Shown piece after piece: positions 1-64,000 of a DNA stretch of 64,000 nt. The stretch is from Actinomycetospora chibensis. Its GTDB lineage: Bacteria; Actinomycetota; Actinomycetes; Mycobacteriales; Pseudonocardiaceae. The notes under the pieces were generated by a model. It was given only the letters and a program-made list of their open reading frames with translations. It made no database searches and was not told the DNA's origin. The translations under genes and the position numbers were made by a program. Where the stretch lies: NCBI RefSeq assembly GCF_028737215.1, contig NZ_JAQZAM010000017.1, positions 1 through 64,000 of the forward strand, given 5' to 3'. Within the stretch, counting starts at the first letter, position 1. Every line of letters begins with the position of its first letter.

Positions 1-223
1 CCATCCACGGATCGTGGACCGGCCCAGCTCACAGACTTGGGAGACACGCCCTAGGTGGGTCCCTTTCCCGACGCCGATGCCAGAGTGCTCTGCATCACAG
101 CCCGCAGCGATCGAGCGAGCCCTGCGCGTCGGACGAGGCGCATCGGTGCGCGCGCCGTCCCGACGACGCACGCCTCGGTCTCCGAGGTCGCCGACGGACC
201 CTTCCACGAAGGAGCACCGACTC

Positions 224-1867
224 ATGACTTCAGCCAGCGTCGAGACCCCGAACGGGGAAGGGGGGAGTCGTGTGACCGAGCTGGACGCCGTCGTGCTCGG
301 GGCGGGCGTGGCCGGCCTCTACCAGCTCCATCAGCTCCGCGAGCAGGGCCTGCGGGTGAAAGCGTTCGACGCCGCCGGCGACGTGGGCGGTACCTGGTGG
401 TGGAACCGGTACCCGGGCGCACGCTTCGATTCCGAGGGCTACATCTACCAGTACCTGTTCGACGAGAAGCTCTACAAGGACTGGAGCTGGAGCCAGAAGT
501 TCCCGGGGCAGCCGGAGATCGAGCGGTGGATGCACTACGTCACCGACCGGCTCGACCTGCGCAAGGACATCCAGTTCGGGACGAGGATCACGTCCGCGCA
601 CTACGACGAGGGTCGGGGCCGTTGGCTCGTGCACACCGACCAGGGCGACGTCATCGACACCCAGTTCTTCGTCTCCTGCGCCGGGATGCTCTCCGCGCCC
701 CTGCGGAACATCCCGGGCATCGAGTCGTTCAGCGGGCAGCTCGTGTTCACGTCGGCCTATCCCGCCGAGGGCCCGGACCTGGCGGGCAAGCGCGTCGGTG
801 TCGTCGGGGTCGGCGCGACGGGCATCCAGGTCATCCAGACGATCGCTTCCGAGGTCGGCCACCTCACGGTCTTCGCCCGCACTCCGCAGTACATGCTGCC
901 GATGAAGAATCCGACCTACGGACCGGAGGACCAGGACTGGTACAAGAGCCGCTTCGAGGAGCTCAAGGCCACGATCCCGTACACGTTCTCCGGCTTCGAG
1001 TACGACTTCGAGCACGCCTGGGCGGACTGCTCCCCGGAGCGACGCCAGGAGATCCTCGAGGAGATCTATCAGGACGGGTCGCTCAAGCTCTGGCTCGCCG
1101 GGTTCGGTGAGGTGTTCTTCGTCGAGGAGATCAGCGAGGCGGTCTCGGAGTTCGTGCGCGACAAGATGCGGGCGCGCCTGCGCGGCGACCAGCACCTCAT
1201 CGACACCCTCGTACCGACCGACTACGGGTTCGGCACCCACCGGGTGCCGCTGGAGAACGGCTACCTCGAGGTCTACCACCAGGACAACGTCGACCTCGTC
1301 AACGTCCGCGACAACGCGATCGCGCAGATCCGCCCCGAGGGGATCGAGCTCGCCGACGGCACCCTCCACGAGTTCGACGTGATCATCCTGGCCACCGGCT
1401 TCGATGCCGGCACCGGCGCGCTGACCCGGATCGACGTCCGCGGACGGGACAACCGCTCGCTGGCCGAGGAGTGGGGGCAGGACATCCGCACCACGATGGG
1501 CCTGGGCAAGCACGGCTACCCGAACCTGCTCACCACCGCGGTGCCCCTCGCCCCGTCGGCGGCGCTGTGCAACATGACCACCTGCCTGCAGCAGCAGACC
1601 GAGTGGATCAGTGGAGCGATCCGGGACCTCAAGGCCGACGGGAAGACGACCATCGAACCGACGGCGGAGGGCGAGGACGCCTGGGTCGCCCATCACGAGG
1701 AGCTCGCCAACGCGACGCTCGTCCCGAAGACGACCTCGTGGTACCTCGGCTCGAACGTGCCGGGCAAGCCGCGTCGGCTGCTGTCCTACATCGGGGGGGT
1801 CGGCACCTACCGCCAGAAGTGCGAGGACGAGGCCGCCGGCGGCTACCCGACCTTCTCCCGGACCTGA
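224..1867 (+). CDS. Baeyer-Villiger-type flavin monooxygenase
   Basis: 547 aa, a usual length for class B flavoprotein monooxygenases, which use FAD and NADPH to insert oxygen next to a ketone. The first Rossmann site is GAGVAG near residue 26. It is followed by GGTWWWNRYPG (55-65), typical of Baeyer-Villiger enzymes, and the NADPH Rossmann site GVGATG (195-200). The family fingerprint FxGxxxHxxxW(P/D) appears at 169-180 as F-S-G-Q-L-V-F-T-S-A-Y-P, so His is Phe and Trp is Tyr. The ATG at 224 was chosen because AAGGAG lies 9 bases upstream; the open frame to its left has no family similarity. The next gene, an esterase, would hydrolyse an ester or lactone product. The substrate cannot be read from sequence. 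Confidence 0.88.
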   Translation: MTSASVETPNGEGGSRVTELDAVVLGAGVAGLYQLHQLREQGLRVKAFDAAGDVGGTWWWNRYPGARFDSEGYIYQYLFDEKLYKDWSWSQKFPGQPEIERWMHYVTDRLDLRKDIQFGTRITSAHYDEGRGRWLVHTDQGDVIDTQFFVSCAGMLSAPLRNIPGIESFSGQLVFTSAYPAEGPDLAGKRVGVVGVGATGIQVIQTIASEVGHLTVFARTPQYMLPMKNPTYGPEDQDWYKSRFEELKATIPYTFSGFEYDFEHAWADCSPERRQEILEEIYQDGSLKLWLAGFGEVFFVEEISEAVSEFVRDKMRARLRGDQHLIDTLVPTDYGFGTHRVPLENGYLEVYHQDNVDLVNVRDNAIAQIRPEGIELADGTLHEFDVIILATGFDAGTGALTRIDVRGRDNRSLAEEWGQDIRTTMGLGKHGYPNLLTTAVPLAPSAALCNMTTCLQQQTEWISGAIRDLKADGKTTIEPTAEGEDAWVAHHEELANATLVPKTTSWYLGSNVPGKPRRLLSYIGGVGTYRQKCEDEAAGGYPTFSRT

Positions 1868-1943
1868 GCCCCGTCCTCCCCCCTCACCCCACGCGTCGCA
1901 CCCGGCTCCCGGGATCGGCGCGCCAGCAGACCGGAGACCGATC

Positions 1944-3110
1944 ATGAGCAAGCCCATCGACAGCAGCGCCATCGACAAGGTCCTCCAGGCCGCGGTCGAC
2001 GACGGTGCGGTGCCGCACGTCGCGGCCATCGCCGCCGACCGCGACGGCATCGTCTACGAGGGCGGTGCCGGTGCCCCGACCGTCGGTCAGGGCGGCACCG
2101 TCACCACCGGTACGCAGTTCCGGATCATGTCGATGACCAAGATGGTCGCGACCGTGGCCGCACTGCAGCTCCGCGAGTCCGGGCGCGTCGACTTCGACAC
2201 CCCGGTCGCCGAGTTCTGCCCGGAGTTCGCCGACCTCCAGGTCCTCGACGGCTTCGACGGCGACACCCCACGGCTGCGCGCACCCCGCACCCAGGCGACC
2301 GTGCGCCACCTCCTCACCCACACGTCGGGCCTGGGCTACTGGTTCTTCGACGCCGACCTGGCCCGCTACGAGCAGGTGACCGGCACCCCGAACGTCCTCG
2401 GTGGCGCCGGCGCGTTCAAGGCCCCGCTGCTGCACGATCCCGGGGCCCGCTTCACCTACGGCATCAACACCGACTGGCTCGGGAAGGTGATCGAGGCCGT
2501 CACCGGGCAGGGCCTCGACGTGGTGGTCAAGGAGAAGATCACCGGCCCGCTCGCCATGGCCGACACGATGTTCCTGCTCGACGCGGCCCGCACCGAGAAC
2601 GCCGTGACCGTCCACGTGCCGGGCGAGGACGGGAGCTGGGCCTCGGCCGGCGAACTGCTCCCGCAGGAACCGGACTGGTGGGCCGGGGGTCACGGGCTCT
2701 ACTCCACCCCCCGCGACTACATCCGCTTCGAGCAGGCCCTGCTGCGCGGCGGTGAGCTCGACGGCGAGCGCATCCTCGAGCGGACGAGCGTCGAGGACGC
2801 CTTCACCAACCAGATCGGTGCCCTGAACTTCCCGCCCGAGATCCCGACCGCCGACCCGGCGACCACCGCCTCGTTCAACGCCGGGCCCGGCTGGAAGTGG
2901 GGCTACGGGCTGCTGCTCAACACAGTCGACGTGCCGGGCGGCCGCCGTGCGGGCAGCGGCGCCTGGGCGGGCCTGTTCAACACGCACTTCTGGATCGACC
3001 CCACGACCGGGATCTGCGCGTCGATCTACACCAACTCGCTCCCGTTCGTCACACCCGGGGCGTTCGCGCTCTACGGCGAGTTCGAGCAGGCCCTCTACGC
3101 CTCTCTGTGA
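1944..3110 (+). CDS. Beta-lactamase-fold serine hydrolase / family VIII esterase
   Basis: 388 aa. The S-x-x-K catalytic motif is SMTK at 63-66, and a Tyr (Y172, in TYGIN) sits where class C beta-lactamases and family VIII esterases have their second motif. No signal peptide is visible, so a cytoplasmic esterase is more likely than a secreted lactamase. GGAG precedes the ATG by about 8 bases. It lies 76 bases behind the monooxygenase on the same strand. Monooxygenase-esterase pairs are known for ketone breakdown (oxidation to ester or lactone, then hydrolysis), and this is the role inferred here. A true beta-lactamase role is less likely. Confidence 0.85.
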   Translation: MSKPIDSSAIDKVLQAAVDDGAVPHVAAIAADRDGIVYEGGAGAPTVGQGGTVTTGTQFRIMSMTKMVATVAALQLRESGRVDFDTPVAEFCPEFADLQVLDGFDGDTPRLRAPRTQATVRHLLTHTSGLGYWFFDADLARYEQVTGTPNVLGGAGAFKAPLLHDPGARFTYGINTDWLGKVIEAVTGQGLDVVVKEKITGPLAMADTMFLLDAARTENAVTVHVPGEDGSWASAGELLPQEPDWWAGGHGLYSTPRDYIRFEQALLRGGELDGERILERTSVEDAFTNQIGALNFPPEIPTADPATTASFNAGPGWKWGYGLLLNTVDVPGGRRAGSGAWAGLFNTHFWIDPTTGICASIYTNSLPFVTPGAFALYGEFEQALYASL

Positions 3111-3117
3111 CCGGCCG

Positions 3118-3160
3118 ACCGGCGTCGGCCCGCGGGGCGCTCCGGCGGGCCGACGCCGGT
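3118..3160. terminator. Bidirectional hairpin between convergent genes
   Basis: A perfect 16-bp inverted repeat (arms 3118-3133 and 3145-3160) with an 11-base loop lies between the stops of the esterase and the LuxR gene. There is no T-tract, which is usual for high-GC actinobacteria. The right arm ends on the first base of the regulator's stop codon. Confidence 0.7.
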
Positions 3161-5886
3161 CACACCAACAGCCCACCTCGTCGCGCCACCGACACCGCTT
3201 CGGTGCGGTTGGTGACGTCGAGCTTGCTGAAGACGTTCTTCAGGTGCCACTTCACCGTGTTGACGGTGACGCCCAGGGCGCGGGCGATCTGCTGGTTGCT
3301 GCGTCCGACGTCGAGCATGCGGACGACCTCGAGCTCCCGGCCGTTGAGATCACCCGCGGAGGCCCGGCCGATCGGCTGCGGCGCGTTCGCCACCAGGGCA
3401 TGGAGTTCCTCGGCGGGCGGGAGCGACTCGTCGACGTCGCCGTCGCCGAGTCGGCCCACGATGCGTGCGAGGACGGCCCGGACGTCCGGGCCGCCCTCGT
3501 GGACGAGCTGGGGAACTCCGGCCGAGACGACCCTGGTCAGGACAGCGGCGAGGGTGCGTTCGGCGGACAGGCACCGGGCGGCGCGCTGCTGGATGCCCGC
3601 CAGCTGGATCGAGAGCTCGGTGGCGACCCGGAGCTGCCCGTGCTCCGTGGCTTCGGCGACGAGGTCCTCCACGAGTGCCACAGCCCGGTCGTGCTCGCCC
3701 TCGGCGGAGTGCACCGCGGCCAGCGCCGATGTCCGGAGCTGATCGATCCGCACACCGATCCCGTCGTGTCGCGACGAGCCCTCGGGCAGGTCGCGGGCCA
3801 CCCGGTGCGCCTCTCTCGTCCTGCCCCTCGCGAGCATCTGGACGACGCGTTCCGCGCCGACAGCGGCCCGCAGCCGCGTCAGACAGAGCCGATCGGCGAC
3901 CCGGGCGCCCTCCACGAGCAACTCGGCCGACTCGTCCGTCGCGCCGCGCGCCGCCTTGATGCGCGCCGACAGCACGAAGCTCGCGATCATGAAGTCGACG
4001 ACGCCGCTCTCGGAGCCGAGCTCCCCGCTCTCGTCGAGCAGACGTTCGGCCTCGCCCACCTCGCCGCGCACGTAGTGCAGCTCTCCGAGCAGCGCGCCGG
4101 CGAGCTGTGCGGCGTGGGAGCGCCGGCCCGCGCTCTCGCGGGCCAGGATGACCGCACCCTCGAGCTCCTCCCGCGCCGCGGGTACGTCCAGTTGCGAGAG
4201 CGCGGCGACCCCGGCGAAGCAGCGTCCGTAGACGCCGGCGAACGGACCCCTGGTGCGATCGTGGAACGGGGCGGCCCACCGTTGCCGCTCCCGCGCGCGG
4301 TCGAATCGCATCGCGTGGATGTCGCAGAAGGTCTGGATGTTCGCCGACACCGCGACCACCCATGGGCGGTAGCTGCGGGAGCTGTGCAGGCTCCGTGCGA
4401 CGAGGTCCTCGGCCCTGTCCGTGCGGTCGCCGTAGATGTCGATGCATGCCTGCACGACGTCGGCCTCGCTCCGCATCTCCTCGTGGTCCGCGGCCCCCGG
4501 CAGCGCCGGGAGCAGGGCGTCGAGTGAGGACTGGGCGGCCGCGGTCCGCTGCAACAGGCAGTTCGCCCACGCGACCGCCATCAGCAACCCGGGCCGGTCG
4601 TCGGCGGCGGTGGCCGGGAGCCGGCCGAGCAGCCCCAGCAGGCTCACCATCCGGCTGTGCTCCACGAGCGGCATCGCGTGCTGTTCGACGAGGTCGGTGG
4701 CCCGGCGGATGTCGCCGCCGCCCAGCGCGTGCGCCACGGCCTCCGGGACCAGGGTCTGCTCGGCGAACCAGGCCGAGGCCCGGGCGTGCAGGTCGGCGAG
4801 CCGGTCGGGATGGTCGCGATCCAGTCGACGTCGCAGGTAGTCGGCGAACAGGTGGTGGTAGCGGAACCACTCCCGCTCGGTGTCGAGGGGACGCAGGAAC
4901 AGGTCCCGGTTCTCGAGCTCCTCGAGCATCGCCTGGCCGTCCCCCCGGCCGGCGAGCACGCCCGCGAGATCGCCGCAGAGCCGGTCGCACACCGAGGTGG
5001 CCAGTAGGAAGTCCAGGACGTCGGCCGGCAGCGCGTCGAGCACGTTCTCCGCCAGGTACTCGCCCACCGAGTGGTGACGTCCGGAGAACCCGCTGATCAA
5101 CGCGGCGGGGTCGGCGCTGTCCCGCAACGACAGCGACGCCAGCTGCAGCGCGGCGACCCACCCGTCGGTGCCGGCGGAGAGCCGCGCGACGTCGTCGCCG
5201 TCGAGACGCAGCCCGTTGAGCTCGACGAGGAACTCCCGGGTCTCGTCGAGGTCGAACCGCAGCGCGTCGGCGTCGATCTCCACCACGTGTCCCCGCACGC
5301 GCAGCCGACTCAACGGCAGCTGCGGCCGGCGACGGCTGGTCAGCACGATCGACAGGTTGGGCGGCGCGAAGTCCACCAGGTGCACCAGCGCCCGCCGCGC
5401 CGCGGCTTCGTCGACGAGGTGCCAGTCGTCGAACGCGAGGACGACCCGCTCCTCGTGATCGCCCACGACCTCCAGGAGCGCCGACAGGGTGTAGCCCTGC
5501 ACGTCCTCGGCACTCTGCTCGATCAAGGCAGCAAGATCGTCGATCGACTCGCCGGCCGCGGGGAGGGCTCGACGCACGGCCTCGAGCAGGTGCGCGAGGA
5601 ACCAGTGCGGATCGACGTCGTCGCCGTGCAGGCCCAGCCAGGCCACCAGGGCCCCGGCGTCCTGCAGGATCGCCAGCCACTGCACCGCCAACGTCGTCTT
5701 CCCGTACCCGGCCGGTGCGTGGATCACGGTGAGCCGGCGCGGTTCGGAACGACGCAGACCCTCGAGCACCCGCCGCCGCTCGATGACGTTGTGCACGTGC
5801 GTCGGCGCCCGGAAGCGAGCTGACGCCTCGCGGGGTGCCCGGCGTGGCACGGCGGGCGTGGGGACCTCCGGCTCGGTCGTCATCAT
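3160..5886 (-). CDS. MalT-type LuxR transcriptional regulator (LAL family)
   Basis: 908 aa, the usual size of large ATP-binding LuxR regulators. A Walker A site (APAGYGKTT, residues 57-65) opens the STAND NTPase domain. A long TPR-like helical middle follows. A LuxR helix-turn-helix closes the C-terminus (about 840-905), with the LNGRELEVVRML start and the NTVKWHLKNVFSKL recognition helix. GGAGGA precedes the first of two adjacent ATGs. The gene converges on the monooxygenase-esterase pair, so it is a reasonable candidate to activate it when an inducer binds, but no operator was identified. Confidence 0.87.
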   Translation of the reverse strand: MMTTEPEVPTPAVPRRAPREASARFRAPTHVHNVIERRRVLEGLRRSEPRRLTVIHAPAGYGKTTLAVQWLAILQDAGALVAWLGLHGDDVDPHWFLAHLLEAVRRALPAAGESIDDLAALIEQSAEDVQGYTLSALLEVVGDHEERVVLAFDDWHLVDEAAARRALVHLVDFAPPNLSIVLTSRRRPQLPLSRLRVRGHVVEIDADALRFDLDETREFLVELNGLRLDGDDVARLSAGTDGWVAALQLASLSLRDSADPAALISGFSGRHHSVGEYLAENVLDALPADVLDFLLATSVCDRLCGDLAGVLAGRGDGQAMLEELENRDLFLRPLDTEREWFRYHHLFADYLRRRLDRDHPDRLADLHARASAWFAEQTLVPEAVAHALGGGDIRRATDLVEQHAMPLVEHSRMVSLLGLLGRLPATAADDRPGLLMAVAWANCLLQRTAAAQSSLDALLPALPGAADHEEMRSEADVVQACIDIYGDRTDRAEDLVARSLHSSRSYRPWVVAVSANIQTFCDIHAMRFDRARERQRWAAPFHDRTRGPFAGVYGRCFAGVAALSQLDVPAAREELEGAVILARESAGRRSHAAQLAGALLGELHYVRGEVGEAERLLDESGELGSESGVVDFMIASFVLSARIKAARGATDESAELLVEGARVADRLCLTRLRAAVGAERVVQMLARGRTREAHRVARDLPEGSSRHDGIGVRIDQLRTSALAAVHSAEGEHDRAVALVEDLVAEATEHGQLRVATELSIQLAGIQQRAARCLSAERTLAAVLTRVVSAGVPQLVHEGGPDVRAVLARIVGRLGDGDVDESLPPAEELHALVANAPQPIGRASAGDLNGRELEVVRMLDVGRSNQQIARALGVTVNTVKWHLKNVFSKLDVTNRTEAVSVARRGGLLV

Positions 5887-6154
5887 CGACTGTCCTCCGT
5901 CGCCCGCACCCGGCACGGGGCTCGTGACCCCGGAGGTGGTTCGCGGGCTCGGCGCCGACTCGCGCGAGCCGCACCGCCCGGCCGCACGGCCCTGGTACGA
6001 CCTCCACCACCTTGTCAACCGAACCGGCCGAGCCGACCACCCGATCGGGTAGTCAGTGTGACCCGAGATTCGGCGAGCGGCGAGTGCGTCACCCGGCCTC
6101 GGCGCCGGCGGCGAGGGCGTCCTCGCCGCCGGCGCGGTCCGGTGGGGCCTCGTC

Positions 6155-6328
6155 CTACGTGTCCTTCCCGCTGTCGGGCTCACGGTCGGCGACCTGCTGG
6201 GACAACGAGACGTCCGACTCCGACGCCGGCGAGTCCTCCGGGATGTCGGAGTTGTGGCCCTTGCCGCCGTGCTGGCCCGTGGTGTCGCCGCCCTCGGCGG
6301 TGGTCTTGCCGGCGTTGCTGTCGTTCAT
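6155..6328 (-). CDS. Small hydrophilic hypothetical protein
   Basis: 57 aa, rich in Gly, Asp, Ser and Thr, with no predicted membrane segment or known motif. The ATG at 6328 has a GGGAG site about 8 bases upstream, which favours it over the longer open frame that continues further upstream. It may be a disordered stress-type protein or a spurious frame. Composition gives no function. Confidence 0.4.
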   Translation of the reverse strand: MNDSNAGKTTAEGGDTTGQHGGKGHNSDIPEDSPASESDVSLSQQVADREPDSGKDT

Positions 6329-6656
6329 GCTCGTGCTCCCGTCCTCGGCGTCAGCCGTGGTGCTCGTCGTCGTCGACGTCGCTGGCGACGTCGCGCTGTT
6401 GTCCGTGCTGCCCTCGTCGACGTGGTCACCGACGACTCCGCCCACAGGGATGGGGGCGTCCGCGTCCACGTGTCCGGCGGGCCGTGCCGCCGTCGGGTCC
6501 GGGACGGGTCGAGAAGCACACACCTCTCCGCAGGTCGCGGGCCGGTCCACCTCGGGACGGCAGGTGTGCGCCCCGGACCGTACGGGGTCGGCCCGCTCAC
6601 GGACACCCCGTGGGCGACCCGGTCGATCCGCCGCTCGCGCACGGCGCTGGTGCGGA
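6329..6656. other. Gap with no recognisable gene
   Basis: 328 bases between the small hydrophilic ORF and the stop of the GtrA gene. Open frames run through it on both strands, but none resembles a known family. It would hold the promoter of the small minus-strand ORF. Confidence 0.4.
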
Positions 6657-7118
6657 TCAGGCCGGTTCGGGCTCGGGCCGCGTGGTGGTCCGGCGCGTGT
6701 GAGTGGAGAACACCCAGAGTCGGAGCACGACGAACCGAGCCGAACCGACAGCGCCGGTCACCGCGCCGATGAGCAGCAGCTGCGCCCACCAGGCATCGCT
6801 CACCACGGGTTCGAGCACCGCCAGGGCCGTGGCGGTGGCGATCAGGCCGGCAGCCGCCAGTCCGCCGCCCTCCCACTGCGCCGTCCACCAGCCGATCCGT
6901 CCCCCGGCGTGGAAGGTGAGCCGCCGGTGCAGCTCATTGGCCAGGATGGACGAAACGACGGCGCCGGCCAGGTTGGCCGGCTGGACGCCGAGCGGGCGCA
7001 GCAGCAGGAACACGCTGAAGTAGACCAGCGAACTGATCACGCCCACCGTGGCGAAGCGGACGATCTGAGCGGTGGTGTCGTCGCCGTGCAGCCGGGCCCG
7101 GGTGCCGCACAGCGCCAC
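6657..7118 (-). CDS. GtrA-family membrane protein
   Basis: 153 aa with about four hydrophobic segments. The opening matches the GtrA/DPMS pattern: a short polar start, then RFATVGVISSLVYF, then the N-E-x2-R-R-x-T-F motif after the second helix (NELHRRLTF). GtrA proteins are small membrane proteins linked to cell-surface polysaccharide work, often as flippases for polyprenyl-linked sugars. The GTG at 7118 is the nearest in-frame start giving family length; the start is uncertain. It is last in the minus-strand run after the thiocyanate hydrolase genes, 98 bases downstream of the accessory gene. No functional link to thiocyanate is evident. Confidence 0.7.
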   Translation of the reverse strand: MALCGTRARLHGDDTTAQIVRFATVGVISSLVYFSVFLLLRPLGVQPANLAGAVVSSILANELHRRLTFHAGGRIGWWTAQWEGGGLAAAGLIATATALAVLEPVVSDAWWAQLLLIGAVTGAVGSARFVVLRLWVFSTHTRRTTTRPEPEPA

Positions 7119-7216
7119 CTGCCAGGGCCGCGACCCCTTCGAGCACGGCGGGCACGAACGTGCGGCGGACACTCGCCCACGGTACGTCCGGGCCGCCGAG
7201 CCGTTGTTGGTGCAGG

Positions 7217-7579
7217 TCAGGCCCCGCCCGGGTCGAGTCGCGCGCGGACCGTGGCCAGGCGGCCGGCCAGCTCGGTCTCGTCGATGACGTTCCGGGCGAC
7301 CAGCGAGTGCGCCAGGGCGACGAGCTGGTTCTCCGGGTGGGGCAGCGAGGAGTACACCTCGCGGGTGATGCGGTCCTCGTCGTCGCGACGGGTGAGCAGG
7401 GGCAGCGCCGCCCCCTCCTCGTCGAGCGCGTCGCACATCGCGTCGAGGCTGGACTTCCAGGGCGGCACCGCATGGGTGACGCCGTACTCCGCGGCCATCC
7501 GTTCCCAGATCTGGTCGTGCTCGACGATCCGTTCCAGCGTCCGGACCCGGACGGAGGCGATGTCGTGGTCGGTCGTCAT
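7217..7579 (-). CDS. Putative thiocyanate hydrolase / nitrile hydratase accessory protein
   Basis: 120 aa, acidic, soluble. The C-terminal part (LVARNVIDETELAGRL) resembles the helical hairpin found in small nitrile-hydratase-type activators and at the N-terminus of nitrile hydratase beta chains. It starts 16 bases after the gamma-subunit gene, so the two are surely co-transcribed. Thiobacillus thioparus has a small activator (P15E) that helps load cobalt into thiocyanate hydrolase; by size and position this could be its counterpart. That is inference, and the sequence match is weak. Confidence 0.6.
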   Translation of the reverse strand: MTTDHDIASVRVRTLERIVEHDQIWERMAAEYGVTHAVPPWKSSLDAMCDALDEEGAALPLLTRRDDEDRITREVYSSLPHPENQLVALAHSLVARNVIDETELAGRLATVRARLDPGGA

Positions 7580-7595
7580 GTCGTGTCCCCGTGGA

Positions 7596-8324
7596 CTAGT
7601 CGCTCGTCACCGGACGGACCGCGGGGTGCACCGGGCGCACCGCGTTCGAGGTCACCCCGGGCTTGGGCAGCGCGACACCGATCAGGCAGTCGCGGGTCAC
7701 GATCTCCGCCAGCTGCTCCTCGCTCCACCCCTCCGTGCCGTCCGGCCGGACCGGGAGCACCATGAACCTGTGCTTCGAGTTCGAGTCCTCGACGCGCACC
7801 TCGACGTCCTCGGGCAGGTAGAGGCCGAACTCCGCGAGGACCTGGCGCGGCCACCGCACGATGCGGCGACGGTAGTTCGGCGTCCGGTACCACTCCGGCG
7901 ACATGCCCAGGATCGGGCGGGGATAGCAGGAGCACAGGGTGCAGACGATCACGTGGTGCAGCGTCGGGGTGTCCTCGAGCACCTCGAACGCGGTGAAGTC
8001 ACTGGGGGTGCCGAACCCGGTCGGGTGGAGCCAGTCGATGCCCATCTCGCGGGACGCGGCGACAGCATCGTCGAGCGCCAGACGCCGGAACTCCGGATCG
8101 AGCCAGGCCCTGGCGACGAATCGTGACCCGGCGGCCGGCTCGAGCTGCTCCACGTGCTCGGTGTAGCGCCGGTGGTCCTCGGCGGTGAACAGGCCCTTCT
8201 CGATGGCCAGCTCCCGCAGAGCGATCTCCAGCACCTCGAAGTCGGTGACCTCCTCGACCATCGGTGCCGTGCCGGCGTGCTGGTGCGTCTCGTGACCTGA
8301 CCCGTCCAGGTCCGTCTCCGTCAT
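7596..8324 (-). CDS. scnC: Thiocyanate hydrolase gamma subunit (cobalt-binding)
   Basis: 242 aa, homologous to nitrile hydratase alpha chains. Its segments match what I recall of Thiobacillus thioparus thiocyanate hydrolase gamma better than any nitrile hydratase: PMVEEV at 21-26, GTPSD, YPRPILG, RRRIVRWPRQVLAEFGL and TRDCLIGVALPKPG. The metal claw is V-C128-T-L-C131-S132-C133, the Thr-containing cobalt form; the last two Cys are oxidised in the known enzyme. The reaction is thiocyanate plus water to carbonyl sulfide and ammonia. GGAGGGGG precedes the ATG. It lies 40 bases behind the fused beta-alpha gene. Confidence 0.88.
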   Translation of the reverse strand: MTETDLDGSGHETHQHAGTAPMVEEVTDFEVLEIALRELAIEKGLFTAEDHRRYTEHVEQLEPAAGSRFVARAWLDPEFRRLALDDAVAASREMGIDWLHPTGFGTPSDFTAFEVLEDTPTLHHVIVCTLCSCYPRPILGMSPEWYRTPNYRRRIVRWPRQVLAEFGLYLPEDVEVRVEDSNSKHRFMVLPVRPDGTEGWSEEQLAEIVTRDCLIGVALPKPGVTSNAVRPVHPAVRPVTSD

Positions 8325-8364
8325 CCCCGTCCCCCTCCTCGTCTCCGCGTCACGTGCTGCCGGG

Positions 8365-9195
8365 CTAGACCGCCGGTCGGAGCCAGCGCTCCGAGATCTC
8401 CGCCTGGAGCGTGTCGTTCGGAGGGCCCGTGTACGCCGTCCACAGGTCCGCCATCCGGAAGCGCACGATGTAGAACCACTCCGATTCCTGGTCCTCGCGG
8501 TCGAACGCCTCGTCCTCCGGCGCCAGGCTCTCGTAGGAGACCTTGGCGACCGTTCCGCTCGCGCCCCTGAGGTATTCCTGGGTGCGCGTGTAGAAGATCG
8601 TGGGGAGCTCGCGCACGGACACCGCATCGCCGACCGCGAACCCGGGCGTGCCCGCCGTGTCGGCGAAGCACTGCGGATCGCCCTTGCCGATCGCGTCCAC
8701 GTGATGGCGGTTGCGGGCGACCGCGTCGGTGTTCCCGGTCGTGCGGGGTGCGGCGTCGAGGGGACCGCGGATGCCGCCGGCGTACCGATCCCGGACCTCG
8801 CCCACCCGCTCGATCAGCTCGCCGAGGGTGATGTGGCGCTTGTCGACCAGGCACCGGGCGATCGCCCACAGCCAGCGGCCGTAGTAGGGCAGCCCGAGGT
8901 AGTTCGTCCGTCCGAGGTCGACGTTGCCGATCCTCCGGCGTTCCTCCGAGGTCCAGATGCCACGCCAGCCCAGGACCTCACAGGTGACGAACGTGTTGAG
9001 CTCCCACTGCTCCTCCTCCTTGTCCTCGAACAAGGCCGGAGGGTCCGGCTCACCGCCGACGTCGTGCGGCGTCTTCATGTAGGCCCGGAACGCATCACGA
9101 TCGACCTGATCCGGATACGCCCAGTCCTGGACGCGGTGGAACGCCACACGCAGCTGACTCGAAAGATCGCCCAGGACAGAGTTGCCCACGACCAT
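8365..9195 (-). CDS. Thiocyanate hydrolase, fused beta and alpha subunits
   Basis: 276 aa. Residues 1 to about 145 match the beta subunit (FRAYMKTPHDVGGE, WELNTFVTCEVLGWRG, then YLGLPYYGRW). Residues from about 163 match the alpha subunit (HHVDAIGKGDPQCF, FYTRTQEYLRGASG, EWFY). In T. thioparus these are two separate proteins; here they form one reading frame joined by a linker of about 20 residues, as in the single beta chain of nitrile hydratase. An adjacent GTG at 9198 is an equally possible start. It is first in the cluster, so transcription probably begins just upstream, in 9196-9315. Confidence 0.85.
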   Translation of the reverse strand: MVVGNSVLGDLSSQLRVAFHRVQDWAYPDQVDRDAFRAYMKTPHDVGGEPDPPALFEDKEEEQWELNTFVTCEVLGWRGIWTSEERRRIGNVDLGRTNYLGLPYYGRWLWAIARCLVDKRHITLGELIERVGEVRDRYAGGIRGPLDAAPRTTGNTDAVARNRHHVDAIGKGDPQCFADTAGTPGFAVGDAVSVRELPTIFYTRTQEYLRGASGTVAKVSYESLAPEDEAFDREDQESEWFYIVRFRMADLWTAYTGPPNDTLQAEISERWLRPAV

Positions 9196-9315
9196 CACCC
9201 CGCTGGAAGGTCCACTCCACTAGCCCGAATGCGAAGTGAGAGTAACGTCGATCACACGATCCGGGAAGTGCCGCGACCGGGTGCAGCACCGACCCGCCCG
9301 CCGGCCACGACGCCG

Positions 9316-10089
9316 TCAGAGGATCGGCAACATGCCGCCGTCGCAGCGCAGCACCGTGCCCGTGATGTACCCGGCCGGAGCGCTGCAGAGGAACGCGGCG
9401 GCCGCGCCGAACTCGGCGGGGTCCCCGTACCGCCCCACGGGGATGGTGCCGCGGACCTCCGCCTCGACCTCCTCGCGCGAGCGGCCGGAGCGTTCCGCGG
9501 CCGCGGTGTCGACCTGTTCCGCCCGCGCCGTCGCGATCCGTCCGGGCAGCAGCGAGTTGACGGTCACCCCGGACGCCGCCACCTCGGTCGCGAGGGTCTT
9601 GAGGTAGCCGGCGAGCGCGGCGCGCCCCAGGTTCGAGAGCGCGAGCCCGGGGATCGGGGCCTGCACGCCGCTGGAGCTGATGCTGAGGACGCGACCCCAC
9701 CCTCGGTGGATCATCGTGGGCAGCGCCCGCTCCAGCAGGACCTGGTGCGGCGCGACGAGGGTCGCGATTGCCGTCCGGACGCCGTCCGCATCGACGTCCC
9801 GGGCTGAGCCGGGCGCCGGACCCGGGCCGTTGAGCACCAGGATGTCGGGCTCGCCGACCTGCTCGACCGTGGCCGCGTACAGCTGCTCCGCGCCGCCCGC
9901 CTCGACCAGGTCCACCGCGATCCCCACCGCCCCGGGCAGCCCGGACGCGGCGTCGCGGACGCGCTCCTCGGACCGTCCGGTGACGACCACGGTCGCGCCT
10001 TCGTGGGCCAGCGCCGACGCCGTCGCGAGGCCGAGGCCCGAGGTGGAGGCGCAGACGAGTGCCGTCCGCCCCGCGATGCCCAGGTCCAT
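9316..10089 (-). CDS. Atypical short-chain dehydrogenase/reductase
   Basis: 257 aa SDR fold. The N-terminal nucleotide site is a variant (ASTSGLGLA), and the middle segment N-G-P-G-P takes the place of the usual NAG. The catalytic Tyr-x3-Lys is missing: after ISSSGVQ the line continues as [16 protein letters not shown], with Asn and Arg where Tyr and Lys belong. The C-terminal GR-I-A-T-A-R and GxxxxxDGG segments are normal. Proteins with this L-S-N-x2-R pattern are annotated as 3-oxoacyl-ACP reductase-like. It may use a different mechanism or act as a binding protein. GGAAGG lies upstream of the ATG. Confidence 0.8.
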
Positions 10090-10139
10090 GTCCGCTGCCT
10101 TCCTGTCGTCCGACCGTGTGGGGATCAGTCGGCCAGGCC

Positions 10140-10307
10140 GGAGCGAGCGCGTCCAGCCCGTCTCCGACGCCCGCGCAGGCGGGCCTGCCCGTGCACGGCG
10201 GACAGCGCCGGGTCGCGGGGCTCCGGCGCGAGGAGGTGGCGCTGCTCGCGGGCGTGAGCGTGGACTACCACGTGCGTCTCGAGCGCGGGAACCTCGGCGG
10301 CGTCTCG
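10140..10307 (+). pseudogene. Remnant of an XRE/MmyB-type regulator
   Basis: The plus frame encodes about 43 residues that match the N-terminal helix-turn-helix of MmyB-like XRE regulators: [18 protein letters not shown] followed by [11 protein letters not shown]. These proteins normally run to about 280 residues. Here the match stops after GGVS, and the frame then runs into unrelated sequence and the aldo-keto reductase promoter. There is no convincing start codon. It is the stump of a deleted regulator gene. Confidence 0.65.
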
Positions 10308-10438
10308 TGCCGGTACCCGGAAGGGCGGCCCCTGCCAGGACGCCGCCGGACGGCGTTGTGTGGGCCGTGCCGGGGGTACGCACGGCAGGCCCGAGGTCAC
10401 CGTCACCCATTGATCACCGCACTGCCCGGGAGGACACC

Positions 10439-11287
10439 ATGCAGGACGTCACCCTCAACAACGGCGTCGAGATGCCGATCCTCGGCTTCGGCGTCTACCA
10501 GATTCCTGCCGACGACACCGAGAAGGCCGTCACCGACGCCCTCGCCGCCGGGTACCGATCGATCGACACCGCGGCCGCCTACGGTAACGAGGAGGCCGTC
10601 GGCCGGGCGATCCGCGCCAGCGGTGTCCCGCGCGACGAGCTGTTCGTGACCACCAAGCTGTGGGTCCAGGACGGCCCCGCCGAGGACAACACCCGGCGGG
10701 CGTTCGACGCCTCGCTGAGCCGGCTCGGACTCGATCACGTCGACCTCTACCTGATCCACCAGCCCTACGGCGACTACTACGGCGAGTGGCGTGCGATGGA
10801 GGGCCTGTACGCCGACGGGCGGGCCCGGGCGATCGGGGTCTCGAACTTCCACGGCGACCGGCTCGTCGACCTCCTCACCCACAACGAAGTGGTCCCGGCG
10901 GTCAACCAGGTCGAGACCCACCCGTTCCACGGCCGGGTCGAGGACCAGCGGCTCATGGCCGAGCACGGCGTGCAGATCGAGTCGTGGGGCCCGTTCGCGG
11001 AGGGCAGGAACAACCTGTTCGGCGACCCGACCCTCTCGTCCGTCGCCGAGGCGCACGGGAAGTCGGTGGCGCAGGTCGTGCTGCGCTGGCTGGTCCAGCG
11101 CGGCGTCGTCGTCATCCCCAAGTCGGTGCGTCCCGAGCGGATCGCCGAGAACCTCGACGTGTTCGACTTCGAGCTCGCCGATGACGAGATGGCCCGTGTC
11201 GCCGGTCTGGACGCCGGCGAGTCGCTGTTCTTCGACCACCGCGACCCCGCCATGGCCGCCCGTCTCGGCGGCGTCCGGGTCGACTGA
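10439..11287 (+). CDS. Aldo/keto reductase (2,5-diketogluconate reductase type)
   Basis: 282 aa TIM-barrel NADPH reductase of carbonyl compounds. Visible family marks are GFGVYQI near the start, the catalytic Asp and Tyr in [11 protein letters not shown], Lys in TTKLWV, His in [13 protein letters not shown], and the NADPH-binding [15 protein letters not shown] precedes the ATG. A second aldo-keto reductase follows after 59 bases on the same strand, probably in one transcript. The substrate is not predictable. Confidence 0.88.
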
Positions 11288-11346
11288 CCCGCTCCGCCAC
11301 CCACCCCCGGACCCCCGCAACCCGACCCGACGACCTGAGGACCACC

Positions 11347-12315
<969 letters not shown>

Positions 12316-12483
12316 GGAGCGCACGGCGTGCCCCGGAGCTCGCCGCCGAGCGGGTGACATCGGTAACCCTCGGGGCTCCGGCGACGACACAATGACGATC
12401 GCGTTCGCCCCCCGGCCCCCGGGTCGACGCGCTGGAGGGGCAGTCGCTCGGCTGCTCCACGGGCGGAGACTCGAGGGGTGCCG

Positions 12484-12933
12484 ATGGCGATCAGCCTCGC
12501 CGTGACGCCGACCGGACTGCGGGTGCAGTTCACCGGGGTCGACCGGGTGGCCGCGTGCTCGCGAGGGCTCGACGTGTCGTTCGAGCGGATCGTCGGCTCG
12601 CGGGTGATGACCAGGGGCGAGGCGATCAGCTCGAGCCCTCGCGTGCCCTGTCCGGGCTCCTGGTGGCCCGGGCGGCTCCGCGCGGGCTCCTGGGGGATCG
12701 GTGAACGCCGACAGCTGTGGGGCGTGCGCCGGAGCCCCCGCGTCATCGTCGTCTACCTGTCGGGGCGTCCGTTCCACCGTCTCGTCGTGGACGTCGAGGA
12801 GCCCGAGGCAACGCACCGCGCCGTCGAGGCGGCCCTTCTGCACAGCAAGAAGACCCGGGCCCGCCGGTCGCTGCGCGGGCTCCTGTCCGGACCGGGCACC
12901 GAGGAGACCGGTCGTTCCTGCACGGCGCCCTGA
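12484..12933 (+). CDS. Conserved hypothetical protein
   Basis: 149 aa. No catalytic motif. Beta-rich segments (TGLRVQFTGVDRVA, then SPRVIVVYLSGRPFHRLVVDVE) suggest a PH-like or similar small beta fold, and similar proteins occur in other actinobacteria. A conserved-looking loop contains CPGSWWPGRLRAGSWG. The ATG at 12484 has GAGGGG 5 bases upstream; an in-frame GTG two codons earlier is possible. The stop lies in a 15-bp tandem repeat. Confidence 0.65.
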   Translation: MAISLAVTPTGLRVQFTGVDRVAACSRGLDVSFERIVGSRVMTRGEAISSSPRVPCPGSWWPGRLRAGSWGIGERRQLWGVRRSPRVIVVYLSGRPFHRLVVDVEEPEATHRAVEAALLHSKKTRARRSLRGLLSGPGTEETGRSCTAP

Positions 12934-12970
12934 TCGTCCCGGCCCTGATCGTCCCGGCCCTGATCGTCAC
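12931..12970. repeat. 15-bp tandem repeat, 2.7 copies
   Basis: The unit tgatcgtcccggccc occurs twice exactly (12931-12945, 12946-12960), followed by a third copy that diverges after nine bases. The first unit contains the stop codon of the preceding gene. Likely slippage or a short duplication. Confidence 0.8.
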
Positions 12971-13028
12971 GGTGGAGCCCCATACTCGACGCGCGGGATC
13001 GTCACACCGACGGCAGAGAGGATCGGGC

Positions 13029-13790
13029 ATGCAGCTCGACGGCATCGCAGCGCTCGTCACCGGAGCGGCCTCCGGCCTGGGGGCGGCGACGGCGGCCGCT
13101 CTCGTCGAGGGCGGGGCCACCGTGTACGGGCTGGATCTCGAGCAGGCCGTCGCCGACGCGGCCCCGGCCGGCGGTGACGTGCGCCTGGTCGCGGCCGACG
13201 TCACCGACGGGGAGCAGGTCCGGGCCGCCGTCGCGGGCATCCAGGAGGACGGCGGCGAGCTGCGGCTCGCGGTCAACTGCGCCGGCATCGCCCCGTCCGC
13301 CCGCGTCCTGTCCCGCCGCGGGCCCCACGACCTGGATCTCTTCCACACGGTCCTGAAGGTCAACCTGCTCGGCACCTTCAACGTGATGCGCCTGGCGGCC
13401 GAGGCGATGGCCGCCCTGTCGCCGGACGCCCAGGGCCAGCGGGGCGTGGTGGTGAACACCGCGTCGATCGCCGCCTACGAGGCGCAGGTGGGCCAGGTCG
13501 CCTACGCCGCGTCCAAGGCCGGCGTCGCCGGGATGACCGTCACCGCCGCCCGCGACCTCGCGCAGTACGGCATTCGCGTCATGACGATCGCGCCGGGCAT
13601 CGTCGACACCCCGATGATGGCCGGGTTCAGCGACGAGGTCCGCGCCGGACTCGGGGAGAGCGTGCCCTTTCCGCAGCGCATCGCCGCCCCCGAGGAGTAC
13701 GCCCGGCTGGTGGCGATGATCGTCGCCAACGACTACCTCAACGGCGACGTGATCCGGATGGACGGCGCTCTGCGGATGGGCCCGCGCTGA
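13029..13790 (+). CDS. Short-chain dehydrogenase (3-hydroxyacyl-CoA dehydrogenase type 2-like)
   Basis: 253 aa classical SDR with all core motifs: TGAASGLG cofactor loop (NAD form, with LDLE after the second strand), NCAGIAPS, catalytic Ser in NTASIAAYE, and Y-x3-K in YAASKAG. The C-terminal half (TIAPGIVDTPMM) resembles HSD17B10-type 3-hydroxyacyl-CoA or 3-hydroxy-2-methylbutyryl-CoA dehydrogenases in fatty-acid or isoleucine breakdown. The substrate is inferred. GAGAGG sits upstream of the ATG. Confidence 0.87.
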   Translation: MQLDGIAALVTGAASGLGAATAAALVEGGATVYGLDLEQAVADAAPAGGDVRLVAADVTDGEQVRAAVAGIQEDGGELRLAVNCAGIAPSARVLSRRGPHDLDLFHTVLKVNLLGTFNVMRLAAEAMAALSPDAQGQRGVVVNTASIAAYEAQVGQVAYAASKAGVAGMTVTAARDLAQYGIRVMTIAPGIVDTPMMAGFSDEVRAGLGESVPFPQRIAAPEEYARLVAMIVANDYLNGDVIRMDGALRMGPR

Positions 13791-13887
13791 CGCCGTCATG
13801 CGATCCGTGCACAGGTGTTGACATGTCCTGGCCGTGCCGGGTTGGGTCGAGGGTGGTCGCACGCCCCGCCGTCCTCGAGGAGAAGCC

Positions 13888-14106
13888 ATGAGCTCTGGTG
13901 TCGCCGCTGCGAAGGGCCGGGCGACGGCCGTGGCCGTGCCGGCCTCCGAGGCGCTGCCGTGGCTGGTCAGCGCGGTGGTGGTCGGGCTGGTGCTCTACTA
14001 CCTGATCGGCATCGACCAGGGGGCGGCGTCGCTCTTCGGCGACAGCTCGATGATCCACGAGCTGGTGCACGACGCCCGCCACTTCCTCGGGTTCCCCTGC
14101 CACTGA
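13888..14106 (+). CDS. cbtB: CbtB-domain cobalt transport subunit
   Basis: 72 aa with one membrane helix (about 22-41) and the C-terminal signature HELVHDARHFLGFPCH, rich in His plus one Cys, typical of CbtB. CbtB usually pairs with the multi-helix CbtA in cobalt uptake for cobalamin. No cbtA follows: 187 bases without a recognisable gene separate it from the Asp23 cluster. GAGGAGAA precedes the ATG. The nearby cobalt-type thiocyanate hydrolase is another possible cobalt user, but the link is only positional. Confidence 0.8.
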   Translation: MSSGVAAAKGRATAVAVPASEALPWLVSAVVVGLVLYYLIGIDQGAASLFGDSSMIHELVHDARHFLGFPCH

Positions 14107-14293
14107 GGGGCCACGCCGCGCCGGCGTCGGGCCGCCCAGCGCGCCGGCCGGCGCCGGAGTCTCGATCAGCGTGCCCGGCGTCACCCCCGAGGCCGCGTGA
14201 GGATCGTCGTTCGGTCGTGTCCAACCAGATGAGTTGAACGGGAAGCGCCGCCGACCGGGCGGCACCGTCTCCACTCGCGGAAGGACTTGAGCC

Positions 14294-14782
14294 ATGAGCA
14301 CCCCGACCACCACGTCCACGACGCCGACCCCCGCGCACGCGGCCGTGTCGGCCACCACCGGCTCGCGACTCGAGAGCGCGCAGGGCAAGACCACGATCTC
14401 CGACGCCGTGGTCGCCAAGGTCGCCGGGATCGCGGCACGCGAGGTCCCGGGCGTCCACGGATTCGGCGGCGGCGCGGCCCGCGCCTTCGGCGCGATCACC
14501 GAGCGCATCCCCGGCGGGCGGTCCTCGAACACCCAGGGCGTCTCGGTCGAGGTCGGCGAGCGCCAGACCGCCGTCGACCTGACGATCGTCGTCGAGTACG
14601 GCGTCGCGATCGCCGACCTGGCGCGGGCGATCCGCCGCAACGTCATCGGCGCGGTCGAGCAGATGACCGGGCTCGAGGTCGTCGAGGTCAACATCAACGT
14701 CGTCGACCTCCACGTCCCGTCGGACGACGACGACCAGGACCAGGACCAGGCCCCGGCGCGGCCCACCAACAGGGTCCAGTGA
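14294..14782 (+). CDS. Asp23/Gls24 family envelope stress protein
   Basis: 162 aa. A Thr/Ala-rich N-terminus leads into the Asp23 domain (about 30-145): GKTTISDAVVAKVAGIAAREVPGV in the family pattern, then VDLTIVVEYGVAIADLA and VEVNINVVDLHV. The C-terminus is acidic. Asp23 proteins assemble at the membrane through AmaP and are induced by envelope or alkaline stress. First gene of a tightly packed cluster of six further genes. Confidence 0.85.
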   Translation: MSTPTTTSTTPTPAHAAVSATTGSRLESAQGKTTISDAVVAKVAGIAAREVPGVHGFGGGAARAFGAITERIPGGRSSNTQGVSVEVGERQTAVDLTIVVEYGVAIADLARAIRRNVIGAVEQMTGLEVVEVNINVVDLHVPSDDDDQDQDQAPARPTNRVQ

Positions 14783-15087
14783 CCCGTCCCCCGACCGGGC
14801 CGGCACTCGACACCGAGGCGCTCGCCGAGCCGGTGGCCGCTGCGGTGCTCGCCTGCCCGGCGGTCGCCCGCCTGTCGGCCGGCCCCTTCGGCACCGTCGG
14901 TACCTACCTGCCCGGTCGCCGTGTCACCGGCGTCCAGATCACCACCACCGGTATCACGGTCCGGCTCGTCGCCCGCCCGGTCGCGCTGCGCACCCTGGAG
15001 ACCCAGGTCCGCGCCGCGGTGACCGCCGTCGTCCCGGGCCTGCCGATCCACATCGGCCTCGACGATCTCGACGTCGAGCCGGGCTGA
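14779..15087 (+). CDS. Hypothetical protein of the Asp23 cluster
   Basis: 102 aa. The GTG overlaps the upstream TGA by four bases (GTGA), implying translational coupling. The sequence is a degenerate Asp23-like fold: PVAAAVLACPAVARLS, VQITTTGITVRLVAR, and a C-terminal VPGLPIHIGLDDLDVE strand. There is no membrane segment. Such short partners are regular in actinobacterial Asp23 operons; the function is unknown. Confidence 0.7.
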   Translation: MTRPPTGPALDTEALAEPVAAAVLACPAVARLSAGPFGTVGTYLPGRRVTGVQITTTGITVRLVARPVALRTLETQVRAAVTAVVPGLPIHIGLDDLDVEPG

Positions 15088-15112
15088 CCCCCCGCCGGAC
15101 CCCTGCAGCCCG

Positions 15113-15151
15113 CCGGCCGGTCGGCGACGTCGTCGTCGTCTGACCGGCCGG
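15113..15151 (+). terminator. GC hairpin inside the Asp23 cluster
   Basis: A 10-bp perfect inverted repeat (arms 15113-15122 and 15142-15151, extendable with one bulge) lies in the 112-base gap before the DUF2273 gene. It may be an attenuator or mRNA-stability element rather than a full stop, since the cluster continues. Confidence 0.4.
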
Positions 15152-15199
15152 CCGGGCCGGGCCGGCCCTCCGCACACCTCTCCCTTGGAGTTGATCGAC

Positions 15200-15406
15200 A
15201 TGCGCGTGTCCAACACCGTGCTCGGCCTGGTCGTGGGCCTCGTGCTCGGCCTCGCCGGCGCCTTCGGCGGCTTCGGTGCCTTCCTCCTGGTCCTCGTGCT
15301 CGGCGTGGTGGGCCTGCTCGTCGGCCGGTACCTCGACGGACAGCTCGACCTCGACGGTCTCACCGGTCGTGGTCGTTCCGGTGACCGTCCGAGCACACGG
15401 CTCTGA
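15200..15406 (+). CDS. DUF2273 small membrane protein
   Basis: 68 aa. Two hydrophobic helices fill residues 5-47 (LGLVVGLVLGLAGAFGG and FLLVLVLGVVGLLVG), followed by a short polar tail, the layout of DUF2273 proteins that accompany Asp23 and AmaP. TTGGAG lies 9 bases before the ATG; a TTG at 15185 is an alternative start. Confidence 0.75.
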   Translation: MRVSNTVLGLVVGLVLGLAGAFGGFGAFLLVLVLGVVGLLVGRYLDGQLDLDGLTGRGRSGDRPSTRL

Positions 15407-15413
15407 GCCCGCC

Positions 15414-15848
15414 GTGAACAGCCCCGACAGCACCATCGGATCGCCGGCGCCGGACGACAGTCCGACCGGGAAGCTCCAGATCGACACCGCGGGGGAGCGC
15501 GGCTCGCTCTCGATCGACGACACCGTGGTCGAGAAGGTCGCCGCCGCCGCCGCCGGCGAGATCGACGGGGTCCGCGGGGCCGCCCGCCGCGTGCTGGGCG
15601 TGCCCACCGGCAGCGACGACGGCGACGGACGCCCCCGGGTGTCCGCACGGGTCACCGGGCAGACCGCCGCGCTCGAGGTGCGGCTCTCCGTCGTCTACCC
15701 CGCCTCGGTCCGTGCCACCACCGAGGCCGTCCGGTCCCATCTCCGCGACCGGGTCCACGCCCTGACCGAGCTCACCGTCTCGCGCGTCGACGTCTCCGTC
15801 GCCGCCCTCACCAGCACCACGACCGGCACCCGGAGGGTGATCGCATGA
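15414..15848 (+). CDS. Asp23/Gls24 family protein (second copy)
   Basis: 144 aa, starting at GTG 7 bases after the DUF2273 stop. The Asp23 domain covers about 25-135: LSIDDTVVEKVAAAAAGEIDGV, then ALEVRLSVVYPASVRATTEAVR. It is clearly a paralogue of the first Asp23 gene in this cluster but lacks its Thr-rich head and acidic tail. Its TGA overlaps the next ATG. Confidence 0.8.
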   Translation: MNSPDSTIGSPAPDDSPTGKLQIDTAGERGSLSIDDTVVEKVAAAAAGEIDGVRGAARRVLGVPTGSDDGDGRPRVSARVTGQTAALEVRLSVVYPASVRATTEAVRSHLRDRVHALTELTVSRVDVSVAALTSTTTGTRRVIA

Positions 15849-16393
15849 TCCGCCGCCCCCGGCGCAGCACGCCGGCGACCCTCGTCGCCACGGTGCTGCT
15901 CGCCCTCTGCGTCCTGACCGCCGTCGCGGTCGTCCAGTCCCTGCTCGGGCAGACCCCGATCCTGGGTCTCGACCAGCTGCTCGCGGTCACCTCGGCGCAG
16001 CGGTGGAACAGCGCCGCCACCGTCGCAGTGGCGATCCTGCTGGCCGTGCTCGGCGTCGTCCTGCTGATCGCGGCACTGCGCCCCGGCAAGCCCACCGTCG
16101 TCCCGCTGGCCCCCATGGAGTACCCGGACGGGCGTCCCGGCGCCGACGCCGGCGTGCGCCGCGCGACCCTGGCCAAGGACCTCGCCACCACGGCGGGCGC
16201 GGTCGCCGGGGTGACCGCGGCCGACGTCTCGGCCCGCCGCAGCCGGATCACCGCCACCGTGCGGGTCGCCGCCGCCGACCCCGCCGCCGTTCCCGGGCAG
16301 GTCCGCGATCGGCTCGAGGCCCGCGTGGCCGCGATCGGTCCGTCTCCTCGACCGACGGTGCGGGTCCGGGCCCGTGCCGACGCGAACGCCTGA
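15845..16393 (+). CDS. DUF6286-type membrane protein of the Asp23 cluster
   Basis: 182 aa. Two transmembrane helices (about 12-33 and 56-77) separated by a periplasmic loop of about 20 residues, then a C-terminal soluble domain beginning GVRRATLAKDLATTAGAVAGV with a beta-alpha pattern like that of AmaP and Asp23 partners. Its ATG overlaps the preceding stop (ATGA), so the two are coupled. Confidence 0.75.
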   Translation: MIRRPRRSTPATLVATVLLALCVLTAVAVVQSLLGQTPILGLDQLLAVTSAQRWNSAATVAVAILLAVLGVVLLIAALRPGKPTVVPLAPMEYPDGRPGADAGVRRATLAKDLATTAGAVAGVTAADVSARRSRITATVRVAAADPAAVPGQVRDRLEARVAAIGPSPRPTVRVRARADANA

Positions 16394-16437
16394 TCCCAAC
16401 GACCTCCGCCCTCCCGCCCGACCGAGAGAGGCCACCC

Positions 16438-17010
16438 ATGGCCAGCCCGAACCGGCCCGCCCGGCTCAACCGCACCCTGCTGCTCCTCGTCGCGATCGTC
16501 CTGCTCGCGGCGGCCGCCTTCACCCTGCTCTCCGCGTCCGGTGTCCTGGACCTGGTGCCCGCCGACCAGCCGCTGACCCCGGAGAGCCTCTCGCCGCCGA
16601 CCTGGGTCGCGTACGTGACCGTCGTCGTCGCCGTGGTCGTCGGACTGCTGGCCCTGCGCTGGTTGCTCGCCCAGACCCAGCGGCGGGCCCCGACCGGCAC
16701 GTGGCGTCTCGAGGACGACCCCGCGACGGGGACCACCCGTCTCGACGCCCAGGCCGCGGCCGGCCCGCTGGTCGACGAGGTCGAGACCTACCCCGGGGTG
16801 CACCGCGCCTCGGCGCGGCTCGCCGGGACCGCGACGCGCCCGACGCTCCACCTCACCGTCGGCACCGAGGACGCCGCCGATGTCGCCGACCTCCGCCGGC
16901 GCATCGACACCGAGGCCGTGCCTCGGCTGTGCGGGGCCCTCGACCTCGCCCACCTGCCCGTCGAGCTGCTGATCCGGCTCGACGACGCCCGCAGCGCCCG
17001 GCTGTCCTGA
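16438..17010 (+). CDS. AmaP-like alkaline shock membrane anchor
   Basis: 190 aa. A first membrane helix at about 13-34, a short exposed loop, a second helix at about 60-78, then a cytoplasmic C-terminal domain, the arrangement of AmaP, which tethers Asp23 to the membrane. AGAGAGG precedes the ATG. It is the fifth gene after the first Asp23 gene and completes the standard set (two Asp23, DUF2273, DUF6286, AmaP). Confidence 0.75.
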   Translation: MASPNRPARLNRTLLLLVAIVLLAAAAFTLLSASGVLDLVPADQPLTPESLSPPTWVAYVTVVVAVVVGLLALRWLLAQTQRRAPTGTWRLEDDPATGTTRLDAQAAAGPLVDEVETYPGVHRASARLAGTATRPTLHLTVGTEDAADVADLRRRIDTEAVPRLCGALDLAHLPVELLIRLDDARSARLS

Positions 17011-17124
17011 CCCCCGGGCCGGCGATCCTCACCCGACCGTCGCCGGTTCGTCACCCCCCGACCGCACCCTGGAGCAGGCCCGGTCCGTCCGGGCTCTCCA
17101 CCGACAGAACCAGGTGATCCCCTG

Positions 17125-18054
17125 ATGTCCGACCGCCACGTGGTGCCCGCCGAGGACGGCTGGCACGTCGAGAAGGACCACGCGCAGCGTGCGAGCGCCA
17201 AGACCCCGACCCAGGCCGAGGCGATCGCCCGCGCCGTGGAGATCGTCGCCAACGACGGCGGGGGACAGGTGATCGTCCACGGCAACGACGGCCAGGTCCG
17301 CGAGAACCGCACGGTCGCCGCCGGCGACCCGCGGACCACCCGCACCGCGGCCGGCGTCGCCACCGACGCCGCCGTCGAGGGTGCCCAGGTCACCGGGCGG
17401 GCGGCGCGCGACGAGCTCGCCGCGACCGGGGAGGCGCTGGCCGACGAGGCCGACGCCGCGGCGAGGACGGCCGCCGGCCGCACCCGCGCCGGCGTCGAGC
17501 ACGCGGCCGCCACCGCCGACGCCGCCACCGAGGGCATGGGCGAGGAGGCCGCCGCCGTCGTCGACGGCGACAAGTCCGTCCGTGCCGCGGCACGCGACGC
17601 CGCGACCATCGCCGGGACCGCCGGCGGCCAGATCGCCGACCAGGCCGAGCGCACGGCCCGACAGGTCCGCGACGAGACCGCCTCCGCGGCCGACCGCGCC
17701 GAGGACCAGGTCGTGGACACCGTCGCCCGCGGCGAGCGCGCCGCGCGCAAGCAGGCCGACCGCGCCGCCGTCGCCGGCGCCGGGCTCGGCGACGAGCTCG
17801 ACTCCGCCGCCGAGCGCACCGGGCGGCGCATCCACGCCGTCACGGAGTCCCTGGCCGACCCGCTCGACCAGCTCAGCGACCAGGTCCTCGCCCGCCTCGG
17901 GGCGCTCTCGCACACCCTCAACCCCGTGCGGGTCGCCGGTCGCGGTGTCGGCACCGTCGTCGCCGGCGGGCTCTCCCTGGCCTCCCTACGACGTAGACGA
18001 CGTACAGACCGAGGTAGCTCGTGGGAACGTCGGCCGGTGTCGGTGCGACGATAG
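17125..18054 (+). CDS. DUF2188 domain protein with Ala-rich helical tail
   Basis: 309 aa. Residues 1-60 form a DUF2188 domain (HVVPAEDGWHVEKDHAQRAS, then TQAEAIARAVEIV and GGGQVIVHGNDGQ). The rest is a long Ala/Asp/Arg-rich region with heptad-like repeats (AARDELAATGEALADEADAA), probably an amphipathic helix or coiled coil like LEA or apolipoprotein-like stress proteins. The last 25 residues are Arg-rich and run into a broken exchanger gene on the other strand, so the natural C-terminus may be lost. Confidence 0.75.
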   Translation: MSDRHVVPAEDGWHVEKDHAQRASAKTPTQAEAIARAVEIVANDGGGQVIVHGNDGQVRENRTVAAGDPRTTRTAAGVATDAAVEGAQVTGRAARDELAATGEALADEADAAARTAAGRTRAGVEHAAATADAATEGMGEEAAAVVDGDKSVRAAARDAATIAGTAGGQIADQAERTARQVRDETASAADRAEDQVVDTVARGERAARKQADRAAVAGAGLGDELDSAAERTGRRIHAVTESLADPLDQLSDQVLARLGALSHTLNPVRVAGRGVGTVVAGGLSLASLRRRRRTDRGSSWERRPVSVRR

Positions 18055-18209
18055 GCGAGGTCGTCGAACTCGATGCCGGTGAAGACCACCGCGACGAGGA
18101 ACAGCGAGACCGCCCCTCGGCTCGCGACGCCGACCGGATGCCCGATGAGCTTCTCGGCGCTGTACACCAGCACGGCGATGCCCAGCACGAACTCGACGAT
18201 CGGGGTCAC
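18050..18209 (-). pseudogene. N-terminal fragment of a Na+/Ca2+ exchanger
   Basis: Reading right to left from a GTG at 18209, about 53 residues match the start of CaCA sodium/calcium exchangers: VEFVLGIAVLVYSAEKLIGH, SLFLVAVVFTGIEFDDLA. These proteins usually have about 10 helices and over 300 residues. The match breaks off at about 18050, exactly where the DUF2188 gene on the other strand ends, which points to a deletion or recombination join here. Confidence 0.65.
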
Positions 18210-18323
18210 GGCGCTCCCGGCGCGGACGTGGGACTCGCGAGGTGGCCTCTCCACATCGCCTCTCACCAGAAACGTGATCCCGACCGACGTGGGTCGACGC
18301 CGGTGGAGGTGGCATGGAGGGGC

Positions 18324-18350
18324 GCCGGACCCGTGCGGAACGGGTCCGGC
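18324..18350 (-). terminator. Perfect 11-bp hairpin
   Basis: Arms 18324-18334 and 18340-18350 are perfectly complementary around a 5-base loop. It lies about 95 bases past the stop of the minus-strand gene ending at 18444 and is the likely end of the rpe transcript. Confidence 0.6.
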
Positions 18351-18443
18351 TGCCCCGACATCACCTCAGTCGTCCCTCCGGGCGAGGTCCATCGTCACCT
18401 CGGGGGCGACCCCGATGTCTCCGGCGTCGCGTCGCCCCCGGCG

Positions 18444-18731
18444 CTAGCCGGGGCGCCTCTCCACGGATGCGCTGGGCCACATCGGGGAAATCTCGGGCTG
18501 ATCGTCGTCCACCAGCCGATGCGCCAGCGCGATCGCCTCCTCGCGGTCGACCCCGTCGGTACGGTTCGTCGCGGACGCCGTCGCTTCGAGGGTGACCACC
18601 AGGTCCGCCGCCTCGGCCGACGACACGTCGGCATAGCCCTTGCCGAGCTCGTATCGTGTCCGAAGTATCTTCGCGGCCTGCTTCAGCAGGTTGTCCTGAC
18701 TTTCCCTCACCGAGGGCTGGTCGGTCATCAT
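18444..18731 (-). CDS. Small hypothetical protein downstream of rpe
   Basis: 95 aa, mostly alpha-helical and hydrophilic. An N-terminal SVRESQDNLLKQAAKILRTR helix is followed by an Ala/Glu-rich segment and a DREEAIALAHRL helix. No motif recognised. AGAGGAG lies 7 bases before the first of two adjacent ATGs. It starts 65 bases after rpe on the same strand and shares its likely terminator, so it is probably the last gene of that transcript. Confidence 0.6.
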   Translation of the reverse strand: MMTDQPSVRESQDNLLKQAAKILRTRYELGKGYADVSSAEAADLVVTLEATASATNRTDGVDREEAIALAHRLVDDDQPEISPMWPSASVERRPG

Positions 18732-18796
18732 GGAGAACTCCTCTACGTCATTCCGGCGCGCCGGTGTGCTCTCGCCGGAGGCTTTCTTCTCCACTG

Positions 18797-19477
18797 CTAT
18801 GTCAGGGACGTCGCCTGCGCCAGCACTTCGCGGAGCTCTTCGGCCGCAGCCCGTTTCCCCGACGGGTGGTTGAGCAGTGCGGAACCGACGACGAGCAGCT
18901 CCGCGCCGGCCCGGTGCGACGCTGCTGCCGTACTCGCCGAGATTCCCCCGTCCACCTCGATCTGGATCGGCCGCTCGGAACGGTCGGCGAGCTCGCGGGC
19001 CTCGGAGACCTTGTCCTCCATCGCGCCGATGTACTCCTGACCGCCGAATCCGGGATTGACGGTCATGATCAGAATCTGATCGAGCTGGTCGAGGACGTAA
19101 GGGGCGAAGTCGAGCGACGTCGACGGGTTCACGGCCACCCCCGCGCGAGCCCCGAGATCCCGGATGTTCGAGAGTGTGCGATGCAGGTGCTGGCAGGTCT
19201 CGACGTGCACGATGACCGTGCCGCACCCGGCGGAGACGAAGTCCGCCAGTACCAGGTCCGGGTCCTCGACCATGAGGTGAGCTTCGAAGGGCAGGTCGAC
19301 ATAGGGTCGGCACGCGCCGACGACCGCAGCTCCGAACGTCAGGTTCGGGACGAAGCGGCCGTCCATCACGTCCCACTGGATACGGTCGACGCCCGCCGCC
19401 TGGAGGTCGAGGACCTCCGCGGCGAGGCGGGAGTAATCGGCGCCCAGAACTGATGCGACGATGGCTGGTGCGGTCAT
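18797..19477 (-). CDS. rpe: Ribulose-phosphate 3-epimerase
   Basis: 226 aa, normal length. It interconverts ribulose-5-phosphate and xylulose-5-phosphate, an essential step in regenerating the formaldehyde acceptor. Family marks: SVLGADY near the N-terminus, catalytic Asp in QWDVMDGRFVPNLTFG, HLMVEDP, the metal ligand region VNPGFGGQEY, and EVDGGIS with the second catalytic Asp. GGAGGG precedes the ATG. Divergent from rpiB across 396 bases. Confidence 0.95.
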   Translation of the reverse strand: MTAPAIVASVLGADYSRLAAEVLDLQAAGVDRIQWDVMDGRFVPNLTFGAAVVGACRPYVDLPFEAHLMVEDPDLVLADFVSAGCGTVIVHVETCQHLHRTLSNIRDLGARAGVAVNPSTSLDFAPYVLDQLDQILIMTVNPGFGGQEYIGAMEDKVSEARELADRSERPIQIEVDGGISASTAAASHRAGAELLVVGSALLNHPSGKRAAAEELREVLAQATSLT

Positions 19478-19873
19478 CGATGCCCTCCGTCTGCGTTTCG
19501 TCGTGCCCGCCCGGGGCGAACCCTTCAGGCCCTCGTCGATCACCCGTCGCTGGTGGAGCGTCCAGGTCGCCATTGGTCGTCGAATCCTTTCCGCGTGGCT
19601 TGCGGTTCGGCGCGCCCGACGACGAAGAATCGTCGTTCTGGCTGTCGTCGCGAATTCGGTGCACACTTCACGACGTCGCAGGCGGTGGACCTCGGGCCGA
19701 GTGGGTCGGCGCAACCGGTCGACCGACCGCGAGATCAGAGCCGTTGAAGTGATCTTCATTCTAACATTCGGCGGTGCGGCGGCATAGTGTTCCGGTGGGA
19801 TCCGGCGAACGATCTCGTTTGCTGCGACCGAGTAGGTGTTGTTTTCAGCGGGATGACTGTCAGACTTGCGGGC
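19478..19873. other. Divergent intergenic region between rpe and rpiB
   Basis: 396 bases with no convincing gene. The stretch around 19740-19800 is noticeably richer in A/T than its surroundings and contains TTGAAG (19744) and TAACAT (19762), but their spacing is too short for a standard promoter. TAGTGT at 19785 is another possible -10. Both flanking genes must start from here. Confidence 0.5.
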
Positions 19874-20347
19874 ATGCGCGTCTACCTCGCTTCCGACCAC
19901 GCCGGGTTCGAGATGAAGAACCATCTGCTCCGGCGCCTCGATGAACTGGGGCACGAAGTACGTGATCTCGGGGCTGCCGAATTCGACCCGGACGACGCCT
20001 ACCCGCCCTACTGCATCGAGGCCGGTATTCGGGTGATGGCCGACGAGGGCAGTCTCGGTGTGGTCGTCGGTGGCTCCGGGAACGGTGAACAGATGGCCGC
20101 GAACAAGGTTCCCGGAATCCGTGCCGCCCTCGCGTGGAGCACCGAGACCGCGTGCTTGGCGCGGGAGCACAACGACGCTCGGATCGTGGCGATCGGCGCT
20201 CGCATGCACACCCTCGACGAGGCCACGGAGATCATCACCTCCTTCGTCGACACTCCTTTCTCGGAGGACCGGCGGCATCTCGACCGCATCGCGATGCTCG
20301 ACCGGTACGAGGAGAGCGGACAGCCGCCGCCGCTGCACGAGCGCTGA
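19874..20347 (+). CDS. rpiB: Ribose-5-phosphate isomerase B
   Basis: 157 aa. It interconverts ribose-5-phosphate and ribulose-5-phosphate. MRVYLASDHAGFEMK opens the protein. The phosphate loop is GGSGNGEQMAANKVPG, the mycobacterial type that lacks the Cys base of E. coli RpiB and uses Glu instead. HNDARIVAIGARMH follows. The ATG at 19874 matches the family start; an in-frame ATG at 19853 is possible and neither has a strong ribosome site. Supplies ribulose-5-phosphate to the RuMP enzymes encoded nearby. Confidence 0.92.
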   Translation: MRVYLASDHAGFEMKNHLLRRLDELGHEVRDLGAAEFDPDDAYPPYCIEAGIRVMADEGSLGVVVGGSGNGEQMAANKVPGIRAALAWSTETACLAREHNDARIVAIGARMHTLDEATEIITSFVDTPFSEDRRHLDRIAMLDRYEESGQPPPLHER

Positions 20348-20386
20348 TGCCGGTGCGGTGGTCGATCGGGGGAGGCGCATGGCGGG

Positions 20387-21397
20387 TCAGGCGCCGAGGA
20401 GGTCGTGCAGCCGTCCGATCTGGTGATCACCCTCGACGACCAGGACCGTGCCGGTGCTCGAATGCATGGCCACGGAATGCGTCGTGGCACGGTCGGCGCG
20501 GTACTGCAGTCCGGGGACGTCGGCGCAGCCGGTGACCCCGGTGGCGCTGAAGAGGATGTCCTCCCCACCGACGAGGTCCCTGGTGTGCAGGACCGCGTCG
20601 ACGTCGTGCCCGGCGTCGAGCGCCCGTCGACGCGCGCCGGCGTCGCGTGGCCACAATCGCGCCTGGATCGAGCCGCCCAGACAGGCCAGTGCGGCGGCCG
20701 CGAGGACGCCCTCGTGTGCGCCACCGATGCCGACGAGCATGTCGCTGTCGCTGTCGGGGTGTGAGGCGGCGAGTGCACCGGCGATCTCCCCGCCCTGGAG
20801 GGGACGGGCCCGCGCCCCGGTGCCACGGATCTCGCGCACGATCTCCTCGTGCCGGACGCGCCCGAGGACGGTCACGGTGATGTCGGAGATCGGCCGTTGC
20901 GCGGCTGCGGCCACCGCCCGCACGTTCTCGGCCAGCGGACGGTCGAGGTGGACGACATCGCGCGCATCCGGCCCGACGACGAGCACCTCCAGATCGGTGA
21001 TCGGTGGTGCCCGGAACATCCCGCCGTACTCCGTGGCCGCGATCACCGCGAGAGCATCGGGCATGCCCTTGGCGGCCAGGGTGGCACCGTCGAGGGGGGC
21101 GAGGGCGAGGTCGCGGGCCGGGCCGGTGCCGTCACCGACCTGCGCGCCGGCCCGGAAGGGGCCGTCCTCACCCTCGTCCGTGACGACCGTCCCCCGGATG
21201 GGGATCGATCCCATGAGGGAGCGCGCGGCGGCCACGGCCGCGGTGATGCCGCTGCGCTCGTCGCCCAGCCCGATCCACCGGCCCGCCGCGAGCGCCGCGA
21301 TCTCGGTGACCCGCGTGAGCTCGAGGACGAGGTCGGGTTCCGCACGCTCGACGGCACGAGAGGCCGAGGAGCGAGGGGAGTCAGCGGACGGCAGCAT
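20387..21397 (-). CDS. Divergent class II fructose-bisphosphatase (GlpX-like)
   Basis: 336 aa, a GlpX homologue by overall order (ITDLEVLVVG, GGIGAHEGV-type loop, LVGGEDILFSATGVT). The metal-binding region is altered. The canonical GEGEKDxAPM is reduced to VVTDEGEDGP (71-80), and the canonical DPLEGT is APLDGAT (100-106), so the Asp that holds the metal is Ala. The ATG lies inside the 3' end of fba (17-base overlap), giving coupling. It may be a weak, specialised or regulatory enzyme, possibly with preference for sedoheptulose bisphosphate; that is speculation. An intact glpX lies 3.4 kb away. Confidence 0.8.
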   Translation of the reverse strand: MLPSADSPRSSASRAVERAEPDLVLELTRVTEIAALAAGRWIGLGDERSGITAAVAAARSLMGSIPIRGTVVTDEGEDGPFRAGAQVGDGTGPARDLALAPLDGATLAAKGMPDALAVIAATEYGGMFRAPPITDLEVLVVGPDARDVVHLDRPLAENVRAVAAAAQRPISDITVTVLGRVRHEEIVREIRGTGARARPLQGGEIAGALAASHPDSDSDMLVGIGGAHEGVLAAAALACLGGSIQARLWPRDAGARRRALDAGHDVDAVLHTRDLVGGEDILFSATGVTGCADVPGLQYRADRATTHSVAMHSSTGTVLVVEGDHQIGRLHDLLGA

Positions 21398-22358
21398 TCG
21401 CGACCGCCCGCTCGGAGAGGGCATCCTGCGCGGCGCCCCACCGGTCGTCGCTGCCTCGCCAGGCCTCGAGGGCCGGCCCGACCAGCGCCCGACCGAACGA
21501 GTACGTCAGCTCCCAGGGAAGGGGAGCGAGCTCCTTCATCGCGGCCAGGTTGTCGGTGGCCTCCTGCGGGTCCTGTCCCCCGGAGAGGAACGCGATCCCC
21601 GGCACCGCCGGCGGGACGGTCTCGCGCAGGGTCTCCACGGTCGCGCGGGCGACCTCGGACGCTGTGGGCTTCTGCGAGCAACCGTCGCCCGCCACCACCA
21701 TGTTCGGCTTGAGGACGATGCCGTCGAGCTGGACCTCCATGAGGCTCAGCTCGCTGAACACCGACCGTAGGACCGCCCGGGTCACCTGCCGGCACTGCTC
21801 CAGCGAATGGTCGCCGTCCATGACCACCTCGGGCTCCACGATCGGCACGAGACCCGCCTCCTGGCACAGCCCGGCGTAGCGGGCGAGTGCGTGGGCGTTG
21901 GCCCGTTTCGTCCGGTCCGTGGGGAGGCCGTCGCCGATCGAGTACACCGCGCGCCACTTGGTGAAGGTGGCTCCCATGGCCACGTACTCGTCGAGGCGCT
22001 CGCGGAGTCCGTCGAGCCCCTCGGTCACCGTCTCGCCCGGAGCGCCGGCCAGCGGCTTGGCGCCGGTGTCGACCTTGATCCCGGCGAGCACCCCGATCCC
22101 GGCGAGTGCGGCGGGGAACGTGGTCCCGTCCGAGAGCACCTGGCGGAACGTCTCGTCCGCGAGGATGGCACCGCTGACGGATTCGGAGAGCTCCGGAGTT
22201 GTGAGGAGCAGTTCCCGGTAGCGGCGCCGGTTCTCCTCCGTCGGCTCGACGTCGACGCTCTCGAGGCGCTTCGACATCGTCCCGATGCTCTCGTCGGCCG
22301 CCAGAATGCCTCGCTTGTTCGACACCAGTGTCCGAGCAACGTCGGTCAGAGATGACAT
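21381..22358 (-). CDS. fba: Class I fructose-bisphosphate aldolase
   Basis: 325 aa Schiff-base aldolase. Family marks are ILAADESIGTMSKR near the N-terminus, GIKVDTG, FTKWRAVYSI, EPEVVMDGDHS, the Schiff-base Lys in IVLKPNMV, and LSGGQDPQEAT. It joins triose phosphates to fructose bisphosphate and can also form sedoheptulose bisphosphate. AGGGGAA precedes the ATG. It is transcribed away from hxlB and reads into the divergent glpX-like gene. Confidence 0.95.
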   Translation of the reverse strand: MSSLTDVARTLVSNKRGILAADESIGTMSKRLESVDVEPTEENRRRYRELLLTTPELSESVSGAILADETFRQVLSDGTTFPAALAGIGVLAGIKVDTGAKPLAGAPGETVTEGLDGLRERLDEYVAMGATFTKWRAVYSIGDGLPTDRTKRANAHALARYAGLCQEAGLVPIVEPEVVMDGDHSLEQCRQVTRAVLRSVFSELSLMEVQLDGIVLKPNMVVAGDGCSQKPTASEVARATVETLRETVPPAVPGIAFLSGGQDPQEATDNLAAMKELAPLPWELTYSFGRALVGPALEAWRGSDDRWGAAQDALSERAVANAAVR

Positions 22359-22897
22359 GGGTTCCCCTACCTCTCCGTGGAACGCCGCCCCTGTGCGGCG
22401 GCGAGGAATGGTCTCCAGCTCCTGCGCGCCGAGCCGGCGCACGGCCGAGCCGGCAGCGCGGACGTCACCGACGCGTGCGGGATCGACCCGCAGCGGGAGG
22501 AATCGCGGCTGGAGGTGCACAGAGGGGCGACATCCGCGGAAGGCCCTCCGGCGAGGCGCGGTCCCCCGTGGGGGCGGTGGGAACCGGCCGAGCGTCGGGC
22601 CACTCGAGGTGCCCGACGAACGACAGTTGTAGCCGTCGCCGACGACGGAGCGCAAGCATCTCGTCGCCATCGGTCGCCATCACACGGCCGGTCGCCGGCC
22701 TGTCGAGCCGAAGGTCCTCGCTGGTCGGCGTCGGGTCCGTGGGAGGGCGCAGGGGGCTTCCGGCCCGTCTCCACGCTCTCGCGTCCGCGAACGCGCACCG
22801 AGGTGGAGCGGGACGCCTCGTGACGATCCGGACCCGAACGGCATCACCACCGAGAACGCCCTTTCGAGGCCCGCTACTGCACGGAGTAACCCTCTGA

Positions 22898-22943
22898 CTC
22901 CCCCGCGTAGGGGAGCCGACTGCCCCGCAAGCGTGCCTAGCGT
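22898..22943 (+). promoter_or_regulatory. Dyad operator and leaderless-type promoter upstream of hxlB
   Basis: CTCCCC (22898-22903) and GGGGAG (22910-22915) form a perfect 6-bp dyad around cgcgta. It abuts GCCGAC (22915-22920), which with 17-base spacing precedes TAGCGT (22938-22943), a good actinobacterial -10. ATG follows 7 bases later. A dyad touching the -35 is typical of a repressor or MerR-type site. No regulator for it is evident in the window. Confidence 0.4.
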
Positions 22944-22950
22944 CTGGCCC

Positions 22951-23022
22951 ATGACCTCGATGTTCGTTCGTCATCCACGGGCACCGGACGCCTCGAGGGG
23001 GACCCCGCGTCCCCCGCGGTGA
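22951..23022 (+). CDS. Possible leaderless 23-residue upstream ORF
   Basis: ATG at 22951 sits 7 bases behind TAGCGT, as in leaderless mRNAs. The frame gives 23 residues, begins MTSMFVRHPRAP and ends TPRPPR. It lies about 260 bases before hxlB and could be a leader peptide, or the stump of a lost gene. No family match. Confidence 0.25.
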   Translation: MTSMFVRHPRAPDASRGTPRPPR

Positions 23023-23283
23023 GGCCCTGAGGGCCGGTCGACGACCGGTCCGCACGGCGTGCTCGCCGCAGCACAGCCCGGGGCCACGGGCAGGCAGGGG
23101 CGCCTGCCCGGGGCCGGGTCCGGGCACCGAGGCGGGGGTCGCGACGCGACCCGGCTCCTCGCCACCGCGGGCTCGAGGACCCGGTGGCGCGATGTCTTCG
23201 ACGGTGCATCGGGTCCGGGGCGACCCGCTGCAGAACGAGCACGGGCATTTCGGCCCATTCAGTGTGGAAAGGGGTTGTGTCAA

Positions 23284-23877
23284 TTGTCTGCATCGACATC
23301 GGGCGCCCACGGCGAGAGCGCCGCGCATTTCGGCGACGCCGCCGACCTGATCATCGGTGAGCACGCCAAGGTCCTCCAGGGCGTCGACGCCGCGACCTGG
23401 GAGCGGGCAGGAGCGTTGCTGATCGATGCTCCCGCGGTGTTCACCATCGGCACGGGACGCAGCGGGCTGGCGTTGCAGATGGCGGCGATGCGTTTCATGC
23501 ATCTCGGCAAGGCCACCCACGTCGTCGGGGAGACGACCGCTCCGGCGATCGGCGCCGGCGACGTGCTGGTCGCGGCCTCCGGCTCCGGCTCCACCAAGCG
23601 GGTCGTGACGGCTGCGCGGACGGCCTCCGAGCAGGGCGCCGACGTCCTGGCGATCACCACCGACCCCGACTCCGATCTCGCCGGGCTGGCGACCGAGACG
23701 TTGCTGGTCCCTGCCGCCGACAAGCAGGACTTCGAGGGCACGACGTCCGCCCAGTACGCCGGGAGCCTGTTCGAGCAGTCCCTCCTGATCCTCACGGACG
23801 CGCTCTTCCACGTCCTCTGGCAGACCAGCGGGAGCCAGGCCCGCGAGCTGTGGCGCCTCCACGCCAATCTCGAGTAG
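23284..23877 (+). CDS. hxlB: 6-phospho-3-hexuloisomerase
   Basis: 197 aa SIS-domain protein, normal length. It converts D-arabino-3-hexulose-6-phosphate to fructose-6-phosphate, the second RuMP step. Sugar-phosphate loop: TIGTGRSGLALQMAAMRFMHLG; then GSGSTKRVVTAA, and the C-terminal catalytic segment DFEGTTSAQYAGSLFEQSLL. No ATG or GTG fits the family start. The TTG at 23284 has AAAGGGG 9 bases upstream and is chosen. Followed by hxlA after 58 bases that contain short gtcgatgcc repeats. Confidence 0.92.
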   Translation: MSASTSGAHGESAAHFGDAADLIIGEHAKVLQGVDAATWERAGALLIDAPAVFTIGTGRSGLALQMAAMRFMHLGKATHVVGETTAPAIGAGDVLVAASGSGSTKRVVTAARTASEQGADVLAITTDPDSDLAGLATETLLVPAADKQDFEGTTSAQYAGSLFEQSLLILTDALFHVLWQTSGSQARELWRLHANLE

Positions 23878-23935
23878 CTCCTGCGTTTGCCGTCGATGCC
23901 GTCGATGCCGTCGAGCCCGTGCAAAGGATGCGGTC

Positions 23936-24679
23936 ATGCAGTTGCAGTTCGCCATGGATGTGTCGACGCTCGACGAGGCGCTCGCCCTGTGCCGCCAGGT
24001 GGCCGAGCACGTCGACATCATCGAGATCGGAAGCCCTCTGATCAAGAACGAGGGCGTGACGGCGATCCGCGCGATCACGGCGTCGTACCCCGACAAGACG
24101 ATCTTCGCCGACATGAGGACCGTGGACGCCGGAGCACTCGAGGCCGACATGGCCTTCGGCGCCGGGGCAGACCTCGTGTCGGTGATGGGCGGAGCCGACG
24201 ACGACACGGTCCGAGGCGCGGTCGCGGCGGCTCGACGCCGCGGCAAGGGCGTGGTCGCCGACATGACCGACGTCCGGGGCTGCGTCCTCCGGGCTCGCGA
24301 GCTCGCCGGCCTGGGCGTGGAGTTCTGTGAGTTCCACGCCGGCGGCGACGAGCAGGCCCTGTGCCGGTACTCCGTCCGAGCCGTGATCGAGGCGGGACGG
24401 CAGTCGGAAGCGCCCTTCTCGGTCGCCGGCGGCGTGGACCTCGACAGCATCCTCGATGTCCGGGCCTCGGGCGCGGTGGTCGCCGTGGTCGGTGCCGCGA
24501 TCCGTCGAGCTCCGGACCCGCGTGCCGCGGCCGGCGCGTTCCGGGTCGCCATCGACACGGCCTCCGTGTTCGGCGACGTCACCCCGGTCCGGCAAGGACG
24601 ACCTCACGGCATTCCCTGCGGGCCCGGGCCCGGGCAGGGACGGGCTCGCCGGCTCGCCGACCGCGCCCGGAACGCCTAG
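23936..24679 (+). CDS. hxlA: 3-hexulose-6-phosphate synthase homologue, variant active site
   Basis: 247 aa, an OMP-decarboxylase-superfamily barrel. The family enzyme joins formaldehyde to ribulose-5-phosphate. LQFAMDVSTLDEA, IEIGSPLIKNEG, and FHAGGDEQA follow the family pattern. The signature DxKxxD is D59-M-R61-T-V-D64, with Arg for the catalytic Lys. The second copy at 29.7 kb keeps Lys. About 30 extra GC-rich residues follow the barrel (after residue 210), so the original stop may be lost. AAAGGA precedes the ATG. Activity is uncertain. Confidence 0.85.
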   Translation: MQLQFAMDVSTLDEALALCRQVAEHVDIIEIGSPLIKNEGVTAIRAITASYPDKTIFADMRTVDAGALEADMAFGAGADLVSVMGGADDDTVRGAVAAARRRGKGVVADMTDVRGCVLRARELAGLGVEFCEFHAGGDEQALCRYSVRAVIEAGRQSEAPFSVAGGVDLDSILDVRASGAVVAVVGAAIRRAPDPRAAAGAFRVAIDTASVFGDVTPVRQGRPHGIPCGPGPGQGRARRLADRARNA

Positions 24680-24757
24680 CCGCCGGGCCCGTCGGTCGAC
24701 GCCATGCACGACGCGGTCGCTCTCTCAAGAGCGAGCCAGGAGATGTGGAGACTCGAT

Positions 24758-25753
24758 ATGCCATCCCAGAGCGACACGTTCCTGCCGGTGTGCCTCGACC
24801 TCGGAGCCCTGGAGTCGGCGGCGGTCGCGGCGACGCACCGCGCGGCGCTGGCCTGCTGTTCCTGGGTCGGCCGGCACGACGCGGACGCCGCCGACGGCGC
24901 CGCGACCGAGGCCATGCGTCGCGCTCTGGCGACCGTCCCCGGGCGCGGAACGGTGGTCATCGGGGAGGGGGAGAAGGACAACGCGCCGATGCTGTTCAAC
25001 GGCGAGGTCGTCGGGGACGAGGGAGGCGGGCCCGACTTCGACATCGCCGTCGACCCCCTGGAGGGCACGTCCTTCTGCGCGAAGGGGCTTCCCGGAGCCC
25101 TGTCCACGATCGCCTTCGGCGACTCGGGTTCCTTCTGGTCCCCCGGACCGGGTTTCTACATGGACAAGATCGTGGTCCCTCCGGCGGCGCGTCACGCCGT
25201 CGATCTCGACGACCCCCCTGAGCGCACCGTGCAGAAGGTCGCGGAGGCCCTCTCGAAGAGGGCCGACGAGCTCCGTGTGGTGATCATGGACAAGCCTCGC
25301 CACCAGGGGGAGGACGGGCTGATCGCGCGGGTGCTGGCGACAGGAGCCGCGGTCCACACGCCGGCGGGGGGCGATGTCGGGGGAGCGCTCGAGGTCCTCC
25401 TGCCGACCTGCGACGTCGATCTCCTGCTCGGCGTCGGCGGCACGCCCGAAGGCGTCATGACCGCCGCCGCGGTCCGGGCCCTCGGCGGCGGCATGCTCGG
25501 TCGCCTCGCGCCCAAGACCGCCGAGGAGGCCGCGGCGATCCGTGGCGCCGGCATGAGCGTCGATCGCGTCTACGAGCGCGACGAGCTCGTCGGCGGTGGC
25601 GCGCTGTTCGCCGCCTCCGGCATCAGCGGCGGACCACTGCTCGGCGCACCGCGCCGCGTCGACGGCACCACGGTCGCCGAGTCGCTCCTGATCACCGACG
25701 GACAGGTGCGCTTCATCCGGCACACCACCTTCGAACCGATCCCGACCTGGTGA
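24758..25753 (+). CDS. glpX: Class II fructose-1,6-bisphosphatase
   Basis: 331 aa with complete metal sites: VVIGEGEKDNAPM (66-78) and DIAVDPLEGTSF (95-106), then GGTPEGVMTAAA. Removes phosphate from fructose bisphosphate and, in RuMP organisms with the bisphosphatase cycle, from sedoheptulose bisphosphate. GGAG lies 7 bases before the ATG at 24758; upstream in-frame ATGs at 24704 and 24743 have poor ribosome sites. It starts 78 bases after hxlA and is followed by pfk after 46 bases. Confidence 0.93.
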   Translation: MPSQSDTFLPVCLDLGALESAAVAATHRAALACCSWVGRHDADAADGAATEAMRRALATVPGRGTVVIGEGEKDNAPMLFNGEVVGDEGGGPDFDIAVDPLEGTSFCAKGLPGALSTIAFGDSGSFWSPGPGFYMDKIVVPPAARHAVDLDDPPERTVQKVAEALSKRADELRVVIMDKPRHQGEDGLIARVLATGAAVHTPAGGDVGGALEVLLPTCDVDLLLGVGGTPEGVMTAAAVRALGGGMLGRLAPKTAEEAAAIRGAGMSVDRVYERDELVGGGALFAASGISGGPLLGAPRRVDGTTVAESLLITDGQVRFIRHTTFEPIPTW

Positions 25754-25799
25754 CCCCGACGTTCCGGCCCGACCACCCACTCCCGGGGGAGGAGAATCC

Positions 25800-27197
25800 G
25801 TGACGGTGCACCTGGAGGATCTCCACATCCGCACGCTCGGCGAATGCCGACACACGTCGCCGTTCTCCGCGTGGCTCGCCGACAAGCAGACCACCCCGCA
25901 TTTCGTCCACGAGGACGACCGGGTGATGCTCGACGACACGACCTCGATCATCACCGCGAACAACGCCGCGGCGCTCCCGTCCTTCGAGTGCGCCGGGCCT
26001 CGGCGGAAAATCTACTTCGACCCGGCCCGGACGACGGTCGGCATCGTCTCCTGCGGTGGGCTCTGTCCCGGTGTCAACAACGTCATCAGGGGCGTCGTCC
26101 AGGAACTCACCGTGCACTACCGGGTACGTCGGATTCTCGGCTTCCGCAACGGGCTCAAAGGACTGACCGCCAAGTACCGCAACGACACGATGGATCTGAC
26201 CCAGAGCAGCTTCCACGACATCACCCGCTCCGGAGGGACGATCCTCGGCAGTTCTCGTGGCGACCAGGACGCCGACGAGATGGTCGACACCCTCATCGCC
26301 CGCAAGATCGACATCCTGTTCGTCATCGGCGGCGACGGGAGCATCCGGGCAGCGATGCGGCTGGTGTCGGCGATCACCCGGCGCGGACTCGACATCGCGG
26401 TGGTCGCGATCCCCAAGACGATCGACAACGACCTGCCCTACACCGACCAGTCGTTCGGCTTCCAGAGCGCGTTCGAACGGGCGACCGACTTCATCGAAGC
26501 GGTCACCACCGAGGCCGCGGCCCACGAGAACGGCGTGGGGATCGTCAAGCTCATGGGTCGGCACTCCGGCTTCATCGCCTGCTACGCGGCGTTGGCGAAC
26601 CACGGCGCCGACATGGTGCTCATCCCCGAGGTCCCGTTCGAGCTCGAGGGGCCCGAGGGCCTGCTGGCCAAGGTCGAGCACCACCTGCTCACCCGTGGCC
26701 ACGTCGTCATCGTCGTCGCCGAAGGTGCCGGGCAGGAGCTGCTCCCGGCGGCCGGGACCCTCGACGGGAACGGTGCGACCGACGCCTCGGGCAACCTGCG
26801 CCTCGGCGACATCGGCCAGTTCCTCAGCGACCGCATCTCGAGCCACCTCACCCGGATCGGCCTGACACCGGCGCTGCGCTACGTCGACCCGAGCTACTCC
26901 ATCCGCAGCGTCACCGCGAACGCCTACGACAGCGTCTACTGCCTCCGGCTGGCCCACGCCGCCGTCCACGCGGCCATGGCCGGCCGGACCGAGACCGTCG
27001 TCGTCCGCTGGCGGCGGCGTTTCGTGCACGTCCCGATGCCGCTCATCACGAGCCATCGCAACCGGGTGGACCCCGACGGGGATCTCTGGATGTCCGTGCT
27101 CGAGGCGACCAACCAGCCCGAGACGCTCGCGCGTCGATGTGCGCCCGGGGCCAGCCCAGCAACGCTCACCGAGACCTCAGGAGTGCACGCCACGTGA
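25800..27197 (+). CDS. pfk: 6-phosphofructokinase (PfkA superfamily)
   Basis: 465 aa, longer than bacterial PfkA (320) and like the group that includes trypanosome and spirochaete PFKs. VGIVSCGGLCPGVNNVIRG binds nucleotide or PPi, GGDGS is at 177-181, PKTIDNDL at 205-212, and GIVKLMGRHSGFIA follows. Gly180 matches ATP-using enzymes while Lys206 is the PPi-type residue; enzymes with this pair are usually ATP-dependent, but the donor is not certain. GTG start with GGAGGAG upstream. The stop overlaps the tkt start. Feeds fructose bisphosphate to aldolase. Confidence 0.92.
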   Translation: MTVHLEDLHIRTLGECRHTSPFSAWLADKQTTPHFVHEDDRVMLDDTTSIITANNAAALPSFECAGPRRKIYFDPARTTVGIVSCGGLCPGVNNVIRGVVQELTVHYRVRRILGFRNGLKGLTAKYRNDTMDLTQSSFHDITRSGGTILGSSRGDQDADEMVDTLIARKIDILFVIGGDGSIRAAMRLVSAITRRGLDIAVVAIPKTIDNDLPYTDQSFGFQSAFERATDFIEAVTTEAAAHENGVGIVKLMGRHSGFIACYAALANHGADMVLIPEVPFELEGPEGLLAKVEHHLLTRGHVVIVVAEGAGQELLPAAGTLDGNGATDASGNLRLGDIGQFLSDRISSHLTRIGLTPALRYVDPSYSIRSVTANAYDSVYCLRLAHAAVHAAMAGRTETVVVRWRRRFVHVPMPLITSHRNRVDPDGDLWMSVLEATNQPETLARRCAPGASPATLTETSGVHAT

Positions 27198-29323
27198 ACA
27201 GCATCGAAGCCACGTCCGTCCGACCGGGGCACGACATCCTCGGCGAGGTCGCCTCCCTGCTCTCCGTGTCGGTTCCCGACGACTGGTCGGACCTCGACCG
27301 ACGAGCCGTCGACACGGCCCGGGTCCTCGCCGCGGACGCCGTCCAGCGCTGCGGCAGCGGTCACCCGGGGACCGCGATGTCGCTGGCACCCCTGGCCTAC
27401 GCCCTGTTCCAGCGCGTCATGCGCCACGACCCGAACGACCCGGGCTGGGCAGGTCGCGACCGGTTCGTCCTCTCCTGCGGCCACTCGAGTCTCACCCTGT
27501 ACCTGCAGTTGTTCCTGGCGGGGTACGGGATGGAGCTGGCGGATCTCGAACAGCTCCGCACCTGGGGTTCGCAGACGCCGGGTCACCCCGAGTACGGCCA
27601 CACGCCGGGGGTCGAGATCACGACCGGTCCGCTCGGCCAGGGCCTGGGCGCGGCGGTGGGGATGGCCATGTCCGCCCGCCGCGAGCGGGGTCTCTTCGAT
27701 CCCGACGCCGCGCCCGGCACCAGCCCCTTCGACCACGTCGTCTACGTCATCGCCTCCGACGGCGACATCGAGGAGGGCGTCACCGCCGAGGCGTCCTCCA
27801 TCGCCGGCCGCCAGCAGCTCGGGAACCTCATCGTGATCTACGACGACAACCACATCTCGATCGAGGACGACACGGCGGTCGCCCTGTCCGAGGACGTGGC
27901 GCAGCGCTACGAGGCCTACGGGTGGCACGTCCAGACCGTGTGCGGGGGCGAGAACGTCGCCGGTATCTGCGACGCCCTGGAGCGCGCGGTCGCCGAGACC
28001 GACCGGCCGTCCTTCATCGCGCTGCGGACGGTGATCGGCTATCCGGCGCCGGAGAAGATGAACACCGGTGCCGCCCACGGCGCGGCTCTCGGTGCCGACG
28101 AGGTCGCACGGGTCAAGGAGATCCTGGGGTTCGACCCGGACGCCAGCTTCGCCGTCGACGACGAGGTGCTCGCGCACACCCGCGCGATCGCCGGGCGGGC
28201 CCGGGAGACCCGGCGCGCCTGGGACGAGTCGTTCGATGCGTGGGCGCGGAAGAACCCGGAACGCCACGCGCTCTACGACCGGATGTCCCGTCGGGAGCTC
28301 CCCGCCGGCTGGACCGACCATCTCCCGGACTGGACCCCCGGGGACGATGCCGTCGCCACCCGGAAGGCCCTCGCGAAGGTCCTCGAGTCGATCGGGGACG
28401 TGCTGCCCGAGCTGTGGGGAGGATCGGCCGACCTCGCCGAGAGCAACAACACGACGATCAAGGGCGCCGACTCGTTCGGCCCGAGCACGATCGAGACGGA
28501 GCTGTGGGGCCAGGCGTCGCCGTACGGTCGCACCCTGCACTTCGGCGTCCGTGAGCACGCCATGGGTGCCATCCTCAACGGCATCGCACTGCACGGCGGC
28601 ACGCGTGCCTACGGCGGGACCTTCATGGTCTTCAGCGACTACATGCGTCCGGCCGTGCGCCTGGCCGCCCTCATGAAGCTGCCCACCGTCTACGTCTGGA
28701 CCCACGACTCGATCGGCCTCGGCGAGGACGGGCCGACCCACCAGCCGGTCGAGCACCTCGCGGCCCTACGCGCGATCCCCGGACTCGCCGTGGTCCGCCC
28801 GGCCGACGCCCGCGAGACCGCCGCAGCCTTCCGCGGCGTCCTCGCGAGCCCGACCGGGCCGGCCGGGCTCGCCCTCACCCGCCAGAACGTCCCGATCCTC
28901 GAGGGCGTCACGACGGACGGCGTCCTGCGCGGTGGGTACACGATCGCGGAGGCCGGTGATCGCACACCGGAGCTCCTGCTGATCGCCACCGGGTCCGAGG
29001 TCTCGCTGGCCCTCTCCGCGCGAGAGGTGCTCCAGGGAGAAGGCGTGCCGACCCGGGTCGTCTCCATGCCCTGCGTCGAGTGGTTCGACGCGCAGGAGGA
29101 GTCCTACCGGCACCGCGTCCTGCCCCCCGGGACGACCGCCCGCGTGGCGGTAGAGGCCGCGGTCGGCATGCCGTGGCACCGCTTCGTCGGTGACCGGGGC
29201 GAGATCGTCTCCCTCGAGCACTTCGGGGCCAGTGCCGATTACCAGACCCTGTACCAGCAATTCGGCCTCACCGTGGAAGCCGTGGTCGAGGCCGCGCGCC
29301 GCTCGTTGTCGCGCGCGGGGTGA
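27194..29323 (+). CDS. tkt: Transketolase
   Basis: 709 aa thiamine-diphosphate enzyme moving two-carbon units between sugar phosphates. Family marks are the His in [31 protein letters not shown], the ThDP/Mg motif SDGDIEEG with [12 protein letters not shown], then [14 protein letters not shown] (catalytic Glu), and [21 protein letters not shown] overlaps the pfk stop by four bases, so translation is coupled. With rpe, rpiB, fba and glpX it rebuilds ribulose-5-phosphate; no transaldolase is present in the window. Confidence 0.95.
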
Positions 29324-29376
29324 CGGCCGCTCGAGCAACCATTTCATCAGCCCCCAAGGAATGGCAGGAGAAGGCG

Positions 29377-29472
29377 ATGACCGTGCGTGGTATCGGCACG
29401 TCCGCGGCGTCCACGAATTCATCCGGCACGGCCGGAAATTTGCCGCGCATTCGCTCGCGAGACTGGTGGTGA
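29377..29472 (+). CDS. Possible 31-residue ORF between tkt and hxlA2
   Basis: A strong ribosome site (GGAGAAGG) lies just before ATG 29377. The frame gives 31 residues starting MTVRGIGTSAAS and ending in WW. It is polar, with no family match. It may be a small protein, a leader peptide or chance. The surrounding 367-base gap holds no other candidate. Confidence 0.35.
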   Translation: MTVRGIGTSAASTNSSGTAGNLPRIRSRDWW

Positions 29473-29690
29473 ACGGCTGCGTCGACTAAGGTCGGTGATG
29501 TCGGAGCGTGCGCTGCTGTCGCAGTTGCGCCGGATATCGAGAGCTCCGCGCCCCGCCGGCAATCGGTCGGCGGAGAGCAGTCCGTTCTCGGTCGAGAATT
29601 CCGCCACCCCACCTGTCGATCGCGCAGGAATGGGCTGACCGCTGGATTCCTCGCACGAGGAACACGTCGAAGACAGATCAGGAGATGCCA

Positions 29691-30359
29691 GTGAAGCTGC
29701 AGGTAGCATTGGACGTTGCGACGCTCGGCGACGCGCTGACCCTGGCTCGCCAGGTCGCCGACTACGTCGACATCCTCGAGCTGGGAACGCCGTTGATCAA
29801 GTCCGAGGGCGTCAGTGCCATCGGCGCGATCAAGTCGGCGCACCCGGACAAGCTCGTGTTCGCGGACCTGAAGACCGCCGACGCGGGCGAGCTCGAGGCC
29901 GACCTCGCGTTCGCCGAGGGCGCCGACGTGGTCACGGTCATGGGCACCGCCGACGACGACACCATCAGTGGTGCGGTGGCGGCCGGGAAGAGGGCCGGCA
30001 GGAAGGTCGTCGCCGACATGATCACTGTCGTCGAGGGCCGCGTGCAGCGGATCCGCGAGGTCTCGGAGCTGGGCGTCGACTTCGTCGAGATCCACGCCGG
30101 ACTCGACGAGCAGGCGCGTCCCGACTACTCGATCGAGTCGCTGCTGGTCGACGGCCGTGAGGCCGGCGTGCCGTTCTCCATCGCCGGCGGCGTCAGCGTC
30201 CACACCATCGCCTCGGTCAAGGAAGCCGGTGCGGAGGTCGCCGTCGTCGGCGGATCGATCTACTCCGCCGACGACCCCGCGGCCGCCGCGAAGGCGCTCC
30301 GGGAGGCGGCAGGCCTCCCGCCGACGACGTCGGATGTGTCCACCGCCGCCGCCGGGTGA
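29691..30359 (+). CDS. hxlA: 3-hexulose-6-phosphate synthase
   Basis: 222 aa, usual length (about 210). Condenses formaldehyde with ribulose-5-phosphate. LQVALDVATLGDA opens the barrel; D59-L-K61-T-A-D64 is the intact DxKxxD catalytic motif; VVTVMGTADDDTI, EIHAGLDEQAR, and IAGGVSVHTIASV follow. The GTG at 29691 has AGGAG 6 bases upstream; the ATG at 29685 lies too close to that site. It resembles the first copy closely over the barrel but has the functional residues, so it is the likely working enzyme. A strong hairpin follows. Confidence 0.93.
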   Translation: MKLQVALDVATLGDALTLARQVADYVDILELGTPLIKSEGVSAIGAIKSAHPDKLVFADLKTADAGELEADLAFAEGADVVTVMGTADDDTISGAVAAGKRAGRKVVADMITVVEGRVQRIREVSELGVDFVEIHAGLDEQARPDYSIESLLVDGREAGVPFSIAGGVSVHTIASVKEAGAEVAVVGGSIYSADDPAAAAKALREAAGLPPTTSDVSTAAAG

Positions 30360-30373
30360 TCGAGCAGTACTCT

Positions 30374-30414
30374 CCCGGCGCCCTGCCGGTCGTCCTGACC
30401 GGCAGGGCGCCGGG
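30374..30414 (+). terminator. Perfect 18-bp hairpin after the second hxlA
   Basis: Arms 30374-30391 and 30397-30414 are fully complementary around a 5-base loop, 14 bases past the hxlA stop. This is one of the strongest hairpins in the window and probably ends the RuMP transcript. The response regulator beyond it would then need its own promoter, or read-through. Confidence 0.75.
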
Positions 30415-30507
30415 TTCCAGCTCCGCGAAGACGGTGTCGTCGAGCGAGAACGGGAGTCCCGAGCCCTCGACGGAGAAGGCGACGGAACGCACGGAGGTCG
30501 GGGACCG

Positions 30508-31158
30508 GTGTCGGGAACTGTGCGGGTGGTCCTCGTCGAGAATCACCAGATGGTCCGTGTGGGCCTGAAGGAGATGCTGGCGGAGTACCCGACGATTCGA
30601 GTGGTCGGGGAGGCCGAGGACGCCCCCGAGGCCCTGCGGATCGCAGAGAGCCTCGCTCCGGACGTGGTGCTCAGCGAGGTGCGTCTGGGGAGCACGAGCG
30701 GCCTGGAGCTCTGCCATGATCTCCTCACCTGGTGCGCCGACGCGCGCGTCATCATGCTCACCGTCCACGACGACGAGCAGTACCTGTCACAGGCGATGCA
30801 CGCAGGGGCGCGGGGCTACCTCCTCAAGCACATCTCCGGCGAGGAGCTCGTCGCGGCGATCCACCGGGTCCATGCGGGCGAGCTCGTCGTCACGACCACG
30901 GCCGGGCACGAGGCGTCGACGGTGACCCGCATCGAATCGGGGGAGTACTGGCCCGGCGGACGTTTCGGGCTGACCCTGCGTGAGAGCGAAGTGCTCTCGC
31001 TGATCGTGATCGGGATGAACAACCACGCGATCGCGGGACACCTGATCGTCGGCGAGGAGACCGTGAGGACCCACGTACGGGCGATCTACCGCAAGCTCGA
31101 GGTCAACGACCGGACCTCCGCGCTCGCGAAGGCCCTGCGCGAGGGGCTGTTCCAGTAG
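30508..31158 (+). CDS. NarL-type response regulator with Glu at the phospho-acceptor site
   Basis: 216 aa. An N-terminal receiver domain (about 5-120) and a C-terminal LuxR helix-turn-helix (LTLRESEVLSLIVIGMNN, then EETVRTHVRAIYRKL). The receiver keeps Thr (IMLTVHDD) and Lys (YLLKH), but the acidic pair is E11-N12 in place of two Asp, and the phospho-acceptor in VVLSEVRL is Glu57. GTG at 30508 has GGAGG 10 bases upstream. No histidine kinase is nearby. It is likely to act without phosphorylation and may control the RuMP genes. Confidence 0.85.
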   Translation: MSGTVRVVLVENHQMVRVGLKEMLAEYPTIRVVGEAEDAPEALRIAESLAPDVVLSEVRLGSTSGLELCHDLLTWCADARVIMLTVHDDEQYLSQAMHAGARGYLLKHISGEELVAAIHRVHAGELVVTTTAGHEASTVTRIESGEYWPGGRFGLTLRESEVLSLIVIGMNNHAIAGHLIVGEETVRTHVRAIYRKLEVNDRTSALAKALREGLFQ

Positions 31159-31182
31159 CCGCACCCTCCGGCCAGCGGCTAC
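31155..31182. terminator. Hairpin between convergent regulator and rnhA
   Basis: GTAGCCGC (31155-31162) and GCGGCTAC (31175-31182) form an 8-bp stem with a 12-base loop. It spans the stop codons of both convergent genes and would serve both. Confidence 0.5.
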
Positions 31183-31811
31183 GAGGCCGACACGGCCTTC
31201 GACTGCTCGACGGCGAGCGTGTCGACGAGGTCGTTCATCTCGTCGCCCGAGTGGCCCTTGGTCCAGCGGAAGGAGACGTCGCCACGCTCGTTCACGAGCG
31301 TGATCAGGGGCTCCCAGAGGTCCCGGCTCACCACCGGCTTCTTGGCGCTGGTGACCCAGCCCCGCGCGAGCCAGCCCTTCCACCACCCGTCGCGGAAGCA
31401 GTTCACGACGTAGGTGGAGTCGCTGACGACGACGAGCGGGCCATCCAGGGCACGCACGGCCTCGAGGGCGGCCCGGATCTCCATCCGCTGGTTGGTGGTC
31501 GCGGGCTCGCCCCCGCTGTCCTGGCGGCCGTCGCGTGTGGCCCACGCCCAGCCGCCGGGGCCGGGGTTGCCGGAGCACGCGCCGTCGGTCCACACCTCGA
31601 GCGCGCCCTCGGCGGCCGGCATGTCCGGGCGCGCCGGCTTCGTGGGCTTCGAGACGGCCTTCGACGCACCCGCCTTCGACGCACCCGCCTTCGCCGGCGT
31701 GGCCTCCGCGCACGCCGCGTGCGCCCAGCGCTCGCCCGAGCGCGCGATCTCCTCGCCGGGGCTCACGGGCGAGCCACAGACGCCGCAGGTGGTCGCGTAC
31801 TTCGCGGGCAT
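31179..31811 (-). CDS. rnhA: Ribonuclease HI with N-terminal zinc-finger-like region
   Basis: 210 aa. Cuts RNA in RNA-DNA hybrids. The catalytic acids are visible: D76 in WTDGACSGNPGPGGW, E111 in NQRMEIRAAL, D131 in VVSDSTYVV and D197 in the final helix after TKGHSG. An N-terminal C9-x2-C12 and H31-x2-C34 pattern could bind zinc. A Lys/Ala linker with the repeat KAGAS joins the two parts. ATG at 31811 is chosen; GTGs at 31817 and 31826 are alternatives. The start lies next to the helicase stop, so the two are one operon. Confidence 0.88.
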   Translation of the reverse strand: MPAKYATTCGVCGSPVSPGEEIARSGERWAHAACAEATPAKAGASKAGASKAVSKPTKPARPDMPAAEGALEVWTDGACSGNPGPGGWAWATRDGRQDSGGEPATTNQRMEIRAALEAVRALDGPLVVVSDSTYVVNCFRDGWWKGWLARGWVTSAKKPVVSRDLWEPLITLVNERGDVSFRWTKGHSGDEMNDLVDTLAVEQSKAVSAS

Positions 31812-31827
31812 CGGCACGGCGACCACC

Positions 31828-33954
31828 TTAGGCGGGGGCCGAGAGCGCCTCCGTCAGCATGGCCACGAGCGCGGCGTGCTGCGCGTCGGTCGACGATCCG
31901 ACCTCCTCGTCGCTGCCGTCGAGGGCGACGGCCGCGAGGCCGGCCTTGTCGTCGATCAGCGCCGCGATCCGGGCGTCGATCGTCTGCGCAGCGAGGATCC
32001 GCCAGGCGGTGACCGGCTGCGACTGACCGATGCGGTGGCTCCGGTCGATCGCCTGGGTCTGCTCCGCGGCGGTCCACGGCAGCTCGGCCAGCACGACGTT
32101 CGAGGCGACCTGAAGGTTGATGCCGACGCCGGCTGCGGTCAGCGAGCAGACCACGACGGCGACCTCCGGGTCCTCGACGAAGGCGTCGATGTTGCGCTGC
32201 CGAACGCTCGGGGTCTGGTCACCGCGGATCGACGAGTACCGGACGCCCTGCTTGGCGAACGTCTCCTCGGCGGCGTCCATGACGTCGACGTGCTTGGCGA
32301 AGAACACCACCTTGCCGGCGCTGCGCGCGAGCTGGGCGGCGTAGTCGGCGGCGAGGGCGGCCTTCGCCTGCCCGATGCGCCGCATCATGCTGAAGACGTT
32401 GTCGCCGGACGACGAGCCGGCGGCGTCCTTCTGCTCCCACGTGGCGACACGACGCACGAGGTCGTGATCGATCTCGTCGGTCGGCGCGGCCCCGCGCGCG
32501 GCGAGGGCGTCGGTGTAGCGCTTCACCATGCGGGCGGCGAGATCGCGCTCGGCGGCGCGGATCGAGCGGCCGGTGGGCCCGTCCAGCTCGACGGGCAGGT
32601 CGGCGATGCGGCGCGGCGGGATGTCGGCCGCGACGTCGACCTTGCGGCGACGCACGATGCCGAGGTCCACGACGCTCTCGCGCGCCGAGGCGGAGAACCC
32701 GGGATCGGCGGGCGTCAGACCGGTGGCGGTCAGGGCGTCCATCAGGTCGGCGAGCGGCTTCTTCTCGTCGATCCAGCCGAGGAACTCCCAGATGGCGAGG
32801 AAGTCCTCGATGTCGTTGATCAGCGGCGTGCCGGTGAGGGCCATCAGCAGCGGGCGCGCGGTGAACGCGCGGATGCGCTCGGAGAGCCCGAGCACGTGCT
32901 GCGAGCGCTGCGAGGTCTTGTTCTTGATGAAGTGCGCCTCGTCGACCACCATCCCGCGGAACCCGAACTCCCGCAGCCAGCCCACGTGCCGGTCGAGCAC
33001 CTCGTAGTTGACCACCACGATGTCCGCGAAGCCGTCGACGGAGTCGCCGTTGCCCTGGATCGCGGTGGCCTTGCGGCGCGGGGACCACAGGCCGGCCTCG
33101 CGCACCCAGTTCGTCTTGACGACGTTCGGCACCACGACGAGCAGGGGATAGGCCTTCGCCGCCTCGGCGGCGAGCAGCGCCTCGGCCGTCTTGCCCAGCC
33201 CGGGCTCGTCGGCCAGCAGGAAGGTGCGGTGCCCCTCCGCGGCCGCGGCGACCAGCCGGGCCTGGTGCGGCATGAGCTCGCGGCCGCCGGGCGCCTTGCG
33301 GGAGCCGGGCTCGGGCAGGGGCATGCACACCGAGGTGCCGTCGCCGGCGCGCTCGAAGGACCGCAGCAGCGGGTCGAGCAGTTCCCAGCCGCTCAGGGGC
33401 GTGGGCCGGGGGCCGGCCGGTCGCGCGGCCGAGAAGTCGGGGGCGAGGAAGGGGTTCGCCATCTGCCGGGAGATCACGGACTGCGGCACCACGGCGGGCT
33501 TGGCGGGCGCGGCGGTCGGCTCCTCGACGGGTTCCGGGTCCTGCTCGACCTCGGTCTCGATGCCGGCCTTGCGCAGCATGTCGCGCTTGAGCGACCGGGC
33601 GTCGTCGGTGACGACGGCGTCCTCGGAGAGCAGCGCCAGGAGCGCCGGGTGGCGGACGGCGGTCTTCGCCAGGGTGGTCGCGATGTCGTCGAGACGCTTG
33701 AGCTTCTCGGTGCGCCGTGAGTCCCCGATGCTCTCGTCCGCGCGGATGCGGGCGCGCTCCTCGCGCAGCACCAGGGCGACGGCCTGGAACTTCGTGCGGG
33801 TGGACGTCGTGACCCGGCCGCCGCGCAGGGCGGTCCGGACGTCCTCGACGGCGTGGGCGAGCACGGACATGACGTCCTCGCGCCTGCGTCCTCGCCGCCG
33901 CTGCCCGGGGGCGCCGTGGCGCCCGCCGGACTGGGGTTGGCCTCGTCGAGCCAT
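31828..33954 (-). CDS. SNF2/DEAD-like helicase
   Basis: 708 aa. A basic N-terminus (1-30), a helical region, then a superfamily 2 motor. Walker A is DEPGLGKTAEAL (249-260), motif II DEAH is at 338-341 (VVDEAHFIKNKT), motif III is MALTGTPLIND, and the C-terminal motor carries SLTAAGVGINLQVAS and the SNF2-type arginine finger region IDRSHRIGQSQPV. GGAGGAGG lies before the ATG. No nuclease domain is fused. It is followed directly by rnhA, suggesting joint work on R-loops or stalled transcription. Confidence 0.87.
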   Translation of the reverse strand: MARRGQPQSGGRHGAPGQRRRGRRREDVMSVLAHAVEDVRTALRGGRVTTSTRTKFQAVALVLREERARIRADESIGDSRRTEKLKRLDDIATTLAKTAVRHPALLALLSEDAVVTDDARSLKRDMLRKAGIETEVEQDPEPVEEPTAAPAKPAVVPQSVISRQMANPFLAPDFSAARPAGPRPTPLSGWELLDPLLRSFERAGDGTSVCMPLPEPGSRKAPGGRELMPHQARLVAAAAEGHRTFLLADEPGLGKTAEALLAAEAAKAYPLLVVVPNVVKTNWVREAGLWSPRRKATAIQGNGDSVDGFADIVVVNYEVLDRHVGWLREFGFRGMVVDEAHFIKNKTSQRSQHVLGLSERIRAFTARPLLMALTGTPLINDIEDFLAIWEFLGWIDEKKPLADLMDALTATGLTPADPGFSASARESVVDLGIVRRRKVDVAADIPPRRIADLPVELDGPTGRSIRAAERDLAARMVKRYTDALAARGAAPTDEIDHDLVRRVATWEQKDAAGSSSGDNVFSMMRRIGQAKAALAADYAAQLARSAGKVVFFAKHVDVMDAAEETFAKQGVRYSSIRGDQTPSVRQRNIDAFVEDPEVAVVVCSLTAAGVGINLQVASNVVLAELPWTAAEQTQAIDRSHRIGQSQPVTAWRILAAQTIDARIAALIDDKAGLAAVALDGSDEEVGSSTDAQHAALVAMLTEALSAPA

Positions 33955-34220
33955 GTACCTCCTCCGGAACGCCCGGCAGGGGACTGCCGGGCATCGTGCT
34001 GCGGGTGGTGTGTCGCAGTGGGAACCGGGACGGTTCCTCCACGATTCCCACTGGGCCGCGGGTCCGCGTCGCCGCGGCACCGCGGGGTCCGCGTCACCGG
34101 TCGAGGGTGACGGCATCCACCGCGCTCGCCGACCGCGCCGCAATGACGAGCACGGCGGGTCGGGGTCGATCTCTATCATACCGCCCGGGGTCGGCGGGAC
34201 ACGCGCCGGAGCGCGATCGA

Positions 34221-35054
34221 TCATTCGCCGGGCGACGGACGCGCCTCGCGCTGCTCCCTGGCCTTCCGGTTCTGGGTGGCTCCCGCGCGGTAGGCCACGA
34301 ACACGGCGATCGCGATGGTGATCCAGAGGGCGTAGCGGTCGACGGCGAGCACGACGTCGACGGCGTACTGGCCCAGCCCGTACCCCAGCCCCGCCACCAG
34401 GCCGGCGACCAGGGCGGCGCCGACGGCGTTGGCCAGCAGGAACGTGAGCAGCCGCATGCCCGCCAGCCCGGCGAGCAGGTGCACGAGCAGGGACGGGACG
34501 CCCGGCAGGGCCGCCGCGACCACGAGCAGCGGCATGATCCAGGTGGGCCAGGACCGCACGCGTGCGACGAAGCGCTGCGCCCGCTCGGTGGGCACGAAGA
34601 AGCGGACCCCCTTCGCGCCCCAGCGCCGGCCCGCCCACCAGAAGAGCCAGTCGAACTTGACCATCCCGATGACGCCCGCGCCGATCACGAGCCAGAGCGC
34701 GGTGTCGCCCACCCGGGCGAAGGCCGCGCCGGCGCCGATCGCCGAGAGGCTGCCGGTGGCGAGGCTGAGCAGCACCGGGTGCGAGGCGAGGAGGAACGGC
34801 CGGAACGGGAGCGAGGCGAGCCCGAGGACGATGACCGCGACCGTGGCCCCGACCAGCACCTTGTCGGCGCGGGCCATCGGGCTGTCCCACGGCCGCATGT
34901 CGCGCCACTGCTGCTTGGCGGCCTCGATCTCCTCGGGGCTGTACTCCCGGCCGCCCCGGCGCCGGCGCGCCGGTGTCGCCGTACCCCCGGTGCCGCCCTC
35001 GGCAGCTCCCCCGGCGGTCGCCTCGTCGGGGCCCGATCCGTCCGCGGCCGGCAT
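34221..35054 (-). CDS. VTT/DedA-like multi-pass membrane protein
   Basis: 277 aa. A disordered Gly/Ala-rich head and a basic patch (ARRRRGGR) are followed by about five hydrophobic helices. The central G-x-x-x-R/F region (DWLFWWAGRRWGAKG) and the re-entrant-looking segment ALPGVPSLLVHLLAG resemble VTT (SNARE-associated/DedA) proteins, which move lipids such as undecaprenyl phosphate across the membrane. GGGAGGAG lies 6 bases before the ATG at 35054; a GTG at 35126 is possible. Confidence 0.7.
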   Translation of the reverse strand: MPAADGSGPDEATAGGAAEGGTGGTATPARRRRGGREYSPEEIEAAKQQWRDMRPWDSPMARADKVLVGATVAVIVLGLASLPFRPFLLASHPVLLSLATGSLSAIGAGAAFARVGDTALWLVIGAGVIGMVKFDWLFWWAGRRWGAKGVRFFVPTERAQRFVARVRSWPTWIMPLLVVAAALPGVPSLLVHLLAGLAGMRLLTFLLANAVGAALVAGLVAGLGYGLGQYAVDVVLAVDRYALWITIAIAVFVAYRAGATQNRKAREQREARPSPGE

Positions 35055-35166
35055 CGGCGCGCTCCTCCCGTTCCGGGCGTGCGTCCCCGACGGGCCGGGA
35101 GGGACGGGCACGCTGACGATCTCCACTATGCCGACGGCGCGACGCCCCGGGCCACCGGGGACCCGG

Positions 35167-35571
35167 TCAGACCGGCAGGACCCGACGGAACGCCGGGACG
35201 GCGACGACCGCGCACACGACGTGCATGACCATGAGCCCGATGACCAGGAGCACGGACAGCCCGTACTGCAGCAGCAGCAGGTCCGGGATGAAGCTCAGCA
35301 CGACGACCAGGGGCACCAGCCAGCGCAGCACGGCGGCGGGCCGGGGCGCCACGCGGCGGACGAGCGCCCAGCCCGCGGCCCCGATCAGGATCCCGATCAC
35401 GCTGTAGGCGATGGCGGTCGTGGGGTTGTAGCCGGTGCCTTCGATCACGCCGATCAGGAGCCCGATGAGCGTGTTGACGACCGCGGCGACGACGGCCGCG
35501 AGCACGATCGCCAGCGCGATGCGCGCGGGCGGCGCGGCGGGCGGCACGGTCTGCCGCACGGAACTGGTCAC
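35167..35571 (-). CDS. Small four-helix membrane protein (DUF6069-like)
   Basis: 134 aa with four hydrophobic helices (about 18-42, 54-70, 82-104 and 106-126) and a short polar N-terminus. The PTTAIAYSVIG turn and the VLRWLVPLVVVLSFIPDLLLL stretch recall DUF6069 proteins of actinobacteria. GTG start with GGGAGGG 6 bases upstream. It lies between the VTT protein and the MarR gene; no function known. Confidence 0.65.
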   Translation of the reverse strand: MTSSVRQTVPPAAPPARIALAIVLAAVVAAVVNTLIGLLIGVIEGTGYNPTTAIAYSVIGILIGAAGWALVRRVAPRPAAVLRWLVPLVVVLSFIPDLLLLQYGLSVLLVIGLMVMHVVCAVVAVPAFRRVLPV

Positions 35572-35647
35572 GAAGCACCCTCCCGGAGCGGTCGGTATGT
35601 CCGACTCGTGTCAGGGTAGCCTTACCTCGCGGGTGGAGCGATCATGG

Positions 35648-36124
35648 TCAGCCCGGGACGGCCGTCGACGGCTCGACCGCGGCCGGGTCGAGGCCGTCCT
35701 GCAGGCGTCGTAGCAACGCCCCGAACTGCTCGGCATCGGCGCCGAGCAGTTCCCGGAACTGGGCGCGGACCTCGGCGGTGGCCTCGTCCCACTCGGCCAG
35801 GGCCCGCCGCCCGCGCTCCGAGACGACGATGAGCACCCGGCGCCGGTCCTCGTGGTCCTGCCGCCGCAGGATGAGGTTCGCGGCGACCATGCGGTCCACG
35901 AGCTTGCTGAGCTTGGGTGCGAGGAGCATCGCGTGGTCGGCCACGACGTTCATCGGGCTGCCGCCGCGGTCCGCGAGCAGGCGCAGGATCCGCCACTGGT
36001 CGAGGCTGGAGTCGCAGCTGCGCAGCGCCTCCTCCAGTCGCCCCGTGAGGGTCCGCTCGACGAGCGAGAGGAGGCGGAGCGAATCGTCGCCGTTCGGCGA
36101 GGGTCGGTCCGCGCTGCTGGGCAC
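35648..36124 (-). CDS. MarR-family transcriptional regulator
   Basis: 158 aa winged helix-turn-helix. The recognition region is LADRGGSPMNVVADHAMLLAPKL; the wing is RRQDHEDRRRVLIVVSERGRR. No ribosome site is visible, but TACCAT lies 6 bases before the GTG, so the mRNA is probably leaderless. Divergent from the AmiC-like gene, 111 bases apart, so it may control that gene or itself. Confidence 0.85.
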   Translation of the reverse strand: MPSSADRPSPNGDDSLRLLSLVERTLTGRLEEALRSCDSSLDQWRILRLLADRGGSPMNVVADHAMLLAPKLSKLVDRMVAANLILRRQDHEDRRRVLIVVSERGRRALAEWDEATAEVRAQFRELLGADAEQFGALLRRLQDGLDPAAVEPSTAVPG

Positions 36125-36235
36125 CGATCGATGGTAGCGGCGACGGCGTCGTGATCGGGCAGACGTGAGGGGGCGGGGGAGAACTCGTACGATCGGAGCA
36201 GCCCCGGAAGGCGGCCCGGTCGCTAGCGTCGAGCA

Positions 36236-37324
36236 ATGGGCGACCCGACGGCTTCTGGCGGCACCGCCGCGCGCGGTCGTGACGTCCTCGACATGGCCCT
36301 CGTGATCCCGCTACAGGGGCCCGCCGGGATCTTCGGGCCGTCGTGCGAGAGCTGCGCCGCACTGGCCGCGCAGGAGATCAACGCCGAGGGCGGCGTCCTC
36401 GGCCGTGAGCTGAACCTGGTCCCCGTCGACGGCGGACGCAGCCCCGCGGAGGTCGCCACCGAGGTCGACGCGCTGGTGAGCGCCGGCGCCGTCCAGGCCG
36501 TCACCGGGTGGCACATCTCGGCCGTCCGCGAGGCGGTCGCCCCCCGCATCGGCGGCCGCGTCCCGTACGCCTACACGGCGCTCTACGAGGGCGGCGAGAG
36601 CCGACCCGGCGTGTTCCTCACCGGCGAGACGCCGGACCTCCAGCTCGGCCCGACCCTCGACTGGTTCTCCGGCACCGCGGGCGTCCGGCGCTGGACGATC
36701 GTCGGGGACGACTACGTCTGGCCCCGCCGGACGGCCACCACGGCGGCGCGCTACCTGCGGCGGATCGGCGGGACGGTCTGCGACGAGGTGTTCGTGCCGC
36801 TCGGGACGACCGACTTCTCGAACGTCGTGCACCGGGTCGAGGCCAGCGGGTGCGAGGCCGTGCTGATGCTGCTCATCGGCGACGACGCCGTCGCGTTCAA
36901 CCGCGCCTTCAGCGCGTCGGGCCTCGACCGCGACATCCTGCGGTTCAGCTCCCTCATCGAGGAGAACGTCCTGCTCGCCTCCGGGGCGGACTGCACGCGC
37001 GGTCTGATGACCTCCGCGGGCTACTTCGAGGACCTCGCGACGAGCTCCGGGCTCGAGTTCGCCGCGACCTACTTCCGCGAGTTCGGGGACGAGGCGCCGG
37101 TGCTGAACAGCCTCGGCGAGTCCTGCTACGAGGGCGTCCGGCTGCTCACCGAGCTGACGCGGCGCGCCGGCTCGACGTCCGTGCCGACGATGATGTCGGT
37201 GTCCGAGGGCCTCGCGTACGAGAGCCCGCGCGGCACCGTCGAGGTCCACGACCGTCACCTGCGGCAGCGGGTCTTCCTGGCGCTCGCGGACGGCCTGACC
37301 TGGGACGTCGTCCAGCAGCTGTGA
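36236..37324 (+). CDS. AmiC-like amide-binding protein (cytoplasmic)
   Basis: 362 aa, periplasmic-binding-protein fold of the branched-chain amino acid/amide group (LVIPLQGPAGIFGPSCESCAAL; NAEGGVLGREL; YTALYEGGES; YVWPRRT). There is no signal peptide, so it acts in the cytoplasm, as AmiC does when it senses short amides and holds back the antiterminator AmiR. No amiR is present here. TAGCGT ends 6 bases before the ATG, a leaderless pattern. The genes that follow encode an amide channel and formamidase, which supports a sensor role. Confidence 0.78.
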   Translation: MGDPTASGGTAARGRDVLDMALVIPLQGPAGIFGPSCESCAALAAQEINAEGGVLGRELNLVPVDGGRSPAEVATEVDALVSAGAVQAVTGWHISAVREAVAPRIGGRVPYAYTALYEGGESRPGVFLTGETPDLQLGPTLDWFSGTAGVRRWTIVGDDYVWPRRTATTAARYLRRIGGTVCDEVFVPLGTTDFSNVVHRVEASGCEAVLMLLIGDDAVAFNRAFSASGLDRDILRFSSLIEENVLLASGADCTRGLMTSAGYFEDLATSSGLEFAATYFREFGDEAPVLNSLGESCYEGVRLLTELTRRAGSTSVPTMMSVSEGLAYESPRGTVEVHDRHLRQRVFLALADGLTWDVVQQL

Positions 37325-37361
37325 CCGTCCGAACCCGGCTCGCGACGGCGTGCGACGGCCG

Positions 37362-37407
37362 TTGACAGTCTCGTCGCCACGCGGCTAGTTTCCTGGGAAA
37401 TCATTTC
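37362..37407 (+). promoter_or_regulatory. Promoter of the fmdB-amiS-fmdA operon with palindrome
   Basis: TTGACA (37362-37367), an 18-base spacer and TAGTTT (37386-37391) give the closest match to a housekeeping promoter in the window. A perfect 11-base palindrome, GAAATCATTTC (37397-37407), lies at the expected start site, a good place for a repressor. The fmdB ATG is 58 bases further on. Confidence 0.65.
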
Positions 37408-37464
37408 TCGCGCGTGACATCTGCCACCTCCCGGCGGCCGGTCGCGACGAAGGGAGCCCCACGG

Positions 37465-37755
37465 ATGCCCCTGTACGCGTACCGGTGCGGTGAGGACGGG
37501 CCCGCCGAGGTCACGGCGCCGATGGGCGCCGCGCCGGCGACGATCTCCTGCCCGACCTGCGGCGGCGAGGCCCGGCGGATGATCACCGTGCCACGGCTCG
37601 GCCTGGCCGACCGCACGCGGGTCGCGGCCATCGACCGCGCCGAGGCCTCGCGCACCGAGCCCACCGTGGTCTCCGCGCCGCCGCCGGCTCGGGCGTCGCG
37701 CCCGCGGCCCGCCCCCCGTCTCGATCCGCGCACCGCGGCGCTGCCGCGCCCCTGA
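37465..37755 (+). CDS. fmdB: FmdB-family zinc-ribbon protein
   Basis: 96 aa. MPLYAYRCGEDG opens with the FmdB ribbon: a first Cys and, 21 residues on, C-P-T-C, with one of the usual four Cys replaced by acidic or Gly residues (YRCGEDG lacks C-x2-C). A Pro/Arg-rich tail follows. FmdB is a putative regulator or assembly factor next to formamidase in Methylophilus. AGGGAG precedes the ATG. Confidence 0.8.
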   Translation: MPLYAYRCGEDGPAEVTAPMGAAPATISCPTCGGEARRMITVPRLGLADRTRVAAIDRAEASRTEPTVVSAPPPARASRPRPAPRLDPRTAALPRP

Positions 37756-37861
37756 TCCCGTCCGCTCCCCGCCACCGTCCGGCCTCGGGCCGGAACGGCG
37801 CTGTCGTCCTGCCCTCGTCCGAAAGGGAATCCCATGCTGCTCACCCGAGTGAGGCCGCCCC

Positions 37862-38503
37862 GTGGCTAGCGTCGGCCTGCTCTTCGTCGGCGCCGTGCTC
37901 TTCATCAACGGCGTCATGCTGCTGGGGTGGATCGACGCGAAGTCGGCCGCGCCGATGAACTTCTTCGTCGGCGGACTGCAGATCATCACGCCGCTCTACC
38001 TGATCTTCACCGCGAACGGTGACGCCGACGTCATCCTCGCGGCATCGGGCCTCTTCCTCTTCTCGTTCACCTATCTCTACGTGGCGGTGAACCTGACCTG
38101 GGATCTCGACGGCACCGGGCTCGGCTATTTCTGCCTGTTCGTCGCGATCACCGCCGTCGTGTTCTCGGCGCTGAACTTCTTCCGCTTCGCCGACCCGGCG
38201 TTCGGCGTCATCTGGCTGTACTGGGCGTTCCTCTGGTCCCTGTTCTTCGTGCTCCTGGGTCGTAAGCGCGACGGGATCGGGCGCTACACCGGCGCCGTGT
38301 GCGCCATCCAGGGCTGGGTGACCGCGTGGATCCCGGCGTTCCTGCTCCTCACCGGCGTGTACACGCAGATCGGCGTCCCGCTCGCGATCGGCCTCGCGAT
38401 CTTCGGCGTCGTCGTCTTCCTCGCCCTGATCCCGTGGGCGCGCCGGCAGCCCGCACCCGCGGCGCCCGCCGCCCGCAGCGGCGACCACGCCGCCGTCGCC
38501 TGA
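37862..38503 (+). CDS. amiS: AmiS/UreI-family amide or urea channel
   Basis: 213 aa with six hydrophobic helices. Family marks: LLFVGAVLFINGVMLLGWID at the start, PMNFFVGGLQIITPLYLIF, LFLFSFTYLYVAVN, and WLYWAFLWSLFF, matching the UreI/AmiS channels. It admits short amides or urea, here probably formamide or acetamide for the following enzyme. GTG start with GTGAGG upstream, 106 bases after fmdB. Confidence 0.9.
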   Translation: MASVGLLFVGAVLFINGVMLLGWIDAKSAAPMNFFVGGLQIITPLYLIFTANGDADVILAASGLFLFSFTYLYVAVNLTWDLDGTGLGYFCLFVAITAVVFSALNFFRFADPAFGVIWLYWAFLWSLFFVLLGRKRDGIGRYTGAVCAIQGWVTAWIPAFLLLTGVYTQIGVPLAIGLAIFGVVVFLALIPWARRQPAPAAPAARSGDHAAVA

Positions 38504-38560
38504 CCGTCCTGCGCCGCCCACACCCAGCTCGCCCCCAGCCCGCCCAGCAAGGAGAGTCCG

Positions 38561-39814
38561 ATGCCCCAGAAGGTCTTCCCGCTCGACAGCACCAAGACGT
38601 TCACCGAGCAGCAGATCGTCGGCCACAACCGCTGGCACCCCGACGTCCCCGCCCAGGTGCACGTCAAGCCGGGCGACTCGTTCCGGGTGGACTGCCGCGA
38701 GTGGTTCGACGGAGCGATCCACAACGACGACTCCGCCGACGACATCCTCAACGCCCCGCTCAACAACGTGCATGTGCTCTCCGGCCCGATCTCGGTCGAG
38801 GGCGCGCAGCCCGGCGACCTGCTGATCGTGGACATCCTCGACGTCGGCCCGATCCCGCAGGAGGACTCCGGTCCGCTGGCCGGCCAGGGCTGGGGCTACA
38901 CCGGGGTGTTCGCGAAGAGGAACGGCGGCGGCTTCCTCACCGATCAGTTCCCCGACGCCTACAAGGTGATCTGGGACTTCCAGGGCGGCCGGGCCACGTC
39001 GCGGCACGTGCCGGGGGTGGCCTTCACCGGCATCGTGCACCCCGGGCTCATGGGCACCGCGCCCTCGCACGACCTGCTGAACACGTGGAACTCCCGCGAG
39101 CAGGCCCTCATCGACACCGACCCGCAGCGGGTGCCGCCGCTCGCCCTGCCACCCCAGCCCGAGGCGGCGATCCTCGGCTCGCTCACCGGTGACGACTTCG
39201 AGCGGGCCCGCCACGAGGCGGCCCGGACCGCACCGCCGCGCGAGAACGGTGGCAACCAGGACATCAAGAACTTCACCAAGGGGAGCCGGGTCTTCTACCC
39301 GGTGTTCGTCGACGGGGCGAACCTCTCGATGGGCGACCTGCACTTCTCGCAGGGCGACGGCGAGATCACCTTCTGCGGCGCGATCGAGATGGGCGGGTTC
39401 ATCGATCTGCACGTCGACCTCATCAAGGGCGGCATGGAGACCTACGGCGTCTCCGAGAACGCGATCTTCGTCCCGGGCAACACCGACCCGCAGTACAGCG
39501 AGTGGATCGCGTTCTCCGGCACGTCGGTGACGCTCGACGGAGAGCAGCACTACCTCGACTCGCACCTGTCCTACCAGCGGGCCTGCCTGCACGCGATCGA
39601 CTACCTCACCAAGTTCGGCTATTCCGCGATCCAGGCCTACATGATCCTCGGGGCGGCGCCGATCGAGGGCCGCCTCTCCGGCGTCGTCGACATCCCGAAC
39701 TCGTGCTCGACGGTGTACATCCCCACCGGGATCTTCGACTTCGACGTGAAGCCCGGCAAGAACGGGCCGGCGCGGGTGGACCCGGGAATGGGCGTGCCGA
39801 TGTCGCCCGCCTGA
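38561..39814 (+). CDS. fmdA: Formamidase (FmdA/AmdA family)
   Basis: 417 aa, the family length. Hydrolyses formamide to formate and ammonia; related enzymes take acetamide. VFPLDSTKTFTEQQIVGHNRWHPDVP at the N-terminus is characteristic but shown here only in part; FTGIVHPGLMGTAPS, GNQDIKNFTKGSRV, YPVFVDGANLSMGDLHFSQGDGE and GGFIDLHVDL follow. Metal ligands are expected in the GDLHFSQGDGE segment. AAGGAGAG lies 9 bases before the ATG. A terminator hairpin follows. Confidence 0.93.
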   Translation: MPQKVFPLDSTKTFTEQQIVGHNRWHPDVPAQVHVKPGDSFRVDCREWFDGAIHNDDSADDILNAPLNNVHVLSGPISVEGAQPGDLLIVDILDVGPIPQEDSGPLAGQGWGYTGVFAKRNGGGFLTDQFPDAYKVIWDFQGGRATSRHVPGVAFTGIVHPGLMGTAPSHDLLNTWNSREQALIDTDPQRVPPLALPPQPEAAILGSLTGDDFERARHEAARTAPPRENGGNQDIKNFTKGSRVFYPVFVDGANLSMGDLHFSQGDGEITFCGAIEMGGFIDLHVDLIKGGMETYGVSENAIFVPGNTDPQYSEWIAFSGTSVTLDGEQHYLDSHLSYQRACLHAIDYLTKFGYSAIQAYMILGAAPIEGRLSGVVDIPNSCSTVYIPTGIFDFDVKPGKNGPARVDPGMGVPMSPA

Positions 39815-39829
39815 GTTTCGACTCCCTGG

Positions 39830-39866
39830 CGACCACCCCGATCGCGCTCCGCGGTCGGGGTGGTCG
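39830..39866 (+). terminator. 16-bp hairpin after fmdA
   Basis: Arms 39830-39845 and 39851-39866 pair throughout with a single G-T pair and a 5-base loop, 15 bases past the fmdA stop. It ends the amide operon. Confidence 0.75.
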
Positions 39867-39914
39867 CGCGCGTCGAGGACACCCCCGTAGCAGCTCGCCC
39901 CGAGGCAGGACACC

Positions 39915-40370
39915 TCAGAACGGTGGCTCGTCGTCGTAGGAGCCGCGGGTCGGGATGGTGGCCGTGGGGCGGGTCTTCTGGGTGAGCTTCTGGAACCAGT
40001 CGGGGTCGATGTCGTCGTGGGTGTCGGTGCGGTGGTCGTCCCAGCCGTCGTCGGGCAGGTCCAGCTTGGGTGAGGACATGGTGCGCGACCAACCCAGCTG
40101 GGCCGAGACCTCGTCACCGGAGAACCCGTCGCACGACGCCAGGCGCTCGGTGCGCCCGGCCTGCGCGCGCCCCAGATGGTGGAGGCCCTCGAGCAGCTCC
40201 GCGCTCGCCCGGTTCAGCAACCGCCACCGGCCCCGCACGTAGGCCGCGAGATCCTCACCGGTCAACGCGGCCGCCGACACGCGGTCCAGAGCAGCGGCCA
40301 GCTCCGCGCCGGGCGCCAGAGCATCCAGCCCGGCCCCCAGGCCGAACCGGACATCGTGGTCGATGCTCAC
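39915..40370 (-). pseudogene. DUF222/HNH protein with large internal deletion
   Basis: 151 codons, in frame. Residues from about 10 to 100 match the N-terminus of DUF222-HNH proteins (LTGEDLAAYVRGRW, AELLEGLHHLGRAQ, GDEVSAQLGWSRTM, then KLDL). The last 40 (DIDPDWFQKLTQKTRPT through DDEPPF) look like a C-terminal tail. The rest, including the HNH nuclease motif, is absent; intact relatives run to about 450 residues. GTG at 40370 is 7 bases behind TAGCGT, so it may still be expressed. Confidence 0.6.
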
Positions 40371-40567
40371 AAGAAGGACGCTAGCCCCGACCCCCGTCAA
40401 CGACGGCCCACCGAAGCCTCTCCCGAGCCCGAGGGAGCATCACGGAAAGATAACGATCCCTGCTCGGAGCACGGGTCGACGGCTCTCTCATCTCGACGCG
40501 CGCACGTCGTCGGCCCGGAACACCGCGAGCCAGGTCCGGATCACTCATGCACTGTGCCGGACCGCGG

Positions 40568-41047
40568 TCAGGGGTCGGGGTGGGCGTGCTCGTCGTCCAC
40601 CACCGGGCGGCAGGTCCGGATCAACGCCGCTTGGCCGCACCGCTCCCCGGCGTCGTCGAGGAGGTTCCACATCAGCACGTCCTCGATGCGGAACCGTCGT
40701 CCCGTCCGGGAGACGCGGACGCCGCGGTAGCCGTCGGACCAGCCCCGTCGCGCGGCGTCCGCGAGCAGCCGGTCGCGCTCGGCCTGCTCCTCGGGCCCTG
40801 CCGACTGCCGTGAGGGCCGCCCGATCAGGTCGTCCCACCCGTACTCGAACCACCGCTGGGCGGTGAGGTTCGCGTAGACGAACCGCGGGTCCGCTCCGCC
40901 GTCGTGGGCGAGGAGCCCGAACGGCGCCTGCTCGTACAGCCACCGCTCCCGGGCCTCGGTGTCCCCGTCGACCGGCACCAGAGCCCCACCGACGACGCTC
41001 CGGTGGCTCTGCTCGATGCGCGAGAAGATCCCGAGCGCGGACCGCAT
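40568..41047 (-). CDS. MEKHLA-domain (PAS-like) protein
   Basis: 159 aa. The MEKHLA domain covers most of the chain: WLYEQAPFGLLAHDG, RFVYANLTAQRWFEYGWDDL, GRPSRQSAGPEEQAERDRLL, YRGVRVSRTGRRFRIEDVLMWNL. This PAS-like fold may bind a small ligand; its substrate is unknown. TACGCT lies 8 bases before the ATG, another leaderless candidate. Divergent from the endonuclease-like gene 84 bases away. Confidence 0.85.
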   Translation of the reverse strand: MRSALGIFSRIEQSHRSVVGGALVPVDGDTEARERWLYEQAPFGLLAHDGGADPRFVYANLTAQRWFEYGWDDLIGRPSRQSAGPEEQAERDRLLADAARRGWSDGYRGVRVSRTGRRFRIEDVLMWNLLDDAGERCGQAALIRTCRPVVDDEHAHPDP

Positions 41048-41131
41048 GACGGCAGAGCGTAGGTCGTCCCGCCCGGTGGTCGGCTGTCCGGCGGGGTACC
41101 TGGTCGCCCGGAGGGATCGAACGGTGCGGAG

Positions 41132-42007
41132 GTGCCCATCGCCGGCGGACCGACCCGGCTGCGGGTCATGAGTTTCAACGTCCGGGGCTTCTCGTCGCCC
41201 GCGGACGGCCGCCACCGGTGGCCGCGGCGCGCGGCGCTCAACGCCGACGTCGTGCGAAGCCAGGCGCCGGACGTCCTCGGGGTGCAGGAGCTGCAGGCCG
41301 AGGCGCTCGCCACCTACCGCGACCAGCTCTCCGGGTACGGCCTCGTCCTCGGTCCGGCGGCGGGGACCCGCCGGCGCCCGGAGTACAACGCGATCCTCTA
41401 CGACCCCGACCGGCTCGAAGTGCTCGACGCCGACGGCTTCTGGCTCAGCCAGACCCCGGACGTGCCCTCCACCGCGTGGGGCTCGCGGAACGTCCGCACC
41501 GCGCACGGGGTGACCTTCGCGGTCCGCGGCACCGGGGTGACCTTCCGGCACGTCAACACGCACCTCGACCACTGGAGCGGCCTCGCCCGGGAACGGGGCG
41601 CCGAGCTGCTCCTGCGTCGCACGGACGGTGGACTGCCGACGGTGGTCACCGGGGACTTCAACTGCCCGCCCGGCTCCGCGCCCCACCGGTCCTTCCTCGC
41701 GGAGGGCTTCGAGGACACCTACCTCGTGGTCGGCGGGGGTGGACGTCGGGACGAGGCCACCTTCCACGGCTTCGGGGGCGTCCGGTCCGGCATCGTCCGC
41801 TCGTTCCACCGCGCGCGCACCGGCCGCGCACCCCTGCGTCTCGACTGGATCCTCGCCGGGGGTCCCGGGGGCCCCTGGAACGTCGAGGCGGCCTCGATCG
41901 TGCGCGACCGCGACCCCGCCACGGGCGCACCACCGAGCGACCACGACCCCGTCGTCGCCGATCTCCGCCTCGAGGGACCGCAGCGCCCGGGCGGTACCCG
42001 CCAGTAG
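41132..42007 (+). CDS. Endonuclease/exonuclease/phosphatase-family hydrolase
   Basis: 291 aa. Family marks in order are MSFNVRG (metal Asn), DVLGVQELQ (catalytic Glu), FRHVNTHLDHW (His), VTGDFNCPPGS (Asp and Asn), LDWILAGG (Asp) and PSDHDPVVADL (Asp-His pair). It could cut DNA or a phosphodiester of a lipid or nucleotide. No signal peptide. GTG at 41132 is the best of several weak starts. Confidence 0.87.
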   Translation: MPIAGGPTRLRVMSFNVRGFSSPADGRHRWPRRAALNADVVRSQAPDVLGVQELQAEALATYRDQLSGYGLVLGPAAGTRRRPEYNAILYDPDRLEVLDADGFWLSQTPDVPSTAWGSRNVRTAHGVTFAVRGTGVTFRHVNTHLDHWSGLARERGAELLLRRTDGGLPTVVTGDFNCPPGSAPHRSFLAEGFEDTYLVVGGGGRRDEATFHGFGGVRSGIVRSFHRARTGRAPLRLDWILAGGPGGPWNVEAASIVRDRDPATGAPPSDHDPVVADLRLEGPQRPGGTRQ

Positions 42008-42018
42008 GGTCCTGGCAC

Positions 42019-42717
42019 GTGGACGTCGACGACCTCGAGGCCTACGTCGACCGGTGGTCGCGGGCGCACGGCGGCTACGACGTCCGCTCCTCCAGGCCGA
42101 CCATGGCCTGGCTCCGCCTCGCGCACGGCCTCGGTGCGCCGCTGGCCCGTCGCGGCGTTCCGGCGACGTGGGTGACGGCCACCGGCGGGGTCGGGGCGGT
42201 GGCCGTCGGCGGCGTCGCCGCGCTCGGGGGGCGGTGGGCCCTGCTCGCCGCGGCGCTCGTCGTGGTCGTGGCGGTGCTCGACGGGATCGACGGCGCCGTC
42301 GCGGAGCTGACCGGCACCTCGAGCGCCTGGGGCCAGGTGCTCGATCAGCTCGTGGACCGCATCGGCGACGTGGCGATGATCGTCGGGCTGTGGGTGCTCG
42401 GGGCTCCCGGGCCGCTGTGTGCGGCGGCCGCGGTGCTGACGCTGCTCGACGAGTCGATCCGGTCGAGCGCGGGCGCGGCCGGCATGGTCGAGATCGGCGT
42501 GGTCAGCCTCCCCGAACGCCCGGCCCGGCTGCTGGTCGGCGGCCTCTCCCTCGCCGCTGCGGGCATCGTGCCCCCGGCGGCCGCGCTGATCGTCACCATC
42601 GGGGCCGCCCTCTGGACGGCCATGACCCTCGCGGCCACCGTGCAATTGGTGGTGAACGTCCGGCGACGGCTGCACGGCCAGCCGCGGAAGATGCTCGACG
42701 CCGACCCCGGTGCCTAG
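42019..42717 (+). CDS. CDP-alcohol phosphatidyltransferase-like membrane protein
   Basis: 232 aa with about five or six helices. The family motif D-x2-D-G-x2-A-R-x8-G-x3-D-x3-D is present as D-GI-D-G-AV-A-E, then eight residues, G-QVL-D-QLV-D: all four Asp remain but Arg is Glu. These enzymes make phospholipids from CDP-diacylglycerol; the change may alter the substrate. TAGGGT lies 8 bases before the GTG, which is leaderless and begins 11 bases after the upstream stop. Confidence 0.83.
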   Translation: MDVDDLEAYVDRWSRAHGGYDVRSSRPTMAWLRLAHGLGAPLARRGVPATWVTATGGVGAVAVGGVAALGGRWALLAAALVVVVAVLDGIDGAVAELTGTSSAWGQVLDQLVDRIGDVAMIVGLWVLGAPGPLCAAAAVLTLLDESIRSSAGAAGMVEIGVVSLPERPARLLVGGLSLAAAGIVPPAAALIVTIGAALWTAMTLAATVQLVVNVRRRLHGQPRKMLDADPGA

Positions 42718-42833
42718 CGACCGGAGCGCCGCCTCACCCGGATGCGAGTAGTGTCCGGGTGGCCGCACGAGCCTCGGACCCTGGTTCTGCGCAGGTCACC
42801 GCCGTCGATCCGCGCTCCGAGGGACATGTCGTC

Positions 42834-43892
42834 ATGAGTTCACTGCCGAATCCTGCTGTCGTGACGGAGGCGAGCCTCCCGAGGGGCGGCGGGTACGCGG
42901 AGCTGTTCGCGCAGGTCCGCGAGGCCGGTCTCATGGATCGCCGACGGGCCCGCTACCTCGTCAAGATCCTCGTGACCGCGCTGGTGTTCGGCGCCGTCGC
43001 GGTCGCCTTCGTGATGATCGGCGACTCGTGGTGGCAGCTGGTCACCGGGGCGGCGTTCGCGGCCCTGTTCGTCCAGTTCGGGTTCATCGGCCACGACGCC
43101 GGCCACCTCCAGATCTTCGCCAGCAAGCGGGCCAACGACGTCGTCGGCTACGTGCACGGGGACCTGCTGATCGGTCTCGGGTACGGGTGGTGGGTCGGCA
43201 AGCACAACGCCCACCACGCGAACCCCAACCACGAGGAGCGCGACCCGGACGTCGACCTCGGGGTCTTCGCCCTCACCGAGGCCCAGGCCAGCGGTCCGAC
43301 CGCGCCCCGTCGCGGACCGATCGGCCGGTTCGTGCTCCGCCACCAGGCCGGCCTGTTCTTCCCGATGCTGCTGCTCGAGGGCGTGGACCTGCACATCTCC
43401 GCGGTCCGGTCGCTCGTCGCCCGCCGGGTGCCCCGGCTCCGGCTGGAGATCGTCCTGCTCGTGGCGCACACCGCGCTCTACTTCGCGGCGGTCTTCCTCG
43501 TGCTCTCGCCGGGTGTGGCCGTCGTCTTCATCGTCGTCCACCAGGGGCTGTTCGGTCTCTACCTCGGCTGCTCGTTCGCCCCCGGGCACAAGGGCATGCC
43601 CATGCCGACCGCCACGGAGAAGCTCGACCCCGTCCGCAGCCAGGTGCTGACCTCCCGCAACATCGTGGGCGGCCGGGTCACCGACCTCGTGCTCGGCGGG
43701 CTGAACTACCAGATCGAGCACCACCTCTTCCCGCGCATGCCTCGCATGAACCTGCGTCACGCCCGGCCGCTGGTCCGTGCGTTCTGCGACCGCCACGCGA
43801 TCCCGTACACCGAGACGTCCCTGATCGAGTCCTACGCGCAGGGGCTCCGCCACCTGCGCGCGATCAGCGCCCCGGCGCGCCTCGGGACGTGA
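42834..43892 (+). CDS. Fatty acid desaturase
   Basis: 352 aa di-iron membrane desaturase. The three His boxes are HDAGH, HNAHH and QIEHH (in NYQIEHHLFPRMPR), with hydrophobic helix pairs between them. This pattern fits front-end or delta-type acyl-lipid desaturases. No cytochrome b5 domain is fused. GAGGGA precedes the ATG. Its stop lies 4 bases from that of the convergent methyltransferase. Confidence 0.92.
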   Translation: MSSLPNPAVVTEASLPRGGGYAELFAQVREAGLMDRRRARYLVKILVTALVFGAVAVAFVMIGDSWWQLVTGAAFAALFVQFGFIGHDAGHLQIFASKRANDVVGYVHGDLLIGLGYGWWVGKHNAHHANPNHEERDPDVDLGVFALTEAQASGPTAPRRGPIGRFVLRHQAGLFFPMLLLEGVDLHISAVRSLVARRVPRLRLEIVLLVAHTALYFAAVFLVLSPGVAVVFIVVHQGLFGLYLGCSFAPGHKGMPMPTATEKLDPVRSQVLTSRNIVGGRVTDLVLGGLNYQIEHHLFPRMPRMNLRHARPLVRAFCDRHAIPYTETSLIESYAQGLRHLRAISAPARLGT

Positions 43893-43896
43893 ACCG

Positions 43897-44670
43897 TCAG
43901 CTCGTCGCGACGAAGCAGTACCGGTTGATGGTGAACAGATAGTCGGTGCCGCGCGAGCGCAGGTCGTCGGCCCACCGAGCGACGTCCTGCTCGGTGAGGC
44001 CCTGACGGCCGGTGACGAAGTCGCCGATGACCTCGATCGTCCCCGCGCTGTAGGTGTTCTCGTCGTAGACGGGGTTGAACAGCGGGATCAGCACGCGCTC
44101 GACGACGCGGAAGCCCGCCCGCTCCAGCAGCCCGGGCAGGACGCGGGGCAGGCGTGGGTCGACCAGGTGCTCCTCCCAGGCCTCCAGGACCCGCCGGTGC
44201 AGCTCACGGTCCGCGGCGTGCCACACCATCGACTCCCAGTCGGTGTCGAGGACGACGAAGCGACCGCCCGGACGCAGGACCCGCCGGACCTCGACGAGGG
44301 CGCCGAGCACGTCGGCCACGTACTCGTAGACCTGCGTCGACACGACGGCGTCGAAGGCGCCGTCGGGGTAGGGGAGCGCGCCGGCGTCCCCGTCGTCGAT
44401 CCGGACCTGGGAACGGTCCGCGCAGTACGCCGAGGCCATGGCGTTCATCGCCGGGCTGGGGTCCAGCCCGCGCACCACCCCGTCGGTGCCGACGGCGTCG
44501 GCGATCGCTGCGACCAGGAAGCCCGGACCCGAACCGACGTCGAGGACGGCCTCACCGGCGGCGGGGCGGAGCCGGCGGAGCACCTCGGCCCGCTGCGCGA
44601 CCACGTCGGGGGTGGAGTAGACGCGCTGCAGCCGCCGGGCCCCCTCGTCATCGAACCCCAACATGGCCAT
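43897..44670 (-). CDS. SAM-dependent methyltransferase
   Basis: 257 aa class I fold. SAM site VLDVGSGPGFLVAAIA, acidic strand end GLDPSPAMNAMA, then DDGDAGALPYPDGAFDAV and RVLRPGGRFVVLDTDW, as in UbiE/arsenite-type small-molecule methyltransferases. No Cys pattern for arsenic. GGAG lies upstream of the ATG. Divergent from the epoxide-hydrolase gene. Confidence 0.88.
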   Translation of the reverse strand: MAMLGFDDEGARRLQRVYSTPDVVAQRAEVLRRLRPAAGEAVLDVGSGPGFLVAAIADAVGTDGVVRGLDPSPAMNAMASAYCADRSQVRIDDGDAGALPYPDGAFDAVVSTQVYEYVADVLGALVEVRRVLRPGGRFVVLDTDWESMVWHAADRELHRRVLEAWEEHLVDPRLPRVLPGLLERAGFRVVERVLIPLFNPVYDENTYSAGTIEVIGDFVTGRQGLTEQDVARWADDLRSRGTDYLFTINRYCFVATS

Positions 44671-44734
44671 CGGGCGCTCCGTCCCTCGTCGTACGAGTGA
44701 CGATAGGGTCCACCGCCCCTCACGAGGAGATTCC

Positions 44735-45592
44735 GTGCCGACCACTCCGACCGCCCGCCGCGTCGCGCTCGACGGCATCACGCTCAACGTCGTCGAGGGC
44801 GGTGAGGGGCCGGCGGTGCTGCTCCTGCACGGCTGGCCCGACCGCGCCACGCTCTGGCAGCACCAGATCGACACGCTGGCCGCCCGGGGCTTCCGGGTGA
44901 TCGCCCCCGACCTGCGGGGGTTCGGGGACTCCGACCGCCCCGCGGAGGTCGAGCGCTACGGGCTGCGGACCGTGCTCGGCGACCTCCTCGGGCTGCTGGA
45001 CGCCCTGGAGGTCGGCGAGGTCCGCGTGGCCGGGCACGACTGGGGCGCCCTGGCCGCCTGGGCGCTCGCCGCGTTCGCCCCCGAGCGGGTCACGCGCCTC
45101 GCCGCGTTCTCGGTGGGCCACCCGCAGGCGTTCGCGTCCGCGGGCTTCGTCCAGAAGCAGCTCTCCTGGTACATGCTCTGGTTCCAGTTCCCCGGTGTCG
45201 CCGAGGCGCAGCTGCCCGCCGACGACTGGCGGTGGTTCCGGGAGTGGGCCCACGACGGCGTGTCCCGTGGCGCCGACGCGCTGGTGGACGCACAGATCGC
45301 GGACCTGGACCGGCCGGGCGCGCTCGTCGCGGGCCTCAACTGGTACCGCGCCAACATGCCGCCGGAGATCTTCGCGGCCACCGACGGGCCGCTGGCGATG
45401 CCGGCGATCGGGTGCCCGGTGCTCGGGGTGTGGAGCGACCGGGACCCCGCGCTGACCGAGCGGCAGATGACCGACTCGCAGCGCTTCGTCACCGGTCCCT
45501 GGCGCTACGAGCGCCTGCCCCGCGTCGGGCACTGGATCCCCGCCCACGCCCCGGAGCGCACGACGGCGCTCCTCCTCGAGCACTTCGCCTGA
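44735..45592 (+). CDS. Alpha/beta hydrolase (epoxide hydrolase type)
   Basis: 285 aa. HGWP (32-35) forms the oxyanion hole; the nucleophile is Asp102 in GHDWGALAAW, typical of epoxide hydrolases and haloalkane dehalogenases; the acid lies in WSDRDPALTE; the His is in VGHWIPAHAP. The lid carries two Tyr-containing segments, favouring epoxide hydrolase. GAGGAG precedes the GTG, with TAGGGT (44704) as a likely -10. The carboxylase gene begins 3 bases after its stop. Confidence 0.88.
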   Translation: MPTTPTARRVALDGITLNVVEGGEGPAVLLLHGWPDRATLWQHQIDTLAARGFRVIAPDLRGFGDSDRPAEVERYGLRTVLGDLLGLLDALEVGEVRVAGHDWGALAAWALAAFAPERVTRLAAFSVGHPQAFASAGFVQKQLSWYMLWFQFPGVAEAQLPADDWRWFREWAHDGVSRGADALVDAQIADLDRPGALVAGLNWYRANMPPEIFAATDGPLAMPAIGCPVLGVWSDRDPALTERQMTDSQRFVTGPWRYERLPRVGHWIPAHAPERTTALLLEHFA

Positions 45593-45595
45593 GCG

Positions 45596-48500
45596 GTGAA
45601 GCTCCTCGTCGCCAACCGGGCCGAGATCGCGGTCCGGATACTCGGCACCGCCGCGGCGCTCGGCGTCCCCACCGTCGCGGTGCACCCGGACGACGACGGG
45701 GACTGCGCGCACGTCGCCCGGGCCGACGAGGCCGTCAGGCTCCCCGGAGTCGGCGCCGCGGCCTACCTCGACCTCGACGAGATCGTCGGGGCCGCCGTGC
45801 GCTCCGGCTGCGACACCCTGCACCCGGGCTACGGCTTCCTCGCCGAGAACCCGGCGCTGTCCCGGGCGTGCGCGGACCGGAGGATCGCCTTCGTCGGCCC
45901 CGACCCGGAGACGCTGGCGCTGTTCGGGGACAAGACCCGCACCCGCGACCGCGCCCGCGAGCTCGGGATCCCCGTGCTCACCGGCACCGAGGGGCCCACC
46001 GACCTCGCGACGGCCCGGGCGTTCCTGGACGGGCTGGGTCCCGGCGGCGCGGTGATGGTCAAGGCGCTCGCCGGGGGAGGCGGGCGGGGGATGCGGCCGG
46101 TCACCGACCCCGCCGCGCTCGAGGCGACGATGCGGCTCTGCGCGTCCGAGGCCCGCGCGGCGTTCGGCGACGACGCCGTCTACGTCGAGCAGCTGCTCCC
46201 GCACGCGCGCCACATCGAGGTCCAGGTGCTCGGCGACGGCCGGAGCACGGTGGTGCTCGGCGACCGGGACTGCTCGGCGCAGCGGAGCCGCCAGAAGCTC
46301 GTCGAGATCGCGCCGGCGCCGGCGCTGGCCGACGACCTCCGGGCCGCCCTGCACGGCGCGGCGACGCGTCTCGTCCCGGCGCACGCAGGGCTGGCGACGG
46401 TCGAGTTCCTGGTGGCGGACGGGCAGTCGGCCCTCCTCGAGGTGAACCCGCGCATCCAGGTCGAGCACACCGTCACCGAGGAGACGACCGGCTTCGACCT
46501 GGTCGAAGCCGGCCTGCGGGTGGCGCACGGCGAGACCCTCGCGGACCTCGGCCTCACCGCCACCCCCGCCTCGCGGGGCACCGCGCTGCAGGTGCGGGTC
46601 AACACCGAGACCGTTGCGGCCGACGGCACGGTGACGAGCGGGGCCGGCACGCTCGTCCGGTTCCAGCCCCCGAGCGGGCGCGGGGTCCGCGTCGACACCC
46701 ACGGCTACGCCGGGTTCGCCGTCGGGCCCCGCTACGACTCGCTGCTCGCGAAGGTCATCGTCACCGCAGGCTCGGTCGCGCAGGCTGCCGTGCGGGCGCG
46801 GCGCGCGCTGGCCGAGCTCGACGTCGACGGCGTCCCGGTGAACGTCGCCCTGCTCCGGGCGCTGCTCGACCGGCCGGAGCTCGGCGACGGCACCCTCGAC
46901 ACCGCCTTCGTCGACGCCCACATCGCGGAGCTCGTGCCGGAGGTCGCGGCGCCGGAACAGGCGCCGACGACGGCTCCGCTCGGCACCGGGGCGGCGCTGA
47001 GCACCACCCACGGCGTCGTCGTCGCGATCGAGGTCGCCGAGGGCGACGTCGTCCCGGCCGGCGCCGACCTCGTGGTGCTCGAGGCGATGAAGATGCAGCA
47101 CGTCGTCCACGCCGGGGCCCCGGGCCGGGTCGATACGGTGGCGGTCAAGCTCGGCGACACCGTCGCCGCCGGAGTGCCCGTCGCGTTCCTCGCTCCGATC
47201 GACGACGTCGACGCCCCGGCGCAGGACGCCACCGCGACGGACCCCGACCACGTCCGCGCCGATCTGGCCGAGTCCCTCGGCCGCCACGAGACCGGCCTCG
47301 ACGCGGGACGCCCCGAGGCGACCCGTCGTCGGCACGAAGCGGGCCGGCGGACCGCGCGCGAGAACGTCGACGACCTGCTCGACCCCGACAGCTTCGTCGA
47401 GTACGGCGCGCTCACGATCGCCGCTCAGCGCGCGCGCCGCAGCGTCTCCGACCTCGTCGCCCGCACCCCCGCCGACGGGCTGATCACCGGCACCGGGACC
47501 GTCGGGGGCCTCCCGGTGGCCGTCATGTCGTACGACTACACGGTGCTGGCGGGCACGCAGGGCGTCCACAACCACGCCAAGACCGATCGCCTGTTCACCC
47601 TGGCCGCGCGCGAGCGCCTGCCCGTGGTGATCTTCGCGGAGGGCGGCGGCGGGCGTCCCGGCGACACCGACACCTCCGCGGTGGCCCAGCTCGACGTCCC
47701 GACGTTCCGGCTGCTCGCCGAGCTCCGGGGCGTCGTCCCCACCGTCGCCGTGGTCTCCGGCTACTGCTTCGCCGGCAACGCCGCGCTGGCCGGGAGCTGC
47801 GAGGTGATCATCGCGACCGAGGGCAGCGGCCTCGGGATGGGCGGGCCGGCGATGATCGAGGGCGGCGGTCTCGGGACCGTCGCGCCCGGCGACGTCGGCC
47901 CCATGGACGTGCAGTGGGCCAACGGCGTCGTCGACGTCCTCGTGCCCGACGATCCGGCCGCGGTGGCGGCGGCGCGGCGCTACCTGTCGTACCTCGCGCC
48001 CGCCGGCGGTCGCACGACGCCGGGGGAGCACGCCGACCCGCGCGCGCTGCGCCACCTCGTCCCGGAGAACCGGCTGCGCGCCTACGCGATCCGTCCCGTC
48101 CTCGCCGCGCTGTTCGACACCGGCAGCGTGCTGGAGCTGCGCGGGGGCTTCGGCGCCGGGATCGTCACCGCGCTCGCCCGTCTCGACGGCCGCGCGGTCG
48201 GCGTCCTGGCCAACAACCCCGAGCACCTCGGCGGCGCCATCGACGGCGACGCGGCGGACAAGGCCACCGCGTTCCTCGACCTGTGCCGGGCGCACCAGCT
48301 GCCGGTGGTCTCCCTGTGCGACACCCCCGGGTTCATGGTCGGCCCGGACGCCGAGCGCACCGCGACCGTGCGGCGGTTCTCGGCGATGTTCGTGGCCGGG
48401 GCCCGGTTGACGGCGCCGCTGTGCGCGGTCGTGCTGCGCAAGGCCTACGGGCTCGGCGCCATGGCGATGGCCGGCGGCGACCTCAAGGCGCCCGCGCTGA

Positions 48501-48754
48501 CCGTGGCCTGGCCGACCGGCGAGTTCGGCGGCATGGGGCTGGAGGGCGCGGTCCGGCTGGGGTACCGCAAGGAGCTCGACGCGATCGACGACCCCGACGC
48601 CCGCCGCGAGCGCTACGACGAGTTGGTGGCGACGTACTACGAGCGCGGCAAGGCGCTCAGCGTCGCGACGGTCTTCGAGATCGACGACGTCGTCGACCCC
48701 GCCGAGACGCGCGTCCTCCTGGCCCGCGCGCTGGGCCGTACCGATCTCCCGTGA
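45596..48754 (+). CDS. Single-chain acyl-CoA carboxylase (BC-BCCP-CT)
   Basis: 1052 aa. Biotin carboxylase covers about 1-450 (KLLVANRAEIAVR, GGGGRGM, EVNPRIQVEHTVTEE), the biotin carrier about 455-530 with Lys499 in LEAMKMQ, and the carboxyltransferase about 560-1045 (GGGRPGD, CDTPGFMVG, GFGAG). All three parts usually sit on separate chains; one-chain versions are known in some actinobacteria for long or branched acyl-CoAs. GTG start 3 bases behind the hydrolase stop implies coupled translation. The substrate is not predictable. Confidence 0.92.
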   Translation: MKLLVANRAEIAVRILGTAAALGVPTVAVHPDDDGDCAHVARADEAVRLPGVGAAAYLDLDEIVGAAVRSGCDTLHPGYGFLAENPALSRACADRRIAFVGPDPETLALFGDKTRTRDRARELGIPVLTGTEGPTDLATARAFLDGLGPGGAVMVKALAGGGGRGMRPVTDPAALEATMRLCASEARAAFGDDAVYVEQLLPHARHIEVQVLGDGRSTVVLGDRDCSAQRSRQKLVEIAPAPALADDLRAALHGAATRLVPAHAGLATVEFLVADGQSALLEVNPRIQVEHTVTEETTGFDLVEAGLRVAHGETLADLGLTATPASRGTALQVRVNTETVAADGTVTSGAGTLVRFQPPSGRGVRVDTHGYAGFAVGPRYDSLLAKVIVTAGSVAQAAVRARRALAELDVDGVPVNVALLRALLDRPELGDGTLDTAFVDAHIAELVPEVAAPEQAPTTAPLGTGAALSTTHGVVVAIEVAEGDVVPAGADLVVLEAMKMQHVVHAGAPGRVDTVAVKLGDTVAAGVPVAFLAPIDDVDAPAQDATATDPDHVRADLAESLGRHETGLDAGRPEATRRRHEAGRRTARENVDDLLDPDSFVEYGALTIAAQRARRSVSDLVARTPADGLITGTGTVGGLPVAVMSYDYTVLAGTQGVHNHAKTDRLFTLAARERLPVVIFAEGGGGRPGDTDTSAVAQLDVPTFRLLAELRGVVPTVAVVSGYCFAGNAALAGSCEVIIATEGSGLGMGGPAMIEGGGLGTVAPGDVGPMDVQWANGVVDVLVPDDPAAVAAARRYLSYLAPAGGRTTPGEHADPRALRHLVPENRLRAYAIRPVLAALFDTGSVLELRGGFGAGIVTALARLDGRAVGVLANNPEHLGGAIDGDAADKATAFLDLCRAHQLPVVSLCDTPGFMVGPDAERTATVRRFSAMFVAGARLTAPLCAVVLRKAYGLGAMAMAGGDLKAPALTVAWPTGEFGGMGLEGAVRLGYRKELDAIDDPDARRERYDELVATYYERGKALSVATVFEIDDVVDPAETRVLLARALGRTDLP

Positions 48755-48787
48755 GCGGTGTCGGCCGCCGGGCGCTCGGTCGGCCGG

Positions 48788-49435
48788 TCAGCGCCGCCGT
48801 CGCAGGGCCGTCCACCACGGCCGTCGGGCGGCGGCGGCCTCGGCCTCCCGGCGTCGCGCCTCCCACCGCTCGGCCCAGCCCGGCATGTGCGCGGCGAGCA
48901 CGGCCTCCACCTCGGCGGTCTCGCCGTGGCGCAGCACGTCGGCGTCCGGGCCGAGGAGGGCGGCGAGGCCGCGCGGCGGGATCTCGGAGCGGAGCACCGG
49001 CACCCCGTAGCGGCGGGCGAGCGCGGCGCGCTGCTCGCCGGGGATGGCCGGGCCCGTGAGGACGAAGCGCGGGTAGGCGTGCGAGGCGCGCCATCCGCGG
49101 GCGCCCTCGAGGACCTGGCCCCAGAGCGCCACCACGCCGAGCACCTCGTGGTCCGAGGGACCCCACTCGAGTGTCGTCGGGTCGGTCACCGCGTAGAGCC
49201 CGCACGCGCACCGGTCGCCCGGGGGCGCGTGCCGTTGCGATCCGCACGTCGCAATCATGGGCTGGCGCGCGGGCCAGGTGATCCCGGCGAGCGGGGCGAC
49301 GAGCTCGGTGCGGCGTTGGGCCCGCCGACCGACGCGCCACGTGCGCCAGCCCAGGATCGGGGCCGGGAGGTCCGGGACGCCAGGGGCGCTCGCGACCGGT
49401 CCGCGCCGGACGGGATCGAGCGGCGGGAGGGTCAC
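48788..49435 (-). CDS. Conserved hypothetical protein
   Basis: 215 aa. The N-terminal half has LGWRTWRVG and a Cys-containing loop CGSQRHAPPGDRCACGLYAV that could hold metal; then LEWGPSDHEVLGVVALWGQVLEGARGWRA. The C-terminal 40 residues are Arg/Ala-rich. The pattern occurs in other actinobacterial hypothetical proteins. Convergent with the carboxylase gene; the next gene upstream on this strand ends 12 bases from its start. Confidence 0.7.
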   Translation of the reverse strand: MTLPPLDPVRRGPVASAPGVPDLPAPILGWRTWRVGRRAQRRTELVAPLAGITWPARQPMIATCGSQRHAPPGDRCACGLYAVTDPTTLEWGPSDHEVLGVVALWGQVLEGARGWRASHAYPRFVLTGPAIPGEQRAALARRYGVPVLRSEIPPRGLAALLGPDADVLRHGETAEVEAVLAAHMPGWAERWEARRREAEAAAARRPWWTALRRRR

Positions 49436-49447
49436 GACGCCCGCACG

Positions 49448-49597
49448 TCAGGTGCGGGACGCCGCAACGCACTCGGGATCGTCGTGCTCGACGGCTCGTT
49501 CGATCGTGACGGGCTCGCGCTCCGGGGGGTCCTCGCCGGGCACGGGTGAGCTGATCGGCTCTGCGGTGAGGCGCCGACGGACGGGGCCGATGTCCAT
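49448..49597 (-). CDS. Small hypothetical protein
   Basis: 49 aa, beginning MDIGPVRRRLTAEPISSPVPG, followed by an acidic stretch (EDPPEREPVTIERA). The MDIGPVRR start is seen in short actinobacterial proteins of unknown role. No clear ribosome site. It sits 12 bases before the next gene downstream. Confidence 0.45.
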   Translation of the reverse strand: MDIGPVRRRLTAEPISSPVPGEDPPEREPVTIERAVEHDDPECVAASRT

Positions 49598-49665
49598 GAC
49601 GGCAACGCTGCCACGCCGGGGGTCGCCGGACCAGAGGTCCGGACGGGCGGTTGTGCGCGACGACG

Positions 49666-50304
49666 TCACCTCGACTCGTGCGGCGCCATGGGTGAGGATC
49701 CGGCGACCGTCAGACGCTCTCCGAGCCTGCCGATGAGGATGCGTTCCTCGAGCTCGGGGTGGCTGCCGCGCAGGCCCCGCGCGCGGGCGAGCGGACCGAG
49801 CGTGCGGGAGAGCAGCCGTTGGGCCCACATCGGCGGTGAGGCAGGGCGGATCGTGTCGGCCCACTCCTCGGCGAGCAGGGCGAGCTGGAGCAGGCCGGGG
49901 CGTCCGCTCGGCGTGGTGTGCCCGGTGGCGGCGAGGCCCCAGTTGGTCATGATCGCTTCCTCGAACCGGCCGGCGGGCCGCACCTCGACGAGCACCCGCG
50001 CCGGCTCGTCCCCCTCGGTCCACCAGGCGTGGACCTCTCCCGCAGGGATGGTGACGCGGTCACCGGGCAGGGCGGTGCTGATGCGGGAGCCGTGGCGGAC
50101 CCCGAGCCGGCCCTCCAGCACCTCGAAGCTCTCGCTCTGGCCGGGGTGGATGTGCGGGAAGGCCACGGCCGCGCCCGGCGGTGCCCAGAGCTCGGCGCGG
50201 ACGCGTTCGCCGCCGGTGTCGGCGGCGCTCTCCAGCACCGCGGCGCGCTCCCGGCTCACGGGGTTGACGTAGACGTTGCCGGTGCGGTTCACCTCGGCGG
50301 CCAT
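49666..50304 (-). CDS. Cupin-domain protein
   Basis: 212 aa. The cupin barrel (about 35-115) shows the two His motifs: HIHPGQSESFEVLEGRLG (G(X)5HXH(X)3-4E(X)6G-like) and GDRVTIPAGEVHAWW. A helical C-terminal extension of about 90 residues follows. The function may be an isomerase, dioxygenase or sensor; the sequence does not decide. GGGAG precedes the ATG at 50304. Confidence 0.82.
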   Translation of the reverse strand: MAAEVNRTGNVYVNPVSRERAAVLESAADTGGERVRAELWAPPGAAVAFPHIHPGQSESFEVLEGRLGVRHGSRISTALPGDRVTIPAGEVHAWWTEGDEPARVLVEVRPAGRFEEAIMTNWGLAATGHTTPSGRPGLLQLALLAEEWADTIRPASPPMWAQRLLSRTLGPLARARGLRGSHPELEERILIGRLGERLTVAGSSPMAPHESR

Positions 50305-50527
50305 GGGGACTCCCGGTGTCGTCGTCACGTCGACCGTAGGGGTGTTCCACACGCCTGTATCGCCTGCATACGGCCGCTTCTCGTAATCCGATCCGGGTGG
50401 CCGGGCGCGGCTCGTGATCGGCGTACTCCCGACGGTGAGCCTGCTGGGTGGCGGCCGAGAGTCGAGGCCGGGGCAGAGGGCAACGGCTGGTCGGGATGCT
50501 TCGGTTTCCGAAGCATCGCGGGGCGGC

Positions 50528-51934
50528 TCAGCAGAAGGCGACGGATCGTCCGCCGGGTCGGGGTTGTCGGTCGGGGTCGATCCACGAGGGCGGGGTGAAC
50601 CACGGCAGCCCGTCGATCATGTCGATCCGCCAGTGCCCGTGGTGGATGACCTGGTGGTGATGTCGACACAACAACGTGAGGTTGTCCAGGCTCGTCGGGC
50701 CGCCGTCACCCCAGTGTTCGATGTGGTGGGCGTGGCACCGTCTCGGTCGGCGGGTGCAGCCGGGGAAGGCGCAGCCGCCGTCGCGGTGGTTCAGCGCCCG
50801 GCGGATCGCGTCGGGGATCAACCGGGAGCGCCGCCCGATGTCGAGCGGCTCGGACCTGCTGCCCAGCACCATCGGAACGATGTCGGCGTCGCAGGCCCAC
50901 CGCCGCACGGTGGCCGGGTCCGACATGGCCCCGGAGTCCAGCGTGCCGTGCCCGACCGCCAGTTGCAGCCAGCGGTGGTCCATCGTGATCGTCAACAACG
51001 CCCGCCCCGGCCCGCGAGTGGGCTCCGGAGTCGGCGCTGCCGGTCCCGCGGGCTCGGGTCGGCGGGGCTCGGGGATCAGCGCGTCCTCGGGATCAGGCTC
51101 GGCGTCCGACTCGGCGCCTGACTCGGCGTCCGACTCGGCGTCCGACTGGGCGCCTGACTCGTCGTCCGACTCGGCGGCCTCGGCCTGGGCCTGGCGGGTG
51201 TCGGTGACCAGACCGTTCGGCCCGAGGGCGTCGGCGAACACCTCTTTGAGCGCGCACGCCTGCCGGTTGCCCAACGGCCGGTGGTCGTCCGAGCCGGTCG
51301 GGGTCGCCAACACCCCGATCCCCTCGCGGATCGACTCGGCATCGACCCTGTCGTGAATCTTGATGCGCATCTCCAGCGACCCGTCGCGACACGAGGTCAT
51401 CTTCAGGTCGTCGAACAGGTCGGCGTCCTCGTCCGGCGCGGCTCCGTCCGGATCCAGATGCGCCAGCAACCGCTCCGCGAACTGCTGGAGCCTCCTGGGC
51501 GGAACCAGGGTCGCCTGCCCGGCCAGATACGCCTCGGCCCGCGGCCACTCCCCGGGCTCGAGCTGTTCGACCTTGTCGAGCCTGGCCATGGTGCGACGAA
51601 TGACGGCCACGTGCTCCGGGGAGATCTCACCTGACGCCAACACCGTCGCGGTGCACGACAGGCGCGGCGCCAGCGGCTGGCCCTGCAGCGACCGGCGCGG
51701 GGCGAGGTCGTGGGCTTCGGCCACCAACCGGCTCGCCTTCGCCGGATCGACCCGCCAGTTCTCCTGGACCAGCCGCTCGGTGCTGCGATCTCCGGTCTGC
51801 GCCGCGACCCCTAGACGATCGAGCTCGGCGATGCGCTCCAGGCGCCGGTAGTAGGCCTGGTGGGTGGCGAGCTCCTCGGCGCGCGCGGCCGCGAGCGCTT
51901 CGCGCTCGACCAGCCCCACACCGCCTTCGCTCAT
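50528..51934 (-). CDS. DUF222 protein with HNH endonuclease motif
   Basis: 468 aa. An N-terminal DUF222 region (about 10-200) and a C-terminal HNH motif: FPGCTRRPRRCHAHHIEHW, then SLDNLTLLCRHHHQVIHHG, with the Cys pairs for zinc. Between them lies a low-complexity linker of Ser-Asp-Ala-Glu repeats. TAGAAT lies 7 bases before the ATG, a near-perfect leaderless start. Such proteins are abundant in actinobacteria and often multi-copy; the remnant at 39.9 kb belongs to another subgroup. Confidence 0.87.
   Translation of the reverse strand: MSEGGVGLVEREALAAARAEELATHQAYYRRLERIAELDRLGVAAQTGDRSTERLVQENWRVDPAKASRLVAEAHDLAPRRSLQGQPLAPRLSCTATVLASGEISPEHVAVIRRTMARLDKVEQLEPGEWPRAEAYLAGQATLVPPRRLQQFAERLLAHLDPDGAAPDEDADLFDDLKMTSCRDGSLEMRIKIHDRVDAESIREGIGVLATPTGSDDHRPLGNRQACALKEVFADALGPNGLVTDTRQAQAEAAESDDESGAQSDAESDAESGAESDAEPDPEDALIPEPRRPEPAGPAAPTPEPTRGPGRALLTITMDHRWLQLAVGHGTLDSGAMSDPATVRRWACDADIVPMVLGSRSEPLDIGRRSRLIPDAIRRALNHRDGGCAFPGCTRRPRRCHAHHIEHWGDGGPTSLDNLTLLCRHHHQVIHHGHWRIDMIDGLPWFTPPSWIDPDRQPRPGGRSVAFC
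51096..51177. repeat. Degenerate 12-bp repeat coding Ser-Asp-Ala-Glu
   Basis: About seven copies of a unit close to gactcggcgtcc lie in the linker of the HNH gene. On the coding strand they encode the acidic repeats SDAE and SGAE. Copy number probably changes by slippage without shifting the frame. Confidence 0.75.
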
Positions 51935-52237
51935 GTGTTCGATTCTAGAGCCGACCCCCGACAGTCATGGGCCGGTTCACGGAGAACGCCGGGGCGGAGC
52001 CGTGGTTACTCCGGCCGGCTCGCCGTGTCTGCGGCCTCTTCGGCGATCTGCTCGAGAACGCGTTGCGAGGTAGTGACCGCCACGGGCTGGGCCTCCACGG
52101 TGACGACCAGGCGTCCACGCTGCCAGCGTCGGCGGCACACGATCCCGAATCAGCCTCTGCTCGCAGGGTCGAGCGGACGCCGCTCGTCACGAGTCGTCGC
52201 TGGGTGTTGCCGGACCTCTGCTTCCCGCGGGCCACGC
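51935..52237. other. Gap before the ornithine-cyclodeaminase homologue
   Basis: 303 bases. The right part contains a minus-strand open frame of 44 codons (52006-52140, CRRRWQRGRLVVTVEAQPVA) with no good start, and no sign of the missing N-terminus of the next gene in any frame. The left end holds the leaderless promoter of the HNH gene. Confidence 0.4.
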
Positions 52238-53107
52238 GTGCCGGAGGAGACAGGCTCGGGGGTCCCCGGCGCCGGGCTGCTCGCCACGATGCCGGCGTAC
52301 AGCCCGCGTCTCGGGGTGCTGGCGAGCAAGCTGCTGACGGTCTACCCCGCCAACGAGGCGCAGGGCTTCCCCGTCCACCAGGCCGCGATCGCCGTGTTCG
52401 ACCCGGCGACCGGCGAGATGCTCGCCCTCGTCAACGGCGACCTCCTCACCGCGGCGCGGACCGCGGCATGCTCCGCGCGCTCGATCCGGCACCTCGCCCG
52501 GCCCGGGTCGCGCGTGCTCGCCGTCCTCGGGAACGGCCCCCAGGCGCGCGAGCACGCCCGGTACGCATGCCGGGTCCACGACTTCGCCGACGTCCGCGTC
52601 GGCGCCCGCGACCCCGCCAAGGCGGCCGCCCTCGCCGCGGACCTCGAGGGCGAGGGACTGCCAGCGCGTGGGACCACCATCGACGACGCGATCGCCGACG
52701 CCGACGTCGTGTGCGCGGCGACCAGCACCGTCGAGCCCCTCCTGCGACGGGGGCACGTCCGGCCCGGCACGCACATCGCGTCGGTCGGCTACATCCCGGA
52801 CGGTCGCGAGGTCGACGCGGCGATCCTGCGCGAGGCCCTGGTCGTCGTCGAGCACCGCGAGACGTGCCTGCAGCCCTTCCCGGCCGGCTCGAACGACCTC
52901 GCCGAGCTGGTGGCCGCGGGGGAACTCGATCCCGACGGCGTGGTGGAGATCGGCGAGCTCGTCCACGGCCGCCGCGCGGGCCGCGAGGACGAGGACCGGG
53001 TCACGGTGTTCAAGTCGGTCGGCGTCGCGGTGCAGGACGCCGCCGCGGCGTCGGTGGTGCTCGCTGCCGCCCGACGCGAGGGCCGCGGGGTCGAGGTCTC
53101 GCTGTAG
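52238..53107 (+). CDS. Ornithine cyclodeaminase/mu-crystallin family protein, N-terminally short
   Basis: 289 aa if it starts at GTG 52238; usual length is 310-330. The NAD site VLGNGPQAREHARYA and the substrate-phase residues (MPAYSPRLGVLASKLLTVYP; TAARTAACSARS) are intact, as are VGYIPDGREVD and the C-terminal FKSVGVAVQD. About 40-50 N-terminal residues that normally precede MPAY are absent and not found in the other frames. No ribosome site is seen. It may be a truncated gene or one with an unusual start. Confidence 0.65.
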   Translation: MPEETGSGVPGAGLLATMPAYSPRLGVLASKLLTVYPANEAQGFPVHQAAIAVFDPATGEMLALVNGDLLTAARTAACSARSIRHLARPGSRVLAVLGNGPQAREHARYACRVHDFADVRVGARDPAKAAALAADLEGEGLPARGTTIDDAIADADVVCAATSTVEPLLRRGHVRPGTHIASVGYIPDGREVDAAILREALVVVEHRETCLQPFPAGSNDLAELVAAGELDPDGVVEIGELVHGRRAGREDEDRVTVFKSVGVAVQDAAAASVVLAAARREGRGVEVSL

Positions 53108-53108
53108 C

Positions 53109-53459
53109 TCAGCCCGGCTCCGTCGCCACGGGGTGCCGGGGCTCGTAGAGCCCGAGCGTCCCGCCACCGGGGAGCCGGACGCCGGTGAGCAGGCCCCAGC
53201 CCTGGTCGGTGACGGGGTCGACGACGATGCCCCGCCGGCGCAGGTCCGCGGTCGTCGCCTCGACGTCGTCGCACATCAGGTAGAGCTCGTGCGACGGGGC
53301 CTCGTCGGTGGGGTGGACGGCGACCTCGGCCGGCGGCAGGGCGGCGATGGTCCAGCCGCCGCCGGCGTCGACCGTGCGGGTGCCGAGCAGGTCGCGCAGG
53401 AAGGCGCGGTCGGCGTCCGCGTCGGCGCTGTACAGGATCACGTGCGCACCGGTGATCAT
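53109..53459 (-). CDS. Glyoxalase/VOC-family protein
   Basis: 116 aa, one vicinal-oxygen-chelate unit: VILYSADADADRAFLRDLLGT, HELYLMCDDVEATTADLRRRG and the terminal GVRLPGGGTLGLYEPRH. The metal Glu near the end (LGLYE) is present. Such proteins act as resistance or dioxygenase-like enzymes. GAGGAG precedes the ATG. Convergent with the cyclodeaminase homologue, one base apart. Confidence 0.82.
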   Translation of the reverse strand: MITGAHVILYSADADADRAFLRDLLGTRTVDAGGGWTIAALPPAEVAVHPTDEAPSHELYLMCDDVEATTADLRRRGIVVDPVTDQGWGLLTGVRLPGGGTLGLYEPRHPVATEPG

Positions 53460-53502
53460 CGTCGGCTCCTCGTCGGACGGTGGGAGCCTCAGTCTGGACC
53501 GA

Positions 53503-54489
53503 TCAGCGCCCGGCGAGCTCCAGGAGCGGGTTGTGGGCGCTGGCGGCCGGCTCGCCGGGCGCGGTGTCGGGGACGAAGAGCTGCCAGTCGCCGCTGACCA
53601 TCGTGGGGTGGTCGACGATCCGCACGCCGTCGGCGTAGTACGTCGCGCCCAGGACCATCCGGGAGCGGGTGGAGCGGTTGGCGCCCGCAGTGTGGAAGCA
53701 CAGCGTCGAGTGGAAGCTGACGTCCCCGAGCGCGAACGGCTCGTCGCACACCTCGACCCCGGCGGCGCGGAACGTCTCGGCCACTCGGCGGTCGTACGAC
53801 GTGCCGTACTTGTCGAAGGCGAGGTCGTCGACCTGCCGCCACGCGTCCATCCCGCGCGCGAAGGCCAGGGGCCCCATCGCGGCCGGCACCGCCTGCAGCG
53901 GCATCCACATGGAGATCACGTCGTGGGAGGCCAGCGGGAAGTGGTGCGCGTCGTGGTGCCAGGGCGTCCGGCCCGCGCCGGGCTCCTTGCAGAGCGCGCT
54001 GTCGTGGTAGAGCCGTAGGGCGTCGACGTCGAGCAGGGCGGCGGAGATGCCGCCGACCCGCGGGGACAGCACCGCGGCGCGCACCAGCGGGTCCTCGCGC
54101 CACATCATCTCGCGGCTGCGCAGCCCGGAACCGGACCCGCCGCGGTCCAGCAGCGCGATCAGCCGGCGCCGCAGGACCTCGGCGGCCCCCGGCGACACGA
54201 CGCCGGGCAGGCGCACGAAGCCGTCGGCCGCGAAGGCCGCGACCGCTGTCGACGGCACGACGTAGGGCTCGGCGAGCTCCGCGACGATCTCCGTGTCGCC
54301 CGGCAGCGGACCGGAATCGGGGGCGTCGACCGCGACGAGCGGCTCCGAGGCCCCCTCCACGTTGTCCGCCAGGGACATGTACCAGTCCCACCACTGCTCG
54401 TTGTCCCCGTCCCAGGCCGCGGTGACGTCCGACGCCTCGCCGCGCGCGGTGGCGACCCCCAGGTGCGGGTTCACGTCCTCGCCGTCCAC
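53503..54489 (-). CDS. Phytanoyl-CoA dioxygenase-family protein
   Basis: 328 aa Fe(II)/2-oxoglutarate oxygenase. The iron site H-x-D is in WHHDAHHFPL, and a distal His is likely near SFHSTLCFHTAG with Arg in TRSRMVLG to bind 2-oxoglutarate. A 75-residue acidic and Trp-rich head precedes the domain. The GTG overlaps the end of the methyltransferase gene by 19 bases, so the two are translated together and probably act on one small molecule. Confidence 0.85.
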   Translation of the reverse strand: MDGEDVNPHLGVATARGEASDVTAAWDGDNEQWWDWYMSLADNVEGASEPLVAVDAPDSGPLPGDTEIVAELAEPYVVPSTAVAAFAADGFVRLPGVVSPGAAEVLRRRLIALLDRGGSGSGLRSREMMWREDPLVRAAVLSPRVGGISAALLDVDALRLYHDSALCKEPGAGRTPWHHDAHHFPLASHDVISMWMPLQAVPAAMGPLAFARGMDAWRQVDDLAFDKYGTSYDRRVAETFRAAGVEVCDEPFALGDVSFHSTLCFHTAGANRSTRSRMVLGATYYADGVRIVDHPTMVSGDWQLFVPDTAPGEPAASAHNPLLELAGR

Positions 54490-55319
54490 GTGATCACGTG
54501 GACCTCCTGCTGGAAGCGGTAGGTCCCGTCGTCACGGCAGGAGGCGAGGTATCCGGCGAGCGGCTCCTGGGCCTCCATCGTCGCGAGGTCGACGGAGTCG
54601 TCGAAGACGCAGCGCTGGAGGAAGCCCTCGAGGACGGCGCGGTCGTCGGTCCCGACCGTGTACCGCAGCGTCGACGACGACGGGTCGACGCCGGCCGCGC
54701 GCAGGGCGTCCGTCACCTGCTCGGCGCTGGTGAAGGGCGTGGCCTCCGGCGCGAAGGAGGCGCGGAACGCCTCGGCGAACCGCAGGTAGTGCGACCCGGT
54801 CGTGGCGTGGACGATCGCGCCGAACCCGCCCGGCCGGAGTGTGTCGGTCATCCGCGCGACGCCGGCGCCGATCTCGTCGGGCGGGATCGCGTAGAGGGCG
54901 TGGGTGGCCCAGGCGACGTCGAAGCCGCCGACCGTGCGGTCGAGGTCCTGCAGGCGCACCGCGTGCTCGGCGCGGAGCACGAACGGCGGCCCGAGCACCG
55001 ACCGGGCCTCGGCGATCGAGAAGACCGACGGGTCGAGGAGATCGATCTCCACGTGCATCCCGTCGACCCCGGACGCGAGGCCGCGGCGCATCAGCTCGGC
55101 GGGGAACTTCCCGCTGCCGCAGGCCACGTCGAGGACGCGCACCCGGCCGTCGACGGCGCTCCCGCGCAGGTCGGAGGCCCAGTCACGCGCCGCCACCATT
55201 CGCCGGTAGTCCTCGACGGCCAGCGCGTAGAACGCCTCCATCCCGGCTCGGCCGGCCTCGTCCCAGTGCGCGAGGCTGCGTGCCTCGGTGTCCGCAGCAC
55301 GACTCGACACGTGCTTCAC
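54471..55319 (-). CDS. SAM-dependent methyltransferase
   Basis: 282 aa class I fold: [46 protein letters not shown] and [20 protein letters not shown]. The C-terminal part lacks a known substrate domain. GTG start with GGAGAG upstream. Coupled to the phytanoyl-dioxygenase gene. The pair suggests a small tailoring unit. Confidence 0.87.
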
Positions 55320-55449
55320 CCGCTCTCCGGCGTCGTGCTCGAACAGGACGCCACCGGGGGCAGGGGTGGCCGGACGGAGGCTGGAGGGCGGCCCACGAAC
55401 GTGGGATCACCGTGGCACGCGGGCGCGGGAGCGGCAGTGCGAACGCCCG

Positions 55450-56229
55450 TCAGCGACGTCCGGCCGACGCGCCGCCGAGGTGCCGGGTGATCTCGCCGGC
55501 GGTGCGCCCGACGACGCCGGCGAGCGGGGCGAAGGTGTCGCCGCACGCCGGCTCGCACTGGTGCGGGAACGTCACGCTGATCGCGGCGACCGCCTGTCCG
55601 CCGGCGTCGCGGATCGGGTGGGCGACCGAGGCGTAGCCGCGGCTGACCTCCCCGTCCTCGGTCGACCAGCCGCGTCGCGCGTCGGCGGCCAGCACCGCGG
55701 TGAGCGCCCGCTGGGACGTCGGGCCGCGCTCCGTGCGCCGGGTGAGCGGGCCCCCGCCGGCGAGGACGGCGCGGCGCTGGGCGGGGGCGAGGCCCGCGAG
55801 GACCGCCCGACCCGACGCCGTCAGGTGTGCCGGGAGTCGGACGCCGACCGCGGTGACGAGGGTCTGCGGATGCGGCGGGCGCTCGCGCAGCAGGTAGAGC
55901 AGCTCGCGCCCGTCGAGGACCCCGAGGTGGACGTCGTGACCCACCCGACGCGCGAGGCGCCGCAGCGACGGCCCGGCCACCTCGTCCACCGGGTGGTGGC
56001 GCAGGTAGCCCGTGCCGATCTCGAAGGCGCCGATCCCGACGGCCCAGCGACCCCGGTCGGGGAGGTGGGCGACGACGCCGGCAGCCTCGAGCTCGGTGAG
56101 CAGGTGATAGGTGCTCGAGCGAGGCAGGTCGAGGCGGGCCGCGAGCGTCGTCGCGGTCAGCGGCTCGTCGGACGCCGCGAGCAGGCGCAGGATCGAGAGC
56201 CCGCGTCGCAACCCCGGGACACCGGCCAC
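55450..56229 (-). CDS. IclR-family transcriptional regulator
   Basis: 259 aa. N-terminal winged helix-turn-helix ([39 protein letters not shown]) and the C-terminal effector domain ([41 protein letters not shown]). GTG start. It is divergent from hutU across 78 bases, so it very probably controls the histidine-use operon, sensing urocanate or a related compound. The operator is proposed in that gap. Confidence 0.87.
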
Positions 56230-56236
56230 CCGCCCA

Positions 56237-56252
56237 GTCTCGTATCCCAGAC
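56237..56252. promoter_or_regulatory. Candidate IclR operator between iclR and hutU
   Basis: GTCT-cgtatccc-AGAC is a dyad with 4-bp arms centred in the 78-base divergent gap. Position fits a site that would control both genes. The arms are short, so this is tentative. Confidence 0.3.
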
Positions 56253-56307
56253 ACCGGACCGCCAGAGCACCTGTCCGCGACGGCAGGAGCGCGCTGCACT
56301 GGGACCC

Positions 56308-57953
<1,646 letters not shown>

Positions 57954-57957
<4 letters not shown>

Positions 57958-59138
57958 CACTGCTGACCGACCTCGACGACGTCGGCCGCGACCCCCGCCG
58001 GGGCGGCTGGTCGCGCCACCTCGGCGACGACGCCGAATCGACCCTGCGGGAGTGGTTCACCGAGCAGGCCGGGCGGCGCGGCCTGCAGGTGGAGACCGAC
58101 GCGAACCTCAACCTGTGGGCCTGGTGGGGCGACCCCGAGGGCCCTGACGCCGTGGCCACCGGCAGCCACCTCGACTCCGTGCCGGGCGGCGGCGCCTACG
58201 ACGGCCCGCTCGGGGTGGCCTCGGCCCTCGCGGCCGTCGACGCGCTCCGGTCCCGCGGCGTGGTTCCGGGACGCCCGCTCGCGGTGGTCGTCTTCGCCGA
58301 GGAGGAGGGCGGGCGCTTCGGGGTGCCGTGCCTGGGCTCGCGGCTGCTCACCGGCTCCCTGGACCCCGACCGGGCGCGCGGGCTGCGCGACCCCGACGGC
58401 GTGACGCTCGCCGAGGCGCTGACGAGCCGCGGCCTGCGACCCGAACACCTCGGGCCCGAGCCCCGACGGATCGCCCGCCTCGGCCGATTCGTGGAGCTGC
58501 ACGTCGAGCAGGGCCGGAACCTCGCGCCCCGCGGCGAGCCGTTGGCCGTCGGGTCGACCATCGTGGCGCACGGACGCTGGCGGCTGTCGTTCACCGGCCG
58601 TGCCGACCACGCCGGCACCACCCGCCGCGCCGACCGTCGCGACCCGATGGTCCCGGCGGCGGCGACGGTGCTCGCCGCCCGCGCCACGATGGAGGCCCAC
58701 GGCGACGACGCACGGGCCACCGTCGGGCGGCTGCATCCGGTGCCCGGCGGGACCAACGTCGTCGCCTCCCGCGTGGACCTGTGGCTCGACGCCCGCGGCC
58801 CGCTCCCGCAGGCGCTGGTCGACGACGTCACCGCCGCCGCGCGGAGCGCCGCCGACGCCGAGGGGTGCACCGTCGAGGTGCGCGCCGAGTCGGTGTCCGA
58901 CGAGGTCACCCTCGACCCCGGGCTCGCCGACACGCTGGCGACGATCACGGGTGCCGGCCGCCTGGCCACCGCCGCGGGCCACGACGCCGGCGTCCTCGCC
59001 GCGCACGTGCCGGCCGGGATGCTGCACGTCCGCAACCCCTCCGGCGTCAGCCACGCCCCCGATGAGCACGCCGAGGACGCCGACGTCGCGGCCGGTGTCC
59101 GTGCCCTCGCCGACGTCCTGGAGGAGCTGTGTCGCTGA
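57954..59138 (+). CDS. M20-family amidohydrolase (allantoate/carbamoylase type)
   Basis: 394 aa. Dinuclear-metal hydrolase: [20 protein letters not shown] (His and Asp ligands), [18 protein letters not shown] (Glu pair), [10 protein letters not shown] (His), and a C-terminal [15 protein letters not shown] (His). Its relatives hydrolyse allantoate, N-carbamoyl amino acids or hydantoin products. The operon makes N-formylglutamate by HutF but holds no HutG, so removing the formyl group is the inferred job. ATGA overlap with hutU. Confidence 0.85.
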
Positions 59139-60430
59139 TCTGGTGCGAGCAGGCGTGGCTGTCCGGCGGCCCCGCGCCCGCGGTCGCGCTGGAGATCGTC
59201 GACGGCCGGATCGCCGCGATCACGCCCGGCTCGGCCCCGGCCGGTACGGTGCTGCCCGGTCTCACCGTCCCGGGCCTGGTCAACCGGCACTCGCACGCCT
59301 TCCACCGCGCCCTGCGCGGCCACCCCGCGCGGGGGCCGGGCTCGTTCTGGAGCTGGCGCGAGGGCATGTACCGCGCCGCCGCCGCCCTCGACCCGGACGG
59401 CTATCGGGCGCTGGCGACCGCGGTCTACGCGGAGATGGCGCTCGCGGGCCACACCGCCGTCACCGAGTTCCACTACCTGCACCACGCCCCCGGCGGGCGT
59501 TCCTACGCCGACCCGATCGCGATGGACCGCGCGCTCGTCGACGCGGCCGCAGCGGCCGGGCTGCGGCTCACCCTGCTCGACACGTGCTACCTCGCTGCGG
59601 GGTTCGGTCGCGCACCCGAGGGCGTCCAGCGCCGCTTCGCCGACGCCGACGTCGACGCCTGGGCGGCGCGGGCGTCGCTGGTCGCCGCCCTGGAGGACGG
59701 TGTGGGCGTGCGCGTCGGCGCCGCGATCCACTCGGTGCGCGCGGTCCCGCGCGAGGCCCTGCCGACGGTCGCGGCGTGGGCCCGCGGCCGGCCGTTGCAC
59801 GTCCACCTCTCCGAGCAGCCCGACGAGAACGCCGCCTGCCTCGCCGTCCACGCCCGTACCCCGACCGCGCTCCTCGACGAGGCCGGCGCGCTCGGGCCCG
59901 CCACCACGGCGGTGCACGCCACCCACCTCACCGACGACGACGTCGCCCGCCTCGCCCGCACCGGCGCCCGGGCGTGCTTCTGCCCGACGACCGAGCGCGA
60001 CCTGGGCGACGGGATCGGGCCGGCCGGCACGCTCGCGAAGGAAGGCGTGCGGCTGTGCCTGGGCAGCGACAGCCACGCCGTCGTCGACCCCTTCGAGGAG
60101 ATGCGCGCGCTCGAAATGCACGAGCGGCTTCGACACGGCGTGCGGGAACGGTTCACGCCCGGCGAGCTCCTGCGCGCCGGCACCGACGGCGCGGGCGTCG
60201 CCGTCGGTGAGCCCGCCGACCTCGTCACCGTCGACACCGCCTCGGTGCGCACCGCGGGCGCCCGGCCGGACGGGGTCCTGCTCGTCGCGTCGGCGTCCGA
60301 CGTCCGCGAGGTCCGGGTCGGCGGAGAGGTGATCGTCCGCGACGGGGTCCACCAGCGCGTCGAGCGGCCCGCGGCGCGCCTGGCCGCCGAGATCGGCGCC
60401 GTGCACGCCCGCGCGCAGGAGGCGGCATGA
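59129..60430 (+). CDS. hutF: Formimidoylglutamate deiminase
   Basis: 433 aa amidohydrolase. Turns N-formimino-glutamate into N-formyl-glutamate and ammonia. PGLVNRHSHAFHRALRG carries the metal His pair; FWSWREGMYRAA and EFHYLHHAPGGRSYAD are HutF-specific; then HVHLSEQPDEN, THLTDDDVARLA, CPTTERDLGDG and LGSDSHAVVDPFEEMR. GTG start overlaps the amidohydrolase stop by 10 bases. Confidence 0.93.
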   Translation: MSLIWCEQAWLSGGPAPAVALEIVDGRIAAITPGSAPAGTVLPGLTVPGLVNRHSHAFHRALRGHPARGPGSFWSWREGMYRAAAALDPDGYRALATAVYAEMALAGHTAVTEFHYLHHAPGGRSYADPIAMDRALVDAAAAAGLRLTLLDTCYLAAGFGRAPEGVQRRFADADVDAWAARASLVAALEDGVGVRVGAAIHSVRAVPREALPTVAAWARGRPLHVHLSEQPDENAACLAVHARTPTALLDEAGALGPATTAVHATHLTDDDVARLARTGARACFCPTTERDLGDGIGPAGTLAKEGVRLCLGSDSHAVVDPFEEMRALEMHERLRHGVRERFTPGELLRAGTDGAGVAVGEPADLVTVDTASVRTAGARPDGVLLVASASDVREVRVGGEVIVRDGVHQRVERPAARLAAEIGAVHARAQEAA

Positions 60431-61608
60431 CGACCCAGCTGATCACCGGGATCGGCGAGCTCACCACCCACGACCCGGACGGACCGACGGGCCCGGGGCC
60501 GTTCGCCCTGGTGATCGACGGCGACCGCGTGTCCTGGACGGGGCTCGCAGCACACGCCCCCGCCTGCGACACCTCGGTCGACGTCGATGGCCGCGCGGTG
60601 CTGCCCGGCTGGGTCGACAGCCACACCCACCTGGTCTTCGCGGGCGACCGGCGCGAGGAGTTCGCGCAGCGGGCCGCCGGCCGGCCCTACACGGCGGCGG
60701 GGATCCGGACGACCGTGACGGCCACCCGCGCCGCGTCCGACGCCGACCTCGCCGCCCGGCTGCGCCGCCACGTCGCGGAGGCCGTCGGCCAGGGCACCAC
60801 GTGCCTGGAGACCAAGACCGGCTACGGGCTCTCGGTCGCCGACGAGGCCCGCGCGGCGAGGATCGCGGCGGAGGAGGTCGAGGAGGTCACCTTCCTCGGC
60901 GCCCACCTGACGCCCGCCGACACCACGGCCGACGAGTACCTCGAGCTCGTCTGCGGCCCGATGCTCGACGCCGTCGCCGACGACGTGCGCTGGATCGACG
61001 TCTTCTGCGAGCAGGGCGCCTTCGACGCCGACGCCGCGGCTCGGGTGCTCGCCGCCGGCGACGCACGGGGGCTCGGGGGACGGGTGCACGGCAACCAGCT
61101 CGGCCCCGGGCCCGGAGTGCGGGTGGCGGTCGAGGCCGGTGCCGCCTCGGTCGACCACGCCACCCACCTGACCGACGCCGACGTCGACGCGCTCGCGGGC
61201 TCGTCGACGGTGGCGACGCTGCTGCCCGCCTGCGACCTGGTCACCGGCCAGCCCGCACCGCCGGCGCGGCGCCTCGCCGACGCCGGTGCGACGGTCGCGC
61301 TGGCGAGCAACGCGAACCCCGGGAGCTGCTACACCACGTCCATGGCGCTCTGCGTGTCCCTGGCGGTGCTGCGCTCCGGCCTGTCCGTCGACGAGGCCGT
61401 GCGCGCCGCGACCCTCGGCGGCGCCCGGGCGCTGCGCCGCGACGACGTGGGGCACCTGCGCGTCGGTGCCCGCGCCGACCTGCACGTCCTCGACGCCCCG
61501 ACCGTCGTCGACCTCGCCCAGCGCCCCGGCGTCCCGCTGACCGCCGCGGTGTGGCGTACCGGGCGCCGCGTGCGTCCCGCACCCCGTCTCGAGGAGGCCC
61601 GAGCGTGA
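60427..61608 (+). CDS. hutI: Imidazolonepropionase
   Basis: 393 aa. Opens the imidazolone ring to give N-formimino-glutamate. Marks: PGWVDSHTHLVFAGDRREEFAQR (metal His pair), GIRTTVTATRAAS, TTCLETKTGYGLS, CEQGAFDADAA, VDHATHLTDADVD and ASNANPGSCYTTSM. ATG overlaps the hutF stop (ATGA). Third enzyme of the pathway in order of action. Confidence 0.94.
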   Translation: MTTQLITGIGELTTHDPDGPTGPGPFALVIDGDRVSWTGLAAHAPACDTSVDVDGRAVLPGWVDSHTHLVFAGDRREEFAQRAAGRPYTAAGIRTTVTATRAASDADLAARLRRHVAEAVGQGTTCLETKTGYGLSVADEARAARIAAEEVEEVTFLGAHLTPADTTADEYLELVCGPMLDAVADDVRWIDVFCEQGAFDADAAARVLAAGDARGLGGRVHGNQLGPGPGVRVAVEAGAASVDHATHLTDADVDALAGSSTVATLLPACDLVTGQPAPPARRLADAGATVALASNANPGSCYTTSMALCVSLAVLRSGLSVDEAVRAATLGGARALRRDDVGHLRVGARADLHVLDAPTVVDLAQRPGVPLTAAVWRTGRRVRPAPRLEEARA

Positions 61609-63224
61609 GCACCCACATCCCGGTCCGCCCGGAGACCGACTCGCCGATGACCGATGGGCGACCGCCGCTGTGGCTCGACGGCACCTCGCTGTCGGCCCGC
61701 GACGTCGCCGCCGTGGCCCGGACCCTCGGGCCGACCGACGTCCACCTCGACCGGGCCGCCCTCGCCCACGTCGCGCGCGCCGCCCGCCTGGGCGCGGACC
61801 TCAGCACCCGCCGGGCGGTCTACGGCCGCACCACGGGGGTCGGGGCCAACCGCGACGAGCACGTCGGAGACGACGCCGAGCCCGCCGACTCCGCCGGCTC
61901 TGGTGGTCTCAGCGGCTCTGCTGGTCTCACCGGCTCCGCCGGCTCTGCTGGTCTCACCGGCTCCGCCGGCCACGGCCTCCGCCTGCTGCGCAGTCACTCC
62001 GGCGGCGCGGGCGACCAGCTCGATCCCGAGCTCGTCCGCGCCGCGATGCTCATCCGGCTCAACCAGCTCCTCACCGGCCGCTCCGGGGTGTCGCCGGGGC
62101 TCGTGCACGCCCTCGCCGACGCCGTGCGCACCGGGGCCCGGCCCGTCGTCCACCACCTCGGCGCGATCGGCACCGGCGACCTCGCCCCGCTCGCCCAGAT
62201 CGCGCTGGCGCTCGCGGGGGAGGGGGCGTGGGACACGGCGCCGCCCGTGCCGGAACCGGTCGCCGTCGACGCCGGCGACGCGCTGGCGTTCGTCTCCAGC
62301 AACGCGGTGACGCTCGCCGAGTCCGCGCTCGCCGCCGGCACCCTCGACGTCGTCCTCGCCTCGAGCCACGTCGTCGCGGCCCTGTCCTACCTCGCGCTCG
62401 ACGGCAGCCCCGAGGCCTACGCCGACCCGGTGCACCGCGCCCGGCCGCACCCCGGCCAGGTCCGCTGCGCCCAGCGGATGCGCCACCTGCTCGGCATGGA
62501 GCGGACCCCTCCCAAGGGCCGCCGCATCCAGGACCCGTTCGGATTGCGCGCGTTTCCTCAGGTCAACGGCCCGGCGATCGACGCCCTGGACACGCTGCAC
62601 CGGGTGCTCGACGTCGAGATCAACGCCGGGGCGGAGAACCCGATGATCGCCGTCGCCGAGGACGACGTGTACCACCACGCGCACTTCCACACCGCCTACG
62701 TCGCGGGCGCGCTCGACCACGTCCGCGCCTGCATCCACGGCGTCGCCGAGCTCTCGGCGGCCCGTCTCGGCGACCTCGTCGAGCCCGAGCAGACCGGCCT
62801 GCGCGCGTTCCTCGTCGACGGGCCGCCCGGCAGCTCGGGGGTGATGATCCTCGAATACATGAGCCACGACGCGCTCGCCGCGCTGCGCCAGGTCGCCCTG
62901 CCGGTGACCTTGGGCAGCGCCGTCGTGTCCCGCGGCCTGGAGGACCACGCGAGCTTCTCCACCCAGGCCGCTCGGGCCACCACCGAGGTGGCGATCGCCT
63001 ACACCCGTGTCCTGGCCTGCGAGCTCGTCGCCGCCGTCCGGGCGCTGCGACTGCGGCGGCAGAACGCCGGGGTCCCGGCCGCGGGTACCGGGCCCGCCCC
63101 GGTGGAGGAGGCGCTGGCCCGCGCCGAGGAGGTGCTCGACCCGCGCACCGAGGACCGGCCGCTGGCCGACGACGTCGCCGTCGCGGTCGACCTCCTGCTG
63201 GACCCGACCTGGGCGCTGGTCTGA
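61605..63224 (+). CDS. Histidine ammonia-lyase homologue lacking the MIO triad
   Basis: 539 aa, aromatic amino acid lyase family by YGRTTGVGANRDEHV, RSHSGGAG, LIRLNQLLTG, GDALAFVSSNAVTLAES and QDPFGLRAFPQVNGP. The Ala-Ser-Gly that cyclises to the electrophilic MIO group, normally in GSVGASGDLAPL, reads GAIGTGDLAPL here: T190-G191 with one residue fewer and no Ser. A 27-bp repeat inserts a Gly/Ser-rich loop near residue 100. GTGA overlap with hutI. In histidine operons this position holds HutH; activity here is uncertain. Confidence 0.82.
   Translation: MSTHIPVRPETDSPMTDGRPPLWLDGTSLSARDVAAVARTLGPTDVHLDRAALAHVARAARLGADLSTRRAVYGRTTGVGANRDEHVGDDAEPADSAGSGGLSGSAGLTGSAGSAGLTGSAGHGLRLLRSHSGGAGDQLDPELVRAAMLIRLNQLLTGRSGVSPGLVHALADAVRTGARPVVHHLGAIGTGDLAPLAQIALALAGEGAWDTAPPVPEPVAVDAGDALAFVSSNAVTLAESALAAGTLDVVLASSHVVAALSYLALDGSPEAYADPVHRARPHPGQVRCAQRMRHLLGMERTPPKGRRIQDPFGLRAFPQVNGPAIDALDTLHRVLDVEINAGAENPMIAVAEDDVYHHAHFHTAYVAGALDHVRACIHGVAELSAARLGDLVEPEQTGLRAFLVDGPPGSSGVMILEYMSHDALAALRQVALPVTLGSAVVSRGLEDHASFSTQAARATTEVAIAYTRVLACELVAAVRALRLRRQNAGVPAAGTGPAPVEEALARAEEVLDPRTEDRPLADDVAVAVDLLLDPTWALV
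61896..61967 (+). repeat. 27-bp tandem repeat inside the lyase gene
   Basis: Two exact 27-bp copies (61914-61940, 61941-61967) follow a partial 18-base copy (61896-61913). They encode the 9-residue unit GSAGLTGSA in frame, making a flexible loop absent from usual HutH. Confidence 0.9.
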
Positions 63225-63326
63225 GAGGGCGTGTCCCGCACCGTCGGACACCGGTCTCGACGCACGGCATCCCCGCCCGCTATCGACGTACGGCGGGGGG
63301 CGTCCGCACGTCGATGGAGGCCGCCC

Positions 63327-64000
63327 GTGCCCGACTACTCGATCCGTCCGCTGTGCTTCTCCCACGTCGACCTGCCGCGGGAGTTCTTCGGCGGGGTCCC
63401 GATCCACAGCGGGGAGGGCGTGTCGGCCTCGCCGATGATCTACGTGCTCGTCAGCGGACAGGACGACGCCGGCGTCGTGCACCACTACCTCGTGGACGCC
63501 GGGTTCCACGCCGACAAGTGGATCCACCGCTTCGGGTTCTACGACTGGGAGCCGCCGGAGACGGTGCTGGGCAAGGTCGGGGTGAGCCCGGAGCAGATCG
63601 AGAAGATCTTCCTGACCCACATGCACTTCGACCACGCCAACAACGTGCGGGCCTTCGAGAACGCCGACGTCTTCGTGCAGTGGGAGGAGTACCAGGGCTG
63701 GCTGAAGGCGCTGGCGCTCCCGGATCTCTACACCCCGCTGGGCGAGGAGAGCTGGATCACCTCGTCGTTCGACCGCGACGACGCCCGCGTCTTCGGTGAG
63801 CTGGCGCGCGACCACCGCCTGAAGTTCGTCGGCGACGACGACGAGCTCGCCCCCGGCATCCGCGGCCATCTCTCGAAGGACGGCCACACCTTCGGCACCC
63901 AGTGGATCTCCGTGGACACCTCCGGCGGGCGCTACGTCGTCGCCGGTGACGCGGTCATGTGGTACTCGAACGTCGAGGAGATGTGGCCGAGCGGCTACAC
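63327..64000 (+). CDS. Metallo-beta-lactamase-fold hydrolase, cut by the window edge
   Basis: At least 224 aa, no stop before base 64000. PDYSIRPLCFSHVDLPREFF opens it; the metal motif HxHxDH is LTHMHFDHANN; then a His in DGHTFGTQW and the Asp in VVAGDAVMW. This matches the group of N-acyl-homoserine-lactonase-like hydrolases. GGAGG lies 6 bases before the GTG, 102 bases after the lyase gene. It may belong to the same operon; its substrate is unknown. Confidence 0.82.
   Translation, partial: MPDYSIRPLCFSHVDLPREFFGGVPIHSGEGVSASPMIYVLVSGQDDAGVVHHYLVDAGFHADKWIHRFGFYDWEPPETVLGKVGVSPEQIEKIFLTHMHFDHANNVRAFENADVFVQWEEYQGWLKALALPDLYTPLGEESWITSSFDRDDARVFGELARDHRLKFVGDDDELAPGIRGHLSKDGHTFGTQWISVDTSGGRYVVAGDAVMWYSNVEEMWPSGY

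Follow-up and report, generated by a model that had tools for sequence, protein, structure and literature searches.

In M. gastri, 3-hexulose-6-phosphate synthase (HPS) and 6-phospho-3-hexuloisomerase (PHI) are encoded by the rmpA/rmpB operon. Loci in Arthrobacter and Rhodococcus carry homologous HPS and PHI genes, and of the enzymes searched for, phi and hps alone were seen there. Bacillus methanolicus has a larger set, with glpX, fba, tkt, pfk and rpe on pBM19 and hps and phi on the chromosome. Its methylotrophy-linked GlpX is described as additional to a chromosomal one (PMC3905653), and B. methanolicus itself is reported to have transaldolase activity (PMC7092467). We find the same enzyme set in Actinomycetospora chibensis, within a window of 64,000 nucleotides (contig NZ_JAQZAM010000017.1). 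In contrast to B. methanolicus, the Actinomycetospora set lies on one contig together with a class I fba, rpiB, a second HPS, an apparently dead GlpX (GlpX1) and a conserved small protein, and the candidate enzymes of alcohol oxidation, of PQQ type or NDMA type, are encoded on other contigs. Transaldolase appears to be common to both organisms.

Enzymes were called with curated NCBIfam and Pfam models, scored against the model cut-offs, and the gene set spans positions 18797-30359. The reverse strand carries rpe (ribulose-phosphate 3-epimerase, 18797..19477, TIGR01163), glpX1 (20387..21397), the called start of which overlaps the 3' end of fba, and fba itself (class I fructose-bisphosphate aldolase, 21381..22358, NF033379). 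On the forward strand lie rpiB (ribose-5-phosphate isomerase, 19874..20347, TIGR02133), phi (23284..23877, start codon uncertain, TIGR03127), hps1 (23936..24679, TIGR03128), glpX2 (24704..25753), pfk (ATP-dependent 6-phosphofructokinase, 25800..27197, start at 25800 or 25926, NF005301), tkt (transketolase, 27194..29323, start inferred from comparison with relatives, TIGR00232) and hps2 (canonical HPS, 29685..30359, TIGR03128), all over the cut-offs of the models named. GlpX1 and GlpX2 are over the Pfam PF03320 cut-off and under that of the NCBIfam equivalog TIGR00330 (233.9 and 245.6 bits against 259.3). Thus hps and phi stand together with pfk, fba, tkt, rpe and glpX beside them, and the preliminary description of a formaldehyde-fixation cluster resembling the B. 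methanolicus set, with its enzymes within 13 kb, is borne out, the actual distance being about 12 kb. The extent given there, 18444..31158, holds for the enzyme set but not for its borders, as rpe spans 18797..19477 and does not reach 18444, where a separate small protein is encoded, and the enzyme genes end with hps2 at 30359, followed by a LuxR-type response regulator (30520..31158, forward strand) in which Glu replaces the usual phospho-Asp.

Gene order is shared with the sister species A. callitridis, at 81.5-95.5% protein identity. Across 100 genomes, full-length extra GlpX genes occur in six of the seven genomes with a close HPS and in none of the 93 others, a count in which additional partial matches in G029 and G090 are disregarded. 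This conserved order and co-occurrence argue that the cluster is not a product of chance. Most of the gene set is also found in Saccharopolyspora, Prauserella, Amycolatopsis, Pseudonocardia and Streptomyces mutabilis, and, of the 16 such genomes whose island flanks were retrieved, 12 have a xoxF-like gene there and 9 a pqqD-type gene. Judged by its gene content, the locus belongs to a type of RuMP-cycle island present in several Pseudonocardiaceae. Among the papers listed in our literature search, none on RuMP islands of Actinomycetospora or Pseudonocardiaceae was found, older work on M. gastri and Amycolatopsis methanolica lying outside its scope. Through islands that unite a XoxF-like enzyme with PQQ synthesis and RuMP genes, named actinobacterial strains emerge as candidate methanol users.

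The source of formaldehyde had been called unknown in the preliminary description, which saw no methanol or methylamine oxidase in the window; at the genome level, two candidate methanol dehydrogenases are found on other contigs. One is a XoxF-like PQQ alcohol dehydrogenase (on contig C53) accompanied by pqqB-E, and the other is of the NDMA type. Models over their cut-offs comprise the xoxF-like gene, pqqB-E, an MSMEG_3727-type gene, formaldehyde dehydrogenase, NDMA-methanol dehydrogenase and mycofactocin maturase. The xoxF-like gene falls in the PQQ methanol/ethanol dehydrogenase family (TIGR03075, 634 bits against 480) and is 69% identical to an island-borne xoxF-like gene. Its product has the sequence HDLWDYDS, in which the catalytic Asp is followed two positions later by the additional Asp of the lanthanide motif. 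Among solved structures, quinoprotein ethanol dehydrogenases match it best and a XoxF ranks seventh; the enzyme is a candidate methanol dehydrogenase that may instead act on another alcohol. In the cluster loci of Actinomycetospora, neither xoxF nor pqq genes were called. Since the xoxF-like gene is present in 18 of 18 genomes searched within the genus and a close HPS in only five of those 18, alcohol oxidation is not tied to the RuMP cluster within Actinomycetospora.

We propose the following route. Methanol or a similar alcohol would be oxidised to formaldehyde by the XoxF-like or the NDMA-type enzyme encoded elsewhere in the genome. HPS2 and PHI would combine formaldehyde with ribulose 5-phosphate to give fructose 6-phosphate, the carbon of which would be cleaved through PFK and class I FBA. 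TKT, RPE and RpiB would regenerate the acceptor, aided by transaldolase, should its gene be intact, and/or by FBA and GlpX2 via sedoheptulose bisphosphate. We consider it likely, with good confidence, that the whole is best explained by a RuMP island working with alcohol oxidation elsewhere in the genome, a transaldolase gene (tal) hidden in an assembly gap and a regulatory GlpX1. It is unlikely, though not negligibly so, that HPS and PHI serve for detoxification only, scavenging formaldehyde with no net growth on C1 compounds. Loci with only phi-hps among the enzymes searched, in Actinomycetospora soli as well as in Arthrobacter and Rhodococcus, agree with such a role, as does a glutathione-independent formaldehyde dehydrogenase within the pqq locus, but a regeneration set beside hps and phi, kept in order in the sister species, seems superfluous for detoxification alone.

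The two GlpX proteins differ sharply in their active sites. GlpX1 retains the GlpX fold (predicted with pLDDT 84), and M. tuberculosis GlpX (6ayu/6ayv) shares this fold at 46% identity, the top structure match being 6ayv, the T84A variant. The Thr84Ala variant is reported to be inactive (PMC5892879). In contrast to the M. tuberculosis enzyme, the GlpX1 of the window keeps five of ten catalytic residues, and position 84 (M. tuberculosis numbering) is occupied by Ala. In all ten GlpX1 copies the nucleophile Thr84 is replaced by Ala, and the metal ligands Asp27 and Asp79 as well as Tyr114 are lost, so that GlpX1 has the fold of a class II FBPase without these residues. The arginines that bind the 6-phosphate are mostly retained. 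Arg159 is kept in 10/10 copies, Arg161 in 8/10 and an acidic residue (Asp or Glu) at 183 in 10/10. GlpX2, a candidate FBPase/SBPase, has all ten residues; they are kept in 16 of the 17 GlpX2 rows tallied, the 17th keeping nine of nine aligned, and the GlpX2 of G050 likewise has 10/10. Housekeeping GlpX rows were left out of this tally and included in the tree. Two rows were dropped as non-GlpX frames (L025_glpX1_3 and L101_glpX2_26), L101_glpX1_27 was classed as GlpX2 by its residues, pairs of loci that hold the same genes were counted once (L023/L080, L024/L080, L031/L095, L030/L093), and the P. muralis GlpX1 residues were read apart from the motif-filtered rows.

The GlpX1 copies fall in one clade with support 99/99, which we read as a single origin for these apparently dead GlpX proteins encoded next to fba. 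The cluster carriers G001 and G002, which lack GlpX1, have only two GlpX in the whole genome, namely GlpX2 and the housekeeping copy, and no GlpX1 was seen in the retrieved flanks of seven Saccharopolyspora loci, only one of which shows fba. The pN/pS ratio of GlpX1 is below 1 in 7/7 pairs, with bootstrap intervals that exclude 1 (Nei-Gojobori estimates, which ignore base-composition bias, on pairs that share sequences), indicating that GlpX1 is under purifying selection. No paper on a dead GlpX was found among those listed in our literature search, and the clade is to be regarded as new, the two GlpX of the island apparently being an intact GlpX2 and GlpX1.

A comparable change is seen in HPS. 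Hps1 scores 211.8 bits against the TIGR03128 cut-off of 200, and its best solved match is the HPS 3ajx from M. gastri; Hps1 has Arg in place of the Lys of the DxKxxD motif, presumably a functional residue of HPS. This Lys is kept in 87 of 89 HPS rows, the two exceptions being one A. callitridis gene counted twice. The earlier count of two GlpX and two HPS is therefore correct for genes, but with the residue losses of GlpX1 and the Lys-to-Arg change of Hps1 each pair may amount to one working enzyme. A. callitridis Hps2 had been considered as a pseudogene with two TAG codons; this was rejected because the match ends at residue 213, ahead of both stops. The dN/dS of hps2 was left out, the compared span having run a few codons past its stop.

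As to what GlpX1 does, it may be a regulator and not a phosphatase. It most likely leaves bisphosphates uncleaved and has a regulatory role, with a GlpX or FBA as its partner, and we propose that it is a sugar-phosphate-sensing regulatory subunit. With Arg159, Arg161 and the acidic residue at 183 retained, a phosphosugar could still bind. A precedent for a dead paralogue retained beside an active enzyme is the AdoMetDC prozyme of T. brucei (PMC5201418), from which GlpX1 differs in being bacterial, in belonging to sugar-phosphate metabolism and in its partner being as yet putative. A decaying, functionless pseudogene is an unlikely reading; key catalytic residues are gone and the protein evolves faster than its neighbours (pN/pS 0.43-0.67 against 0.19-0.43 for FBA), but besides the selection noted above, the frame is open in nine copies, and in the tenth up to its contig end, across four named genera and one further genome, and 68 of 288 compared columns are invariant among nine copies. 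It is improbable that GlpX1 catalyses a different reaction or acts on another substrate: the retained arginines and acidic residue would suit this, yet there is no nucleophile at 84, two metal ligands are missing, and inspection by eye of the 14 columns that are invariant in GlpX1 but unlike M. tuberculosis GlpX revealed no obvious new catalytic residue.

Extending the regulatory reading, we tentatively suggest that GlpX1 founds a bacterial pseudo-bisphosphatase family specific to RuMP islands, which would use the retained 6-phosphate arginines to bind sugar phosphates but would not cleave them. Made together with the class I aldolase, it would act as a sensor subunit that determines how FBP/SBP flux is divided between energy and the regeneration of acceptor while the cell grows on methanol. 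In Actinomycetospora, Hps1 with its Lys-to-Arg change would be a second and more recent instance of this strategy. For engineered methanol users, ribulose 5-phosphate regeneration has been raised as a pathway bottleneck (PMC6008399), which would make a naturally occurring regulator of the FBP/SBP branch valuable. A testable lead is offered by this conserved and apparently dead FBPase paralogue, kept beside aldolase in the RuMP islands of four named Pseudonocardiaceae genera.

The cluster had also been described as lacking transaldolase, with carbon necessarily rearranged through sedoheptulose bisphosphate. The transaldolase-free reading has in its favour that a PF00923 search of the whole genome (estimated 97% complete) gave no match, whereas the same search found tal in 99 of 99 other genomes; it was rejected on aligning the A. 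callitridis operon to the genome. In that species tal lies between tkt and pgi, and at the same position here contigs C3 and C11 end in tal codons 1-29 and 330-374, in frame, flanked by tkt on one side and pgi-zwf-opcA-pgl on the other. PF00923 misses the gene because two contigs break inside it, and its middle is absent from the assembly. The overlap of the C3 and C11 ends with another pair of contig ends (C32 and C38) is exactly 55 bases in each case. Shared short ends of this kind are typical of short-read assemblers at a collapsed repeat, and two tal copies have probably been collapsed. Bases 1-72 of C32 match A. callitridis tal, and in the rest of its first 1554 bases only short scraps match the sister genome. 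These fragments indicate that the missing transaldolase is an assembly hole and not a true absence, which makes a truly transaldolase-free organism very improbable. With tal at a contig break the inference of an obligatory sedoheptulose bisphosphate route falls, the route via FBA and GlpX2 still being possible, and a false lead, a transaldolase-free methylotroph produced by a draft assembly breaking inside tal, is removed.

HPS and PHI reactions are reversible, and a reverse RuMP pathway making pentose phosphates is known in archaea that lack the oxidative pentose pathway, but such a role is hardly credible here, given zwf, pgl and a second tkt over cut-offs (opcA falls narrowly short of its cut-off, and a pgi-like gene scores below cut-offs), the cluster's own pfk, fba, tkt and glpX, and the proximity of many relatives' clusters to xoxF-like and pqq genes.

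The small protein beside rpe (about 90 aa, 18444..18794, reverse strand) has no match in Pfam or NCBIfam, and its predicted fold (pLDDT 74) has no solved-structure match at E 0.001 or better. It carries the C-terminal motif EAIALAHRLVDDDxPExSxMWP, and, of the 29 other clustered loci, 14 yielded a called homologue.

The RuMP cluster is borne out as a pathway of a known kind in a host lineage that is little studied, with open reading frame analysis and curated families together defining its gene content and the latter recognizing hps, phi, pfk, fba, tkt, rpe, rpiB and glpX. It begins with a small protein of no known family (18444-18794, minus strand), followed by rpe (minus), rpiB (plus), glpX1 (minus) and a class I fba (minus). 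Divergent from fba run phi, hps1, glpX2, pfk, tkt and hps2, in this order and all on the plus strand, and a LuxR-type response regulator (plus) ends the cluster. The same cluster occurs in A. callitridis DSM 101857. The window glpX1 is called from a start that overlaps the end of fba, and tkt apparently begins at the pfk stop, which suggests that both pairs may be translationally coupled; the called fba and glpX1 genes of A. acidicola are 159 bases apart.

The preliminary description regarded the pathway as lacking transaldolase, which proves to be an artefact. A PF00923 search finds zero matches in the window genome, a 6.18 Mb draft in 55 contigs (the window being C8) with an estimated completeness of 97%, and finds the family in the other 99 of 100 genomes searched. 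Despite this null result, tal fragments lie at the ends of four contigs (C3, C11, C32 and C38) elsewhere in the genome. When the tal locus of another genome of the window's genus (G017; tal at query bases 7206-8330) is aligned to the window genome, C3 stops at query base 7293 and C11 starts at 8193, so that the break falls within tal; the two ends encode residues 1-29 and 330-374 in frame, with identities of 97% and 91%. The ends of C32 and C38 carry a second, slightly differing pair of the same fragments, and each of the C3 and C11 ends is identical over exactly 55 bases to an end of this second pair, the pattern expected from an assembler collapsing a repeat. C32:1-85, which is part of a region that has no equivalent in A. 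callitridis, and the C38 end (loci L049 and L050) are probably the ends of a second transaldolase gene. The in-frame fragments and identical ends thus indicate that tal is present, with central 300 codons that we infer, and probably in two copies. Of the genes flanking tal, tkt, zwf and pgl score above NCBIfam cut-offs, opcA falls just below (247.7 vs 256.25 bits) and pgi has matches below cut-offs only.

The claimed oddity is replaced by another with comparative evidence behind it, a conserved and seemingly dead GlpX. The cluster does hold two GlpX-fold genes as described, but GlpX1 lacks Asp27, Asp79, Thr84 and Tyr114. According to PMC5892879, which lists ten catalytic residues in M. tuberculosis GlpX, the Thr84Ala enzyme is inactive and Arg159, Arg161 and Tyr114 hold the 6-phosphate. 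Nine GlpX1 rows (one cut by a contig end) keep three to five of the ten residues; the four named are absent from all nine, with Ala at position 84 throughout. GlpX2 has ten of ten in 16 of 17 rows and nine of nine aligned in the other. Against the M. tuberculosis chain used here, which has Ser at 84, identity at the ten sites and over all columns is 0.42 and 0.48 for GlpX1 and 0.69 and 0.40 for GlpX2. A tenth GlpX1, also beside fba (in G050), shows the same pattern of loss. The predicted GlpX1 fold (pLDDT 84, pTM 0.85) matches solved GlpX structures, the first being the T84A variant 6ayv. Because Arg159 (10/10) and Arg161 (8/10) largely persist despite the loss of Tyr114, we favour a role in which GlpX1 would bind without cleaving.

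The GlpX1 sequences form a single clade (99/99), placed together with housekeeping GlpX, and those of GlpX2 a separate one (100/100). GlpX1 pN/pS is 0.43-0.67, with intervals below 1 in all seven pairs, compared with 0.19-0.43 for FBA. Seven of 100 genomes have a close HPS (68-100% identity; one match is half-length and sits at a contig end), and six of these seven carry full-length extra GlpX genes. None of the 93 others does, four weak HPS-like matches (28-37% identity) being counted among them; GlpX1 itself occurs in four of the seven. Fisher p values, which ignore relatedness, are 6e-9 for extra GlpX and 9e-6 for GlpX1. These observations support a conserved, putatively dead GlpX as a different oddity of the cluster. 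Separately, a gene of protein cluster c26, called in loci L095, L100 and L102, adjoins glpX1 where viewed, and a similar gene beside glpX1 in L178 is a HAD-IIA family hydrolase above cut-off, perhaps an active phosphatase partner of the dead GlpX1.

Candidate formaldehyde sources lie on other contigs of the genome. One, on C19, is an NDMA-dependent methanol dehydrogenase that scores 670.6 bits against a cut-off of 625 and has a mycofactocin radical-SAM maturase nearby. C53 encodes a PQQ methanol/ethanol-family dehydrogenase with a D-x-D motif, which we take to be that of lanthanide enzymes, in a region with pqqB, C, D and E, an MSMEG_3727-type gene, a glutathione-independent formaldehyde dehydrogenase and a PqqA-like peptide spotted by eye. 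Among solved structures, ethanol dehydrogenases match this enzyme best, so methanol is only a putative substrate. All 18 genus genomes searched carry the enzyme, and five of them have a close HPS.

Among the best 80 of 136 confirmed loci, most cluster genes are also found in Actinomycetospora, Saccharopolyspora, Prauserella, Amycolatopsis, Pseudonocardia and Streptomyces mutabilis. Loci of Arthrobacter, Rhodococcus and the like have phi-hps alone among the enzymes searched, with a luxR homologue in five. The phi-hps locus in L131, whose record bears the title Vibrio cholerae strain 35D, is as query-like as those of Arthrobacter, and this assembly is probably mislabelled or contaminated. Called proteins were clustered for the window and 29 loci (28 of the 80 and one of G002), several being pieces of one genome. 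An xoxF-like gene and catalase-peroxidase each occur in 12 of the 29, an MSMEG_3727-type gene in 11 and a pqqD-type gene, named by resemblance, in nine; none of these occurs in the clustered Actinomycetospora loci. Counted by genome outside Actinomycetospora, xoxF-like genes are found in 12/16 and pqqD in 9/16, within flanks of at most 10 kb that often end at contig edges. The small protein that begins the cluster (about 90 residues; also L108:10644-10922) has a conserved C-terminal motif, no Pfam or NCBIfam family and a predicted all-helical structure; it is called in 14 of the 29 other loci and adjoins hps or rpe in those viewed.

The Hps1 motif has Arg where Lys is expected, and the A. callitridis copy also lacks the second Asp. 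Even so, hps1 is under conservation when the two species are compared, with a dN/dS of 0.14, so decay appears unlikely. The response regulator (30520-31158, plus), like that of A. callitridis, has Glu at the usual phospho-Asp position, possibly a constitutively active form. In G002 and Actinomycetospora sp. NBRC 106378 the homologous regulator has Asp at this position and a histidine kinase gene next to it; no kinase gene is called beside the window regulator. A homologue (69%) of the G002 kinase lies on C19, about 9 kb from the NDMA-dependent methanol dehydrogenase.

Elsewhere in the window, 36293-39814 (plus) holds formamidase FmdA (695 bits, cut-off 500) together with a urea-type binding protein that scores below its cut-off and an unassigned membrane protein that is possibly an amide channel. 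The formimidoylglutamate deiminase, imidazolonepropionase and allantoate amidohydrolase-family genes at 57954-61608 (plus) suggest a histidine utilisation operon.
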